This document shows, in pieces, positions 1 to 64,000 of a DNA stretch of 64,000 nucleotides. The notes under the pieces are model-generated. The model saw nothing but the letters and a program-made list of their open reading frames with translations. It was not told the DNA's origin and made no database searches. How positions within the stretch are numbered: the stretch's first letter is position 1; each line of letters starts with the position of its first letter. Made by a program: the position numbers and the translations under genes. Source of the stretch: Agarophyton chilense (taxonomy: Eukaryota; Rhodophyta; Florideophyceae; Gracilariales; Gracilariaceae). The stretch is taken from positions 2,294,001-2,358,000 of the forward strand of contig JARGXX010000068.1 in assembly GCA_030374765.1 (NCBI GenBank), written 5' to 3'.

Positions 1-1512
1 CTTGGATCAGTGTCCGTAGTCTGGAATACCAGTAATTCTTTTTGATAATCCTCCTCTTCTAGATCTTCTAGTTCTTCTTCTTTCGTTCTCAAATTCTCCG
101 CTACCAAACATGGTATCTCATCATCGATTTACAATTGGGTTTCTCCCAAGGTTTCAAGTCGCAATAACGCCTCGGCATGTACATTTGAAGATCCCTTCTT
201 GTAGTTGATTGTAAACTCAAATTCCGAAAGGCGCAGACGCCATCGCATTAAGCGTCCCTATGGATCGGTAATCGACATGAGCCATCTGAAGCATGAATGA
301 TCGGTATTGCCCGTAAAGTGAGCACCCTATAGGTGAGGTCTGAGGGTTGTGAGAGCCCAAACCATAGCAAGGCATTCCTTTTCTGACACAGAGTAGTTCT
401 TTTCTGCCTTGTGCAGTGTTCTAGACCAGTATCCAATAGGATGTCGTATGCCGTCTTCGTGCGTTTGAAAAAGGGCACACCCTATCTGATAATCGGTAGC
501 GTCCGTATCGACGGAGTAAAGAAGATCCGTTTTCGGAAGAGATAACACAGGAACTGTGGTCAGCACGTGTTTTAGCTTTGCGATAGCTTCCGTTTCGGCT
601 TCTCCGAATTCCTTCAATTGAACGGGTTGTCCCTTCTTCAATAAAGCATTAAGGGGTGCAGCGATATGCGAGTAGCGCGACACAAATCGTCTGTAGACGT
701 TACAAAGTCCGAGAAAAGATCTCAATTGCGTCTGCGTTCGCGGAGGTTTGAACTCACGAATCGCAGCGTTCCGCACTTCTTCCATTTCCAGTTTCCCTGG
801 CTTTATCCTGTGTCCCAGGTATTTCCTTGGTCCGTGAACCATTCACACTTCTTGATCTCTAATGTAATTCCAGCTTGCTGTAACTCCTCGAGGATTCCCT
901 CAACATTTTCGAAATGGTCCTCCATATTCTTCCTGAAAATGATGATGTCATCCAAGTAAACAAAACATGTTTTCCACTTATACTGTGAAATATTATATCC
1001 ATAGCACGCGGAAAAGTCGCAGGGGCGTTGGTCAAACCAAATGGCATTTGCTTAAAGCAATACAGGCCGGCGTGACACGCAAATGTAGTTTTATCTTGGT
1101 CTTCTGGGGCGAATGGTATCTGCCAGTGTCCCCAATTTGCGTCAAGCGTAGTAAAAACATTGGCTTCTCCAAGACTATCGACGCATTCATCCATACGCGG
1201 TAATGGGTACGTATCCCTCACAGTTAATGCATTCAGTTTTTTGTAGTCAACGCAAAAGCGTAAAGAACTATCTCCCTTGAGAAATAGGACCACTGGGGAC
1301 GCCAAAGCTGACTGAGCTGGCTTAATAATTCCCTTCTCCAGCATGGAGTCCACGTGTTCTTTCTCGATCTGACGAGTTGGCAGGCCTGCCCAATACGGTA
1401 AGAGAGCGATGGGTTGTGTACCCCGTACAACGTCAATATGATGTTCCATAGCCGCGATCTTGCCAATGTATCCACTCCACATATGTAAAAACTTCAGCAT
1501 CAATCTGCGCAA
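1..1512 (-). pseudogene. Element 1 pol: reverse transcriptase and RNase H, broken
   Basis: The stretch 859-1512 reads as gypsy reverse transcriptase, with the typical FCVDYKKLNALTVRDTYPLPRMD block and MPFGLTNAPATF. Near 960 the frame shifts, so the expected YLDD catalytic motif is read out of frame (it appears as the wrong-frame TWMTSSF). Stretch 327-842 resumes as the end of RT (FLGLCNVYRRF) and the start of RNase H (SVDTDATDYQIGCALFQ, GYWSRTLHKAEKNYSVSEKE). Bases 1-326 continue RNase H in another frame, with a stop inside the DP-GRLMRW block. The 3' portion of pol is outside the window. It is a pseudogene; family assignment is secure, function is lost. Confidence 0.85.
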
Positions 1513-1521
1513 TCTTCCTTT

Positions 1522-2538
1522 TTACTTCTCAGGAACGTGTTCCATCTTCACGCCCTCGAGGGCTTCTTCCATCTCTTCTTCAGAGACATTCTCTTCCTTC
1601 ATGTTCTTCATGTTCTCGACCACTTCTGTCACTGTCGATTTCTGCTCGCCTGTGGGCGTTACTCCTAAGACGTCTGCCTTTATTATGTGTGCCGGTATCA
1701 CAACTGAAGGGTGTGGTAGCGCCATGCCCAAGAGTTGATGCTTGTGTAAGCGACGCTCTTCAGAGCCAACATTGCTCACCAATATCCTGAAAGGGATCTT
1801 TGGGCTCACCTGTGCAATTCCGTTAGCGAATAGCAATTCACTAGTGTGCTAAAGTGCCGCGTTCGGCTGAATAACGATAAGTCCGGGCTTTTCTGTAACG
1901 ACTGATACCCATGTTTGAATTTTTGGTGGTATCACCGTTAGTTTACACACCCGAATCTTCGGAGATGTTCCGCGCAGTGGGGCTTCGTATTCCAATGACG
2001 GTGGTAATGGTGCAAATGAAGGCGGTAGCCGCAGAGGTCTGCGCACGATTGGCAGTGTAGAGCCATCTTTCAGCTCCACTTCCCGATTCTTCGGACGAAT
2101 CGATTCGACAGACTTGTCACACTAGTCACAACCCAGCACAACTGGTGCAGCCAATGTGATACACCCAATAAACGTTAACATGACAACATGATTTCCCAAG
2201 CGAACGACAAGTCGTATTGTTCCAATAGACTTTATCAGTCTCTTTTTCGCGTCCCGAATATCCGGTATCTGTGCCTATTGAATTCGATCTCGCTCGTCTT
2301 TGCGCAATTCAGACAACCTGATAAAGTTCAGGCCTGCACCCGTATCCAAAACAGCGAGTCTTCGGGATAACAGCGCTTGAGAAGAGCCGACGTCAGCATA
2401 GACCTTGTAGTTCCTTCGGGCCATAGTCATGACGTGAATCTCCCTCCTACTTGGGCACATATATCTTCCCCAAGGACGTTTCAACATACAGTCACACTGT
2501 AAATAGTTTCCACAATCCGAAGATCTTCCTGGTCTCAA
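1522..2538 (-). pseudogene. Element 1 pol: aspartic protease and linker, broken
   Basis: Fragment 2275-2538 contains the retropepsin active site VLDTGAGLNF, preceded by a block (NYKVYADVG) that also precedes the protease in elements 3 and 4. Fragments 1849-2079 and 1522-1836 match the linker between protease and RT in elements 3 and 4: a proline-rich stretch, then a block on binding or restraint of residues around AVEDVLGVTP-like sequence. At least three different frames are needed to read it, so it is not translatable as one protein. Its position directly before RT is normal for Ty3/gypsy. Confidence 0.75.
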
Positions 2539-2636
2539 TAAGACTTTCGGTTTAAATTACATGGAGCGGGACAATGTCGGTACCCCGATCGGTATGGTGG
2601 GTTTGAATCCACCCAACTCCCTGAGTGCTCCCTCAC

Positions 2637-4803
2637 TTAACCTACCGATGACGCGGGTTTCTCCCTCGCCACATCGGCGTTCCTCTGTACTTTTGGGGCT
2701 GAACCGTGTGATCTTTCAGAGTTCTGAGCTCTCGCATGAGTTTTGGGTACCATATCCGCAAGTCCCCAAGCTTTGGCCTTCCAATATGATTGTTTCGGTA
2801 CACGGGTTCGTTCTGGCTCCGAGAGAGCTTCATAGTTCGAGACAACTCTATGTACCTGTTTAAAGGGAAGAGTGCACTCTGATGACAAATGATGTCTTCC
2901 ATAGCATCCATAACATATCAGGCCGTCCCTCTTCAACCTCATCTGTGGCTCTTCTGTACCACGGATATCCACCCAACCAGGCTTCTGAGAAGTAAATCCA
3001 TCCGCTGTTGGGACCATCGGACTCCTTCTGTAAGGATAACGGCGTGGCTCCATAGCCAATATGTTATCTTCCACATGGGAATCAGTTGACGGCAAATCCG
3101 TAATAGGCACTGACCCCCCTGGATCATCCAGATAATTAACTGCGTCTCCTCCAGTATAGCTGGCATCATGAGGCGTAAACGTCGAAACGCGTGATTCCTC
3201 TGGCGACTCCAGATGCAAAACCTTGCCTCGCTTGATAGGGCGTTTTATATCCCTGTTGGCAACGGAGTATGTCCCTAGACGACGTGTTCCACCTCCGCGA
3301 CGGGCGCGAACTGCTTCACCTTCAGCCTGTGCATACTGCACTAATTCCAGAAACCTGATTCTTGAGTGCTTCTCCCGATGACGGGCTACCAATGGCTTGA
3401 TAGTCGGATCGAGTCCATCGACAAAAAGTTTCATCTTCTCGTCCGTAGAATGGACATTTCCACGGCGTGTAGCTCCATTATTCAGTCTTGAACTGTACTC
3501 AACCTCCTTTTCTCCAGGCTTCTGGGTAATATCTCTGAGATTCAGAATAGATTCGCGAATCGCATTAGACGTTGCGTAACTACGCAGCAAATATTGCACG
3601 GTTTCGGCCTAACTGGTGACTCCACCTTCATCGATGATAAGTGAACCACTCACGGCACGGTATTGCTCCAATGAAAATCCAACAAATTAGTGTGGAAGTG
3701 CCATGAATGCTTGAGCTTCACTCATCCCCAGCGTGTCGGCTTCGACTACAAAGCGATTGAGAAATTCACATATGAGAATGAGATCCTTCCCAGAAAAAGT
3801 AAAACCATCGAGGCCAATCTTCAAACGCATAATGTGATCTCTCACTTTGGCTGTCTCGCGACCTGTTCGCTTCCCCTTGAGGACCTTGAGCCGATATACG
3901 CGATAATTCGTAATCTTCCTGTAAAGCGGGTTCGTACACGAAAGCGGTTTCAGATTCTTGTAGGGCGGTCCCTTCTTGCGGGACTGTAGTGAGCCACCAA
4001 TTCTTTCTTTTCTCGAACACGAGTGTCCTGCTCGCTTGAGGTATCATCAGAAGATGAACTTCCATTCTCGGGATCGTCCGTATCCGAACTATCGGTATCC
4101 GTACATTCGGAATCATCTCCGTCTCCATCGGTGTCATGTTTTCTTGCCAGTTTTTTCGATTTAGAGCGCCTTGAAGTTAGCTTCTGTACCTTCGATTTCT
4201 TTGAATCTGTCTTGCGCGACCGCGCATCAGCAACGATGAGTCCACCTCCTGTACTTCCGGGTGCGGAATTTGCAACGGTGCATTCACCACAGTCTCCAAT
4301 CGCTCTAAGCGAGGATTTACATGTGAGAGAACCTCCTTAACAGTAACCGGTATAGCTGGTAAGGCCCTTGTGGCATTTTCTTGCTCTTCTAGCAATTGAT
4401 TTAGATCTTCTGGGATTGTCCGAACAGGCTCGGCCATCCGATTCGTTTCTAGATTTCGATTCTCCAGAGGCATGTGCTCTCTTCTTAACGTCTCTAATGA
4501 CGATTTTAACATGTTAACTTGACCTTCCATCTCCTCCAGACGGAACTTCTGCGTCGCAGATTCCGCACGGAGTTGCTGTAATTCAGCTCGCAAGGCTGCA
4601 CCTTCCGTGAGATCACGTTTAGATGAGGTAGTAGCCTCGAGAGCGATCGTCGTCGGAACCTCCGAAGGTGCAACTGCGCTTCCTGTCGATTTCGACTTCG
4701 TCTTCGCTTCTCGATATAGGCGGTTGTCGGCCGCTGTAGAGGTGGCTAAGCGGGGTGCCGCGGACTCATATCTATCCGAATCCGGTCGGCTTCTTGTCTG
4801 CAT
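2637..4803 (-). pseudogene. Element 1 gag, broken
   Basis: An ATG at 4803 opens a protein beginning MQTRSRPDS, a start style shared with the other gags here (TRSR near the N-terminus). Stretch 4177-4803 is charged and predicted coiled coil. Stretch 2637-3599 is the capsid and nucleocapsid part: it has the conserved AVQYLLRSYATSNAI-like block found in elements 3 and 4, and a CX2CX4HX4C zinc knuckle (CYGCYGRHHLSSEC). Between the two, 3600-4176 is in several frames. The product would have coated the retrotransposon RNA in virus-like particles. It is inactive. Confidence 0.8.
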
Positions 4804-5166
4804 GGCGGCAAATTATCACTGGTAATCCAGATAACAAATGCGGAGGACGCAAACACAATTTCTCAATGAAAAAAATTTATATCGCGATCGATACAACCAA
4901 TTTCGGAAACGATAGAAACTTCTAGCAAATAGAACCAACAAACAGTGAAGATTCAAAACTAATATTGGGGTTGACCGACGAACGTGGCGAACGGTTGGAT
5001 CCGGTTCCAAATGTCTTCTGACAATGTAGATTCCGTGATGACGGTTCAAGCTTCAGTTCACTGATCTCAGTACAACGCATGGAAATCCAACGAGGATCAT
5101 TCCAACGTGGGAAACACGATACTTCCGGTCCAAGCGACCAATATCCCACACACAAGTGTACTTCTT

Positions 5167-5183
5167 TCTAAGTCGGGAGACCA
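5167..5183 (-). promoter_or_regulatory. Element 1 primer-binding site
   Basis: On the minus strand this 17 base site reads TGGTCTCCCGACTTAGA, directly after a 5 base spacer from the LTR end at 5189. It begins with TGG, as expected for pairing with a tRNA 3' CCA end. The same site, with at most one or two changes, is used by elements 2, 3 and 4. I did not identify the tRNA. Confidence 0.75.
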
Positions 5184-5188
5184 ATTTA

Positions 5189-5737
5189 TGTGGTATTTCA
5201 ATGAAGACTGTAAATGTCGCGGTGCAGTGGGTATCCACAGAAATAACCGCGAAGAGCGGGTGTCTCCTTGCGAGCGACGGTTCTTAGATAAGAAGAGAGT
5301 TTGCGGAAAGCAGCCAGGTGTGCTTGAAACATTGCAGAAATACGTGTATTAACGAAGCGGATGTTCAGATGTGGCGGTACGTAATGCACACGAGATTGGC
5401 TCGACAACCCTTGTGACAACACAAATAACCAGGTGACAGTAGAGAAGACAACACACAAACCCACAGCAAGGTGTAGAAAAAGGGCGGTAAACGCGAAATA
5501 GTGGAGGGTATCCTCGGAACAAGAGCTATAGCTCAGAACGGTTAAGAACTGATGCTATAGGTGCCCCTTTGTGGTAAACCACTTTAGGATTTCTAGGACT
5601 CACCAAGGTGGTGTTTTTGGTTCATTGGTGGTTGGTGGTTGGCCTTCACCGTCCTCACCTGGGCTTTGCGCCCTTTAATGTGCCAAGAGACAAAGCAAGT
5701 ACTGTACAGTAAGGCATACACGTGGCTTGCCATTACA
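5189..5737 (-). repeat. Element 1 5' LTR
   Basis: On the minus strand it starts TGTAATGGC and ends ATACCACA, the normal TG...CA form, and is followed by the primer-binding site. A second copy in opposite orientation is at 29721-30279. The two are clearly homologous over the full length but differ by many substitutions and by a TG/G microsatellite in the second copy. Confidence 0.8.
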
Positions 5738-6482
5738 TAATTATCTAAATAATACCAAATAAACTATTTGGTGATGGCACCTTACAGTGTACACTAAATA
5801 CAGTACTTCCTCATTAGATTTCTCCTGTCCCAATCTTTCCATGAAGTAATTCTTCTCACAGATTCTAGTAATCGAGTATAGCCCGAGCAGTAGCTTATGA
5901 ATGCCGTATCGCGACTTCGTAGTATTTCGATCGGTCGAACTCAGGTGCATCCAAAATGCTATAGGATTAGTAGCCCATGAATTTCTAATAAGTGCTTTCC
6001 TCAGATGAGATATCTTGTTTACCTCAGTACGATGATGGGGTGGACCTTGAAGAGCTAACTTCGGTATTTCTAAATCCAATTTCTCAACAGCCTGAGTTAC
6101 CGTACTTTTCTCTGATTAAAAAGTATCAATTCGTATGTTCATCAAAAGAATTTTAATGCGCTTCTGGTTGGACGGGGAAGCAAATGTGCTTAAAAAAGAT
6201 ATGTCACATAAGCGAGAGATTGAGCCTTTTGAAAGACATGATCATTGGAAAACCGCTTTGAATTATCCCTTAGAATATTAGGCATAAGATGAACATTTAT
6301 GAAACCAGGTATCATGTAATCTTCTAATGCGATATGATATTCGTTATATAAATCCTTCCAGGAGTCTCCCATTTCTCCGGAAAACTAAGAGTTTTTGTCC
6401 TTGAAAAGCATTGCCAGATTGTGTGAGATCTTAGGAAGATATACATTGTTATTGCTCACTCTTATTGTTTGCGAAGCCCTTT
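5738..6482 (-). pseudogene. Degenerate coding tail of unknown, possibly gag-like, gene
   Basis: On the minus strand, about 130 codons ending at 5741 read openly (for example KISHLRKALIRNSWATNPI and FWMHLSSTDRN). Upstream, 6190-6372 reads openly in another frame (GDSWKDLYNEYHIALEDYMI). The same tail, more decayed, occurs upstream of the second element 1 LTR copy at 29480-29720, so it travels with that LTR and is probably retroelement internal sequence. The style resembles gag proteins, but I recognise no firm motif. Element 2 inserted just upstream at 6482/27665, so the 5' part of this gene may be the ORF at 27789-28295. Several stops make it a pseudogene. Confidence 0.45.
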
Positions 6483-6929
6483 TGTAACGCAATGACGGGT
6501 TGGGTCAGCGTACGGGTCTCGACCGGTGGTAGCGTGGTAGAGCGGGTCCTCAGGTTCGAATCCTTGACGGCGGCACTCCCAGAGTACTTGGTGCAATGGA
6601 CTGGCGTTAACTGCGTAGTCCTACGGGTTGGAGTTGCGGAAACGATGGCTTGAAGACCAAAGGGTAGAAATAATATACCAAAGGGGGTTTTTTAGTATCC
6701 TAACGGTGCCTCCCGTACTCTAAGGGAGAAGCATCACTCAAGCCAAGTAAATAGTACTGGAGAGGCGCTGAGATCTCCCTGGCACTGTAGTGTTAATCTA
6801 TTACACTAATTAAATTAAATTAATAATCTACACGAGTCCACCTGAGGTCGACCCGTCCACGTGTCGCCTATACGAGACCTCAGGGCCCGGCGGCTTACAG
6901 AGCTCAACCGTTATCATCGCTTCTTCACA
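6483..6929 (-). repeat. Element 2 3' LTR
   Basis: 447 bases. On the plus strand it runs from TGTAACGCAATG to CTTCTTCACA. The partner LTR is 27223-27664, and a solo copy lies at 62867-63312. All three share the same ends, which fixes the boundaries. The next 16 bases (6930-6945) are purine-rich on the minus strand (AAGAACGGAGATA), suitable as a polypurine tract. Confidence 0.88.
6520..6562 (+). promoter_or_regulatory. tRNA-like Pol III A and B boxes inside the element 2 LTR
   Basis: On the plus strand, antisense to element 2, GGTTCGAATCC at 6552-6562 is an exact match to the Pol III B-box consensus. About 25 bases upstream, TAGCGTGGTAGAGCGG resembles an A box. The solo LTR copy keeps a perfect B box (GGTTCGACTCC), and the 5' LTR copy has one change. 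A T-run near 6687-6692 could terminate a transcript of roughly 175 bases. It is not a complete tRNA gene: no anticodon arm fits. Function is inferred only from the motif match. Confidence 0.45.
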
Positions 6930-7338
6930 TATCTCCGTTCTTAGGAAGGCCGTCTCGGCGAAGTCCAGATGGCCTCATGCTTGACCCAGGGGACGCGAGC
7001 ACTTCATTGCTATCGATACGATTCGGCCCGACGGGGCGTCGCACCGTCATCGCCTGTGGGGATGCGGGGAAGCATGAACTGACCATAGGCGCCGAAGGGC
7101 AATTAATTTGCCTAAGGACTGAGACTTCCACTGGCCGTGAGCGCTGGCCATAGGGGCATCGCTGGTGTATTCCTCGCGTTGCGTTGCCGAGACAGTCCAT
7201 TGGCTTCTTCCTTTGTCTCAGTTCTTCCTTTGACGACCCTCCGCGCTTCGTTTACCGTGGTTCACGCCTGTCAGTCCATCCGGGTCGATTTCGTCACCTC
7301 GCCTTCCCATCGTGGTATTTTTCTCTTCGTTGAGTACG

Positions 7339-9274
7339 ATGCCGGACTCAATTTATAAGCCTGTCGTATATGCCGTTCTCCCTCTGGACTTTGCCGCTTC
7401 CGCTGGTCGTCCTATTCAATTCCCGGCGGACCAGCATGTGGGCAGCGGCACTATGGCTTTGAACAACCAAGCCGGGAATTCTTCGGGGTACCAAGTGGCC
7501 TACGAGCGTCCCGGGAACCGCTACGACCATACCATCGGACGCAATCCAAAGGCAGTGCGTCACGCCGTTCTTCCGTCCTCTGTGGAAGAATACCAAAGGT
7601 TCTGTCATATGTATCTCGACGCCCGAAGGTTTGCAAAGATACCCGATTTCCGGAGGGGCAGCAAGAACGCGAGCAGCGTCTCCTGTTATAACCAATGGTT
7701 GCATTGTCCTGTGGATCCGCGTTCGGCGACGCAATGTCGCACCCTCATCCAAGCGGACATGCCATACGTCCGCTGCGAGGTGAAAGCCGACTACCAGCTC
7801 CGGGTGAACAAACTCCTCTCCGACCTATACACGGACTTCATCTCGCCTCATATGCGCTTTCCTCCCGCGGGTCACAACCTCTTGGCGCTTTTGTGCTTCT
7901 GGCCGCCGTAAGACCGCCTGTTATGGATGAAAAATAGGGTATATTGAAACGAGATGCACGAGCCCGATGGTCGTTTGCGTCAATCCCTGGGGTTCTTCTT
8001 TTGTTGGCACCAGGTGGACCGCAGACAAACGTCTTCCGTTATATCTTTCGCTTTCTCACGAGTATGAGAACCAATGGGGTATGTATTTTCGTGTCTCGCC
8101 GCTCCTTTGGGTTTCCACGCCGTCTGTGGTGGTGTACCACTCGTCCGAAATCATGGGCGATGACAATGACCGAAGGTCCTGGCTGTCCTGGCAGGTACTC
8201 TTCGTTAAGTTCGGCGTGATGTCCATTATTGCCTTCTTGGACACCGCGACGTACTTAATCCGTGGTAATGTCCGTTCGGAGGATTGGAGGGTATGGTACG
8301 ACGAGAACATACCCGTTCCTCGAGGTCGCCTAATCTCGCTCCCGAACATCATGATCCGTTTCCTAAGGAATCTGGGCATCCTGAATATAGCCCTTGGGAC
8401 CATGTTCGATGTCGAGGAGACCGAGGTCCTTTTGGATCATGTCCTACATGTGGAGTTGGGCAAGACTCCCGGGTTCCATTGGTAAGACCACGACACCAAC
8501 TCATTCACGCCGATTTCGCTACATCCGCAGGGTCGGGATGACCCTCGTACCTATCCCGCCAAGACTTTAAGGAATTAACCATCGGACATCTCGAGGCGCC
8601 ATGTGCCCGACTATTATCCGAAGGCCATTGGTTTCGATCCTCTGTGCTTGGAGCCTGATGTGGAAGCTACGCCGTTAGTTCCGGCTGGTATGTCCGACGG
8701 AGAATTCTTCGCTGAAGATCCCTTCGTCCTACCCGTGGAGGGCGTTTATCCTCCTGTCGATTCCGCTGCGGTGTTGCCGACCACTTCCCCTCCCCCAGCT
8801 CCTTCGGGCGCTGTTCTTCAGGATGAGCTTTGTTATGAGCCGCCCGTCGCCCAGGTGGACATCACTCCTGGCGAGGTTACTGTTGAGGACGGAAGTCCTG
8901 TAGGTGATGCGCTGGCTCAAACGTCCACTGGGGGCGTCGACATCGCTCCGTTCTCTCCGTTGCTACATTTTCCCGCTTCGGTCACGGCTGCAGCTTCGGA
9001 TCTCCGTCATGTATGCCGTACCGTTGGTATTACGGCTTTGATGGACATTGCGACAGACCTGAGCGAAGCTTGCTTCTCGGAGCGTCGCTCGGCGCGCTAC
9101 GCCGCGGTTGTTCAATAGGGTCAGGACCTGAGGACCGCCATGGTCAATATCCTGCAGCAGAGTGCCCAAGTGATGTCCAAAAGGGTTATTGCCAACTTGG
9201 ATGCCCGGTATGGTCTAAATTTGAGCGACCGGGAGGCTTTGCGTAGCCGAACCAACGGACGAGATAGCGCATAG
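7339..9274 (+). pseudogene. Element 2 antisense ORF, broken and diverged
   Basis: Lies between the 3' LTR and the end of pol, on the strand opposite to gag and pol. Open stretches are 7339-7911, 7967-8485 and 8603-9118; the last continues past one TAG to 9274. A frameshift and stops separate them. The layout matches the intact antisense ORF of element 4: a WxxWxxxFxxF-like aromatic block followed by WRVWYDE (compare YRLWYVP), a late acidic Pro-rich region, and a C-terminal helix around NLDARYGLNLSDREALRSR that aligns with the end of the element 4 protein. Similarity is low but ordered. Its 3' end overlaps pol by about 90 bases. I recognise no known domain. Confidence 0.6.
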
Positions 9275-10861
9275 TTCGATCTTCTCCCCGACCGCCGGAG
9301 ATGATGCGCTCTATCACATATTCCGATTGGTGTTCATTCTCCGGAAGGAGAGTGTGATCCAAAGAGGCGAATCCATCGGAGTCGGTTGGAAGAGATGGGT
9401 CGTCGTCATTTGCGTTGACCATCGGGTCCATGGGGCTATTCGAGTCTGCGGGAACTGCCGTAGGGGGTGTGGAGACTTGAGCGTCGACCTGAGGTCGTGG
9501 TGATTCCGTTGGGCCAGGGGACTGTGACTTTGGTGATCGGGGGGAGATGGGAGCTCGGTTCACCCGATCAATCGATACTGTGTCCTGCAGTCCATCAATT
9601 AGTAACGTGGTGGTGTGTTGATTGGCATTAAGGACTTTGTATGGTCCCGTAGAGTGGAGTAAGAGCTTCCGCGTAGTGTCCTCGAGGTCCTTACTGTCCT
9701 TCGGTGGCCGGTCCAGGTAAACCAGGTCTCCTATCCCAAAGGTCAGTGTGTTCGAAACAGCTTTCTCTAAATTGCACTTGTGGCGCCGTTGGGCTTTGGT
9801 TAGTATAGTTCTGGTCGATTGGAGAATGCGGTCGAGGCGTCGGCGCGAGTAGCGCTTCGCCTGTGTAGGATTCATCCCTTCGGTTATTTCCTGGGGTGTG
9901 ACAGACTCCTGAATGTCAACAGCTATCGGCGGCGGCGCTCTCGTTAGCGTTAAGTCGAAAGGCGTTGTCCCTGTGGAAGCGGGCACCTGCGTGTTGTAGG
10001 CATAAACCAGTGGCTCCACGTAGTCGCCCCAGTGCAATTGTTGCTCTGAAACGTAGTGCGCCAATCGGTCCAGAAGGATGCGGTTGAAGTGTTCGGCTTG
10101 GCCATTGGTTTGCGGGTAAACGCCGTGGTGGTCACATGTTTGAAACTTAAGGTCGCACAAACGTGTGATAAGAATATGGATACAAACTGGCTGCCGTTAT
10201 CCGTGAGGAGGCAGAGTGGCATTCCATATGGATATACCCAGTGGGACAAGAAGGCCGTGGCGACATCTGTGGCTATTGTCTTCCCGAAGTGTAGGGCTCG
10301 GGTAGGCTTGGTAAACCTATCGGTTATGACCAAGACAAATCGTTTTCCATGAGACGACTTAGGTAAAGGCCCAAGTATATCCATTGCGACAAATTACATC
10401 GGACCTGCGGCGGGGAAGAGCTTCCGTTTGGACTCATGGTTGGCGCAAGACCCTCGGATCTGTGCGCGCGATGCACAGTTCCGTTCTGTTTGCCATAGGT
10501 CCTGCGCCATTAGTGGCCAGTAGAAGAACTTCCTTAGGGTCTGGTACATTCGTCGGCCTCCAGGATGGCCAGCCAAGCGGGGGAAATGGGCGAGATATAG
10601 GAATCGCTCCCTTAGCGAAGTTGGTATTACCCGTTGGAGTGCGCCATCCAGCGGTGAGCGGCGACATAGTAGTCAAAATCGGTCATAGTCCAACAGGCAT
10701 CCTGGGGTTCCTACCAATTGGTCTGTTTTCTTGGAGTACTCGTCTTCGACCTGCGCCTGTAGGAGTTCCTCAATAGTTATAGGGAGGAGCTCTTTTTCCT
10801 CCGGGGCTATCGCATTAACCTGAGGTGGTGTCGAATTGGGCGGTAGTGTCTCCCAGTCCAA
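9186..10861 (-). pseudogene. Element 2 integrase and remnant chromodomain
   Basis: The zinc-binding N-terminal region is around 10394-10676 (GHPGGRRMYQTLRKFFYWP). The DDE core follows: MDILGPL, then TDNGSQF, then after a frameshift near 10100 QTNGQAEHFNR with the glutamate. The sequence then runs to 9186 with an integrase tail and the start of a chromodomain (YVIERIISGG, MRYLVRWFGYA) that breaks off. Such chromodomains guide insertion in chromoviruses. With the frameshift and the N-terminal breaks the protein cannot be made as one piece. Confidence 0.85.
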
Positions 10862-11561
10862 TAGGTATACTTCATTCTACTTTATCTCAGGATCATCCGA
10901 TTGGACTTTACCGATAAGGTCATCCGTTTCCATATATCCCTGAGGTCAATCATCTGTAAAAGGGGGTAGTAATTAGGTCATCCAATGGATTGTCATCAAT
11001 TCCGTCGGTAATGATTCGCGACAGGGCATCTGCTGCCTGGTGCTTGATGCCTGGCCTATATTTTATCTCGTAGTCATATTCTGACAGCCTGAGGCGCCAC
11101 CTAGCAAGGCGACTTGATGCATCGGTCATATTGAGTAGCCAGCGGAGTGAGTCATGGTCTGTCGTGATGGTAAACCTGGTTCCTTCGAGGTACGGACGGA
11201 GTATCTATACAGACCATGTGAGGGCTAGACATTCATTTTCGGTTATATTGTAGTTTCGCTCCCCGCTGGTGAGCGTTCTGCTCCAGTAGCCAATAGGTCG
11301 ATAGTCTTTCGGTGACTCCTGTTACTGTAGCAGCGCACGACTCAGTTAGACATCAGAGGCATCTATGTCCAGGATGAAAGGCCTATTGGGCTTTGGTAAA
11401 GCCAATATGGGTGGGTTCAGCAATTCGTCCTGTAGGATGGGAAATGCTTCGTACTGGTCGTCCGTAAGGGCTTCGAACTCCGAAGGTGTTCCCTTCTTCA
11501 GCATCGCGTTGAGAGGGGCCGAGACCTTGGAAAACTCTTGGACGAACCGTCGGTAAAAATT
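10862..11561 (-). pseudogene. Element 2 RNase H region, broken
   Basis: Between the end of the RT ORF and integrase, the minus strand carries RNase H blocks in changing frames: TTDHDSLRWLLN, then RWRLRLSEYDYEIKYRPG, then HQAADALSR. The fragment 11383-11565 joins RT to RNase H. Stops lie near 11340 and 11210. Position and motifs make the assignment secure, but it is not open. Confidence 0.75.
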
Positions 11562-13229
11562 TCACAAGCCCACGAAGGATCGTAGTTCCGTGTGGGTCCT
11601 AGGAGGCGTTGCCTGGCGAATCGCATTTGTGGTCCGTGTGGCCACCTTTAGCTTTCCTGGGAGGACGACGTGACCGAGATAGTCCACTGAAGCCTGTAAG
11701 AAAGCGCATTTGCGGAGTTTCAGTGTTACTACAGCGTCCTGTAGGATTGTTAGCACCTTCTCCACGTGGCGAAGGTACTCCTTCACGGTCCTTGGGAAGA
11801 TTGTAACGTCATCCAAATAGACCAGGGCGAACTTCCATTTGACTATGGACAGTATGATGTCCATTGCCCGTTGGAAAGTTGCTGGTGCATTCTTCAAACC
11901 CAAGGGCATGCGAGTAAATCTGAACAGAACTTCATGGGTGGTAAATGTTGTCAGCGCTCTCGCTTCTTCGGCCAAAAAGATTTGCCAATATCCCAAGTTA
12001 GCGTCCAGTGTGGTAAATACGACAGCTTCGCCTAAGGAATCCAGACAGTCGTCCATGCAGGGTATCGGGTATGAGTCCCTCTTGGTTACTGCGTTCAGCT
12101 TCCTGTAGTCGACACAGATCCTGACGGAGCCATCTTTCTTCGCCACGAGGACAAGGAATCTTGCCAACTCGGATTGGTTCGGAGGCGCCGGCTCTATGAC
12201 TTGAGCTTTGTGCATATTATCCATCTGGTCGTTGACAATTTCCTTACCTTTAAGGCTGGTACGGTATGGGTCCTGGAACTGTGGTATAGCGTCGTCCTGA
12301 AGGGCAATGCAGTGTGTAGTGGCTCTGATTGTGCCCAATCTACGTGACCACATGGCCTGGTATTCCCTGAGGAGATCAAGTACCTCGGGCCTATAGGATT
12401 CGAATTCTTCGCCGATGGCGACCGTCCCCTCCCAAGAGTGGACGTCCTCGTCGGGAGTTGGCGTCGCAAGATTATCCATTTGGGCCTGCGTAATGGCCAC
12501 GGGCAAGGGTAGAGTGATACCAATCACTCTACCTTTAGGTATCCGCACGGGTTTATCTCGGAAGTTGGTGATTGTGACCAAAAAGGACCTGTTGGTGTGG
12601 ATGTCCATTACTCCATTGGCCATTAAGGTAAGGTGCTTCAGAACCGTTCTCGGGTGGTTTTGGATCGTTACGAGACCTGAGGACTGGGAATGGACCGATA
12701 CACCGATTTGGGTCATCGGCGGTATTCTTATGGCCTTTGAGAGGGGAACCTTATTGGACTTCGTGTTTTCGGAGACAACCGCTCGTTTGCGGTTATCTTC
12801 TGGCCCTGGGGTTGAACCAGTTATGGAGATGGAAGGTGCGCGGTAAAACGCGACTTTCCTAAGGCCTGGATAAATGGCCTTTATGTGTCGGTCGATAAAG
12901 GAGGTCTCTAGGATTGCCTCGGCGCCCAAGTTAGGACATACAAGAAACCACGTGCGGACTTTGAATTGTCCTGCGTGGAGGTAAAGTACTACTATCCCTT
13001 TAATTTCCATTGGTCTACGAGACGCATCGGTAATCCTTGGGGTCTTCCTTGCCTGAGCGAAATCTTGCCAGCCCAGTGGGACCAGCTTAGGATGGACCAA
13101 GTTGGGACCAGCGCCTGTGTCCAATACGGCTGTGGCCACTCGAGAGTTGTTGGAACGGAGTCTCACGGTTACTCGAACTTTATAGTTCTCTTTCCTGAGG
13201 ATATAGACGGGGTCGTTACTGTGTTCCAA
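11562..13229 (-). pseudogene. Element 2 protease and reverse transcriptase
   Basis: A 555-codon open stretch. Near its start is the retropepsin motif AVLDTGAGPNLV. The RT domain fills the second half: ICVDYRKLNAVTKRDSYPIP, MPLGLKNAPATFQRAMD and the catalytic LVYLDDVTIF, then the thumb block YLGHVVLPGKLK. In spite of the age of the element this part has stayed open. It ends at FVGL, where RNase H begins in a broken frame. As part of a disrupted pol it is a fragment of a pseudogene. Confidence 0.88.
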
Positions 13230-13324
13230 TTGTGGTTCATCCTGAGTGGTCCATTGTGGGAGGTTTGGATGGGGAGGTGAGGAGCTCTTTGGCTCATGCC
13301 CGTCAAATTGGTTGAGGCAGGGGC

Positions 13325-14458
13325 TTAAAAAGGGAGGATTTGCCTCGAGTCGTCCTTCGAGGAGTTTTCCGATGGGGTTTCCGTTTCTTCCTGAGGATAG
13401 GGTTCTTCCACGGGGTTCTCCGTAGGATCTACAATGGCGTGGACCTGTGGGGCTTTGATCGGAATTTCCGGAGGCGTTGCATAGCGTGAGCTTCCAGGGG
13501 TACCGGTGGTTCGTTGTTGTGCCCGGTTATACATTCCTTCAGATCTCCGCACCCGGTATTTCTCTTCCCTTAGGCCTAGGAGGGTTTTTCGTGCGTCTTA
13601 AGGCAGATACCTCGTAACGTCACAAGGTTAGGTCAGTGACAGGCGGAGGAAGCAGGCCCTTGGGGAGCGAACAAAAACGTCCTTGCGGGGCGGAAAGGGA
13701 GAATACTTAGGTGTGGGTGGTCCAGTGGTCGCTGTAGATCCCTGAGAGGTGTATGATGGGGGCCCGGACGGACAAGCACTGATATTGACCGCGAGGACAT
13801 CTCCCAAATCGGCATGAATGAGTGAAGCATCCATATCCGACTCCGTGGAGCTAACCAAATGAGCTTGGTTCGGTTTACGCAATGGAGTTTCGTGTCCTGT
13901 GGTTATATCAGCGTTGCACCTGGAGGTCCTGTACGTTTTTCCATAACCCTCGGCGTAGGTAACGGGCCTTCGGAAGGAGTATTGCTGGTTTTCCGTGTAG
14001 TATTTGCGCACATGTGTTCGAATGGCAGGGAGCAATCCCGTGATGAGGTTGTGCTTAACCAGTCCTTCAGAGAACAAGTTTTTACATCGGTAAACGTATT
14101 TCCATAGGTCATCTGCGAAAGCCGATTCGGTCATGTTGGAGCTCTGCCTTAAGTATATTACTTCTTGGTGGGCATTCATTATAACGTCATCCGTGGCGTA
14201 AGTTTCCAAGAGGTAATGAACAACCTGAGGGTATGACCTGAGGAGCTGTCGGTCTTCAGCATTTACGAGGTCAGCTGTGCCAGATATCTTCGAAACCACT
14301 CGGTCACGTGCCTGTCCTGTAGAGAAGAATTGGAAAAGGTAGAGAGCGGCGCCCTCTTGGACACCGTTCTGATCGCAGGCCGTACGGAACAAACTGAGGA
14401 ACCTATGGACAGCAATGGGATCGGAACCCGAGAACTTGTCCGTAATGGTTAGTTGCAT
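13325..14458 (-). pseudogene. Element 2 gag, capsid part
   Basis: The 276-codon stretch 13628-14458 looks like a retrotransposon capsid domain: short aromatic blocks FLSLFRTACDQNG, a VVHYLLETYATDDVIM block equal in position to the YLLRSYAT block of the other gags, and ENQQYSFRRPVTY. A further 75-codon fragment at 13325-13552 is Pro/Glu-rich and leads to protease. I saw no zinc knuckle. The two fragments and the N-terminal part are in separate frames. Confidence 0.65.
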
Positions 14459-14541
14459 CCATTTGGCTCATTTGGTGATTCTGCGAGCCACCGAACCAGA
14501 ATAATTCGCGGACCTGTCGGCCAGCATGTAATTCGGGTAGT

Positions 14542-15573
14542 CTAGGACCTTAAGGAAAAGTTCGTTGGGTTTTTCTGTGGTCTAAGGCCTCGGACGGCAG
14601 CCTCATCCACTTCCGAGTCGGTCGTTTCGGTTGAAGCCGATTCGGAATCGCTCGTGACCGAATGGTCTCTTCTCTTACTCCTTCTGTGCTTCTTTCTCGT
14701 ACGATTGATTATGTTCTTTCCAGCGGAGTAGGGACCTAAAGGATCGATCTCCCTATCAGATCCGATGGAGCCTTGAGGTCGTTGTACCTCATATAATCCG
14801 TCGGGTGGGGCCAGCGGTCTCTCTTCTAGACGCTGAGCTTCTTTTCTGTTCCTCGCTTGTCCCTCCCTTGGATTCTCCTGATGGGCAACCTGTCTCTCAT
14901 CTAGAAGCAGAGCTTCTCTTCTGCTCCTAGATTGGCCCACCATGGGGTTTTCCTGATGGTATTCCCGGTGAGGGGAGGATGACGCAGCCTCCCCTGGGGG
15001 TTCGGTAGGGGGTTGCCACATGGAGACCGTATGGTTAATTTGTGATAGGGTGGTTCTAGGGACCAAATTGCCTGCCTGGCGGGTGACGGCTCCTTGAATG
15101 GCCTGTAGGAGGGGGTCTCTGAATAAGTCAAACTCCAATACCTTAGGAACGATTCGCGCGATGAGGTAATCCGTATGGTCAGCGATCGCTGTAGCCAGTC
15201 GCACGTCCATAATGGAATCCACGTGGGTTGAGCAGAGCTCATGGAGACGGGGCCAGAGAAGGTCGGCAAGACCTGCGGGCAGGTTTTCTCTAATTCCTTC
15301 GGTCTGGTGGGTTTCTCCTTGAGTTGTCCCTGGCCTAGAGGTGGTCCTGGTGAGGCTTTCTCGTAAACGCGCTGCCACCGTGGGTTCTCGGCGAATCCTT
15401 GCAGGGTTATCCAGTGGGGTCAGTACTTCTTGCGGCTGGCTCCTTGTGCTCTTGCGGTCGCTAGCGGTATCAACCTGAGGGTCAGGCGACATCGCCGGCG
15501 TTGTAGTCACACTTTGTCCTGCCGTAGGAGTCCTTTGGTCGGGTCGGTTGGGTCTGTTTCCTGCATCCATAAT
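14542..15573 (-). pseudogene. Element 2 gag, N-terminal part
   Basis: The stretch is open from about 15660, and the first sensible ATG is near 15573 (MDAGNRPNRPDQ). The product is charged and low in complexity: Arg/Glu-rich repeats of the form REALLLDERQ and KEAQRLEERP occur twice (near 14830 and 14910), which look like a tandem duplication. It ends in SRKKHRRSKRRD and Ser/Thr/Glu-rich sequence like the spacer before capsid in elements 3 and 4. Assigned to gag by position between the primer-binding site and capsid. Confidence 0.6.
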
Positions 15574-15670
15574 GGCTGTTGCTTCTGTACTTCTGGTCCG
15601 TTGGGGAATTAAACCAAAGGTAAGAATCCGAATAATTTTTCGTTCCAGTAGTCCGTTCAATTATTCCAAA

Positions 15671-15685
15671 GGTTTCTAAGTCGGG
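15671..15685 (-). promoter_or_regulatory. Element 2 primer-binding site, left half, cut by element 3
   Basis: GGTTTCTAAGTCGGG here and TTGGGAGACCA at 27209-27219 together make the same primer-binding site as elements 1 and 4. Element 3 lies between the halves. TCGGG (15681-15685) and TTGGG (27209-27213) are the 5-base target duplication of element 3, with one change. Confidence 0.75.
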
Positions 15686-16536
15686 TGAAGTGCACGCCCT
15701 CTGAAGGGGGTTTTCTTGGACTTTGTATTTTTCCGGAACATCCGGCACTTGCTCATTATATGAGTACAGTCTATGACCGTTCACCGGAATACCGGAATGT
15801 CTACACGTGTGGGACGGTTGGCAGGTGTAGTTATGACCACAGTAGGTGGGTGGATAGGAACTCCCTATCTATTTATTTATTTATCTATTTATTTATTTAG
15901 TTATTACACTAGGGGAGCTACAGTACTTAGTGCGACGGCAGTGGCCGCCGCACCAGTAAACTCCCCCATCAAGGGTCCCGATCTCAATCTTCCCCAAGGT
16001 TGCCGATCTGGGTTTGGCTCTGGTCTCTACCGCCTACGCGGGCTAATCACCTCTCACGAGGAGTAGCGCGTAGCACTCGGGTTGACCATCCTCCTTGCCC
16101 GCCTAAAGAGACCCATCGCTGGGAGTGTTTTTCCAACTGTTGTTGTGTTTCGCCTCGTTAAGGGTTTGTCACCGGCTGTGCCGTATCATACAGAGCCACT
16201 CGCGTGACTCGGTGCCATCGCCCCTCGTCCCCCTCCTTCTCCCTTTTTCCCTTTTTCCTTTTCCTCGTTCCCCGATTACGGGTAGCATCCCGCTATCCGC
16301 GGCTGTACCGACACGTCGGATCACGGCCACCGTGTGGACCTTTTCCTAAATCCGAGGCACACGCACAAGAGGAGCCCTTCTTCACCTCCCTGCGCAAGTC
16401 GCAACAGGTGACCCCGGCCTTACAACCGGCTAAGTCGTGTCACCTCTGGGAGCGCTCTTTTCCGCTCAGCTACCTCCGTGGAGGAAGATCCCGAGCGTCT
16501 TCGTGGTGTTTTCCCGCACGCGGGCATTGCACTACA
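15686..16536 (+). repeat. Element 3 5' LTR
   Basis: 851 bases, starting TGAAGTGCACG and ending CACTACA. It contains a TATTTA-type microsatellite at 15868-15898. The end carries an inverted repeat, CCCGCACGCGGG, also seen in other LTRs of the lineage. The start is fixed by the polypurine-tract junction of the 3' LTR. Confidence 0.9.
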
Positions 16537-16539
16537 AAG

Positions 16540-16556
16540 TGGTGTCCCGACTTAGA
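16540..16556 (+). promoter_or_regulatory. Element 3 primer-binding site
   Basis: TGGTGTCCCGACTTAGA, three bases after the LTR. It differs at one base from the sites of elements 1 and 4, so the same or a sister tRNA primes all of them. Confidence 0.8.
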
Positions 16557-16655
16557 AAGAAAGGAGTTCCACTTGTGTGTTTCCGTCTTTTGAGGTCTTG
16601 TCAGTGTTGACCCGGAAAGTTCCGTTTTTCTCATTCCTCTCAAGGGTAACCGCCG

Positions 16656-18818
16656 ATGAATCGGAAGCCCAATGAAACCGATGGGGCCGTCACTCGAAGT
16701 CGGTCCCGAACCGGTTCGGACCGCGCAGACGACCCCTTCGTCTCGCGCATCTCCGTGAGGGGTAGTGGCTCTCGACCTTCGAGCCGCAACCGGGAATCCC
16801 GGAACCTTTCTTTGCCCCCGTCGTCACAACCTGTTATGGACGGTGGGGCTCCTTCGGCTGCTGCCGGCGCACCTCCCGTGTCCCGGTCAGAACCCGCAGC
16901 TGCGGTGCCCCTGCCTACCGCAAACGTTGGCGACAACCCCCAGGGTCCCTCCCTGGAGGATCAGGTGCGCACCCTGCGTACCGCCCACAACGCCCTTGTT
17001 GTGGAATTCAAGGCCCTCTGCGAGATCGTGGAGGACTCCCCTGCAAAGGGCACTGTTGAGGATCTCCGTACTTTACGGGAGGATGCCAACGAAATGTTGG
17101 AGTGTTTGGGTAGACCCCCTGCCTTCGTTGAAGGAATTGATGACCGATTCAATCGGGTTCGCGCACGCCTGGAGACATTGGAACAGACCATCTTGATGAA
17201 CAATGATACTCCGGCAAAGCCGGTCGCTGTGTCGCATCGTGACGAGCATGCCGGCAACAGCAGGAACCGCCGGAAGCGGAAGGGAAAGTACCCGGACTCC
17301 GACACCTACTCGTCGGATTCTGGTAGGAGCAGGTCCGAGAGGTCCAACTCGACGGACTCCTCCTCGGAGAATGAGCGCCCCACTCGCTCTTCCCGCTCCA
17401 AGCGGTCCTCAGCCACCCAAGGTGCGATTCGGTCGCGGCAGAAAGGCCGGAAGCATTCTGGGTTAAAGCAGCTGAAACCCACCGACCCGAAGTTTCGGGA
17501 GTTGCTCTCGTACCGGTACTACCGGCTGGAGGATTCCTCGCTGGACCGTACACCCCGTGGCACGGGAAGGGTGAAAGACTGCATCAAACGGATGCAGCTT
17601 TCCCTGCGGAACCAGACTTCTTCTGGAGAGGATCCAATCCTAGTATTGGATTTCCTCGCCCGCTTTGTAGCGGAAGCCGATATATTAGGCATGAACGAAG
17701 GGCAAGCCTATATCGCGTTACCGTACTTCCTACGGGGGATGGCCGAAGACCAATACACCTCTGTTAGAGGATCATCGCGAGCCTCCGAGGGAGGAGTTTC
17801 CTGTTGGCCCGAAGCCGTCCAGTGTCTACTGAGGTCATACGCGACGAATGAAGCAATTCATTCCGCGATCCTCGCCCTGCGAGATACACGTCAACGCCAA
17901 GGCGAGACGGAAACCGAGTATTCGGTACGCCTCAACAAGGCCTTCCACCGTTGTGGGAACGTTTATCCCGCCAGGGAGCGCTGCACGATGTTTATCGACG
18001 GGCTCAACCCCGCCATCAAAACACTCGTGGCCCGTCGCCGGGAGGATAAGCCAAGAATCACCTATCTCGAGCTTATCCAAACCGCCAAGGCGGAGGGTGA
18101 CGCACTGCGTGCACGCGTTCCTCAAGCGAGGTTGAAGCCTACCAAGGCATTGTTGGTGGAGGACCGCTCTCCATCCCTCTCTCTTTTAGCGGATGACAAG
18201 CCCCCGCAGGGGTACGACAACGTGCAACTCGCCCACGAGGATGGGATCTCTATCCCGAACACGGACTTGCCGTCTACGACGGATTCGTTTGACACCGCAC
18301 AGCAGGGCTCGCTTCTGTATGCGGGGAACAGCCGTGTTCCGCCGCCAAGAGTCCCGCATGCGGGAGGTCAAACTCGTTTCCAACGGCCAGGATGGATGGA
18401 TACCCGCCAAGCGGTGCGTTTTGCCGATAATCGGAATGCAAACCCGCGGCCGAGGCCGGCACTCATCTGCCACCTTTGCTATTTGCACGGCCACACCTCA
18501 CCCCAGTGTCTCCTCTCTTTGAGGGATATGCCCAAAGTGGTGGGGAATTATGAGGCCCTGACGCCGCAGGAGAAGCAAACCGTGCCCGTCGCTTCATACC
18601 TCCGCGCTAAAACGGACTTTTCGTTCGCCCTGCCCACCGCCACCTCTGCAAGGTATGTTCCGGTACAACCGGCTAGACAGGCCCCGCACGACAACGGTCC
18701 ACCCGCCATTGGCGGTCCAAACGCCGCTAATGCGGGAAACTGCGATCAACGGGCTAATGCCTTGGTGGTCGAGGACCCTGAGCAACCGCCGCAAGCGGAT
18801 CCCACTCAGGAAAACTAA
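16656..18818 (+). CDS. gag: Element 3 Gag polyprotein
   Basis: 720 codons from ATG 16656 with no break. The N-terminal third is disordered (MNRKPNETDGAVTRSRSR, then Ser/Arg-rich sequence up to about residue 270). The capsid part follows (about 280-500: LLSYRYYRLEDSSL, VKDCIKRMQLSLRNQ, CWPEAVQCLLRSYATNEAI). A CX2CX4HX4C zinc knuckle (CHLCYLHGHTSPQC) lies near residue 605. Gag assembles the virus-like particle and packages RNA. It is collinear with the element 4 gag. Pol follows in the -1 frame, with the open pol frame overlapping the end of gag, so ribosomal frameshifting is likely. Confidence 0.92.
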   Translation: MNRKPNETDGAVTRSRSRTGSDRADDPFVSRISVRGSGSRPSSRNRESRNLSLPPSSQPVMDGGAPSAAAGAPPVSRSEPAAAVPLPTANVGDNPQGPSLEDQVRTLRTAHNALVVEFKALCEIVEDSPAKGTVEDLRTLREDANEMLECLGRPPAFVEGIDDRFNRVRARLETLEQTILMNNDTPAKPVAVSHRDEHAGNSRNRRKRKGKYPDSDTYSSDSGRSRSERSNSTDSSSENERPTRSSRSKRSSATQGAIRSRQKGRKHSGLKQLKPTDPKFRELLSYRYYRLEDSSLDRTPRGTGRVKDCIKRMQLSLRNQTSSGEDPILVLDFLARFVAEADILGMNEGQAYIALPYFLRGMAEDQYTSVRGSSRASEGGVSCWPEAVQCLLRSYATNEAIHSAILALRDTRQRQGETETEYSVRLNKAFHRCGNVYPARERCTMFIDGLNPAIKTLVARRREDKPRITYLELIQTAKAEGDALRARVPQARLKPTKALLVEDRSPSLSLLADDKPPQGYDNVQLAHEDGISIPNTDLPSTTDSFDTAQQGSLLYAGNSRVPPPRVPHAGGQTRFQRPGWMDTRQAVRFADNRNANPRPRPALICHLCYLHGHTSPQCLLSLRDMPKVVGNYEALTPQEKQTVPVASYLRAKTDFSFALPTATSARYVPVQPARQAPHDNGPPAIGGPNAANAGNCDQRANALVVEDPEQPPQADPTQEN
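18807..18818 (+). promoter_or_regulatory. Candidate -1 frameshift site at the gag/pol junction of element 3
   Basis: The last gag codons and stop are CAG GAA AAC TAA. The pol frame is -1 relative to gag and is open across this point, reading on as L-I-G-G-V-S-S, which matches I-E-G-V-S-P in element 4 after its slip site. The heptamer GGAAAAC is only partly canonical. Confidence 0.5.
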
Positions 18819-18865
18819 TTGGGGGAGTCTCCTCTTTTGGAGGGGCGTCCCCAGAATCGAGACTG

Positions 18866-21800
18866 TTGACGCCCGAGGCGTCATCGCCTCGCTCCCCGGT
18901 GAAGATCCTCTCGAGGAAGGACACCGCTGACGCGGACTCAAAACACCTCGGTGTTTTGCGTCGACCGTGGATACGGGTGAAGAATCACCGGATCCCGGAT
19001 CGAGTCATGGTGATGGCCAAGCAAAACTATAAAGTTTACGCCGACCTTGGCCTGAGCCCCCAGTTTTTGGTGAGATACTTAACAGTCCTGGATGCAGGTG
19101 CTGGCCCGAACTTCATCGTCGAGAGTGCTTTACCCCCGCTACTGCGGTCTCACATTCGCTCCGAAGCGGTTCCCGACGTCGCTGATGCGAATAATAACCC
19201 GTTGAAAACGGTAGGGACCATCACTTTGGTCGTGAGGCTGCGCACCTCGGTGGTGAAGCTCGACTTCGTGGTGTGCCGCACCCTGGCTACCCCAGTAATA
19301 CTGGGCTGTGACTACTGCGACAGGTTCGTCGAGGCCATCAGACCTCGTCAGAGGATAATCGAACTCGACGACGGCTCCACCGTCGCCATAGTTCGGAAAC
19401 CGCCGAAGCGGGCATCGCCAAAGCAAGTACCGATACCGGCTGCGCAAGAACCGCCACCCGCCCAGCGGGAGTCTACCAAGCTTCGTGTTGCTGTATCGGT
19501 TGCGATACCTCCTGAGACTCAGGTTATGGTGCAGGTCAATTCCCGTCAACACGGTCTCCGGGTTATCCAACCCCTTGCCTCGTTGTACGAGAAATATCAA
19601 TTGGCCGTCGCAAACGGAATTGTCAATGTGACTCCGGATGTACCCTTCCGGCTCCTAGTCGCCAACCTTGGCACTACCCCCCAGTATCTGGTGAAGAACC
19701 AAGTAATTGGCTCGATCACCCCGCACCCATTGGCCATGCTTCCGACGAAGACCACCGCCGCCGATGTTCTCGGGATCTCAGTCTCCAAGGACGACCGCAC
19801 CGACGACGTCGTCTCTTCGTCTGGGAAGGGGGGAGCGGAGTCCGCCACGCCGAAAAACTCGGAGTCACTGCCTGTTACAGGATTACCAGAGCCCGAAGAC
19901 ACCAGGGAAACCGATGCCCTGAAGGCGCTGGAGAACCTTGAACTCGGCCACGTGCCAGACTCGCATCGCGAACGGCTACGCGGCATGTTGCGGGAATTGA
20001 CCACTATGTGGGATGGCTCCTTAGGAGAGATTAACACGACGGAACATCGGATAGATTTGCTGCCGAACTCACGTCCTTGCTCGCAACCCCCTTACAGGGC
20101 AGGCCCAAAAACTCGCGAGGAGGAACAGCTCCAAGTGGAGAAAATGCTCCGAGCCGGAGTGATAGAACCGGCTCAATCGCCGTGGGCTTCCCCAGTGGTC
20201 CTGGTTCTCAAGAGCGACGGAACCTGGCGTTTCTGTATCGATTATCGTCGGCTCAATGCCGTCACGGTACGGGATACGTATCCCATCCCTCGTATGGACG
20301 AATGTATTGACTCCCTTGGGAGAGCAACCGTGTTCACTGCGTTGGATGCAAATTGGGGGTATTGGCAAGTTCCCGTTCGGGAGAACGATCGCGACAAGAC
20401 CGCCTTCGTCTGCCACGCAGGATCGTACCGCTTCAAGCGGATGCCTTTCGGCCTCACCAACGCCCCGGCCACATTTCAACGAGCGATTGACATCCTGCTC
20501 AACCGCTTTAAGTGGCGGACGTGTCTCGTTTATCTGGATGACATCATCGTCTTCTCAGATAATCTCGAGGACCATCTCACCCATGTAAGGGACGTTCTCA
20601 CCGTGTTACGGGATGCTGGGATTACCGTCAAGCTTAGGAAGTGCGAGTTTTTCACGGACACCGTGAAGTACCTTGGGCACATTATCCGCCCAGGGCAGCT
20701 CATGATCGAGAAGGCTCGAGTTAAATCCCTCGTCGAGGCAAAACAACCTAGGACGCAAACGGAGCTCCACTCCTTCTTAGGACTTGTCAACGTCTACCGA
20801 CGGTTCATCCCGAACTTTTCGGACACTGCAGCGCCGCTGAATGCCCTGTTGCGGAAAGGCCAACCGCCAAAACTGGACCCCCTGACAGCCCCCCAGGTGG
20901 ATGCCTTTAACTCCTTAACGGAGGCTGTCACCTCAGCGCCGATCCTATCGTTGCCCCAACCGGACCTTCCGTACTCGGTGGAGACGGATTCGAGCGACTA
21001 CCAAGTTGGTTGCGCTCTTTTCCAAACCACCCCAGACGGGGAACGCCATCCAATCGGGTATTGGTCACGCTCACTCAACATGCACGAACGGAATTACTGC
21101 GTCTCGGAGAAGGAATGCCTAGCCGTAGTATGGGCACTCAGCACGCTCCGTCCCTATCTTCTATGCGTTCACTTCACCGTTTACACGGATCACTCCTCAT
21201 TGAGGTGGTTGATGAACATCTCCGACCCATCGGGCCGCCTCATGCGGTGGAGGCTCCGCCTAGCGGAATACGACTTCGAGGTCGTATACAAGAAAGGAGC
21301 GCAAAACACTCAGGCCGACGCCCTGTCCCGGTTACCCACGAATGGGGAGGCACTCCCAACGGAGGATGACGATATACCATGCTTCACAATGGAGAAACCG
21401 AAACCGGCAGCGCCGGACCCGAGTGATCCTGAGTGGCCAAATGACTGGGAAACAGACGCTGACTTTGACGCTATCCTCGCTTCGAGCGAGGACCCCACGA
21501 AGAACCCCGTACCGGGAAATTTCGAACCCATCCAACCGGAGGAACTGATCCGAGAGCAGTTTGCAGACCCGTTTTGCGCGAAAGTACGCGCCCGCCTTAA
21601 CGGTGGTGAAACCCTCCCGTTTGAGGTAAATGACGTCGGTTACCTAATCCGTACCGTCGAAAACGCCCCACAAGTCGTGGTGCCACACTCCTTGCAGACA
21701 AGGGTACTACACCTCTCGCACTTTGCGAAAGTCAGCGGCCATGCCGGCGGAAGAAAACTCTACCTCACCCTCAGAAGGGACTTCTACTGGCCCGCAATGG

Positions 21801-24178
21801 CGGTTGATTGCTATGCAACTGTGCGCTTCTGCACGCAATGTGCCAAGAACCGGGTCAAACTCCGTCGGAACGCGAAGAAGTTGCATCTATTCCCCGCAAG
21901 GGCGCTCCTCGAATTTGTCGCTATCGACATCCTCGGGCCATTAGTCGCCACGAAGCGTGGGAAGAAGTTCCTACTCGTTATCACGGATCGCTTCTCGAAG
22001 CAGGTTCGGACAGTCCCTCTACGGAGGATTACGGCCTACACCGTGGCGGAAGCTTTCGTCACGCACTGGGTCTTCGTTTATGGCCCTCATGTGGAGTTAT
22101 TGTCCGATAACGGAAAGCAGTTTGCGTCGCGGTTCTTCCAGGATGTCTGCCGCATCCTGGATGTCAAAAACCTGTTTACGACGACTTACCATCCCCAATG
22201 TAATGGGCAAGTTGAACGGTTTAACCGGACCATGCTGGCTTCGCTCCGCTCCTACGTCGCTGACCACCCAAAAACTTGGAACTTATACACGGACGCTATC
22301 ACCTTCGCGTATAATACGCAAGTGCACCGGACTACCGGGGTTTCCCCATTCCAATTGGTGTTGTCGAGGACCCCACCACCAGTGGCCCTCGAACTCCAAG
22401 CTACGCTGGACTCCTTCCCATTAGTGCGTGACTTCCGGCAACGCTGGAAAACATGGCTGACCAAGCTGGTACCGGCCGCACGGAAGGCAATGGCGCGCGC
22501 CCAAGCCGCCTACAAGCGGGATTTTGATCTCCGTCTACGGCGGGAGCGCCCCCACCCATTGAAGGCTGGCGACCGCGTGTTCGTTCGTAAGGAATACTAT
22601 AACCCCGAAAGGGAGAAACGCCATAAGCTCTCGCCTGTGGCGGACGGACCATTCAAGGTTATCTCGGTTACACCGACAACGGTCGTCGTGGAAATGGGAG
22701 ACAATCACGAACGACTCTCCCGTGACCGGGTTACCTTGGCTCCGCCTGCCTCTCCTGAAGTTATTTTACAACCACCTGCAGAGCAGGACTCGGGGGTTCC
22801 AACGACATCAGCAACACCGGGTACCCCGGCACTTGAACGCCCCAGCGTTCTGCCTCACCCCACCCGGGGATTTTCGGACCTACCATACCTAGTAGATGGC
22901 CCGCCGACTGTGTCGGCACCGGCTGGCTTTTCTCGCCAGCCAACAACCGGTCTCACTCGACCGGGGATCTACTCCCGCCATGCGGTTCGCTCGCTGCCCT
23001 CCGTGGCTCCACCTCGGGAGGGGGAGCGACATCTCCGTTCGGAGCAATCTTCGCCGTCGCAACGGATGTCACGCAGCTCTACTCAATCGGGCATCCCGCC
23101 AGAAGCTACGCCCACTCCCGCGAACGCGGCACGCGACGATGAAGCCACACGTGGTTCTCAGGAACACCCACCGTCGCTGACGGAAGGCTCGCGCCTTAAA
23201 GTGTCTGAAGAACAAGGGAAGCTGAACGCCACTATCCGCAGTGCGGAAAAGTCAGCCACAGTGGGCACACCAACGCCTGGACTTGGCCCGCGCAGCCCCT
23301 CAGGGGACGTTCAAAGTCATGGAACCCGTCAAGGGAATGGTCAACCGGCCGCGCCGGAAATTACCGCCGCGGACGGACGTCATCTCCCCACAGGGGTGCG
23401 CTCGGAGCAGCACATGCCACGATCACGAGAACGCACGAAAAGCGTTACAGCCGACCCTGGCGCTGGGGAGAGTCAAGTACCGGCAGAGCCGGGAGACGCG
23501 CACGTTGGAAATGGGAAGTCTGCCCGTGGAAAGGGAGGATTTTTGAAGAAAAATCCTGGCCCCAAAAAGGGTGAATTTTTTGAGACCTCGCGCGCGGCGC
23601 ATCACGGCGACACCCCCCGAGGGGAAGAGCCGGCGCCCGTCGAGCGGCGTCCCACGGCGAGCGAAGTGTCAGCCCGCTCGCGCTGGGCCACGGACCACGC
23701 TGGGGAGGCAGATCGCACAGCACGTGCCCGCCATCCGTCTCAGGCGGCACGTGACCCGACCACACCCCCGCGTGCACGGCAGACACCCGCTGCAGCGGAG
23801 ACGCTATCCCGCAATAGCGGTAGTTTACGACGGGATAACCGCAGACTCGCGGTACGACCGGAGTACCGGGAGGAAAGCGCGGAACGCCTGTCCGACGGGA
23901 ACTACCCCAGCGGGGAACCCACCGAGACTTCGGCTGGTGTTACCACCAAACGGCAGGGCCGGGAAGTATACATACAAGAGTATGTGGTGGACCGAATCCT
24001 CGGGCACTCGTACGACGAGAGCGGGACTTTACAATACCTCGTCCGTTGGTACGGATACGATGCTTCGTTTGACTCCGACGAGCCAATCGAGCATCTTCCC
24101 CGTTCCCAGGTGGTACGATATCACCGCCAAGCGGGTACTGCGACTCCAGCTACGCTGTGTACCACCCAGGTTGGTTAG
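18866..24178 (+). CDS. pol: Element 3 Pol polyprotein: protease, RT, RNase H, integrase, chromodomain
   Basis: A 1770-codon open frame; it stays open upstream into gag and is probably made by -1 frameshifting, so 18866 (a TTG) is not a true start. Protease: VLDAGAGPNF near residue 76, with Ala where DTG or DSG is usual. RT: VYLDDIIVF (Asp 558/559). RNase H: VETDSSDYQVG and YTDHSSLRW. Integrase: H/H/C/C zinc motif around 949-985, then Asp near 1020 (AIDILGP), Asp near 1080 (LLSDNGKQF) and Glu near 1117 (CNGQVERFNRT). A low-complexity linker of nearly 400 residues precedes a chromodomain near 1702-1752 (LQYLVRWYGYD). Complete except for the protease change. Confidence 0.93.
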   Translation: MTPEASSPRSPVKILSRKDTADADSKHLGVLRRPWIRVKNHRIPDRVMVMAKQNYKVYADLGLSPQFLVRYLTVLDAGAGPNFIVESALPPLLRSHIRSEAVPDVADANNNPLKTVGTITLVVRLRTSVVKLDFVVCRTLATPVILGCDYCDRFVEAIRPRQRIIELDDGSTVAIVRKPPKRASPKQVPIPAAQEPPPAQRESTKLRVAVSVAIPPETQVMVQVNSRQHGLRVIQPLASLYEKYQLAVANGIVNVTPDVPFRLLVANLGTTPQYLVKNQVIGSITPHPLAMLPTKTTAADVLGISVSKDDRTDDVVSSSGKGGAESATPKNSESLPVTGLPEPEDTRETDALKALENLELGHVPDSHRERLRGMLRELTTMWDGSLGEINTTEHRIDLLPNSRPCSQPPYRAGPKTREEEQLQVEKMLRAGVIEPAQSPWASPVVLVLKSDGTWRFCIDYRRLNAVTVRDTYPIPRMDECIDSLGRATVFTALDANWGYWQVPVRENDRDKTAFVCHAGSYRFKRMPFGLTNAPATFQRAIDILLNRFKWRTCLVYLDDIIVFSDNLEDHLTHVRDVLTVLRDAGITVKLRKCEFFTDTVKYLGHIIRPGQLMIEKARVKSLVEAKQPRTQTELHSFLGLVNVYRRFIPNFSDTAAPLNALLRKGQPPKLDPLTAPQVDAFNSLTEAVTSAPILSLPQPDLPYSVETDSSDYQVGCALFQTTPDGERHPIGYWSRSLNMHERNYCVSEKECLAVVWALSTLRPYLLCVHFTVYTDHSSLRWLMNISDPSGRLMRWRLRLAEYDFEVVYKKGAQNTQADALSRLPTNGEALPTEDDDIPCFTMEKPKPAAPDPSDPEWPNDWETDADFDAILASSEDPTKNPVPGNFEPIQPEELIREQFADPFCAKVRARLNGGETLPFEVNDVGYLIRTVENAPQVVVPHSLQTRVLHLSHFAKVSGHAGGRKLYLTLRRDFYWPAMAVDCYATVRFCTQCAKNRVKLRRNAKKLHLFPARALLEFVAIDILGPLVATKRGKKFLLVITDRFSKQVRTVPLRRITAYTVAEAFVTHWVFVYGPHVELLSDNGKQFASRFFQDVCRILDVKNLFTTTYHPQCNGQVERFNRTMLASLRSYVADHPKTWNLYTDAITFAYNTQVHRTTGVSPFQLVLSRTPPPVALELQATLDSFPLVRDFRQRWKTWLTKLVPAARKAMARAQAAYKRDFDLRLRRERPHPLKAGDRVFVRKEYYNPEREKRHKLSPVADGPFKVISVTPTTVVVEMGDNHERLSRDRVTLAPPASPEVILQPPAEQDSGVPTTSATPGTPALERPSVLPHPTRGFSDLPYLVDGPPTVSAPAGFSRQPTTGLTRPGIYSRHAVRSLPSVAPPREGERHLRSEQSSPSQRMSRSSTQSGIPPEATPTPANAARDDEATRGSQEHPPSLTEGSRLKVSEEQGKLNATIRSAEKSATVGTPTPGLGPRSPSGDVQSHGTRQGNGQPAAPEITAADGRHLPTGVRSEQHMPRSRERTKSVTADPGAGESQVPAEPGDAHVGNGKSARGKGGFLKKNPGPKKGEFFETSRAAHHGDTPRGEEPAPVERRPTASEVSARSRWATDHAGEADRTARARHPSQAARDPTTPPRARQTPAAAETLSRNSGSLRRDNRRLAVRPEYREESAERLSDGNYPSGEPTETSAGVTTKRQGREVYIQEYVVDRILGHSYDESGTLQYLVRWYGYDASFDSDEPIEHLPRSQVVRYHRQAGTATPATLCTTQVG

Positions 24179-24556
24179 ATCCCCGTCCACACGGAAACAA
24201 CCTCCAAGGTGGAATGGAGACCAGCAGCCTTTGTTCCTCCTCGCAGGGCAGGCAACCCACACTAGATGGTTTTCATCCAGAACACTGGCTAAATCCCGTG
24301 ATCACGGTTTTCCCATCGGGATGGACGTTCGCCCTGTTCGTGCTGCTGCTAAACTACACTGGAAAACCAGCCGCTCACCGCGGCGCGGACCTAACCACCG
24401 GTTGACCGGATATTCATTGGCCATGGCCATCCCGTATTCCCGGGGGATGTTTCCGCGCTTCGCGTGAGGATGGGGGGGTAATTAAGACAACGGTCACTTT
24501 TACTACGTCTATGTCGCAAAGAGCGCCTTCGCTTCGCGACCCGGTGGGACCGACTG
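24179..24556. other. Spacer between pol and antisense ORF of element 3
   Basis: 378 bases between the pol stop and the end of the antisense ORF, where transcripts from both strands would converge. Element 4 has a comparable 332-base spacer. I see no gene in it. Confidence 0.5.
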
Positions 24557-26259
24557 TTAGCGATCGCCCCCATCCGAGGGAGGAACTCCGCCCAGGCGGG
24601 TAACAAGCTTCTCCCGCATCGCGGCAAGGTCACCGGAGGTGTCGTTCACGCTCAGACCCACTCCTCGGAGGAAATTGGCGACGATCGCACCCTCGTCCAA
24701 ACCTGCAGCAGGCTCTTCGCCCGCTCCTGCCGACGAGGGCCCGGGGTTCGGAACATGGGAAACCGGCGAAGCCGCGCAGTGGGAAACCTCTCGCGGAGGA
24801 CTAAACTCTTCCGGCGTAGCCGTGCGACCCGCACCCACGCCCCGAACCGGGACCTCCACGCCTTCCATGCCCTCGGGATCGCCCCTCGCTTCTTACCCGT
24901 CATCTCCGAAGGGAGTGCCGTTAGCCGGACCGTCCGGATCGTTGTCCACCATGGGGTCGTTCTCATCGTACACCCGATAATATTCATCGGCGTCGATGAA
25001 CCCTCGCGGGTGCCCCGCAGGAATGACTCTCGAGCTCGCCCGGTACTCTTCCTCCTCTTCGCGGCCTACCTCCCGGAGCTTCCACGGGTCGAAGTATATG
25101 AAGTCGCCCGCAAGCGGGGTATTCCTCCCTAGCCCGGGACCACTTCCGCCACTTCCGCCATCGTGGCGGCCGCTTTGTTCAAGCGGAACCTCGGCCCAAT
25201 GCACGGAATCGATGAAATCGAGTAGGGCCGCCACCTCCTCGCAATTTGTAACACCCCCAAGGGGGATTTACATGTCCAAGCGACGCATGGCAGCCCGCAC
25301 GCGCGGTTGAACGTACCATACCCGGTATCGGTCATAAACCTCCGCGAGGAGAAATGCCGCGGTGCAGACGGCCCATTCGGTTATCACGACCGACCACAGC
25401 CCCGCTTGGGGATCCCTGAGAAGGTATGACCTTAAGTAGGTGAACACCGGGGGCAGCTCAATATAGCACCCCCGGCACGACTCGAAGTGGCTCCACCACG
25501 GTGGGAGGGGGACATACCGCCCTTGTCGGTGCGCGGGTGTGATCCGTTCAGCCTCGATGTTCTGGTACGGGACAAAATACCCGTATCGGGAACGCGCTCG
25601 CCGCTCGAAGCGGATGAAATTCTGCAAGAAGTTCGACCGGTACGTCCGGGGCATATAGCGGAACTCCGCACGGAGGAGCGGCCTTGTCCAGCACATTGCT
25701 TCTTGCCTGGCAACAGGAATGTTTCGCCAAGCGAAAGTCTCCGACTCCGCCAAGCGGGAACAGTACCCAATCTCCCCGCCCGTGCGGTAGAATTCCACAT
25801 CGAACCCCGTGAATGGGGGAATGAGTGCATCAATCGGCGCCCGGCCTTGCCGGTGTCGGCTCCGTCCACGTATTGGGACAAGAGTTCTTCGTCTCGCACT
25901 GCGGTCGGGTGAAACCATGGCGCGCGGCGGAGTACAAACGCGCCACGCAGAGTATTCGGGTTTTGCCCTACTAGGGAGTGGTAGGATGGCCACTGCCGAG
26001 TGGTTGTTTCACCGCTTCGCGCGGACCCGCCACGCGGATGAGAAGGCGCTGGATTGTTCGAATCGGCGTGGGACATTGGTCGTGTAGCCGACGGCGTCGG
26101 AAGAAGGTGCGTCAAACACGGATGTTCGAACCTCTGAGGAGGATGGGTGAACGCGGAAGCAGGAAGCTGTTGCCACGAGTTGCGCGACAAAGTCGGAGAA
26201 GTGTTCCTCGCTTGAGGTCGGTGGGCTGCGGAAGCAGAAGAGTTGTTGGAAGGAGACAT
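24557..26259 (-). pseudogene. Element 3 antisense ORF, frameshifted and internally deleted
   Basis: On the minus strand, between pol and the 3' LTR. Fragments in order: 26259 to about 25850 (Ser/Pro-rich start, then APWFHPTAVRDEEL), 25268-25850 (GFDVEFYRTGGEIGY, RSNFLQNFIR, GYFVPYQN), 24893-25234 (GPGLGRNTPLAGDFIYFDPW) and 24557-24868 (FLRGVGLSVNDTSGDLAAM). Each block matches the element 4 protein in order, many at high identity. About 65 residues present in element 4 are missing after QYVDGA, and the frame changes at least twice. So the gene was intact in an ancestor of this recent element. Function is unknown. Confidence 0.8.
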
Positions 26260-26345
26260 GATGCCGGCGAACCGGAAGAGGGCGCGCTTTTATGGAGTTC
26301 TCAGACTGCGCTCCGTCCCGCTTTGCGGGTACTCCCCTGGTCTTA

Positions 26346-26356
26346 CGGGGGGGATA
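26346..26356 (+). promoter_or_regulatory. Element 3 polypurine tract
   Basis: GGGGGGGATA directly before the 3' LTR start TGAGG at 26357. Element 4 has the same junction, GGGGGGATA before TGAAG. This is where plus-strand DNA synthesis would be primed. Confidence 0.7.
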
Positions 26357-27208
26357 TGAGGTGCACGCCCTCTGAAGGGGGTTTTCTTGGACTTTGTATT
26401 TTTCCGGAACATCCGGCACTTGCTCATTATATGAGTACAGTCTATGACCGTTCACCGGAATGCCGGAATGTCTACACGTGTGGGACGGTTGGCAGGTGTA
26501 GTTATGACCACAGTAGGTGGGTGGATAGGAACTCCCTATCTATTTATTTATTTATCTATTTATTTATTTAGTTATTACACTAGGGGAGCTACAGTACTTA
26601 GTGCGACGGCAGTGGCCGCCGCACCAGTAAACTCCCCCATCAAGGGTCCCGATCTCAATCTTCCCCAAGGTTGCCGATCTGGGTTTGGCTCTGGTCTCTA
26701 CCGCCTACGCCGGCTAATCACCTCTCATGAGGAGTGGCGCGTAGCACTCGGGTTGACCATCCTCCTTGCCCGCCTAAAGAGACCCATCGCTGGGAGTGTT
26801 TTTCCAACTGTTGTTGTGTTTCGCCTTGTTAAGGGTTTGTCTCCGGCTGTGCCGTATCATACAGAGCCACTCGCGTGACTCGGTGCCATCGCCCCTCGTC
26901 CCCCTCCTTCTCCCTTTTTCCCTTTTTCCTTTTCCTCGTTCCCCGATTACGGGTAGCATCCCGCTATCCGCGGCTGTACCGACACGTCGGATCACGGCCA
27001 CCGTGTGGACCTTTTCCTAAATCCGAGGCACACGCACAAGAGGAGCCCTTCTTCACCTCCCTGCGCAAGTCGCGACGGGTGACTCCGGCCTTACAACCCG
27101 GCTAAGTCGTGTCACCTCTGGGAGCGCTCTTTTCCGCTCAGCTACCTCCGTGGAGGAAGATCCCGAGCGTCTTCGTGGTGTTTTCCCGCACGCGGGCATT
27201 GCACTACA
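26357..27208 (+). repeat. Element 3 3' LTR
   Basis: 852 bases, partner of 15686-16536. It is followed by TTGGG, the altered copy of the target duplication, and then by the rest of the element 2 primer-binding site. Confidence 0.9.
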
Positions 27209-27222
27209 TTGGGAGACCAAAA

Positions 27223-27664
27223 TGTAACGCAATGACGGGTTAAGTCAGCGCACGGGTCTCGACCGGTGGTAGCGTGGTAGAGCGGGTTCTAAGGTTCGAA
27301 TCGTTGACGGCGGCCCTCCCAGAGTACTTGGTGCAATGGGCTGGCGTTTACTGCGTAGCCCTACAGGTTGGAGCTACGAAAACGATGGCTTGAAAACCAA
27401 AGGGTGGAACTAATATACCAAAGGGGGCTATTTAGTATCCTAACGGTGCCTACCGTGCTCTAAGGGAGAAGCGTCACTCGAGCCAAGTAAATAGTACTAA
27501 CGAGGCGCTGAGATCTCCCTGGCAGTGTAGCGTTAATCTATTACACTAATTAAATTAATAATCTACATGAGGCCACCTGAGGTCGACCCGTACATGTGTC
27601 ACATGCAAGATCCTTCGGGGCCTGGCGGCTTACAGGGCTCAGTCGTTGTCATCGCTCCTTCACA
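27223..27664 (-). repeat. Element 2 5' LTR
   Basis: 442 bases, homologous to 6483-6929. On the plus strand it begins TGTAACGCAATG after a 3-base spacer from the primer-binding site (27211-27219), and ends CTTCACA. It is about as diverged from its partner as expected for an old insertion. The B-box match here has one change. Confidence 0.88.
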
Positions 27665-27788
27665 CCTATTAGAGGGACTTTATACGTTTGGAATAGGTTC
27701 TTTGACTTTTCGGTTGAATTGAGAGACAAGTATTTGCTCGGAAAATGAGGCAGAGGTAAAGGACGCTTTCGAAGCCTGAATGGATTTT

Positions 27789-28295
27789 TCAACAACGGCC
27801 TGGTATTAGTTTCTGACGTAGATCGTGAATGCCAGACTGTTCATGGTTCTCCCTGAAGGATGGTGAGCCAATTCGACATCCATTTTCTGTAGAAAACGAG
27901 CAAATGAGCTGAACAAAGCCAAATTGGATGATATGGTGATCGAATAATATACCAGGGGAATAGACTCCTTTAATGAGATTTACAACCTGATTTCCAGTGA
28001 TATCAAGTAGATTGGCCAAATAACGCAGAATAATGTCGAACAGACTCTTCTGAGATGAATGACAGATCACCAGAGAACTTCCAAACACATTATTTGCACC
28101 AAAGGACATGTTGCGAACAGTCGGAGACGCTGCGAAATGAACAGCTGTTATCGGAAAAAGAACCGGGAGTTTTGAAGGTGGAAGCGTAATCCTACTTTTG
28201 GTTTTCATTTGGAATTGCATACTTGAAGCAGATGATTGATCACCAGAGGTATTCGGATGGTCCCTTGTGGATGCTCGAGATCTAGTAGTAACCAT
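27789..28295 (-). CDS. Unrecognised ORF, possible 5' part of a gene interrupted by element 2
   Basis: 168 codons starting MVTTRSRASTRDH. I do not recognise the product. The N-terminal TRSR stretch recalls the gag starts in this window, and the rest is hydrophobic in patches with no clear membrane segment. Past its stop, another minus-strand frame stays open for about 40 codons (QAVVEKSIQASKASF) up to near the element 2 insertion point, suggesting a frameshifted longer gene. The sequence on the far side of element 2 (5738-6482) may be its continuation. Low confidence that it is expressed. Confidence 0.3.
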   Translation of the reverse strand: MVTTRSRASTRDHPNTSGDQSSASSMQFQMKTKSRITLPPSKLPVLFPITAVHFAASPTVRNMSFGANNVFGSSLVICHSSQKSLFDIILRYLANLLDITGNQVVNLIKGVYSPGILFDHHIIQFGFVQLICSFSTENGCRIGSPSFRENHEQSGIHDLRQKLIPGRC

Positions 28296-28372
28296 ATCTT
28301 CGTATATGAATAATATCTAGATTGAGTGCTTTTTTAGCTCTCTTGTAAATGCAAGGTACTTTGCTACATAAA

Positions 28373-29010
28373 CTATTTTCTTTTATGAAACAGGTGACAA
28401 GAATTACAAAGCACTATTACTAAAATGGGATTTTGCTTATTTTTAAGAGTAGAACGATGACAGCGACTATGAAGATGGACCCTGAGGTTGTGAGCTTCAG
28501 TAAACGTAATGTTGCAAACGCGGCAGTGAATATCTTCACGCGTAAAGTTTGTCTGGCGAAGCTTGCTCTGATGACCCTCGCCTTCTTGATGCGCTTGAAG
28601 CTGCTGAATACTGCGAACAGAAATGTTACAAACAGCACAACCCTTAAGGGTACGTTTTCGCGAAAAGGGCTTCTTTATATGGCGCTTAGCTTGAATAGAA
28701 ACGCGGAGAATATGTCACAAATGTTTCTCGTAGAGAACGTTTTTAGAAGGGAAACTAGAAATGGAAGGTATATGCGTAATAATCGGAAGACCTCCGGTGT
28801 TGCTAGTTTGTTTCGTGCTTTCGTCCATTAACATTTCGTCAGCTTCTACTGCTTCGTGTTCCATAACGCTCGGTACGTGCGCGGAATAGTTATCGCGGTT
28901 GCTATTTCTATCGCGGTTGTTATCGCGCACGTGCCTGGCGTCAAAAAGGATGAGTAGTCGGAAGATGATTGAGACGTTGTCACTGTATGTAAAAACAAAT
29001 TGGTTGGAAG
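28373..29010 (-). pseudogene. Two-finger C2H2 (matrin/U1 type) zinc-finger protein fragment with an in-frame TGA
   Basis: The minus strand reads openly from about 29010 to a TAG at 28373, except for one TGA at 28715-28717. Two zinc fingers of identical spacing CX2CX12HX5H lie at 28639-28571 (CAVCNISVRS...) and 28525-28457 (CRVCNITFTE...). Such U1/matrin-type fingers bind double-stranded RNA or DNA. Upstream of the TGA the sequence is Asn/Asp/Arg-rich, then acidic. I saw no convincing ATG for the start. The TGA could be an intron boundary or a mutation. Plus-strand ORFs here are shadows of this one. The 27789-28295 ORF starts about 80 bases downstream on the same strand and could belong to the same gene. 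Confidence 0.5.
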
Positions 29011-29479
29011 TTTTTTACAAACAATACCAAAAAGTAGTTTTAAAGACTTACTTATTACTGCATTACTTTTTGCTTAATAAACTTTCTAAATTAATGAACT
29101 GTGTCATCTCTGACTACTATCAACGACGGATGCAAAGTGACCAAAACTGAGTTACAGATCAGTACCAAAAACAAAACCCTAGCAAATATTTCACTTATCT
29201 AACTTCAAAACCACTTCTTCGAAATCCAAAATTATAAGAAAAGGGTTCAAAACATTGTTTGAAAAAAATCCAAAAAAACTTCTTCCGAAAGTTTTTGTAG
29301 TGCAACGTCCTCGGCGATATTCCGATGTCGGATAATCATAAGTTATTACTGATACTCCCGTGGGGGATGCTCTACTTATGAGAGGAAAGTTGTAGGATTT
29401 TTGGCGCTATGGTAGCGTGTTTTATTTAGAAGGCAAGGACACCCGTTAAAAAGGGTCCCCACATGAGAAAAACATTAAT
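29011..29479. other. No gene seen
   Basis: AT-rich sequence with no ORF I can support. Faint similarity to the coding tail at 6000-6110 begins near 29400. Confidence 0.4.
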
Positions 29480-29720
29480 TAGAAGTGTAGTAATTGTAGC
29501 ATTCTGGATGCACCTGAGTTCGACCGATCGAAATACTACAAAGTCGCGATACAGCAGTCATAAGCTATTGTTTGGGCTATTCTCGAAAACTAGAAGTTAT
29601 GAGAAGAATAACTTCATGGAAAGATTTGGACAGTAGAAATTTAATTAGGAAATACTGTATTTAGTGTACACTGTAAGGTGCACTCACCAAATATTTTATG
29701 TGGTAATATTTAGATAATTA
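29480..29720 (+). pseudogene. Second, more decayed copy of the 5738-5970 coding tail
   Basis: From TGCACCTGAGTTCGACCGAT at 29510 onward, this matches the reverse complement of 5738-5955, including MHLSSTDRNTTKSRY and LYLVYTVRC, with several stops. It sits directly before an element 1 LTR, as in the first copy. So the tail and LTR form one repeat unit. Confidence 0.6.
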
Positions 29721-30279
29721 TGTAGTGGCACGCCACGTGTTTGCCTTACTGTATAGTACTTGCTTTGCCTCTTGGCACATTAAAGGGCGCAAGACCCAGG
29801 TGAGGACGGCGAAGGCCAACCAACAACCAACGAACCAAAACACCATCTTGGTGAGTCCTGGAGATCCTAAGGTGGTTTACCACGAAGGGGCACCTATCGT
29901 ATCAGTTCTAAACCGTTCTGAGCTATAGCTCTTGTTCCGAGGATACCCTCTACTGTTGCGCGTTTACCGCCCTTTTCCTACACCTTTCTGTGTGTGTGTG
30001 TGTGTGTGTGGGGGGGGGGTTTTCTCTACTGTTACCTGGTTATTTGTGTTGTCACAAGGGTTTTCGAGCCGACCTCGTGTGCATTACGTACCGCCGCACC
30101 TTGACATATGCCTCGTGAATACGCGTATTATTCCCATTGTTCAGGCACACTTGGCCGCTTTCCGCACACTCTCTTCTTATCTAAGAACCGTCGCTCGCAA
30201 GGCGACACCCGCTCTTCGCGGTTATTTCTGTGGATACCCACTACACAGAGACCTCTACAGTCTTCAGTGGAATACCACA
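29721..30279 (+). repeat. Second copy of the element 1 LTR
   Basis: 559 bases, from TGTAGTGGC to AATACCACA, in the opposite orientation to 5189-5737. No primer-binding site follows, and the coding tail precedes it, so it is best read as a 3' LTR of a truncated plus-strand copy. A (TG)n(G)n microsatellite has expanded at 29989-30019. Confidence 0.7.
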
Positions 30280-30421
30280 GAAATATAATATGTGGCACTA
30301 GATTCGTTTATTTAATTTTATTAATTATTCTAGTGGCCATAGTAGAACAGTACTTGTGCTCCCGCGATCTTGCCAGCGCCATCACCAAGTAAAAGGATAC
30401 CGTGTGTTCGGCTCTGATTGT

Positions 30422-31600
30422 TGTAACGCAATGCGCTACTCGGGAGACCAGCCGCGGGCGGCGAGAGCTACGCACAGGCAGAGCCTGGAAAGCCGGAGTC
30501 GGCTATCTGGCCCTAGAGTCCGCAACGACTCAAGAGAGGCTTCGTCTCACAGGCGAGGAGTGTCGACTAGACACAGACTCCTATCGTTCCACAGGAGCTC
30601 TTGGCGTCCGGAAGACGTGCTCGGAGTGGTGTCGATCCGACACGAACCGAAGTGATCGGCCTTGATATACGCCGCGTATGACGAGTAGCCGGGGCGAGCC
30701 CCGGGATTGTACCAGAGCCCGGACGAGCGCCACGACCCTAACGTCGGCAACGACGCACCAACAACTTCCCCCAACGGGTGGCGATAACAAAGCAGGGCAA
30801 GCCCTGAGATTGTACCAGCGCTCAGACGAGAGCGTCTGCTTGGCTATGCCGACTGGCGCCACAAAGTGGTAATCACTCACACCCAACGGGTGACGATAGC
30901 AAAGCAGGGCAAGCCCTGGGATTGAACCAGCGCCCAGACGAATGCGCCTGCCTGGCTTTACCAGCTGCACCTGGAAGTGAAACTCACTTATCCGAGGCTC
31001 CCGATCCACATCTCGGTATCCAACGGATACGGGTCTACAATCTGCTCGGGCAGTAGAACTCCCAGCGGTCCAATAGACCGAGCGAAAGTGCAATGCGCCA
31101 CGCGGCGACCGATGGCCGTGAGGGCAAGGACTGGACAGGGAATTCTCGATAGGCTAAAACGCGAGAGATACCTCTGCAGCAGTTGATCAGACTGCTGCCT
31201 GTCTTGTCGGCGTCGACTGGGAACGAAGGTCTGATAACCCTATAGTCTCAAGACACGAACTAGTAGTTCGGAGGCGTCTCTCACCTCTTGGACTTTACTT
31301 CGGTCTAGCCCCCGGCGACCCGGCGCTCAAGTACCGCCGGCCGCTTAGCAGTTAGCCATTACGATAGATTACAACTAATAAATACAATTAAAAATTACAA
31401 GGCAGCAGTGCAGAGCACTGCATGGTGCCAACCACACGAACTAGCTGCCGGCCATGGCCACACGTATGACACCTAGCGCCGTGCACGGTATTCCATCCTG
31501 GCAGTATGCCAGCTATTACGACGTCGTCACTGCTTAGTGTAAAGAGGTCGGAGGAGGGTGGCTACTTGTCCTCAATAAAGACCCGGCGCGTTGCGTCACA
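30422..31600. repeat. 1.18 kb solo LTR with perfect ATTGT target duplication
   Basis: Starts TGTAACGCAATG (the same 12 bases as the element 2 LTR) and ends GCGTCACA. ATTGT flanks it at 30417-30421 and 31601-31605. The TG...CA ends plus an exact 5-base duplication make it a solo LTR of a family otherwise absent from the window. No internal sequence is present. It contains three tandem tRNA-like units (30677-31010). Confidence 0.75.
30677..31010 (-). repeat. Three tandem tRNA-like units of about 112 bp
   Basis: Units start near 30677, 30788 and 30901. Each has a GC palindrome (GGGCAAGCCC or GGGGCGAGCCCC) followed by GGGATTGAACC or GATTGTACC. On the minus strand these read as a T-arm with loop TTCAATC, close to a Pol III B box (GGTTCAATCC), preceded by a hairpin such as CAGACG-CTCT-CGTCTG. 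None is a full tRNA. They are imperfect repeats within the solo LTR. Confidence 0.5.
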
Positions 31601-31605
31601 ATTGT

Positions 31606-31904
31606 GACTGCCTTTGCACGATTACTACTCCCTTCGGAGGGTGTCCGCATTTCCATCGGTTCAGTTATCCCACCGGCATCTCTTAAGGAGTGATTATTAC
31701 TACACTTTGTGTGTTGTCCTTTTTCTTTTAATCCTATATTTTACTGTGTGTTACCGATTTCTTCTCCGCCCCAGTATTGGATTGTTTCTTGGTTTCTTGT
31801 TATTTCTACTACTCCATTGGAGTTTCCCCCTTTATTTATTACCTTATTTCCCCCGTTCCAAGAGCTATCGCCATTGCTATCGTACAATGCATACTCGTTA
31901 CTAT
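31606..31904 (+). repeat. Left part of an LTR-like sequence split by element 4
   Basis: Together with 42018-42165 this resembles the LTR at 60082-60967 read in reverse. A CCCTTCGGAGGG palindrome near 31630 and CGCCCCAGTATTGG near 31770 match that LTR in order. The right end, GCAATACA at 42165, fits the TG...CA family ends. The left end is not resolved because the 30422-31600 solo LTR adjoins it. Last five bases ACTAT are the element 4 target duplication. Confidence 0.4.
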
Positions 31905-32765
31905 TGTAGGACAATGCCCAGAAGGGGGAAAACCTACGAAGACGTCCGGATCTTCCTCTCACGAGGTAACCGGCGCGGTAGAGCCCTCCCAGGGATCGGC
32001 GCGCAATGCCGGGTGTAAGCCGGAGCCGAACCGTCGCGACGGGCGCAGGGAGGCTGAAAGAAGCCGAGAATATCCGCTGGAGCGGTGCTTGCGTATCCTC
32101 TGAAGAGGCGAAACCCACGAGAGTGGCGAGCACGACAGGTGTCAGTGCGAGCCGCAAGAGCGGGAATTGCCCAATGAAGGGGAGAAAAAGGGAAGGAAAA
32201 TGGGAACGGAGGCAAGAGGGCGAGGTTGACCACGAGTCGCAAGAGGGGACTCGGGAATAGCCGGCACTGGCGGGTGTAGCAAACCGTATACACGGGCGGA
32301 ACCACGAAAGGGGAATAGATACCCAACACACGAAGGCTGCTTGAACGTCCAAGGGGGTTGGGAAGCCGTGCACCACGGGAAATCCCTCCGTAAAGAGTTG
32401 TATATCCGCGCAGGCGGTTCGACCCAGAGCCAAGATCTGGAAGACCAAGATCACCCTTTGGGGAGACTTTACTGGACAGGCGGCCGCGAGGCCGGCGGCC
32501 TAAGTACTATAGTCACCGTAGAATACAATAAATAAAGTCTATCCTAAATAGCTAAATGTCCGTCTAACAAAGGGACCTATCTGGCGGCCACGTGTCGCGC
32601 GGGCGCTGCGGCCACGTGTATGGCACCCGGTCCCGCCGGTGCATCACCGGCGTTCCGGGTGTCGCCGTGAAAACGGATTACTCCTACTCATAACGAGGTT
32701 GCACGCCGGAGGCTCCGGAAAAAACTTAAGTCCCCAAAAACCTCCCTGGAGGACGTTGCTCTTCA
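31905..32765 (-). repeat. Element 4 3' LTR
   Basis: 861 bases. Plus strand runs from TGTAGGACAATG to GCTCTTCA. On the minus strand the start TGAAGAGC follows the polypurine tract. The antisense ORF starts 46 bases inside it, so the LTR is placed to supply its promoter. Confidence 0.92.
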
Positions 32766-32776
32766 TATCCCCCCCT
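32766..32776 (-). promoter_or_regulatory. Element 4 polypurine tract
   Basis: Minus strand AAGGGGGGATA directly before the LTR start TGAAG. It is the same junction as in element 3. Confidence 0.7.
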
Positions 32777-32811
32777 TAAGACAGGACGAAGACCTCGAAG
32801 AGGAAGTCGGC

Positions 32812-34587
32812 ATGGCAGCTCGTCATGATAAGAGCGCGTCCGACACCGGGTCTCCGGAAACCAACACACCTTCACCAAGGATCCCACGCACGCTCTCCGC
32901 ATCCGATTCTAACAACAGCACACCAACACGCACCATGTCCAACCCCGACCGTTATAACACATCCGCGACTCCCGCCCTTGGCGGTTCCACCGGCTTCCGG
33001 TCCGCGCCCCACCCTGGGGATATTACCAACCTCGCGTACGAAGACCGCCGTATTGGCGCCCGCTTTCGCGGACAGGCGGACCCACCGCAGTGGCCGACCT
33101 ACGACGCCCTTGTGGGTGCGAATCCGAGAACTCGGCATGGCTCCGCGAGGTTGCGGTATGCGCCTTGGTTTCACCCATTGGCTGTCCGCGACGAGGATTT
33201 GATCCAATCCTACACCGATAACTTGGAGATGCTCCCGGGCGACCTGCCCGGCGTGGTGACCCTGTCCTGGGATTGGCGTAATCGTATCGCCATACCGGTA
33301 CACCACATACTCCGCCGACGCGGTGAATCCTCTGCGGAGGCTCAAGCCGCACTTGTGCGGATCGCTTATCTCAGGCACCATCGGGCGCCTTTCGAGTTCC
33401 CGATACCGCCAGAGGTCGAATTCGACGTCCACCTTTACCGCACTCGCGGGGAAATGTCGTACTGTGACCGTCTTAACGGGTTGGAAACCCTCGCTTGGAG
33501 GGGCACACCGATCGCTCGGCAAGAAGCCCTTTGCTTGGCACGACCGATTCTTTGGGCAGAGTTCCGCTATCAACCGCGGCAGTCGCGCTCGAACTTCCTT
33601 CAGAACTTCATCCGCGATGAGCGGCGTTGGCGGGCCCGGACCGGGTATTTCGTACCGTACCAGAACACGGAGAGTGAGTGCATCGCGCCGGCTCACCGAC
33701 GTGGTCGGTACGTCAGTCTCCCAGACTGGTGGTCCTCCTTGGAGGCGTGCTGGGGTTGCTTCGTTGAGCTGCCCCCAGTATTCACCTGTGTAGGGTCGTC
33801 GTTCTTGAACGATCCCCAGTCGGGGTGGTGGTCCGTCGTGGTCAGCGAATGGGCCGTCCGCACTGCGGCTTTTATCCTCGCTGAGGCGTACGACCAATAC
33901 CGATTGTGGTACGTGCCACCGCGTGTGCGGGCTGCGATCCGTCGTTTGGACATGCGCATCCCCCTCGGGGGCGAGGCGAACGAAGAAGAGATGCTGGGCC
34001 TCCTCGACTTTGTGGAGGGGGTCCAGTGGGATGAGGTCCCGCTGGAGAACTCCCAACGCATTCAACCGCGTTGCGGGCCTGGCCCCGGACTCGGGAGGAA
34101 TACCGCGCTAGCGGGGGATTTCGTCTACTTCGACCCCTGGGAGTACCACGAGATCAGCCGCGAGGAAGCGGAAGCCAACCGGCATGCGCCGCGTGAAGTC
34201 CCGGCCGACCACCCGCGAGGGTATGTCGACTCGAACGACTATTACCGCGACTATGCGGATGGTGACCCGATGGTCGACAACGAACCGGAGGATCCGGGTT
34301 ACGCTCCGATGGAGGATGACGGGTCCGGCGAGGCCGGTGAGGAGTCCGTTGAATACGGTGGTGCGGCTCCATCCGGGGCTGCTGATGCCGTGCGAACGGA
34401 TTCCTATCCGACTCCATCGGTGGCGGGCCCGCCCGCAACTGCCGCTGGCGCGGAGTGGGGCGAGGTCATCGCGCGCTTCCTTCGGGAGGTGGGGCTTCGC
34501 CCTTCCGAGATCTCGGGTGATGTGGCCGCCATGCGGGATGCCTTAGCCAACCGCCTGGTCGGGGGTCCACCTCGTGCGGAGGAATGA
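32812..34587 (+). CDS. Intact antisense ORF of element 4, unknown function
   Basis: 591 codons, ATG in a good context (CGGCATGGC), opposite in strand to gag and pol and located between pol and the 3' LTR. The protein begins with about 70 disordered Ser/Thr/Pro-rich residues. A long Trp/Tyr/Arg-rich body follows (APWFHPLAVRDEDL, RSNFLQNFIRDERRW, GYFVPYQN, WWSVVVSEWAVRTAAFILAEAY), then a GPGLGRNTALAGDFVYFDPW block, an acidic tail, and a C-terminal helix (FLREVGLRPSEISGDVAAM). I see no signal peptide, strong membrane segment, zinc motif or nuclease motif. Related ORFs sit at the same place in elements 2 and 3. A role in regulating or packaging the element is possible but not shown. Confidence 0.85.
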   Translation: MAARHDKSASDTGSPETNTPSPRIPRTLSASDSNNSTPTRTMSNPDRYNTSATPALGGSTGFRSAPHPGDITNLAYEDRRIGARFRGQADPPQWPTYDALVGANPRTRHGSARLRYAPWFHPLAVRDEDLIQSYTDNLEMLPGDLPGVVTLSWDWRNRIAIPVHHILRRRGESSAEAQAALVRIAYLRHHRAPFEFPIPPEVEFDVHLYRTRGEMSYCDRLNGLETLAWRGTPIARQEALCLARPILWAEFRYQPRQSRSNFLQNFIRDERRWRARTGYFVPYQNTESECIAPAHRRGRYVSLPDWWSSLEACWGCFVELPPVFTCVGSSFLNDPQSGWWSVVVSEWAVRTAAFILAEAYDQYRLWYVPPRVRAAIRRLDMRIPLGGEANEEEMLGLLDFVEGVQWDEVPLENSQRIQPRCGPGPGLGRNTALAGDFVYFDPWEYHEISREEAEANRHAPREVPADHPRGYVDSNDYYRDYADGDPMVDNEPEDPGYAPMEDDGSGEAGEESVEYGGAAPSGAADAVRTDSYPTPSVAGPPATAAGAEWGEVIARFLREVGLRPSEISGDVAAMRDALANRLVGGPPRAEE

Positions 34588-34919
34588 CCGGAGCTTCCGG
34601 TAGAATGTAGGGCGGCGCAACTAGGGCGCCCTTGCCAGTAGTGAGAAATAAAAGAAGAGGGTCGCCTTTCCGACGCCCTTTCCCAAGTCCGCTTCTTTCT
34701 TTCCGGGGTACCGGCCTTCTACCGGGGTTCCGGCGTTGCAGGGAACCAGCCTAGCTGGGAGTTCCGTGTTTAACGGTGGGCGCTTCGCGCGCGGACCAGG
34801 TAACTGGCACGACCACCAACGACGTTAGGATAGCGTGAGCGGTTGCTTCCTTCCCCGCGTTGGGGCATGGACGGAGATGGCGCGTGGCGCCATCAGCCAT
34901 TCCATTCCGTGTTCACGGT
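34588..34919. other. Spacer between antisense ORF and pol of element 4
   Basis: 332 bases between two convergent stops. I see no gene. Transcripts from both strands would end or overlap here. Confidence 0.5.
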
Positions 34920-37900
34920 TTATCCCTCTTGGGCCTTTACCAGCGTGGCTGGGAGTGCGGTCCCCGCAAGGCGGTGGTATCGCATTACCGCAGAGCGCGG
35001 GAGGTGCTCGATGGGCTCCGGGGTGTCCCACTCCGGCCCGTATCCGTACCAGCGGGTCCGATACTGGAGCACCCCGTGCTCATCGTAGCTATGTCCGACG
35101 ACTCGGTCGAGGACGTACTCCTGCACGTAAACATGCCGGCCTTGCCGGGTGGTGGTGACCCGAGGCTCAGCGCCGCGTGGTGCTGGGCTCGTCGTCGCCT
35201 GTTCCGGGTCACCCAGTTTGTCATTCCGCTCTGCGGTTGTTGCCGGGTTGCCGGGGCTGCCGTACCGCTTCGCGGAAGTTGCCGGCGCGGCCGGGTTGTG
35301 TTTCCGCTGGGCGGTAGGGGCTTCCCTGAAGTCCGCTCTTACTGCGAGTTGGCGGGGGTCCTTCCGTCTTGGTGACGGTTCGCTGGAGGCCTCCGCTTGA
35401 TTGGCGGCCTGCGGCGTTCCCATTGGTGGGCAGTTTCCGCTGTGCGGTGCGCCGCGGGCGGTGAGTGGTTCACCGTCCCGGCGATCTGCCTCCGCGGGGT
35501 GGCTGTCAGCCAATGACTGGGATGCCGGGTGCCCATTGGTCCGATCTCCCGCCCGGGTCACGTGACCTTGAGAACGGGTGGTCGGGACGTCGCGGACGGT
35601 TGGCTCCGATTGTTCGGCAAGGGAGGCGGTTTTCGACTTGTCGTCGCGCCCCTTTTCCCCCATGGGGTTCGTACCGTTCTCAACGGAGTGGCTCGCTAGA
35701 CCTGCTTGCGCAGCGCTCGCCGGAGTACCGGTATCAACCGAAACGCTCGTTGTGTGCCCGCGAATGTGCGGGGAGCCCTCAGTTGCTTCCACGCGATGCG
35801 GAGCGTCCGTAGGGTCTCGCTTCACGGCTTCGGGTCTTCGAACGCCTTGGTTCCCCTTTCGGGGTGGCGTGGCGGTCGGGTTGACCGCCGCGTCCCGCGG
35901 GAGCGGATTGGCCTCCGGCGACGATGCCGGTTGCCCGCTCGGGGGACTTTCCCGGGGTGTCCGGTTAAACTTCCGTTGCGACGGCGATGCTTCCGCGATG
36001 GAGCGGGTCCCCTCCCCCTCCTTAGACGGAGCGACGGGTGCTGGTGGGCTAACCGCATGGCGGGTATAAATACCGCTGCGCGGCGCCCGTAAGGGTAGCT
36101 GGCCGCGAGGGCCAGGTGTTTCCGGCATTTCCGGTGGTTCCGATAAAGTCGGTATATCGAAGAGACCCCGTGAGGGGTGCGGTACCACGGCGGGGCTTCT
36201 AAGCCATGGTGCCACGGGTACGGGTGTTTCATTCTCGCGCGCTGCGAGTAGCTCATCCATTTCCATGGTGTCTTCCCCGGTTTCGGGCCAATCCGACTCC
36301 GTCGGTGTTTCCCCTTCCAAGGTAAAGCACGGGATCTCGTCGACCTCCGGGTCGGCAAGTGCTTCACCTGTCGTAGGTAATCGAGAGAGGGCGTCTGCTT
36401 GGGTGTTCTGGACACCCTTTTTGTAGACGACCTCGAAGTCGAATTCCGCTAAGCGGAGGCGCCACCGCATTAAGCGGCCAGAAGGATCTGCGATGTTCAG
36501 CAGCCACCTCAACGAGGCATGGTCCGTGTACACGGTGAAATGAACGCCCATGAGGTATGGGCGCAGAGTGGATAGCGCCCAGACCACTGCGAGGCACTTC
36601 TTCTCGGAGACCGAGTAGTTGCGCTCGTGGACGTTTAGCGTGCGGGACCAATAGCCAATTGGTTTGCGTTCCCCCTCGGGGGTGGTTTGGAACAGTGCGC
36701 AGCCCACCTGGTGGTCGCTGGCGTCGGTGTCGATGGAGTAGGGAAGCCCAGGTTTGGGCAAGGATAGGATGGGAGCTGTCGTAACTGCCTTAATCAAGGA
36801 GCGAAAAGATTCCGACTGATCGGTGGTAAATGGCGCAAGCTTCGGTGGCTGGCCCTTCCGCAGTAGCGCGTTTAGCGGAGCGGCGATATCCGAGAAACTC
36901 GGTATAAACCGTCGATAGACGTTGACCAGACCTAAAAAGGATCGGAGCTCCGTTTGAGTACGGGGCTCCTTCGCCTCGCAGAGGGACTTGATACGAACTT
37001 GTTCGATCATTAACCGTCCTAGACGGATGACGTGCCCGAGATACTTCACCGTATCGGTGAAGAACTCGCACTTCCTCAACTTGAGGGTTATTCCTGCGTC
37101 TTGCAGTACGGTCATCACGTCCCGCACGTGGGTCAGGTGATCGTCCAGGTTTCTGGAAAAGACAATGATGTCGTCCAAGTAGACAAGGCACGTGCGCCAC
37201 TTGAAACGCGACATCAGTATGTCTCTTGCCCTTTGAAAGGTGGCCGGTGCATTGGTTAAACCAAACGGCATCCGCTTGAAGCGGTAGGAACCCGAGTGGC
37301 AAACAAACGCGGTTTTGTCTCGGTCCTCTTCCCGGACTGGGACTTTCCAGTAGCCCCAGTTAGCATCCAGAGCCGTAAACACGGTAGCGTCCCCGAGCGA
37401 GTCTATACACTCGTCCATGCGCGGAATCGGGTAGGTGTCCCTCACGGTGACGGCATTGAGGCGGCGGTAGTCAACGCAAAACCGCCACGTGCCGTCAGCC
37501 TTGACGGTCAGCACCACCGGTGAAGCCCAAGGAGATTGGGCGGGCTCGATGACTCCAGCACGGAGCATCTTGTCCACCTGAAATTCTTTTTCCTCCCGAG
37601 CTTTCGGTCCCGCCCTGTAAGGGGGTTGTGCAACCGGACGTGCGTCCGGTAGCAAGTCTATCCGATGTTCGGTTGTATTGATCTCACCCAGTGAGCCGTC
37701 CCACATTGTGGTAAACTCGCGTAGCATTCCGCGTAAGCGGTCCCGGTGTGAGACCGGTACATGACTCAGGTCCAGGTCCTCGAGGGCCTTGATCGGGTCT
37801 ATCTTATCGTAGCTCGTAGGCTGTGCCCTGGTGTCAGGTGTGGGAACCGACGAGGTCGGAAATGCATCCGTCCTGACGGTTTTATCGAGCGCCAACTGCT

Positions 37901-38879
37901 GTGCCTCCCCGGAGGTTTCTGCACCGGATACCGGGAGACCATCCTCGGTAGAGGGAGTTATTCCGAGTACTTCGGCAGCCGTCACCTTTGTAGGGAGCAT
38001 CGCGAGCGGGTGCGGCGTCACAGACCCAATGACTTGGTTCTTTGCCAGCGTCTGGGGAGCCTTTCCCAGATTGGCAACCAACACCCTGAAAGGGGAATTC
38101 GGCGTGACTTGCACGATTCCGTTCGCAACGGGTAACTGAAATTTCTCGTACAACGAGGGCAAGGGCTGAACAACCCGAAGACCGTGTTGACGGGAATTGA
38201 CTGAAACCATAACCAGGCTCTCCGGGGGTATGATTACTGACGAGGCAACGCGTAGCTTCGTAGAATCCCGGTTCGCCGGTGTGGGTTTCTGCGCAGCAGG
38301 TAGAGGAACGTGTTTCCTCGATGCCCGCTTCAGCGGTTGACGAACAATGGGGACGGTCGATCCGTCCTCAAGTTCCACCTGCTTAAGGCGTGGGCGGATG
38401 GCGTCGACAAACCTGTCGCAGTAGTCACATCCCAGTATAACTGGCGCGGCCAGCGAGCGGCACACAATAAAAGTTAGTTTAACCACCATCCGCCCTAGCC
38501 TGACGACCAGGTCGATCACACCAGCCGTTTTCAACGGGTTGTTATTGGCGTCCGACACGTCGGATACCGTTTCAGAACGGATGAGTGACCGCAATGGCGG
38601 GGGTAAAACCGATTCCACAATAAAGTTCGGCCCAGCACCTGTATCCAGGACAGTGAGATGTCTCACCATAAACTGCGTGTGCAGACCAAGGTCAGCGTAA
38701 ACCTTGTAGTTACGCTTGGCCATTACCAAGACTCTATCCGGGATCCGGTTATTTCTAATCTGTATCCACGGTCGACGCAACACACCGAGGTGTTTAGAGT
38801 CCGCGTCTGCGGTGTCCTTCCTTGTCAGGATTTTCACCGGGGAGCGAGGCATCGGCGCCTCGGGCGTCGTCAGCCTCAA
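34920..38879 (-). CDS. pol: Element 4 Pol: protease, RT, RNase H and chromodomain, no integrase
   Basis: A 1319-codon open frame; position 38879 is a TTG, and the frame is open upstream to the gag slip site, so it is probably made as Gag-Pol. Protease motif VLDTGAGPNF is intact. RT has the VYLDDIIVF motif. RNase H has IDTDASDHQVG, YTDHASLRW and TQADALSR. After IPCFTLEGETPTE the sequence jumps, near 36190-36240, to PHPSRGLFDIP, which in element 3 lies after the whole integrase; about 440 residues are missing in frame. The Pro/Ser/Arg-rich linker and the chromodomain (LQYRTRWYGYG) end the protein. Fully open, but cannot integrate on its own. Confidence 0.9.
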   Translation of the reverse strand: MRLTTPEAPMPRSPVKILTRKDTADADSKHLGVLRRPWIQIRNNRIPDRVLVMAKRNYKVYADLGLHTQFMVRHLTVLDTGAGPNFIVESVLPPPLRSLIRSETVSDVSDANNNPLKTAGVIDLVVRLGRMVVKLTFIVCRSLAAPVILGCDYCDRFVDAIRPRLKQVELEDGSTVPIVRQPLKRASRKHVPLPAAQKPTPANRDSTKLRVASSVIIPPESLVMVSVNSRQHGLRVVQPLPSLYEKFQLPVANGIVQVTPNSPFRVLVANLGKAPQTLAKNQVIGSVTPHPLAMLPTKVTAAEVLGITPSTEDGLPVSGAETSGEAQQLALDKTVRTDAFPTSSVPTPDTRAQPTSYDKIDPIKALEDLDLSHVPVSHRDRLRGMLREFTTMWDGSLGEINTTEHRIDLLPDARPVAQPPYRAGPKAREEKEFQVDKMLRAGVIEPAQSPWASPVVLTVKADGTWRFCVDYRRLNAVTVRDTYPIPRMDECIDSLGDATVFTALDANWGYWKVPVREEDRDKTAFVCHSGSYRFKRMPFGLTNAPATFQRARDILMSRFKWRTCLVYLDDIIVFSRNLDDHLTHVRDVMTVLQDAGITLKLRKCEFFTDTVKYLGHVIRLGRLMIEQVRIKSLCEAKEPRTQTELRSFLGLVNVYRRFIPSFSDIAAPLNALLRKGQPPKLAPFTTDQSESFRSLIKAVTTAPILSLPKPGLPYSIDTDASDHQVGCALFQTTPEGERKPIGYWSRTLNVHERNYSVSEKKCLAVVWALSTLRPYLMGVHFTVYTDHASLRWLLNIADPSGRLMRWRLRLAEFDFEVVYKKGVQNTQADALSRLPTTGEALADPEVDEIPCFTLEGETPTESDWPETGEDTMEMDELLAARENETPVPVAPWLRSPAVVPHPSRGLFDIPTLSEPPEMPETPGPRGQLPLRAPRSGIYTRHAVSPPAPVAPSKEGEGTRSIAEASPSQRKFNRTPRESPPSGQPASSPEANPLPRDAAVNPTATPPRKGNQGVRRPEAVKRDPTDAPHRVEATEGSPHIRGHTTSVSVDTGTPASAAQAGLASHSVENGTNPMGEKGRDDKSKTASLAEQSEPTVRDVPTTRSQGHVTRAGDRTNGHPASQSLADSHPAEADRRDGEPLTARGAPHSGNCPPMGTPQAANQAEASSEPSPRRKDPRQLAVRADFREAPTAQRKHNPAAPATSAKRYGSPGNPATTAERNDKLGDPEQATTSPAPRGAEPRVTTTRQGRHVYVQEYVLDRVVGHSYDEHGVLQYRTRWYGYGPEWDTPEPIEHLPRSAVMRYHRLAGTALPATLVKAQEG

Positions 38880-38914
38880 CTCTGAGGACGCCTCTCCCGA
38901 AGGGGAGACTCCCT

Positions 38915-41026
38915 CTATTCTTTTCCCTGTACAGGGTCCTGGTCGGGCGAAGGCCCGACTTCCTCGGCAACGAGTGCATGTTTCCGTCGCACGGTAGCTA
39001 CCGCAGGAGCGGGTTGAGATCCACCAGCGTGGTTTGGCGCTGATGCGGCGCGTGCCGGCTGAGCCGGTTTGTACCGAGAATTCGGAGTGTGAGCCAATGC
39101 GTTGGGGAAGTCCGTCTTCGCGCGGAGATATGACGTGAGTGGCACGGAGCCCTTCTCCTGCGGGGAGAGGGCTTCGTAATTATCCACCACTCGCGTCATA
39201 TCGCGTAGCGATAAAAGGCATTGCGGGGAGATGTGCCCGCGCTCGTAGCACAAGTGGCACACCAACGTCACTCCCGCGTTTCGCGGTACGGCATTCCGAG
39301 CATCGGTGTATCTTCCGGATTCCCGGTTTCCAACCCATCCAGGGCGCTGACATCGTGTCATTCCGTTTGAGTAAGGCATACGGGGGGCCGGAGTGCGGCG
39401 GTCATTAAGATAGGAGACCTGCCCGTTCTCCGTGTCCCTTGCGGTTGAGGCAACCGAGCCATCCGTCGTAGACGGTAATTACGTTGTCGGAATAGATAAA
39501 CCATCGTGATGGATGACATTCATATTGTCATAACCCTGTTTGGGGATGCCATCCGTCGCAAATGACGGTGAAGAAGAGTCTGACTCAAGCAGCAATGCTT
39601 TAGCGGCCTTCGACCGGGTTCCCGGATTGCGTGCAGGTAGTGCATCTCCCTCTGCGCGGGCAAACTGTACGAGTTCAAGGTAGGTCACCTTCGGCTCTTG
39701 TTCCCTGTAACGGGCGACAAGAGTCTTGATGGCTGGATCCAAGCCATCAAGGAACATCGTACAGCGTTCCCCAGCGGGGTATACATTACCACAACGGTGG
39801 AAAGCCTTATTCAGGCGTACCGAGTAATCGGTCTCGAGCTCGCCGGAGCGTTGTCGAGTGTCTCGCAAAGCGAGCATCGCCGCTTGTATCGCGGTGCTGG
39901 TTGCGTAGGAACGCAGGAGGTACTGCACGGCCTCGGGCCAGCAGGTCACACCTCCTTCGGAGGCTCGCGACGAGCCCCGAACCGACAAAAACTGATCTTT
40001 AGCGACACCCCGTAGAAAGTAGGGTAGCGCCACGTAGGCTTGTCCTTCGTTCATTCCGAGTATATCGGCTTCCGCTACAAAGCGGTGTAGGAAATCCAAG
40101 ACCAGAATTGGATCATCCCCAGTAAATGACTGGTTACGAAGTGAAAGCTGCATCCGCTTGATGCAGTCTTTCACTTTACCCGTGTCACGCGGTGTCCGAC
40201 CTAAAGATGAATCTTCTAGCCGGTAATACCGGTAGGACAGAAGTGTCCTGTACAGAGGGTTGGTGGGCTTTAAGGGTTTGAGGCCCGGATGTCGCCGACC
40301 CTTGGGGCGCGACCGGATGGCCCCGTAGGTGGCAGAGGACCGCTTTGAGCGGGAAGAGCGCCCATAACGATCCTGTGGGTCATCGCTCACCGACGAATCG
40401 GAACTCTCCGAGTCACTCGGTTTACCGTCCGACTCAGATGATGAGTCGGACGGGGGTCCGTGCTTACGGTTAGAATCCCGGTTCTTCCGGTTCTTCCGGT
40501 TCCGCGACTGGGTCTCTCGATGAGAGACAACCGGTCTAGCCGCGTTCGCGGGCGAGGTTAACGTCCTCTCGACCGACTCAAGTCGGCTTCGGAGACGCTC
40601 GAAGCAATTCTCCATACCTTCTGCGAAGGAAGACGGAGCGCCAAAACACTCGAGTAGTGTATTGACGTACGACCGCAATACGCGGATATCCTCGGCTAAC
40701 TCACTTGTAGGGGGGTTAGCGAGGCTTCCTCGTAAAGAGGTGAACTCCCTCGAGAGGGTATTGTGAGCAGCCCGCAGGGAGCGGAGTTGCTCTTCCAAGC
40801 GTACAACCCGCGCTTGGTCGACCACCCGCGGAGGCGGAGAAACCACCGTTGCGACGGTCGTTAACCCGGAATCAGGCTGCGGGTCTTCAGTGCCGGTGAC
40901 CGGTATCTCCCGGGAATCCGGTGTTGGAGCCAGGGCCTGTGGAACATCAGTGCCCCTGGCATCACCGCTTTGGCGGGAACGGCTGCGTGTTGCAGGAGGC
41001 TCCATGCTAGGCGGTTTCCTTGGCAT
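38915..41026 (-). pseudogene. gag: Element 4 gag with one in-frame stop
   Basis: Begins at ATG 41026 (MPRKPPSMEPPATRSRSR) and ends at the TAG at 38915. One TAA at 39479-39481 interrupts it; the same frame continues and aligns with element 3 gag on both sides (IPTT, stop, LPSTTDG against IPNTDLPSTTD). Capsid blocks (LLSYRYYRLEDSSL, CWPEAVQYLLRSYATSTAI) and the zinc knuckle CHLCYERGHISPQC are intact. About 704 codons in all. Without readthrough only a protein lacking the zinc knuckle would be made, and pol could not be reached. The damage looks recent. Confidence 0.9.
38921..38927 (-). promoter_or_regulatory. Candidate -1 frameshift heptamer in element 4
   Basis: Minus strand reads CA G GGA AAA GAA TAG: the heptamer GGGAAAA in the gag frame fits the X XXY YYZ slippery rule and lies four bases before the gag stop. 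The pol frame is exactly -1 and open from here (K-R-I-E-G-V-S-P). Confidence 0.65.
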
Positions 41027-41129
41027 TGGCCACACCGTCTCGACGGAAGAATTGAAAGCAAACCGGTGAGACCGGAGAAAACCCGTTAAACGGAAAACAA
41101 CCTCAGAGAGGACACAAGCGGTCTTGACT

Positions 41130-41146
41130 TCTAAGTCGGGAGACCA
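41130..41146 (-). promoter_or_regulatory. Element 4 primer-binding site
   Basis: Minus strand TGGTCTCCCGACTTAGA, three bases from the 5' LTR. Identical to the element 1 site. Confidence 0.8.
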
Positions 41147-41149
41147 ATT

Positions 41150-42012
41150 TGTAGGACAATGCCCCCAAGGGGGAAAACCTACGAAGACGTCCGGATCTTC
41201 CTCTCACGAGGTAACCGGCGCGGTAGAGCCCTTCCAGGGATCGGCGCGCAATGACGGGTGTAAGCCGGAGCCGAACCGTCGCGACGGGCGCAGGGAGGCT
41301 GAGAGAAGCCGAGAATATCCGCTGGAGCGGTGCTTGCGTATCCTCTGAGGAGGCGAAACCCACGAGAGTGGCGAGCACGACAGGTGTCAGTGCGAGCCGC
41401 AAGAGCGGGAATTGCCCAATGAAGGGGAGAAAAAGGGAAGGAAAATGGGAACGGAGGCAAGAGGGCGAGGTTGACCACGAGTCGCAAGAGGGGACTCGGG
41501 AATAGCCGGCACTGCCGGGTGTAGCAAACCGTATACACGGGCGGAACCACGAAAGGGGAATAGATACCCAACACACGAAGGCTGCTTGAACGTCCAAGGG
41601 GGTTGGGAAGCCGTGCACCACGGGAAGTCCCTCCGTAAGCAGTTGTATATCCGCGCAGGCGGTTCGACCCAGAGCCAAGATCTGGAAGACCAAGATCACC
41701 CTTGTTGGGTAGACTTTACTGGACCGGCGGCCGCGAGGCCGGCGGCCTAAGTACTGTAGTCACCGTAGAATACAATAAATAAAGTCTATCCTAAATAGCT
41801 AAATGTCCGTCTAACAAAGGGGCCTATCTGGCGGCCACGTGTCGCGCGGGCGCTGCGGCCACGTGTATGGCACCCGGTCCCGCCGGTGCATCACCGGCGT
41901 TCCGGGTGTCGCCGTGAAAACGGATTACTTCTACTCATAACGAGGTTGCACGCCGGAGGCTCCGGAAAAAACTTAAGTCCCCAAAAACCTCCCTGGAGGA
42001 CGTTGCTCTTCA
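41150..42012 (-). repeat. Element 4 5' LTR
   Basis: 863 bases, partner of 31905-32765. It is followed on the plus strand by ACTAT, the target duplication. Confidence 0.92.
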
Positions 42013-42017
42013 ACTAT

Positions 42018-42165
42018 CCCCACTTCCGTGGTATATCCTCAAGTCTCCGCCGAGTTGCACCCACAGCTAGGAGATACAGAAGGCTCTACACTGAGTTCCT
42101 CTAAGAAGAGAGCAAGGCTTCGAACAACTTGAGTGTCTTTTCCCCTCGCGGGGTATTGCAATACA
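42018..42165 (+). repeat. Right part of the LTR-like sequence split by element 4
   Basis: Ends TCCCCTCGCGGGGTATTGC then AATACA. Read in reverse it matches the start of the LTR at 60082 (TTCGAAGCCTTGC block and the GC palindrome). No primer-binding site follows, so it was a solo or 3' LTR. Confidence 0.5.
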
Positions 42166-42202
42166 AATTTCTTCAGAGCGCGCACATAGATTTTGAAATG
42201 TT

Positions 42203-42661
42203 GTGCAAAGTGCGATTAGTTGTACGCGAAATAGATATTCAAGAGCTGATTTAGATGGAATAGCAGTTGAAAGAGGGACAAGAGGGATTGGAAAGATGAA
42301 GAAGGCAGTGATAAAGATATTGAAGGTTGTTGTTCGATGGTTGTCGGACAAGAGAAAGAGATTTCTTTTTCCGAGCTCTTTTATAGTGGCTGGGAGCTTG
42401 ATTGGGTTCTGTACCGCGCTGAGTAAGCAGTGTCATTCTAATTCAACGTCTACTAGATTAGGCTACGATTTCAAATGGCTAAAGATTCTATTTCGTGTCT
42501 ATCTAACGTTAACGTTCGCCAGTGTGATTTTTACTACGAATTGTAGTGCAACCTACGCAACTGCCCAGAACAGATTTCGTTTGCAATTCGTTATCCTCCT
42601 CTCGCGATACGTCCTCAACAATGGTGGCTTATTTGTCGATAAGAACCCCACAGTAGCGTGA
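42203..42661 (+). CDS. Unrecognised small ORF
   Basis: 152 codons with a basic N-terminal half and two hydrophobic stretches (FPSSFIVAGSLIGFCTAL and ILFRVYLTLTFASVIFTT) that could be membrane helices. I recognise no family. It starts just beyond a retroelement LTR and codon use looks unremarkable. It could be chance in AT-rich DNA. Confidence 0.2.
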   Translation: MQSAISCTRNRYSRADLDGIAVERGTRGIGKMKKAVIKILKVVVRWLSDKRKRFLFPSSFIVAGSLIGFCTALSKQCHSNSTSTRLGYDFKWLKILFRVYLTLTFASVIFTTNCSATYATAQNRFRLQFVILLSRYVLNNGGLFVDKNPTVA

Positions 42662-43259
42662 CGGACGGGTTCTTTTCTTGTAGAGTGTCTGTCATCCTAC
42701 AAAAAATGTCAAACGTAGGGAATAATAGAAAGAATACTAGTCGGCAATGTTAACTTATTTATTGGGAAATGTTAGAAAAATTTGTATAAATTCAGAAATG
42801 CCCATTAGTTTCGCCATCTTAACTACAAAAATCAGGTTAAGTTCAGAGGGTTCTTAGAACAGTTCCCCGTAGCTTTCCTGAACACTATATGAAACAAAGA
42901 CGAGAATCACCGTTCTTAGTCTTTTACTACAAGGTTCTCCACTGAAAAATAATAAAATGGTCGCATTCTTAGCGTATGAAAAACCTCCGTTTCTGCTGTG
43001 CAAACGCCATTAAAAATTCTCACACATTGTTGATATATCGTAGTTCATACGACAAAAACCTCTTTAAATTGTTTTCTTTTATTTTTTTCTTCTTAGAAAT
43101 ACGTTCAATAGCTACTTTGAACAGAACTCTTACCGGAACGTAATCATTCCTAGCACTAGGGCCATACACTACAACAAAAAACAAAAATTCAAACTATTAC
43201 TCATACAATCTTTAGAAATGACGCGAAAAGTCTACTTCAAAAGTTTCAACCGAGACCAT
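42662..43259. other. No gene seen
   Basis: AT-rich sequence without supported ORFs or recognisable repeats. Confidence 0.4.
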
Positions 43260-43985
43260 AAGTAGTGCACAGGCTTATCCCTAGTACAACTATTCCTCGG
43301 GCACTAGAGCTAGGCCCAAGTACTTAAAGGTAGCTTGAACTCAGCCCATATCTCACTTCGTTTTGTTTGCTCCTGGTTTCGGGCTCCGCCCGAGACTACA
43401 AGTTGTGCACCGGCTTTGTCTCCCGTGCACCAGTGTTCTTTGAGCACTTTTACGTAACCGGAGTACATTTTTGTGTTGAGCTCAGTCCATACGTCACTTT
43501 GTGTTATTTGCTAACGGCTTTGGGCTTCGAATGATACCATACGTGAGCGTACGGGCTCAGCCCAAGTAACAGTGTTCTTTGGGCATATGGGCTTATCTCA
43601 AGTACTTGAAGTGAGGTCGAGCTCAGCAAATAACTCACTTCGTTTTGTTTGCTACTGGTTCGTGGCTCTGCCTAGAACCATAAGGTGTGGGTGGGCTGTG
43701 CACCTGCATCATTGTTTTTTGAGCATCTGGGTGTCGGTCCAGTACTTGAAGTGAGGTTAGGCTAAGCCTACACATCCTTTTGTGACACTTGCTAATATTT
43801 TTGGGCATCGCCTGAGATTCCACATGGTTGACGGGGTTAGCTCGTGTTAAACTGTTTCTTGAGCACTTCAGCTTCGCCTGAGTACTTGAAGTAAGGTTGG
43901 GCTCAGCCCACACCTCACTTCGTGTCGCCTGCTACTAGTTGTCGGCTCCGCATGAAACCATACGTGGTGCATGCCCCAAACGAAC
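43260..43985. repeat. Palindromic minisatellite, about five units of roughly 144 bp
   Basis: The motif GCTCAGCCCACACCTCACTT and variants recur near 43332, 43479, 43620, 43755 and 43898. Each unit contains an inverted repeat: AAGTGAGGT and GGGCT facing AGCCC and ACCTCACTT, plus GAGCACTT..AGTACTTGAAGT sequence. Units are only 70-85% alike by eye, so the array is old. Confidence 0.7.
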
Positions 43986-44451
43986 AAACGGTACAGGATA
44001 CGCGAGTTTAGAACGATGAACAATTTACTGAGGTAGGGTGTTTATCAAAAGTTTGGAGACGTGTACTGTCTCCATGGGGTTACTTACGTTAATATTGTAA
44101 GGTAAGTGGCGCTTTTTGGTGGTTGTCGCGGCGGGTTCTCAGACGAACTTTCAGTCACGCCAGTAATTTTACTTTATTTTACGGGGGTGGCAATGAAGGG
44201 CCCAAACACGAGGGTTCGCACCGCAGGCAATGAAGGTGTGCAATACACGATTGCCACCTGGCAAAATGCCGCCGGCGCTGCACACTAAACCTCACCCTTT
44301 CTCCACCTCGAGACACTGAAAACAGAGGATCAAGGGGAGACACCTTGTGCCCGTTCGATCTTCCTCGGTTCCACCGCGCGTTACAAGCGCATACTAGACA
44401 TTAGACCGACAGCCCTCTCGCTCTGCGTACGACTGCTTCCCATAGGCCGTT
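43986..44451. other. No gene seen
   Basis: Contains short ORFs (for example 44106-44288) with no recognisable product or support. Confidence 0.35.
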
Positions 44452-44571
44452 ATGTTGTTGAAACAGTATTTTTACTTGTAGTTTTTGTCACACTGATTTG
44501 TTAGCTGTACTGTAGCCAGAACATCAGTTCCCGGATATTTTGAGGAAGGGATATGTTTTCGAAACCTTTAC
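44452..44571 (+). mobile_element. Fragment of a Tc1/mariner 3' end
   Basis: Matches 58214-58333, the end of the Tc1/mariner element, through a series of blocks: TTGAAACAGT, TTTTTACTTG, TCACACTGATTT, TTAG..TACTGTAGCCA and GGGATATG. It has no coding part. It is either a deletion relic or a small non-autonomous relative. Confidence 0.6.
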
Positions 44572-44961
44572 CGGACAACAGGAAGCCATTGCTGAGGCAC
44601 AAGAAGCAACTGCGTGAATTAAGGTGCTTTTGAGACTTCTAAACACTCGTGCTCTGGAACCAGGTTAATGCAATCGCTCTTCTGAACCGTGAATCGAACA
44701 CCAATCGTTTCGTTAGTCAAGATAAGCTAGAACTATTTAATTCAAATAGCATATATTGTACTACAAGCGGCATGCCCCAGAAGTACACGGCTACTCGGGT
44801 CAATGTTAATACTGATTTGTTGGTAGCCATCGCCATAGTGTGAAAGCAATTTGATACGAGTTGCTGACCATGTGGGGACTTTTTGTCATTCACTCCCAAG
44901 GCAAATAGAGGATACTGCTGTGACGCGACCTGTTTGACCATTGCGGAATGTGCTGTGTGCT

Positions 44962-46296
44962 CTATGTGCATGACAAACCCACAGAGGGCTTGCTAAGACC
45001 ACCACCACCATGCGGCACAAATACTCCGGTGGCAGTAAGTTCCGATAGTGTCGGATTCCTTCCATCCGAAATCAAAATGGCAATTGCTCCGGCAACGTGA
45101 GGAGCGGCCATCGATGTACCCGAGGCGGCGAAGGAGCCTGGGGGCCTATTGTAGTAGGACAAGATGTTAACACCTGGTGCGGAAATATCAGTACAGTCGG
45201 CAGCTGCAGTGGCATAATTGGTGAACCAAGCGGCATTCATGGTGACGTCATGAGCCTGAACAGTGAGTACCTTGTCGCCCGTGGCAGACCCTGGTGAATA
45301 CTGGCAAACAGTTTGTGCTGCATTGCCGGCAGCCAGAGTGAAGTAGACATCTTCGGCGGCGGCAGCTTCAACGGCGTTGTTCAATGGGGCGTAGAACGGA
45401 CCGGAGAGCGAGAAGTTGATGATGTTAGCTACAGAACCTTTGTTAGCGAGCACATATTCTATTGCAGAAATAGCGATCAAATAGGAGCCTGATCCATTGT
45501 CGTTGAGTACCTTGACGCAGTTTCTCCGTGCATTGGGGGCAACGCCATACACGGAGTCCGTGGCCGTGGCGCCCACATGACCGCCGTGTCCGTTGACATC
45601 GACACACGAGTTGCCGCCGTAGTAGCCCATGCACTTTCCTCCAAAGGTCGGGGCGCACCCGGTGTCAAGGATCCAAATGTCGACGTCAGTCCCTTTGTTG
45701 CTAGTTGCACTACAAGTGCGCATGCCATCCCTGACGTAGTTAGGACCCTGAAAAGTGACTCCGCCGTCGGTCTCATCAACCCCCCAAATACTTGTGGGGA
45801 CGCTGGCAATAGATACGACGAAATCCTGTTCAACGAGGGAAATCTGCGGAACAGATCTGGATGCGGACAAGGAACTCACGGCAGAGGCGACTTGATCCCT
45901 TTCAATACGGCGTCCCTTCGGACACTTGATACTGACGAATCGTAGCGGGCCAATGGTGATGGCTCTGTTTCCAGAAGTACATCCTTTGGTAGCAGGCTGT
46001 TGGTTGAGTGCCTTTTGAAATTGGCCCAGGCAGACACCTTCGCACGGTCCGGCAAGCTGAAGAATGAATTGGCCTTCAATGGGGACGCCGTTGTTGCGGG
46101 TGAGGTCCGGGCCGAATACTGCGGCATCTGCGGCGGTGATAGGCAGGACGCGGTCCTTGTCGTTGCTATTCGGCGGTCGAGAGGCTCCGCCATTTGCGCG
46201 CGGATTTCGGTTGTCAGCACCGGGCTGTGCGAGCGTGGGCACTGCGAGAAGCGCGAGCACGAGGAGCGAAGCGAAGAACGGGGCGGACGACATCAT
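44962..46296 (-). CDS. Secreted proteinase K-like subtilisin (S8 family)
   Basis: 444 codons from the ATG at 46296, chosen because it starts a clear signal peptide (MMSSAPFFASLLVLALLAV). Residues about 65-170 fit an inhibitor-type propeptide. The catalytic triad is complete: Asp 211 in WILDTGC, His 237 in NGHGGHVGATA and Ser 395 in GTSMAAPHVAGA, with the oxyanion Asn 325 in LAAGN. The protein would cleave peptides outside the cell after removing its propeptide. Several cysteines suggest disulfides. HGGHVGA departs slightly from the common HGTHVAG. No intron is evident. It lies alone, with an AT-rich flank downstream and the GC-rich island upstream. Confidence 0.93.
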   Translation of the reverse strand: MMSSAPFFASLLVLALLAVPTLAQPGADNRNPRANGGASRPPNSNDKDRVLPITAADAAVFGPDLTRNNGVPIEGQFILQLAGPCEGVCLGQFQKALNQQPATKGCTSGNRAITIGPLRFVSIKCPKGRRIERDQVASAVSSLSASRSVPQISLVEQDFVVSIASVPTSIWGVDETDGGVTFQGPNYVRDGMRTCSATSNKGTDVDIWILDTGCAPTFGGKCMGYYGGNSCVDVNGHGGHVGATATDSVYGVAPNARRNCVKVLNDNGSGSYLIAISAIEYVLANKGSVANIINFSLSGPFYAPLNNAVEAAAAEDVYFTLAAGNAAQTVCQYSPGSATGDKVLTVQAHDVTMNAAWFTNYATAAADCTDISAPGVNILSYYNRPPGSFAASGTSMAAPHVAGAIAILISDGRNPTLSELTATGVFVPHGGGGLSKPSVGLSCT

Positions 46297-47489
46297 TACG
46301 GCGGGGGAGCGACGCTGGGCGTGGAGGGAAGAGTTAGTGGCGGTGGACGAAACGCAGGCGCGTGGCTGCGGGTAGAACTGGGATGAGGAGGGGGCATGGG
46401 GCAAGGCGGTGTGCCGCAATTAAAGGGGATGCGGGCGATGATGAGGTGGCACGCTAGTCGATATCATACACAAGACAGTTATTGGAAAGTAGGTGTAAGG
46501 AGAGACGGTAGGGTTGAGCGATATATGACAGCACAGTGGGCCGAATTTGGCATTTGTGCGTGTGTGTGTGTGTATGTAGACGCGGAATTTGGGAAGAAGG
46601 AGTTTACTCAACGAAAAGGAGATTGGGGAGTTGGAGGCTCACAACTGAGGCCAAGTCGTGCGCGAAGGCGACGGGCTACAATCGCAAGGCGAGCGCGCGG
46701 CGAGCGCGCGGCGAGCGCGCGCCCTGGGGGGTGCGGCGTCGAAGGCCACGAAGGCAGCGAAGGCCACGGCGAGACAAAACGCGAAGACGACGGGGGGGGG
46801 GTGAGGCCGTGGCCGCGAGGACACACGCGCAATGCAGCCAAATGCGTGTAAGTTTCGGGCGCTTGCGCATGCCTTGCTGCGTGGCAGCAGCAGCTGACGC
46901 AAGCAAGGCATCGGCGCCCGAGTTTGCTTCCATCTCCCGCTTTGCTGCCTTGTTCAAGCGCGCGATATTTGTGCTGTAATGCTCACTTGCGCTGGGCAGC
47001 TCCGTATCGCTATTTTGCGCGCTGTTGCCGATGACGAGGCGGTGGCGCGCCAGCTGCGCCACGTGGAGTAGCAATTCGATGTGCGCGCGCCACGCGTGTC
47101 GTCGCCTCGCCATGTAATTGGAGAAATTTGATCGCACGGCTCCAAATTATATGGCATCACACGTCGCCACGTGGTGATGGCGCGAGATTGTGGCTCGCTC
47201 TCGAGACGCTCGGCGTGGGTGATACATGCTGCTCGCGGCGCGCCACTGTATGATGGCGCTGTTTGGCGCCGCCGTTGTGCTTTAGTTTCGCTCGCTTTTG
47301 CGTTCGCGCTTCAATGTCGCTTAGGTCTTAAAAAGTATAATCACGCGCTGCGCGCGTCCCCACGCTGGGGCTTTTGGTTTTACGCATGCTGTTTAGGGGT
47401 GGCGAGCCGGCTCGAAGGGTGAGCAGATTGCTTAGGACATGAGTATGTACATTTGAAATGGCATAAGCCGCGTTGAAACACGGCCGCGC
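46297..47489. other. GC-rich intergenic sequence
   Basis: 1.2 kb with a GT microsatellite at 46558-46576, a CGCGGCGAG repeat near 46690-46725 and a G run near 46792. Several long open frames here arise from GC richness and have no recognisable content. Confidence 0.5.
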
Positions 47490-47813
47490 TCACGAGTACG
47501 CATAGTAGTTGCCGTTGTTGAAGTGAAAGCCGTTTCGATATTGGTAGCCATTCTCCGGATCGGGTCGATTTCGGTAGCGATTGCCGTCTTGGTAGTAATA
47601 GCCCGGGCGGTAGTTGTAACCATTGGAGTAGTGGTGCCCCTCAGGACCGTGGAACGAGTAGTGATACCACGGCGCCTCGTTCGACTTGTCGATTACCACC
47701 GCCTGAGGCTGCGTCGCGGGCTTACCGCGCGCGCCTCGCCTTTTCGCACCGACGGGCGCGCCGGCGGCAACGACAAACAGCACAAAGGCGACAGCGAAAG
47801 GCAACAGCCTCAT
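47490..47813 (-). CDS. Small secreted Tyr/Asn/Gly-rich protein
   Basis: 107 codons from ATG 47813, which starts a signal peptide (MRLLPFAVAFVLFVVAAGAP). After a basic stretch (KRRGARGK) the protein is rich in Tyr, Asn, Gly, His and Arg, with short repeats such as GYNYRPGYYYQDGNRYRNR and GYQYRNGFHF. No cysteine in the mature part. This composition suits an extracellular matrix or cell-surface protein, but I know no family for it. A TATA box lies about 150 bases upstream. Confidence 0.7.
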   Translation of the reverse strand: MRLLPFAVAFVLFVVAAGAPVGAKRRGARGKPATQPQAVVIDKSNEAPWYHYSFHGPEGHHYSNGYNYRPGYYYQDGNRYRNRPDPENGYQYRNGFHFNNGNYYAYS

Positions 47814-47962
47814 ACCAGCGAAACAATAGCGCGCAAAGCGACAACACAACGTGAGGAGGCGGATTTGTGGCGATTTCTCGGTGCACCCCGCCGTGCTCTC
47901 GACTTGCTTTCAACGCGCAGCGTCGCACGTCAGCCAGAGTACTTGCCAGCGCACACGGCTCG

Positions 47963-47971
47963 CTTTATATA
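47963..47971 (-). promoter_or_regulatory. TATA box of the 47490-47813 gene
   Basis: Minus strand TATATAAAG, 150 bases before the ATG. Confidence 0.55.
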
Positions 47972-48407
47972 GTGTCGCACGCGAGATGCACCCGAACGTC
48001 GCTTTGTAGCATTGTACAAGGGGGGTGGAACGCCTTCATAAATGGCTCGGTGCGCTGCGCTCCCGGTCGCCCCGTCGCTCGCGCTCACCAGCGCGCGCGT
48101 ACGCGCGTGCGTACACGCGCCGCTGCGCGCCCCGCCACGTTGTACGCGCGCGCGCGCAGCGCCACTGACACTTCTTTGTTGTTGCGTGTGCCACAGGCGT
48201 TGCAACGTGGCCACGTGCGCACGTGGCATGACGTTTGCTATCTGCTTTCCTTGAATGGTTATTACTTGTTATTTACCAAAGGCAAAGCTCTTGCAGGAAC
48301 AACGATTCAAAACATTTAGGTTCTGTAGTGTAATAGCTTGCCATGCAATCTTTTGTTCCTACGCAACAGCGTGCAATATTCAACCAACTGTGTCATTTTC
48401 ACGCTGA

Positions 48408-49205
48408 TCACGCGGATATTTTTCCGGTGGCGAGGAAGTTCTGCAGAATCTCAATGCTCTCGCGAGGACGTTCGCGTTTGCCAGGCACTCCGGCCGAGCC
48501 CGGCACTCCGTTGGGGAGTCCCGGGCCGCCGTCGCCTCCATCGCCTCCACTTCCAAGCACAAGCACGGGAGCAGGTGCGGCCGCTGAAGCGGGCGCAGGA
48601 CCAAAGCCTCCACCAAACCCGACGGCCTGCAGTTCGCCGCTGGGGGCAGTTTCGGTGGTCACAGGGATAAGAGCAACTGTGGGGTTGGACGGATCTAACT
48701 GCAGAGCAAACGCGCCATCACCGCCATCGCCACCGTCGCCACCGGCGCCGGGCAAAATGCCCGTGCCGCCAACACCACCATTACCGCCATCGCCGCCAAC
48801 GAGACCGCTTCCACCGTCGCCGCCGCGGCCACCTTCGCCGCCAAAGCCCGCGAAAGAGATGCCGCCCATGCCGCCAGAGCCGCCGTTGCCACCAATACCC
48901 GAGTTGACGGGCACGGCAGCAGCGTTGCCTACCACCACCAGTCCGTTTCCTCCGTCTCCGCCTTCACCGCCGAGGGGATCGTTGGGTCCGGCTGTACCGC
49001 CGCTTCCACCGTCGCCGCCGTTGCCGCCCTGGCCGTTGTCGGCGATGAGAATACCATCACCGCCGCGCCCGCCGGAGCCGCCGGCGCCGCCGTTGCCGCC
49101 GTTGCCGCCGTCACCGCCTGCAATGGCAATCGGGGTCGGGGCGGCTCGCGCGCGGTGGGCGAGCGACAGTAGGAAGAATGCGAGGAAGATGCGCGTTGGG
49201 ATCAT
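48408..49205 (-). CDS. Secreted glycine-rich protein with GGxGG repeats
   Basis: 265 codons from ATG 49205 ([21 protein letters not shown], a signal peptide). An open frame runs further upstream but has no support. Residues about 28-180 are made of [16 protein letters not shown] and similar repeats broken by short hydrophobic blocks ([17 protein letters not shown]). A non-repetitive stretch follows ([18 protein letters not shown]), then a shorter repeat near residue 235. The repeats resemble the Gly-rich tracts of structural cell-wall proteins, and of PE-PGRS proteins only by composition. No cysteines, no catalytic motif. Probably an extracellular structural protein. Confidence 0.75.
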
Positions 49206-50403
49206 GCTCACGTGGGGGATGTGGGCTTGCTGATGAAACAGGTGAGCTGGATGCTCAGTAGTGAGTTGGGTTGTGAGTTTAGGTGTGGATGAGTGAACGA
49301 GTGAAAGAGTGAGTTGGTGGGACAGGATGAGGGCCAGGGCGGGGGAGCGCGGCGGGCGCTTATGTGGGCGCGTGGGTGGCGGGGAACGCATTAGATAGGC
49401 TTCGGGCGGGGGCAGTAGAGTGCGGAGCAGATGCGATTGTACAGCGAGGCGCGACAGTGTTAATCTCATCACGGCACGTGCACAAATCAGTAACGATAAC
49501 GCTGCTGTAACGTTTATAAGTTTACCACCCCTTGGAGCAAAAGGGCGTGACACGCGATGGCAGGGGGGGCCACTGAGCATTCATCATCGGCATGGCAGGT
49601 TGGAAGCGCGCACAGTACCGTTGTAGTCGTAACCTACGAGCACGAGCGCATCAAGATGACAGTGAACTTTGATTTGCGCTCACGCTTTGGTCGTTTTTTG
49701 CGCGCGACCTACGCGCCGCGCCGCCGCGCTAACATGACATGTAAGGCGCGCAGCGAGTCACCCGTGCGTAAGCGCCTCGCCGCCAAGCGGCGCGACCAAC
49801 GCCATGTGGTAAAAAGGCGTGTGGTAGAAAGGCGTGTCCCACAGCGCGCGTCACCGCGACCACCACGGGTGAGCACCGCGAATTCGGCACGCACTCCACC
49901 CACAGCCGCAGCGCTCATCAAAGGCGCCGCGCTCCACGCGCAGAGCGCTGACACACATTCAATTCAAAACAGCGCGCGCATTGCTGGCCACGACGCGCGC
50001 AAATTACGCGCGTGTGGTTTTTTTTCAGAGCGTGCTCGCTCGCTGCAGCCGCGTTGCCACGGCGGGCGTGCGCCCCGGTGGACGCCGCTGTGGACGGGCG
50101 CGCGCCACGCGCCACGCTGTGGACAATGCTGTGGACGTTGCTGTGCACGTCGGTGCGTTGTGCGTGCTGTTGCGCACGCGTACATTTATTTTATAGCTCC
50201 GAGGAGAGCGCGGGGCCGTTAGCACGATCTCATCATGTTGTCTCTCCTCGCGCCCGCATGCCTCTCCCGCCGCCTCTCTCCGCCGTGCGCCCGATGCTCA
50301 ATAGCATGACGCAGTCATCTCGGGCGCTGCGTCCCGTATCAGCGCGCCGCTCGTCACAGTCGCCTTCGTCATTCGTCGCATCCGTCGCTCCCGCCCGCCC
50401 GTC
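49206..50403. other. Intergenic, divergent promoter region
   Basis: 1.2 kb between the divergent Gly-rich and fucosyltransferase-like genes. Candidate TATA-like sites are TTATAAAC (minus, near 49512) and TTTTATAG (plus, near 50190). Long open frames in 49557-50222 are Arg/Ala-rich and unsupported. Confidence 0.45.
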
Positions 50404-51660
50404 ATGAGCATAGTGCTGCCCGCCGCGTCGCCCACTGCGCTGCGCCGCAAGCAAGTCATGCGACCCGCGCTGCGCGCGCTGTCGCTGCTGTCGCTACTGC
50501 TACTTGCCATGCACCACGCGCTGCGAAGCGGCTTGGCACCCGGTCGTCCAGTGTTAGTAGCGGTGACGCACGGCGGAGTAGGCAATCAGATATACTTTCT
50601 TCTGGAGGCTATGTTACTATCTCGCCACGCCAATCTGCAGTTACTACCGCCCACGATACCGGCGCGCAACTTGCCAAACTCGCCGCATCGCGCGCACGAG
50701 CAGCCCGCGCATCGCTTCTGGCATGTTTCGCGCTGGCAGCCGTTTGTGACACTTGCGCCGCACGCTCCGAACGCGTGTCGCGCCGGCTTGACGCATGTGT
50801 TTCTGGTTCGTAGACACTTTGGCGTGCTTGAGCCTTCGAATCGGCTCATGCGCACTGCGTGTCTCTACTCGCGCCAAGCACACACTCACCGCACTGAGCG
50901 ACATTGCGCTGAGCGCGCGCTCAACTCCGTCGCCGTGCACAAGATGTATCTCAACTTTTCCACGCGCGGTGATCACTTACTCATACACCGGCTGCGAAAG
51001 TTGAGGCGCGGCTGCGTCGCTGTGGACGGACATTCGTTCTCTCACTCGGGCCACCCGGCTCACGAGTATGTGCACAGCGCGCTGCACCACGTGGAAAGCA
51101 CGCCGCACATCAAGCAAATGCTGCGCACGTGGAGCGCACCCCGGATGACAGTGCTGCACCTCCGCTACGACGAGTACCTCTGCAACGCACACAACCCAAA
51201 CGTGTGCATCAGAAGCACACTGGCGGCAAATCGCAATCACACCATGGCGTACGTGCCACAAGCACAATTGGTGAAGGCTGTGGTGCAACTCATGCGTGCG
51301 AAAAACAGCTCTTCCATATACATTGCTGCAAGCCCCTACACGCCGCCTGCAATTGTATCTGGCTTGGACAACTCGTTGAGCAGGCATGCAAATGTGATAC
51401 CGCGCGTGTCGGGGTGGGATGAAAGCATGCACAACTTTTTGGAGCGAGAACTGGCAACGCAAGCGCACGTGTTTGTGGGAGACGTGGCGAGCACGTGGTC
51501 GGGCACGGTGCACTACAAACGGCGCACGTTGGGGCGAACAACGGTATGGAGTTGCGCTCTGGTGAACAAGTGCGGTGAGATAGGATACTATGCGCAACAG
51601 CACAGGCTTGCGAGGCCGGAGTGGTTTGAGCAAAAGTACGCGTTCAATCCAAGTTGGTAA
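50404..51660 (+). CDS. Type II membrane protein, O-fucosyltransferase-like
   Basis: 418 codons. A basic N-terminus and one hydrophobic segment (about residues 22-38, LRALSLLSLLLLAMHHAL) give a type II Golgi or ER topology. The luminal part has the family landmarks of GDP-fucose O-fucosyltransferases: a GGVGNQIYFLLEAMLL block near the start, a VLHLRYDEY block with the HxR signature near residue 250, and a late VGDVASTWSGTVHYKRR block. It would transfer a sugar, most likely fucose, to secreted proteins or glycans. Similarity is by motif only; other GT-B glycosyltransferases are possible. Its last 17 bases overlap the end of the next gene on the other strand. Confidence 0.7.
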   Translation: MSIVLPAASPTALRRKQVMRPALRALSLLSLLLLAMHHALRSGLAPGRPVLVAVTHGGVGNQIYFLLEAMLLSRHANLQLLPPTIPARNLPNSPHRAHEQPAHRFWHVSRWQPFVTLAPHAPNACRAGLTHVFLVRRHFGVLEPSNRLMRTACLYSRQAHTHRTERHCAERALNSVAVHKMYLNFSTRGDHLLIHRLRKLRRGCVAVDGHSFSHSGHPAHEYVHSALHHVESTPHIKQMLRTWSAPRMTVLHLRYDEYLCNAHNPNVCIRSTLAANRNHTMAYVPQAQLVKAVVQLMRAKNSSSIYIAASPYTPPAIVSGLDNSLSRHANVIPRVSGWDESMHNFLERELATQAHVFVGDVASTWSGTVHYKRRTLGRTTVWSCALVNKCGEIGYYAQQHRLARPEWFEQKYAFNPSW

Positions 51661-52315
51661 AGGGCGGCACGGCGGCGCGGATGGCTTGTATAGCCTTTTC
51701 CCGTTGGTGGGGGCCATAGCCCCACTTGGCGCCGAAAGCGCCGAAAGCGCCCTGTTCACAACGCAGCCCCGTGACAAACTCGTCGGCCACCTGTTGGAGC
51801 GGCGGAATGTGCGCAACGGCGCGCAGCAAAGCAGCGGCGCGCGCAGCGGTGAGACGACTCGCCTCCAAGAGCTGCGACTCGGCGCGCTCCGCGTAATAAA
51901 CAGTCATAGCGGTGGGCATGACAAGATTGGTGACGAGCAACGCACGCAAGTCCCGTGCCATGGCGTCGTCGCGGGCGGCAACACGCTCAACAAGCGAGAC
52001 AAAACGCTCGTCCAACGGCTCGTCGCAGTGCGGCAGACGCGCGTCGGAGAGAACGGCCACGAGCGCGCCGCGCGCACCGTCGGGGGTCTGAAGAAGCTCC
52101 GTGAGTGACGCAACGCTGCTCGCGGGCATCGGCTTGGAGTTTCCGAGCAATTCGGCGGCTATGTGCACCGTCTGCGGGAAGCGGGCGGCGCGCATTGCGC
52201 GACTGGCGCTGCAGGCCGGCCGGCGGCGCGGGGTGGCGGAGCGGGTGGCAGAGCGGGTGGTGGCGGCGACGACGCGCACGACGAGGGAGCGCACGAAGAG
52301 CGGCGGCGGCGGCAT
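51644..52315 (-). CDS. Unknown protein with a basic N-terminus
   Basis: 223 codons from ATG 52315 (MPPPPLFVRSLVVRVVAATTR); the open frame continues upstream, so the start is a choice. The first 45 residues are Arg/Ser/Thr/Ala-rich without acidic residues, as in mitochondrial or plastid targeting peptides. The rest is helical, Ala/Leu-rich and has no motif I recognise (TELLQTPDGARGALVAVLSD, DEPLDERFVSLVERVAARD). It ends within the 3' end of the fucosyltransferase-like gene. Confidence 0.55.
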   Translation of the reverse strand: MPPPPLFVRSLVVRVVAATTRSATRSATPRRRPACSASRAMRAARFPQTVHIAAELLGNSKPMPASSVASLTELLQTPDGARGALVAVLSDARLPHCDEPLDERFVSLVERVAARDDAMARDLRALLVTNLVMPTAMTVYYAERAESQLLEASRLTAARAAALLRAVAHIPPLQQVADEFVTGLRCEQGAFGAFGAKWGYGPHQREKAIQAIRAAVPPFTNLD

Positions 52316-52890
52316 GGAGCATGCGTTGCGCGAGTGCGGGCCACTATGTATGTACATTACCTTGACAGGAACGGCGTGGGCAACGAATGCTGTAGAGACT
52401 TGAAGAAAGGAGGTGGCGCATCTCGCAGCTTTGTGCTGTGCCAAAAGGTGACTATTTTTCTAGAAACTTTGGGCGAGATGAGAGCGTGCCCAAAGTAAGC
52501 CAGCAAACCCTGCGTTTGTTGCGTGTCACACGTGTACAACACTTACACGCACAGCACCAAAGCAACGGCAGCTCCAACTCGGCGGCCAACGCCAGCACAA
52601 CCGCCACAGCAACGTGGAGGCGCGCGCGAACAACGAACCGAACAGCAGCACGTGCCACGTGCGGCCCGACGTCAGCAGACCAGTACACGTCTTTTCCCCA
52701 CACAACCGCTCCGCCACGCTGAGACGCTGCTCGTGGCGCGTCCGGTCTCACGCGAATTCGTCGCGTCCCGACGCCCTTCGCGCCGTTGCATCCGGGCCGC
52801 GCCCGTGCGGACCGATGCAACGTATCGTCGTGCTGCCGCCGTGCCGCTGCGTCGAGGCCCGGTCCTCTTCTTTTGTCGCCTCTGCTGCGC

Positions 52891-52898
52891 TATAAAAG
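52891..52898 (+). promoter_or_regulatory. TATA box of the 52995-54017 gene
   Basis: TATAAAAG, 97 bases upstream of the ATG. Confidence 0.65.
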
Positions 52899-52994
52899 CC
52901 CGTCGTCTTTGCCCATCAATGTCTACGTCCTTCGCACCAGACACTGTGCTCTTGTTGCCTTTCACACACACCCGCTTTTCCTATCTTCGTTATC

Positions 52995-54017
52995 ATGCAT
53001 TCTTCCGCTTTTGCTCTGGCGCTCGCCCTGTTTGCCGCCCTGGCGCACGGCCAGAGGTTGCAGATCTACCAGGCCTCTGTGCCGGGTCCAATCTCCGGTT
53101 GGAGTGCCGGTCCCGTTCTGCCGCCAAAGATCACTCTCTGCGCCAATGACCTCCCATCGCCTTTCACCGTTGTATGCATCCCCGACGAAGGCATGTCCGC
53201 CTCGTCCGCCAAGTTCTATCTCAACAGTGTCGTGGTCCGAACGGAGAGACAGTTGCCATACGTCATCACCGGTGACATGTCCAGCAAGGGAGCCTTCCCC
53301 TGGAACAACCCCCCCACCGTCAGCGAGATTACGTGCATGCTCAGCGGTGGTCAGACTGTCACTTCCACCATCCTCTTCTCTTGTGATGATGACACTGAAA
53401 CGCCTACCACCGACGCCCCGCCCACCACCATGCCGCCCACCACCATGCCGGCCGCTCCACCAGCCGCCGCCGCGCCCCGCAGCTCCGGAACATCTGCTTG
53501 TGTGTACATCCCGGCCACTGGCTACGAATCAAAGACTGGCGCATGGATGGAAGGTGGCGGCGGCATGGAGTACAAGTTCAGTGACAGCACCACCAAGGTC
53601 GATCGTGCAGGCTTGGCCACCATGACTTATTCGTTCGTGGCCCCTCTCACCGCTCGCTACGGTGTCACAGTGGACATGCTCACCAGTCACGGAACTGAGC
53701 ACAATGACATCTGGCTCGAGGTGGACGGCGTTCCATTCACGCTCGTTAAGAAAGGCTCCTCACAGGATGGAAAGAGCGGTATGAACAAGGCCTATCACAA
53801 CAACAACGGACGCTCCAAACTTGTCTACACTGTGGACTTTAATGCTCATGTGTTCTCCACCAAGCCTGCTTTGGAGGCCGGCGCCTCGTACGTTGTCAAC
53901 ATTGGTGGCCGCAGCACCAAGATCAGAGTGTACGCAATCATTCTGTTCCCTTGTGATGCCTTCGGATGCGCTCCAGGCAACCAGTGGAACAGCGCCGTTA
54001 ACACGTGTTCAGCCTAA
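52995..54017 (+). CDS. Secreted two-domain protein, possibly carbohydrate-binding
   Basis: 340 codons with a clear signal peptide (MHSSAFALALALFAALAHG). An N-terminal domain of about 115 residues with four cysteines is joined by a Thr/Pro linker (PTTDAPPTTMPPTTMPAAP, residues about 136-155) to a C-terminal domain of about 170 residues. The latter looks beta-rich (YSFVAPLTARYGVTVDM, HNDIWLEVDGVPFTL, GASYVVNIGGRSTKIRVYAI) and ends with a Cys-rich tail. Linker and fold style resemble extracellular polysaccharide-binding or cell-wall proteins. I could not name the family. The gene has a good TATA box. Confidence 0.75.
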   Translation: MHSSAFALALALFAALAHGQRLQIYQASVPGPISGWSAGPVLPPKITLCANDLPSPFTVVCIPDEGMSASSAKFYLNSVVVRTERQLPYVITGDMSSKGAFPWNNPPTVSEITCMLSGGQTVTSTILFSCDDDTETPTTDAPPTTMPPTTMPAAPPAAAAPRSSGTSACVYIPATGYESKTGAWMEGGGGMEYKFSDSTTKVDRAGLATMTYSFVAPLTARYGVTVDMLTSHGTEHNDIWLEVDGVPFTLVKKGSSQDGKSGMNKAYHNNNGRSKLVYTVDFNAHVFSTKPALEAGASYVVNIGGRSTKIRVYAIILFPCDAFGCAPGNQWNSAVNTCSA

Positions 54018-54621
54018 GATACTCTCCGTCCATAATCCTATCGTCTCGACTAGTAGCGCTCGGCTTTTTTGTCGTGCTCATATAGAGCTTTCTGCTCCCC
54101 CCTACTGTACATACTGATTAAAACAAAAACCCGTTGCGTCAACATCTGCTCTATTGCTAGCTAACCTTAGCAGGTAGGACCCTGGCAAAGGTCAGCATGG
54201 GACGTGTTTTAATGTTGCCTTGCCCCAGATTCAGAGTCAGCACTCACGTCCGCGCTGACCGGCCCTCTGGCCCATTGTGCCGGACAGTTTCGGGCCTTAT
54301 GGCTTTGATCTCAGCCGCCCATTATCAGCATACTATGGTCGCGATCAGGTCGACTCGTGGCAACCGCCGCCAGTTTTATAACTTTCATCATCCAACGCAT
54401 CTGCGCCGTGTTGCTGAAAACACACGTGTCTCTGCACCTCACCTGAGTACACGAAATAAAAACGTCATCAGTCGTGTTCTGCGCACGGCGCGTATGGCGA
54501 AGGAACAAGTGCAAATCTTGAAATCTGGGTCGTCATCTCAAGAATGACTCTGTGATGCGGTCGCGTCGCGCCGTGTGTTGCCGTGTCGGTAGGAGAGGTG
54601 CGACGGGGAGGAAAACAAAAA

Positions 54622-54661
54622 GGGGAGGGGGGGAGGGGGGAGGGGGGAGGGGGATAGGGGG
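54622..54661 (+). repeat. G-run tract, potential G-quadruplex
   Basis: Six runs of four to seven G separated by single A or ATA, on the plus strand. The spacing suits a G-quadruplex. Confidence 0.6.
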
Positions 54662-54899
54662 AGCGTTCATCACTGCCTGTCTCACGGCGCATTTTGCGAT
54701 CAAGTGCATTCAACATGCTTCGCAGCCACTCACTCGCAAACAGGCCATTTCACCTTATTCTCCGACGTTTCCATCAGTATCATAACAACTACCCTGCAAA
54801 GTTTACTATGCAAATCTTTCTGGACGTGGGAAGGAGAGGCTGAGCTAATCATTTCAATTATCAGGTGGTTGACGTTGAAGAGATGCGAATGTGCGACAC

Positions 54900-54907
54900 T
54901 ATAAAAG
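54900..54907 (+). promoter_or_regulatory. TATA box of the CBM20 gene
   Basis: TATAAAAG about 330 bases before the ATG at 55237, which implies a leader of some 300 bases containing the poly-C tract. Confidence 0.5.
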
Positions 54908-55035
54908 CCGAGCTTCGACTGTCGAAGTGGTTATTGCAACCGTTTCTCCATCACCATCAGCACATTCGCACATTGCGCACTTGTTTTTTGACGCCAGCTG
55001 CCATTGGTGATTCTTGCAGTCTTCTGTTTTCCCAA

Positions 55036-55061
55036 CCCCCCCCCCCCCCCCCCCCCCCCCC
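55036..55061 (+). repeat. Homopolymer of 26 C
   Basis: An uninterrupted C run in the likely 5' leader of the CBM20 gene. Length may be unreliable in the assembly. Confidence 0.8.
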
Positions 55062-55236
55062 AAATATCATCTTCAACACATCCTGCAGCCCACTCCGCCT
55101 GAAATATTACCCATCCCGGCTCCCCCCTCCCCCCAACCCCGAGTCCTTTCTCGTCTCCACGCCAATCTCGACTTTCTTGACCGCTTGACCGTCTCTTACT
55201 ATTTAACATTTTGGATAACCCTGCCAAGCTAAAAAG

Positions 55237-56394
55237 ATGAAGGACTTTTTCATGGGAATCGTTCGCGTCTTGCTCACTATTCTGTGCCCGCATTCCCACC
55301 CTGACGCCCAGCCTCAAAACGTCCTTCCCGCGCACGGAATCACCAATCCCATCCGCGTGGAAGGACCTCTGGCAGTTCATTCGACGTCGCCGCTGATCGC
55401 ACACCCCGCATTCGCGCCAACACCATGCCCAGCTCTCCAAGGCAACCGTGAAGGAACCAGGAAGTTGTCACGCTCCATGTCAGCGCTCCTTCCCAGATCA
55501 GCAGGAGAAATACGCCGCCTCATCCGTCTCGGCCGCGAGAGACGTCAAAAGCGCGCTGCCAGGGCGCCGCGAACGGAAAGGACCATCGCGGCCGTGCTTC
55601 GCGGGTTCGACACCACGCAGACCGTGATCATCGGAGAAGTGCCCAGAGCGCTTCCGAGTGGCCGCGTGTTCGCCATTTCACCCGGACAGGACGCCCCCCC
55701 TGGCTGCATCCACGTGCGTTGTGAGACGCAGCCGGACGAGTGGCCGGTGGCCGCCATGGTGATGGGGTTCAATCGGAAGGCAGCTTCGGTTTGGCTGTTG
55801 CGCATGCTGGGCGTGGCTGAACCTGTGTTGGTGCAGCAGCTTCGCGCAGTTGCAATGATGTGCACACCAGGGAGCGTGGTGTTGTTGCTGACGTGGGCCC
55901 CGATTGCGGCACAAGTGGCGGACAGCGCCGGGTTCTCGTTGGACGCAGTACAGCACAAACAGCCGCTGCTCTTGCTAAGAAGGAAGGAGGAGCCGGCCCG
56001 GAGCGAAGATACGGGAAGCTTTCGCTCCTCACCTTCTTACAATCCGCTGCCCGAGCCTGCATCAGGAGAGGTACTGGTGACGTTTGAGCTTGGCGTCGAA
56101 AGCCTGCCTCAAGCCGCCCGAAACCTGTTGGAAAGGAATAGTGTGAGGGTGGTTGGGAACTGCCAGGATTTGGGGCTCTGGAATGTAGAGTACGGGTTGC
56201 CGCTGCAGCCTTCAGGAGCCACCGTGGTGGCAGAACTCATTCTGGACGGAGGCTGCAGCGAAGTCGAATACAAGTACGTGTTCATAGACGAGCAGGGAGA
56301 TACGGTGTGGGAAGTTGGGGAAAACAGACGCCTCCCACAGGCGGATGGGAATTTGATGTGTGTTGAAGACCAGTGGAGGAGCTGCTGGTCATAA
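55237..56394 (+). CDS. Protein with C-terminal CBM20 starch-binding domain
   Basis: 385 codons. Residues about 286-385 form a CBM20 domain: VTFELGVESL, VRVVGNCQDLGLWN, VEYKYVFIDEQGDTVWEVG and ENRRLP match the family, including the Trp residues that stack on starch. The N-terminal 100 residues are basic and disordered. The middle (about 110-250) has no domain I recognise, though IIGEVPRALPSGRVFAI and AVAMMCTPGSVVLLLTW look structured. It would bind starch or a similar alpha-glucan; in red algae that is cytosolic floridean starch. No catalytic domain is seen, so a targeting or regulatory role is likely. Confidence 0.8.
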   Translation: MKDFFMGIVRVLLTILCPHSHPDAQPQNVLPAHGITNPIRVEGPLAVHSTSPLIAHPAFAPTPCPALQGNREGTRKLSRSMSALLPRSAGEIRRLIRLGRERRQKRAARAPRTERTIAAVLRGFDTTQTVIIGEVPRALPSGRVFAISPGQDAPPGCIHVRCETQPDEWPVAAMVMGFNRKAASVWLLRMLGVAEPVLVQQLRAVAMMCTPGSVVLLLTWAPIAAQVADSAGFSLDAVQHKQPLLLLRRKEEPARSEDTGSFRSSPSYNPLPEPASGEVLVTFELGVESLPQAARNLLERNSVRVVGNCQDLGLWNVEYGLPLQPSGATVVAELILDGGCSEVEYKYVFIDEQGDTVWEVGENRRLPQADGNLMCVEDQWRSCWS

Positions 56395-57040
56395 ACAGGT
56401 CCATCGCTGTAGTAAGATGATAGTAGTAGTATTAGTAGTAGTATGTAAACTTGTTTTCTTGAAACAAATGTGCTCGTGGGCGTTGATTAAGGATAGTTGG
56501 TCTGTCGCAGCCTAGTCTGCTGGACATGAGTACTCGCTGGCGAGTCAGGGTATCTGAGTCGAGATGTTTTAAAGTGACATCTCTCAATTTAGGCAGGGTT
56601 GTATCACTACATGCTCCGAATAACATGCAACAGAGCTTTTATAAGCTCCAGTCGGAAATGGTGTCTTGCGAAAAAAAGGCTGCACCTTTATGCGGCTTGT
56701 ACTGAGCGCTTTCTGAAAACATAAATTACTCCGCACCAATTGGGCGTACTATTTTTCGATGTGTCCTTGGTACCCCACGGAATACCTTAAGCACATTCCC
56801 ACTGCACGTACTGTTGTGAAATACGTACAACAGCCAATGACGTACAGATAACTCGAACTAGTACGTCACCTTGAGTGTTCGAAAGGTCGCCTAGTGTCCT
56901 TCTATAGTACCCATACGATATCCTTGGAGCTCTCAGAAAAGCTCCCCGCAGCTTTCTGTAGACTATTGTTTGTGTTGATATTAGAGGATTTACGCCGTAG
57001 GAAGTTTCGTATGATTTTCGTGAAAACGTATTACATAATG
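56395..57040. other. No gene seen
   Basis: Contains an AGT/TAG microsatellite at about 56420-56446. Short ORFs near 56787-57119 have no recognisable content. Confidence 0.4.
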
Positions 57041-58338
57041 TACAGTGCGTTTCAAAAACATATCCCTTTACAAAAACTGCGCCAAAAAGGCATTTCACGT
57101 ACTGTAGAGCACATTTCACAACAAATAAAAACCACTAAGTCAATAACACTGTTTCAAAAGTATATCCTTTATACAATCATTCGCTCAATTATGGCTCGTG
57201 GCGCACCTCTGACACGCTCTGAACAGCTGGAAATCATGGAATTAGTAGGTCAGGGTATGATTCCAGCAGATATAGCCCGAAAACTCAAGCGCAGCCCAAA
57301 AACAATCAGCAACTTCATCAAAAACCCCGCTACATACAGAACAAAGCGTTAAACCGGCCGTCCTACGGCACTATCCCCGGCCGATAAGCGTGGAATTAAG
57401 CGAGAACTATGCCGCAACACTTCATCTTGCGGGAAAATTGCCAAAAACCTAAATTTGCCTCTATCAAGATCTACAATATGGCGTGAAGTCAACCGTCAAA
57501 ATTTGTTCAAGTACACAAAAATGAGGAAAACTTTTTTTTTAAAAGATAATCACAAGAAAAATCGAGTTGAATGGTGTGCTCAAAAGGCTTATTGGAAAAC
57601 GGAATGGAATAATGTTATCTTTTCAGACGAAAAAAAGTTTAACCTTGATGGTCCAGATTGCTTTTATTGGCATGATCTACGAAAAGAAAAGAAGGAATTT
57701 GAGACTAGGCATTCAGGAGGCGCATCGGTAATGGTTTGGGCTGGTATCTCTACGAAAGGAGCAACTGATATGGCTTTTGTTGAAACTACAATGAACTCTG
57801 AGAAGTATGCTGAGGTTCTAGAAAACTATCTTTTACCTTTTGCATACTGTATGCACGGAGAAGAATTCATTTTTCAGCAAGATAATGCACCTGTGCATGA
57901 GTCTAATTCTATGAAACAGTGGTTCAATAGTCTAAATATGTCGGTTATGGAATGGCCTGCGCGCTCTCCTGACCTCAACCCTATCGAAAACATTTGGGGA
58001 ATGTTGGCCCGAATGGTTTATGGGCAAGGAAGGCAATTTGATACAGTTTTTGATCTGAAAAATTGTATCAAAGATTGCTGGGAAAAGATTGACTGTAATG
58101 CTATCAATCCTTTTATAGAATCAATGCCAAAGCGTTGTTTAAGTGTTATACAGGCTAGAGGAGCAAAAATAAACTACTGAGCTCGCGTTAGAATAAAAAG
58201 GATGCAATAAAGGTTATGATTTTGAAACAGTTTTTTTACTTGAAAATTTTTTCACACTGATTTTGTTAGTTTTACTGTAGCCAAAACGTCGATTTTTGGA
58301 ATATTTGCGCGAGGGATATGATTTTGAAACAGACTTCA
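57041..58338 (+). mobile_element. Tc1/mariner DNA transposon
   Basis: 1.3 kb. The left end TACAGTGCGTTTCAAAAACA and the right end, read in reverse (TGAAGTCTGTTTCAAAATCA), form terminal inverted repeats that share GTTTCAAAA and CATATCCCT. TA stands at the left; the right TA has probably decayed to CA. A transposase ORF fills the centre. Confidence 0.85.
57191..58180 (+). pseudogene. Tc1/mariner transposase with one in-frame stop
   Basis: 330 codons from ATG 57191, with a single TAA at 57350-57352. N-terminal helix-turn-helix: LTRSEQLEIMELVGQGM and ARKLKRSPKTISNFIK. The GRP motif follows the stop (TGRPTALSP). The catalytic triad is complete: Asp in IFSDEKKFN, Asp in FQQDNAPVH and Glu in SPDLNPIENIWG, with 34 residues between the last two (DD34E, the Tc1 type). 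The enzyme would cut and paste the element at TA sites. With the stop it is probably inactive, but the damage is minimal. Confidence 0.9.
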
Positions 58339-58639
58339 CATGTGCAATACGGGCACAGAACTTGTAAAAAACAAGCACACGAAATTTCGTGCAATTGGCA
58401 CTCTTTACGAATTTATTTTCGTGTGTTATGGCGCAAAATGTAGTTGGGTAAGGCAGTTGAAAACAAGCCATCAAATAACCCATATTGAAAAACAGATTCT
58501 CGCCCCATCCCTGACGGCATATTGCTCAATGCAAACACTACTCTGAACAACAACGGACCTCCTCCGAGAGCGTCACATTCTCAGACTGCTTAAGCTCTCT
58601 GGACAACCATCTCAGCATCCCCTAAACCAAAACGAAAGC
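58339..58639. other. No gene seen
   Basis: 300 bases between the Tc1 end and the Harbinger ORF1 relic. A short ORF (58340-58546) is unsupported. Confidence 0.35.
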
Positions 58640-59440
58640 GCTTTCGGTTTACTGAAGCATATGGAATGGTTCTACTGCGTGCACTTTGGCTGGCTGATGC
58701 TCATATTGCAAAACGCAGTCAATCAAAACGATTATATCTGAATATTCCTAAAACTTTTATGAAGAACGTGCTCTACGTATTTTTCAAGCAAACGCAAGAA
58801 CCGGCTTGTAAGATGCTCGCAGATTTTCAAGTGTATTGTCAAGGAGCGTAACGAATCTGTCAAATGGACCAGAAGAGCGTCCGAAATCATCGAGAAGTAT
58901 GGTGAGAACGAAATAATTATAGATGATCTTATTCTTCAAATGGACGAGAAGAAGGAAGCAAAAAGAGCTGAGAACGATGAGCAAGCAGAAGTACAAAAAC
59001 GAATGGTGGCCGTAGAAGAAAAAATTTGAGGTATGGATATGAATCGAAATGGGTTCTATGATGGAGGTTTAGAGAAATGTAGTGGAAAAGGATCAGCGAA
59101 GAAAATACGGTGCTGTAAACATGAAACCAGTGTATCTGACGAGGAAAAGGTGTCATCTATCATTATCCAGGCTGGAGAGCGACGCTTAATCGAGAACACG
59201 AGGCTCAAACTGGAAGTTAAGCGACTCTATATAGAGCTTAGTTAATCAAAGAAAAAGTTGGAACGCTATTCTATCCTTAAAAGTGCGAAGATTCGTAGAA
59301 TGGACATGAATGGAAAATGTTTAGAGCTTGAAAAAGAAAAGCGCAAACTAACCATGGACGAGAGAAAGCAGATGTTGGGTGTGGCTGAAGTGCTCGCAAA
59401 GAAGCTGCAGTATTCAATTGTTTTCGAAGTGCGGGATTGA
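58640..59440 (+). pseudogene. PIF/Harbinger ORF1 (Myb/SANT-like) relic
   Basis: First part (58660-58850): LLRALWLADAHIAKRSQSKR, then FFKQTQEPACKMLADFQ, which fits a Myb/SANT-like DNA-binding domain. After a frameshift: VKERNESVKWTRRASEIIEKYG, EIIIDDLILQMDEKKEAKRAE, a pattern typical of the second protein of Harbinger elements. A Lys/Glu-rich coiled coil runs to 59440 with further stops. In living elements this protein helps bring the transposase to DNA ends. It faces the transposase relic at 59690-61582, and they likely formed one element. Confidence 0.5.
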
Positions 59441-59689
59441 GCCTGCCTGTTACTTGGCCCTTCGCGCTTTCTTGGCGGAGTGCGCAGCGCTCCCTCCACT
59501 GCGCTACACTGTTTTATACAACACAGGTGGTTTAGATATCGACATACGCTTCTAATGTAGGCGCTTTGCCAGTAACATACGTACTTATCTGGCTGCCTTT
59601 CTCTATACAGGTCTTTAAGTTGAGTAGAAGTGCAGATGATATGTAAAGGAGAACTATGGGAAAACGTTGAACTAGGGGATGGAAAGCAA
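59441..59689. other. No gene seen
   Basis: Spacer between the two convergent Harbinger relic genes. Confidence 0.35.
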
Positions 59690-61582
59690 AGTAGTTTCTC
59701 TTCTACATTTGTTTCAGGTCCTTGTCCTTCCGTTCGACTGATAGACGGTCAACACTCATTGCCTTATTATAGGCAGTCTGTCCATTTGATGCACCTTCTC
59801 GCTCAAAAGTCGTCTGCCACCAAGGCCTGAGCATATATCCAGCATCCTCGTACATTTACTACTGACGCCCATCAATACACAAGCACTATTGTAGTGTTTC
59901 CTCGATACCACTGTGCCTCAGAAGCGTCATATCATGCCTACGTCTCACCTCAAGACCGTTCAGAGAGAATATCAGTCCGTCTGGGGTGGTTATCATCCGA
60001 TATATTACGCAATTCATTCTATTTGTGACCCGAATAACATACCTTCTGGTTACTTCCATTTTCACCTGGTCTAGCCATTCTTGTGGAGCAAAACCCGGCA
60101 ACGGGAAGTGCTCTCAAGGTGTTCGAAGCCTTGCTCCCTGGGGGAGGCAGACTCAGAGACAGAGCCCTCCGTTCCACCCGTAGTGTGGGGTGTAACTCCC
60201 ACGGGGGATTCCGGCAGTACCGACGGAGGTGAGGGGTAGAAACCGTTGGATCGGGAATGGGTATGGGTATCCCAAAGAATGGGGGAAAATCCGGTGTAGA
60301 GGAAAAACGGGGCGAGGGTCGGGCACTAACAGGCACCGGACCCGAGAACCAGAAAAGGGGCGAAACAACAAAAGAAACCCAATACAGGGGCGAAAACCTG
60401 TCCTCGAAAGGAAACACAAAAAGCACGCAACAAGTAAGCAGAACCCCCACGGGGTATCGTGCACGCAGGTCGTCTGAGCGGTCCCAAGGGGGTGGTTGCA
60501 CGGAACCCAAACGTGGGCACTCTCCAAGTGGAGTCGTGTCCCTACGCAGGCGTTGCTAACCAGAGCCCGTTCCGGGTTGTAAGGCCGAAACGATGGCGAC
60601 GAAGAACTTCTAAAGGTATCGAAGACCAACCTTGGTTACCATTTACTTTGAGCTTCGGACTGTCAGATCTCGTCTCCCTAAGTAGGGCCCATTAACTAAA
60701 CTCTACAGTAGTGCACACCTGCTCAGGGCCATACACGTGGAGATCCCACTGTCAGGGCCCAAAAGTCCAACGTTCTAACAAATATCCGAAAATCGGTGCC
60801 AAAATTAAGCCACGTGTATCACGGGGCCAATCCAACCATGGGCCATCCGAATCTTCCCTTATAGGCGAACTCTAACCAGAAAACAGTGCCACCTCAGCAC
60901 ACCTTAGAGGGGATCATAGCCATAACCCTCGGAGGGTTCAACCCTCATTCTATGAGTTGCATCTTCAAGTATCCCCTAACTGGGCGTTGCTCTACAATCC
61001 TTATCTTCTTACAGTCAATGAACCTTACGCAGCTGTTTAGAGTCGCACCAGAATCCCGGTAGAGTCAGCGTACAATTCTGCCCTCGCTTGTAGTAATCCA
61101 TATCGTATATTTGTAAGAAGATTGACCGGCAACTGCACAAAAGCTTCGACAACTTCTAAGAACACCTCACTAAGGTGTGAGCTACGTGATCCAAAGCAGA
61201 TTTCTAAGTCGTATCATGTATTCGCAGATGACAGACGTCGTAGAGCAATTCAACATGCCGTAATCGGCGCCCACCCATATCGATTCCTTTTTGTCCTTCC
61301 ACTAGTCCACCCCATTATCTTGCATACGCGGCTTACATCGGAATGTAAAGTCATGTAACGATTGCTCTTCAGAATAAGAGTTGAGGTTGAATTTGTTGCT
61401 ACCCATATAAAAGGCCTTGCGGATATGTTTTGAAAATCTACTTCAGCTTCTCTGGCGTTTTTCCAACATCTAAAAACCATCTGTGTGGGAGCATTCTCGT
61501 CCATGCATAGTTGAAAGAGCCGCATTCTGCGGATACGCCGAGCAACCGCTTTTCCAATGCGGTAATCCTCTTGGCGAAACAT
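59690..61582 (-). pseudogene. PIF/Harbinger transposase relic A, split by a solo LTR
   Basis: Minus strand from 61582. N-terminal part includes MTLHSDVSRVCKIMGW and IALRRLSSANT followed by DLEICFGSRSSHLSEVF, the usual start of Harbinger DDE transposases. Then LLQARAELYADSTG near 61080. After the LTR (60082-60967) it resumes with RRYVIRVTNRMNCVIYRM and ITTPDGLIFSLNGLEVRRRHD (60060-59890), then MYEDAGYMLRPWWQTTFER and AYNKAMSVDRLSVER down to about 59690. Many frameshifts and stops. The order of blocks is as in the DDE_Tnp_4 superfamily, so the identification is good. Confidence 0.75.
60082..60967 (-). repeat. Solo LTR in Harbinger relic A
   Basis: 886 bases, plus strand from TGTGGAGCAAAACCCGG to GCATCTTCA. 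Its ends match the pattern of the element 3 and 4 LTRs (TGTAGTGCAATGCCCG in reverse; TGAAG at the other end). Flanks ATTCT and AGTAT are a weak duplication (three of five). Removing the LTR and one flank restores the Harbinger reading frame. Confidence 0.7.
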
Positions 61583-62229
61583 TATGGTTGCTGCTGATGG
61601 ATGTTTTTCAAATGGGATCGATGTGTGACTGTAGTGTGTGCGAATTGTGCGAATTTTTATTTGCGTAAATACAAATTATGGTTTTCGTGTCCAACTTTTT
61701 CGTATATTGGGTGGCATGCGTGGCTACGAAATTTTATACGAAGATTTTTACGGCGTAAGTCTTCTATTGTCTCCACCATTTCACAAGTTTGAACTTCGTA
61801 ACCATGTCCGGAGCTCAACTTACAGATGTGGGCCCAAAAAAAAATCTAACTCCAAGCAATATATTGATGCACCAATATTTGAGCTTTTCTACCACGTTCA
61901 AAAACATAGAATATCATCGCCATTTTCGGGCCTTCTCATTGGGAGATCCACTGGACATATTGACATGTGAGCTTCTTTTAAATAAGCCGATTTGTTAACA
62001 CATACCGTTTTTTGCGATGCAGTTCAATAAAGCAGGCCATAAACAAGTCAGATCATCCAAGCTATGACGAAAATCTCTTTTACCTTGCCACTATCGGTAT
62101 TCTTCTTCGGTTTGAGCTACTTTATTTGCCTAGTCGCACTGCTACTCGACCTGGTAAGATCATCAATAAAAACCGCAGCTTCAACACGGCTATGTATCTT
62201 CTATCGAACAACTACTATACTGTAACGCC
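61583..62229. other. Boundary between two transposon relics, no gene seen
   Basis: AT-rich with short ORFs (61638-61998, 62012-62254) that I cannot assign. Confidence 0.35.
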
Positions 62230-63640
62230 AAAATACGAAGAACAAACGTTTTAACGGCAATTTCGAACAATACGTAACGTTTTCGAGCGCACCAAAGGGA
62301 ACCTGGAACGAAAATAGATAGTATCTTACAGGGCAGATGAACGGGAAAAATGAAGCACTTATCCTTTACAGGGTATCTTGGCTGCAGTGCGAATACTAGG
62401 ATACAGAGTTGAAGTAGATGCCTTCGAAGATTATTTTCAGATGTTCAAAAATTCCTTACTGCTTTCAGTAAAGGCTTTATGCCTTTTGATGGTCGAGGAG
62501 ATTGGTGCCGATTGCATGCACGAGCCGACGGAGATAAAACTGAAGCGCTTCATGAAAATCAATGTAGCCGCCGGCTTTTTTGGAAGCAATAATAGTATAG
62601 GCGGCCAACAGGGGGGTTAGAAGAACTGTCTGGTGGTGTGGACTTGGCAGTACAAAGGAAAATAGAAGAAACCTACTGTCGTGCTAGAGGTTATATGTGA
62701 CGCTGAGCTATGGAAATGACAAGCGTATTTTAGTAGTCTTGGCTCGTTTAACGATATCAACATCTTTGACATCTCAGCCACGGGGCAGAAAATACGCGAG
62801 GGAGAGCTTCCAGCTTCTATACTGTATAATGTAAACGGCAACACACCCACAATGTTCTACTATATGTGTGAAGGAGCGATCATAACGGTTGAGCCCTGTA
62901 AGCCGCCGGGCCCTGAGATATCTCACAGGCGACCATTGGACGGGTTGACCTCAGGTGGACTCATGTAGATTATTAATTTATTTTAATTAGAGTAATACAT
63001 TAGCATTACAGCGTCAGGAAGATCCCATCGCCTCGCCCGTACTATTTACTTAGCTCGAGTGACGCTTCTCCCTTAGAGTACGGTAGGCACCGTTAGGATA
63101 TTAAATAACCCCCTTTGGTATATTAGTTCCACCATTCGGTCTTCAACCCATCGTTTTCGTAGCTCCAACCTGTAGGACTACGGAGTAAACGCCAGCCCAT
63201 TGCACCAAGTACAGTGGGAGTGCCGCCGTCAAGGAGTCGAACCTTAGGACTCGCTCTACCGCGCTACCACCGGTCGAGGCCCGTACGCTGACCCACACGT
63301 CATTGCGATACAATATGAAAGACTGCAAATACCCAAACAGGGCCATCTTTGCAAAAACAGTAAAGGACACAATCGTCGCAAAATAACGGGTCTACTGAAA
63401 GGCTCAAGAAGCTTTTGAAAAGGATATCAAGCGCGCGTTCAAGTTTTTAGCTCGTTTCAATATTCTGCAGCGGCCTTAAAAAATGTGGAAGCGCATAGAC
63501 ATGACATTTGTAACAAAAGCGTGAACTATACTACAGAGTTTGGTCGTTGCCGTGCGATGGGGCACTTACAACAGCGTCATGAACGATCTCATGAACTTCG
63601 AAGATGTTATTGCAATGTTTCATAGCGGTCAGAGCTTCAA
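62230..63640 (+). pseudogene. PIF/Harbinger transposase relic B, split by a solo LTR
   Basis: Plus strand. AAVRILGYRVEVDAFEDYFQ and SVKALCLLMVEEIGADCMHE start the recognisable part. Then come KFMKINVAAGFFGSNNSIGG, KNCLVVWTWQYKGK and KKPTVVLEVICDAELW. LGSFNDINIFDIS and VNGNTPTMFYY follow. After the LTR (62867-63312) it continues with DCKYPNRAIFAKTVKD and AQEAFEKDIKRAFKFLARF. These are the ordered blocks of plant-type Harbinger transposases. Several in-frame stops (for example where Trp is expected before KNC) kill it. It is more like plant PIF transposases than relic A. Confidence 0.8.
62867..63312 (+). repeat. Solo LTR of the element 2 family, perfect ATATG duplication
   Basis: 446 bases, reverse orientation relative to 6483-6929, from TGTGAAGGAG to GCGATACA. 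ATATG flanks it at 62862-62866 and 63313-63317. It keeps a perfect B box (GGTTCGACTCC on the minus strand). It is a third copy that confirms the LTR limits of element 2. Confidence 0.9.
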
Positions 63641-64000
63641 ATAGAAGTCTTTCCGTGTTACTCGTGAACTACTGGGCGAGAGCTTGATGATTCAGACTTG
63701 TTCTCCGATAATCGCCCCACGTCGCTCCAAAATCGTCAGTACTTTCGATCACTGTACTCTCCAGCACGACCTGACTCAACATGACTGGGCGCGTTTGCAG
63801 ATAAAGTAGGACAAAAGACCGGGGGAACACGTAGTCGGGTATCCGCCCATGCAGTAAAGATTCTCTTACTGATGCAAACAACGATGCGAAGCGCCGCGAA
63901 AGAGGGAGACCCAGGGATCTTCCCCGGCGTTATGAGGGGCTCGTGCCCCGCAAGAACTTCCTGCACTCCAGAGGGCAATTCCGACCCTCTCAAACCTTTC
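63641..64000. other. No gene assigned at the right edge
   Basis: Minus-strand open frames (63669-63993) have no recognisable content. The GC-rich end near 63930 could be the start of another repeat that runs out of the window. Confidence 0.3.

Follow-up and report, generated by a model that had tools for sequence, protein, structure and literature searches.

The window analysed here is a 64-kb stretch of a red-algal assembly (Agarophyton chilense, 79.8 Mb in 135 contigs) and contains four LTR retrotransposons, elements 1 to 4 (families E1 to E4; Table 1). Two further families enter the comparison: E5, which was chosen by its integrase, and E6, a sixth family. Antisense to gag-pol, in the interval from pol to the 3' LTR, the elements encode a protein of about 560-690 residues; its position and orientation are alike in elements 1-4 and E5, while E6 has been seen as the ORF alone.

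Table 1. Positions in the 64-kb window of the retrotransposons, their antisense genes and adjoining features
Feature	Position	Strand	Remarks
Element 1 (5' part)	1..5961	-	LTR 5184-5961; antisense gene left of the window, at L067 2661-4183
Element 2	6483..15685	-	Split by element 3; other LTR 27223-27664, 10.6% different
Element 2 antisense gene	about 7348..9298	+	Remote homologue; frameshift near 8020, stops; open in other copies
Element 3	15686..27208	+	LTRs 15686-16536 and 26357-27208, 1.2% different; inside element 2 near its primer-binding site
Element 3 antisense gene	24557..26259	-	Homologous; stops and a frameshift in this copy, open in other copies
Element 4	31905..42012	-	LTRs 31905-32765 and 41150-42012; from repeat match and sequence letters
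Inner LTR edge and polypurine tract	32705..32782		Similar in E3, E4 and E5; immediately upstream of the antisense start codon
Element 4 antisense gene (aORF)	32812..34587	+	Open, 591 codons
ORF opposite element 4 antisense gene	32872..34107	-	411 codons; without constraint, judged a shadow ORF
Element 4 pol	34920..39179	-	RT and RNase H kept (Pfam); integrase deleted in frame, junction about 36215
Element 4 gag region	38915..41203	-	Single stop codon in the window copy; open in L063 within the extent of that locus

In element 4 the antisense ORF translates without interruption, and the remaining five frames of the same stretch contain 3-21 stops. The earlier note had described a wholly open ORF of 591 codons in an element whose gag carries a stop, and both statements are correct. 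The polypurine tract lies in the 46 bp that separate the start codon from the LTR edge, and the ORF ends about 330 bp short of the pol stop codon. The element is bounded by a perfect 5-bp target-site duplication, ATAGT, read from the letters at 31900-31904 and 42013-42017. The insertion of element 3 hit element 2 at its primer-binding site (15676-15690, 27205-27230), and the 5-bp duplication is imperfect (TCGGG/TTGGG). The antisense gene and the pol ORF of element 2 run towards each other and seem to overlap at their 3' ends, at about 9186-9298. Elsewhere in the window are a Tc1/Tc3-like transposase in two ORFs (56852-58180; DDE_3 and Tc3 helix-turn-helix), a subtilase gene that is probably a host gene (44962-46419; Peptidase_S8, E=2e-21) and three 155-bp direct repeats, 66-70% alike and spaced at 280-282 bp (43264-43980).

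The antisense protein is homologous across six families, each with at least one open copy. In a tblastn search of the window, the element 4 protein (P0001) is 55% identical to the element 3 copy over 425 residues (E=5e-144) and 34% identical to its start over 141 residues (E=7e-17), the homology spanning nearly the whole length. The element 3 copy is thus related, as the earlier note held, although the gene in the window is itself broken; open copies of its family exist, for example L033 with 614 residues. The element 2 copy was missed by single-sequence tblastn with the element 4 protein in the window, and a small profile containing one misaligned, wrongly framed element 3 piece matched it weakly (E=0.2). 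Profile-profile comparison gave a probability of 91.6 (E=8e-7), and a wider profile of eight sequences gave 95 (E=3.7e-8). In controls made with the smaller profile (E=8e-7) only, the real score was 59.3, compared with 28.2 for the best of 100 local shuffles, 26.4 for the best of 100 full shuffles and 21.1 for the reversed sequence. On the strength of these profile scores, we consider the element 2 antisense protein to be a remote homologue of the element 3 and 4 proteins, and the similarity that had been claimed for this diverged copy is above that of the shuffled controls. The element 2 family also has open antisense copies (L061 and L062).

The relationship noted among elements 2, 3 and 4 extends beyond them. 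The element 1 gene was found in five pieces 1.3-2.8 kb left of the window (E 1.4e-22 to 1.9e-6). All three E5 loci chosen by integrase alone (82-84% like that of element 3) carry the gene, with E=6.4e-209, 9.5e-162 and, for a copy in pieces, 3.5e-77 at best; one is open, one cut short and one fragmented. E6 was reached by a search with an element 1 piece at about 45-49% identity, and two of its copies are open, at 611 and 607 codons. Copies are numerous elsewhere in the genome, which passes a test that the earlier note had set: P0001 matches at least 74 scored places, an element 3 piece at least 150 (7 of these element-3-like), each of two element 2 pieces at least 150 and the element 1 piece at least 153. 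Internal stops are absent from 49 of the 74 best-scoring element-4-type places (the best 74 of 1870 candidates) and from 32 of 42 unique element-4-type copies, two of those 32 having a one-base alignment gap. Some element-4-type antisense genes lie exactly 9197 bp (G000 C68:3138181, 3147378 and 3156575) or 9249 bp (C77:295889 and 305138) apart, spacings that suggest tandem elements with common LTRs.

The reading frame is under purifying selection. Between E4 and E3, dN is 0.396 and dS 1.451 by NG86 (0.376 and 2.893 by ML); the NG86 yardsticks from the same pair are 0.279 and 1.778 for pol and 0.328 and 1.888 for gag. The other family pairs are similar by NG86 (E4/E5, 0.452 and 2.022; E3/E5, 0.469 and 3.275; E1/E6, 0.429 and 3.346). 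Taking NG86 and ML together, the between-family ratio is 0.11-0.27 over the pairs with estimable dS, which leaves E1/E4 outside the range, and dS is near or beyond saturation throughout. The ratio is therefore far below 1, in keeping with the selection that the earlier note had supposed. Close pairs show weaker constraint (NG86 dN and dS: E6, 0.046 and 0.088; E2, 0.108 and 0.243; E3, 0.028 and 0.040), and under ML dN exceeds dS in the close E3 pair, as expected if copies decay after insertion. Variation within the element-4-type group points the same way. From 53 rows of fetched loci, element-3-type rows being excluded, 42 unique copies were obtained, among which pN/pS falls from 0.90 for singletons to 0.61 for variants in two or three copies and 0.42 for those in four or more; synonymous variants make up 70 of the 167 shared ones, where 47.9 would be expected (P=0.00017). 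When the window copy serves as reference, the ratios are 0.92, 0.62 and 0.44, with 72 of 169 synonymous against 50.1 expected (P=0.00023). The copies were chosen by protein similarity, which could lower pN/pS; the singleton values of 0.90-0.92 suggest that this bias is small.

Since a 411-codon ORF lies on the opposite strand, in the sense of the element, we considered whether it is the true gene, encoding an Env-like protein, and the antisense ORF its shadow. The frame of the 411-codon ORF is without constraint: pN/pS at shared variants is 1.09 and 0.98, 46 of 167 shared variants are synonymous against 48.1 expected, and between E4 and E3 dN is 0.59 and dS 0.45 after removal of 9 codons because of stops. 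The remaining frames of the E4/E3 alignment have dN above dS, except at minus-strand offset 2 (0.42 and 1.06), which also gives shared-variant ratios of 0.69 and 0.66 and might be taken to favour a sense gene. That frame, however, has many stops (27 codons dropped), and its ratios below 1 are explained by its third codon position, which coincides with that of the antisense gene. We judge the shadow reading refuted and the chance of a sense-strand gene negligible. An Env-like role for the antisense protein itself was also rejected, because of its orientation and because its strongest hydrophobic span reaches only 1.82 (19-residue hydropathy maximum). A different possibility is that the antisense RNA alone matters, through silencing or an RNA duplex, and that the ORF is incidental; antisense RNAs are reported to regulate several retrotransposons (PMC7264820). 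The constraint is specific to one frame, and the protein is conserved across families despite nearly saturated synonymous sites, so we think this explanation very improbable. That the locus is a conserved protein-coding gene we regard as close to certain.

The gene appears to be as old as the lineage. Relative to E3, RT identity over the main pieces is 86% for E5 (266 residues), 85% for E4, 61% for E1 and 53% for E2, and the corresponding antisense protein identities are 49%, 53%, 30% and 21-23%. Judged by these identities across five families, the antisense gene diverges alongside pol, but faster, and this parallel divergence makes it look ancestral to the lineage. One alternative is that a host gene was captured by a single element and then spread; gene capture is known among retroelements (PMC7264820), and an ancient capture that preceded the family split would be compatible with the data. 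Against capture stand the presence of the gene in all six families, the divergence in parallel with RT in five of them, its occurrence at each of the three integrase-chosen loci and the protein searches (2, 3 and 3 records, the best 8000 candidates scored in each), which returned no recognised cellular family. We consider capture a poor explanation, scarcely more probable than the RNA-only one. The matches in those searches, known from protein sequence alone, include a named Agarophyton chilense record and a Gracilariopsis chorda protein that is 55% identical to the element 4 protein over 99% of its length and 61% identical on another alignment. E4 is thus closer to the Gracilariopsis homologue (61%) than to E3 (53%), which suggests that the E3 and E4 families separated before the genera did; interspecies transfer or unequal rates could also produce this closeness.

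The antisense protein begins with a low-complexity region rich in Ser and Pro, continues into a conserved core rich in Arg, Trp and Tyr, with invariant R, W, Y, P, G and C positions, and has an acidic tail; outside E2 the proteins also share a short conserved end. An acidic stretch is present in all 11 sequences measured, with a net charge of -8 to -18 in the lowest 60-residue block. The two E2-type proteins, L061 and L062, have a long extra C-terminal part that bears, near the end, a motif resembling a nuclear signal (KKRAR or KKRTR). By the same simple pattern, there is one short match in E1 and no basic nuclear-signal motif in the E3, E4, E5, E6, Gracilariopsis and P0002 proteins. Nothing convincing was returned by a Pfam scan of 11 antisense proteins (one chance match, E=0.24), by a PDB search (one chance match, E=2.7) or by a search of IMG/VR. 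AlphaFold2 gave a mean pLDDT of 30 with 4 sequences and 33 with 14, and we therefore make no claim about the fold. Compared as the wider profile with gag and pol of elements 3 and 4, the protein gave a probability of 0.1.

The earlier note had spoken of a lineage of chromodomain gypsy elements. This is true of element 3, whose pol contains RT, RNase H, integrase and a C-terminal chromodomain above the Pfam cut-off, the arrangement of a chromovirus-type Ty3/gypsy element, and its gag matches no Pfam family. The chromodomain matches of element 4 and E5 fall below the cut-off, the end of the element 2 pol (9189-10196) matches no Pfam family, and the chromodomains of elements 1 and 2 are putative, being only a reading of the letters. 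The integrase is indeed absent from the element 4 pol by Pfam. It was not lost by private decay of this copy, which is ruled out by the matches listed for a 241-bp junction probe: 34 of 40 span the deletion at 96% or more (the window copy included), and 6 of 40 end at the junction. The deletion is a property of an amplified subfamily, of which the window copy and related elements, at least, retain RT and the antisense gene. The clean target-site duplication indicates that the window element integrated as a unit; its integrase may have been supplied in trans.

Among the 74 element-4-type antisense places, a full junction match lies at the expected distance from 26, another 22 lie about 2.0 kb from an integrase and 26 have neither among the matches listed; the integrase comparison used 78 of 150 integrase places, the other 72 being element-3-type and most E5-type matches. 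Internal stops occur at 6 of the 26 deletion places and 9 of the 22 integrase places, these places having been chosen by protein score. The gene is therefore free of internal stops at 20 of 26 integrase-deleted places, and likewise in 13 of 15 unique fetched copies. This bears on whether the protein has a part in integration or in nuclear import, for example jointly with integrase. The protein is encoded by the same element, the comparable maize gene23 product is reported to be nuclear (PMC7264820), and an integrase acting in trans could still be its partner; retention of the gene by elements that have lost integrase argues against such a role, which we consider unlikely. At shared variants, 15 deletion copies have 24 of 61 synonymous against 18.4 expected (P=0.079) and 15 integrase copies 26 of 65 against 19.7 (P=0.06), so the synonymous excess is significant in neither group alone.

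Ty1 p22 is a product of gag that controls copy number, and the antisense protein, as an accessory product encoded by elements with many copies, might limit them in the same manner by interfering with Gag, RT or transport. The profile comparison with gag (the probability of 0.1 given above) excludes a gag-derived restriction factor of the p22 type. A self-limiting protein unrelated to gag is a broader idea; selfish variants should lose such a gene, yet the amplified integrase-deleted group has kept it. We rate self-limitation no higher than the integration role.

Antisense ORFs located here had been described before: they are reported from Grande, RIRE2, Retand and PvRetro13 and from the fungal element Boty, and the function of the plant and fungal proteins is given as unknown (PMC7264820, PMC11963269). 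The earlier note had recognised that such ORFs exist, and its further statement that the protein resembles none of them stands for TRP28, the domain borne by most Retand antisense ORFs (PMC7264820, PMC11963269). TRP28 (PF04195) has no match in 11 red-algal proteins at E up to 5; a PF04195 search of the whole genome was also empty, but its control was likewise silent. With aORF-3R of the plant Retand/Tat elements, the gene has in common a gypsy host element, antisense orientation, a place between pol and the 3' LTR, conservation throughout a lineage and an unknown function (PMC11963269, PMC7264820); position and orientation agree in elements 1-4 and E5, and there are many copies across families. 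Retand, however, is a non-chromovirus found in flowering plants only (eudicots and Liliopsida; PMC7264820, PMC11963269), whereas the element 3 pol has a chromodomain and the host is a red alga. The gene shares the place and orientation of maize Grande gene23 and of the rice RIRE2 antisense ORF, and Boty provides a fungal example outside plants (PMC7264820), all three being likened here by description alone. We thus assign the gene to a known positional kind and its product to a separate protein family, since the gene shares the place and orientation, yet lacks TRP28 and sits, in element 3, beside a clear chromodomain. What is new is the protein family, the host group and the depth; a literature search by title and abstract opening, mostly outside subscription journals, found no red-algal or Agarophyton elements with antisense ORFs.

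HBZ of HTLV is a bZIP protein, and the red-algal protein differs from it in having about 600 residues and no Pfam match, hence no recognised bZIP. The likeness lies in the arrangement: HBZ and other retroviral antisense genes also adjoin the 3' LTR in antisense orientation, and in HTLV the antisense promoter is within that LTR (PMC7264820). Grande gene23, on the other hand, is reported to have its own upstream promoter (PMC7264820). A promoter in the LTR of the red-algal elements is putative. The inner LTR edge next to the start codon is 77% alike between E3 and E4 over 79 bp and is a weak candidate for an antisense promoter or leader; the stretch also contains the LTR end and the polypurine tract, whose conservation has other causes. 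A scan of the LTRs for TATA boxes found two in E5 and two in E6 and none in E3 or E4. We think it likely that the gene is expressed in antisense from the LTR.

We suggest the following explanation, modelled on the proposals for plant aORFs and on HBZ. The gene, read against gag-pol, would be ancestral to the families examined and inherited together with pol. An antisense promoter in the 3' LTR would drive transcription of the gene, and the encoded protein would act in the host cell, probably in the nucleus, where it may regulate or help the element through transcription, chromatin or the fate of the genomic RNA. As a whole, this account of an LTR-expressed accessory gene of a red-algal gypsy lineage, probably a nuclear regulator or helper, seems to us evenly balanced between right and wrong. 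Its most specific part, a nuclear regulator in preference to some other accessory role, falls a little short of even and is put forward tentatively.

A broader reading can be offered with rather more reserve. The antisense genes may form an ancient, fast-evolving family that arose before the split between Gracilariopsis and the present host, independently of TRP28 and HBZ, and that benefits the element even without an integrase of its own. The last point follows from the retention of the gene by an integrase-deleted subfamily that spread; we have lowered our estimate, since the integrase-deleted copies taken by themselves show no significant constraint. Until now, antisense ORFs located between pol and the 3' LTR have been an oddity without explanation, and most of the study given to them has been in flowering plants. 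With its several families, many open copies and an integrase-deleted group as a natural comparison, the red-algal gene makes it possible to test, by comparison and with ordinary expression assays, what an LTR element gains from an antisense protein. If the broader reading is true, antisense regulators adjoining the 3' LTR would be a recurrent solution in plants, retroviruses, fungi and red algae.
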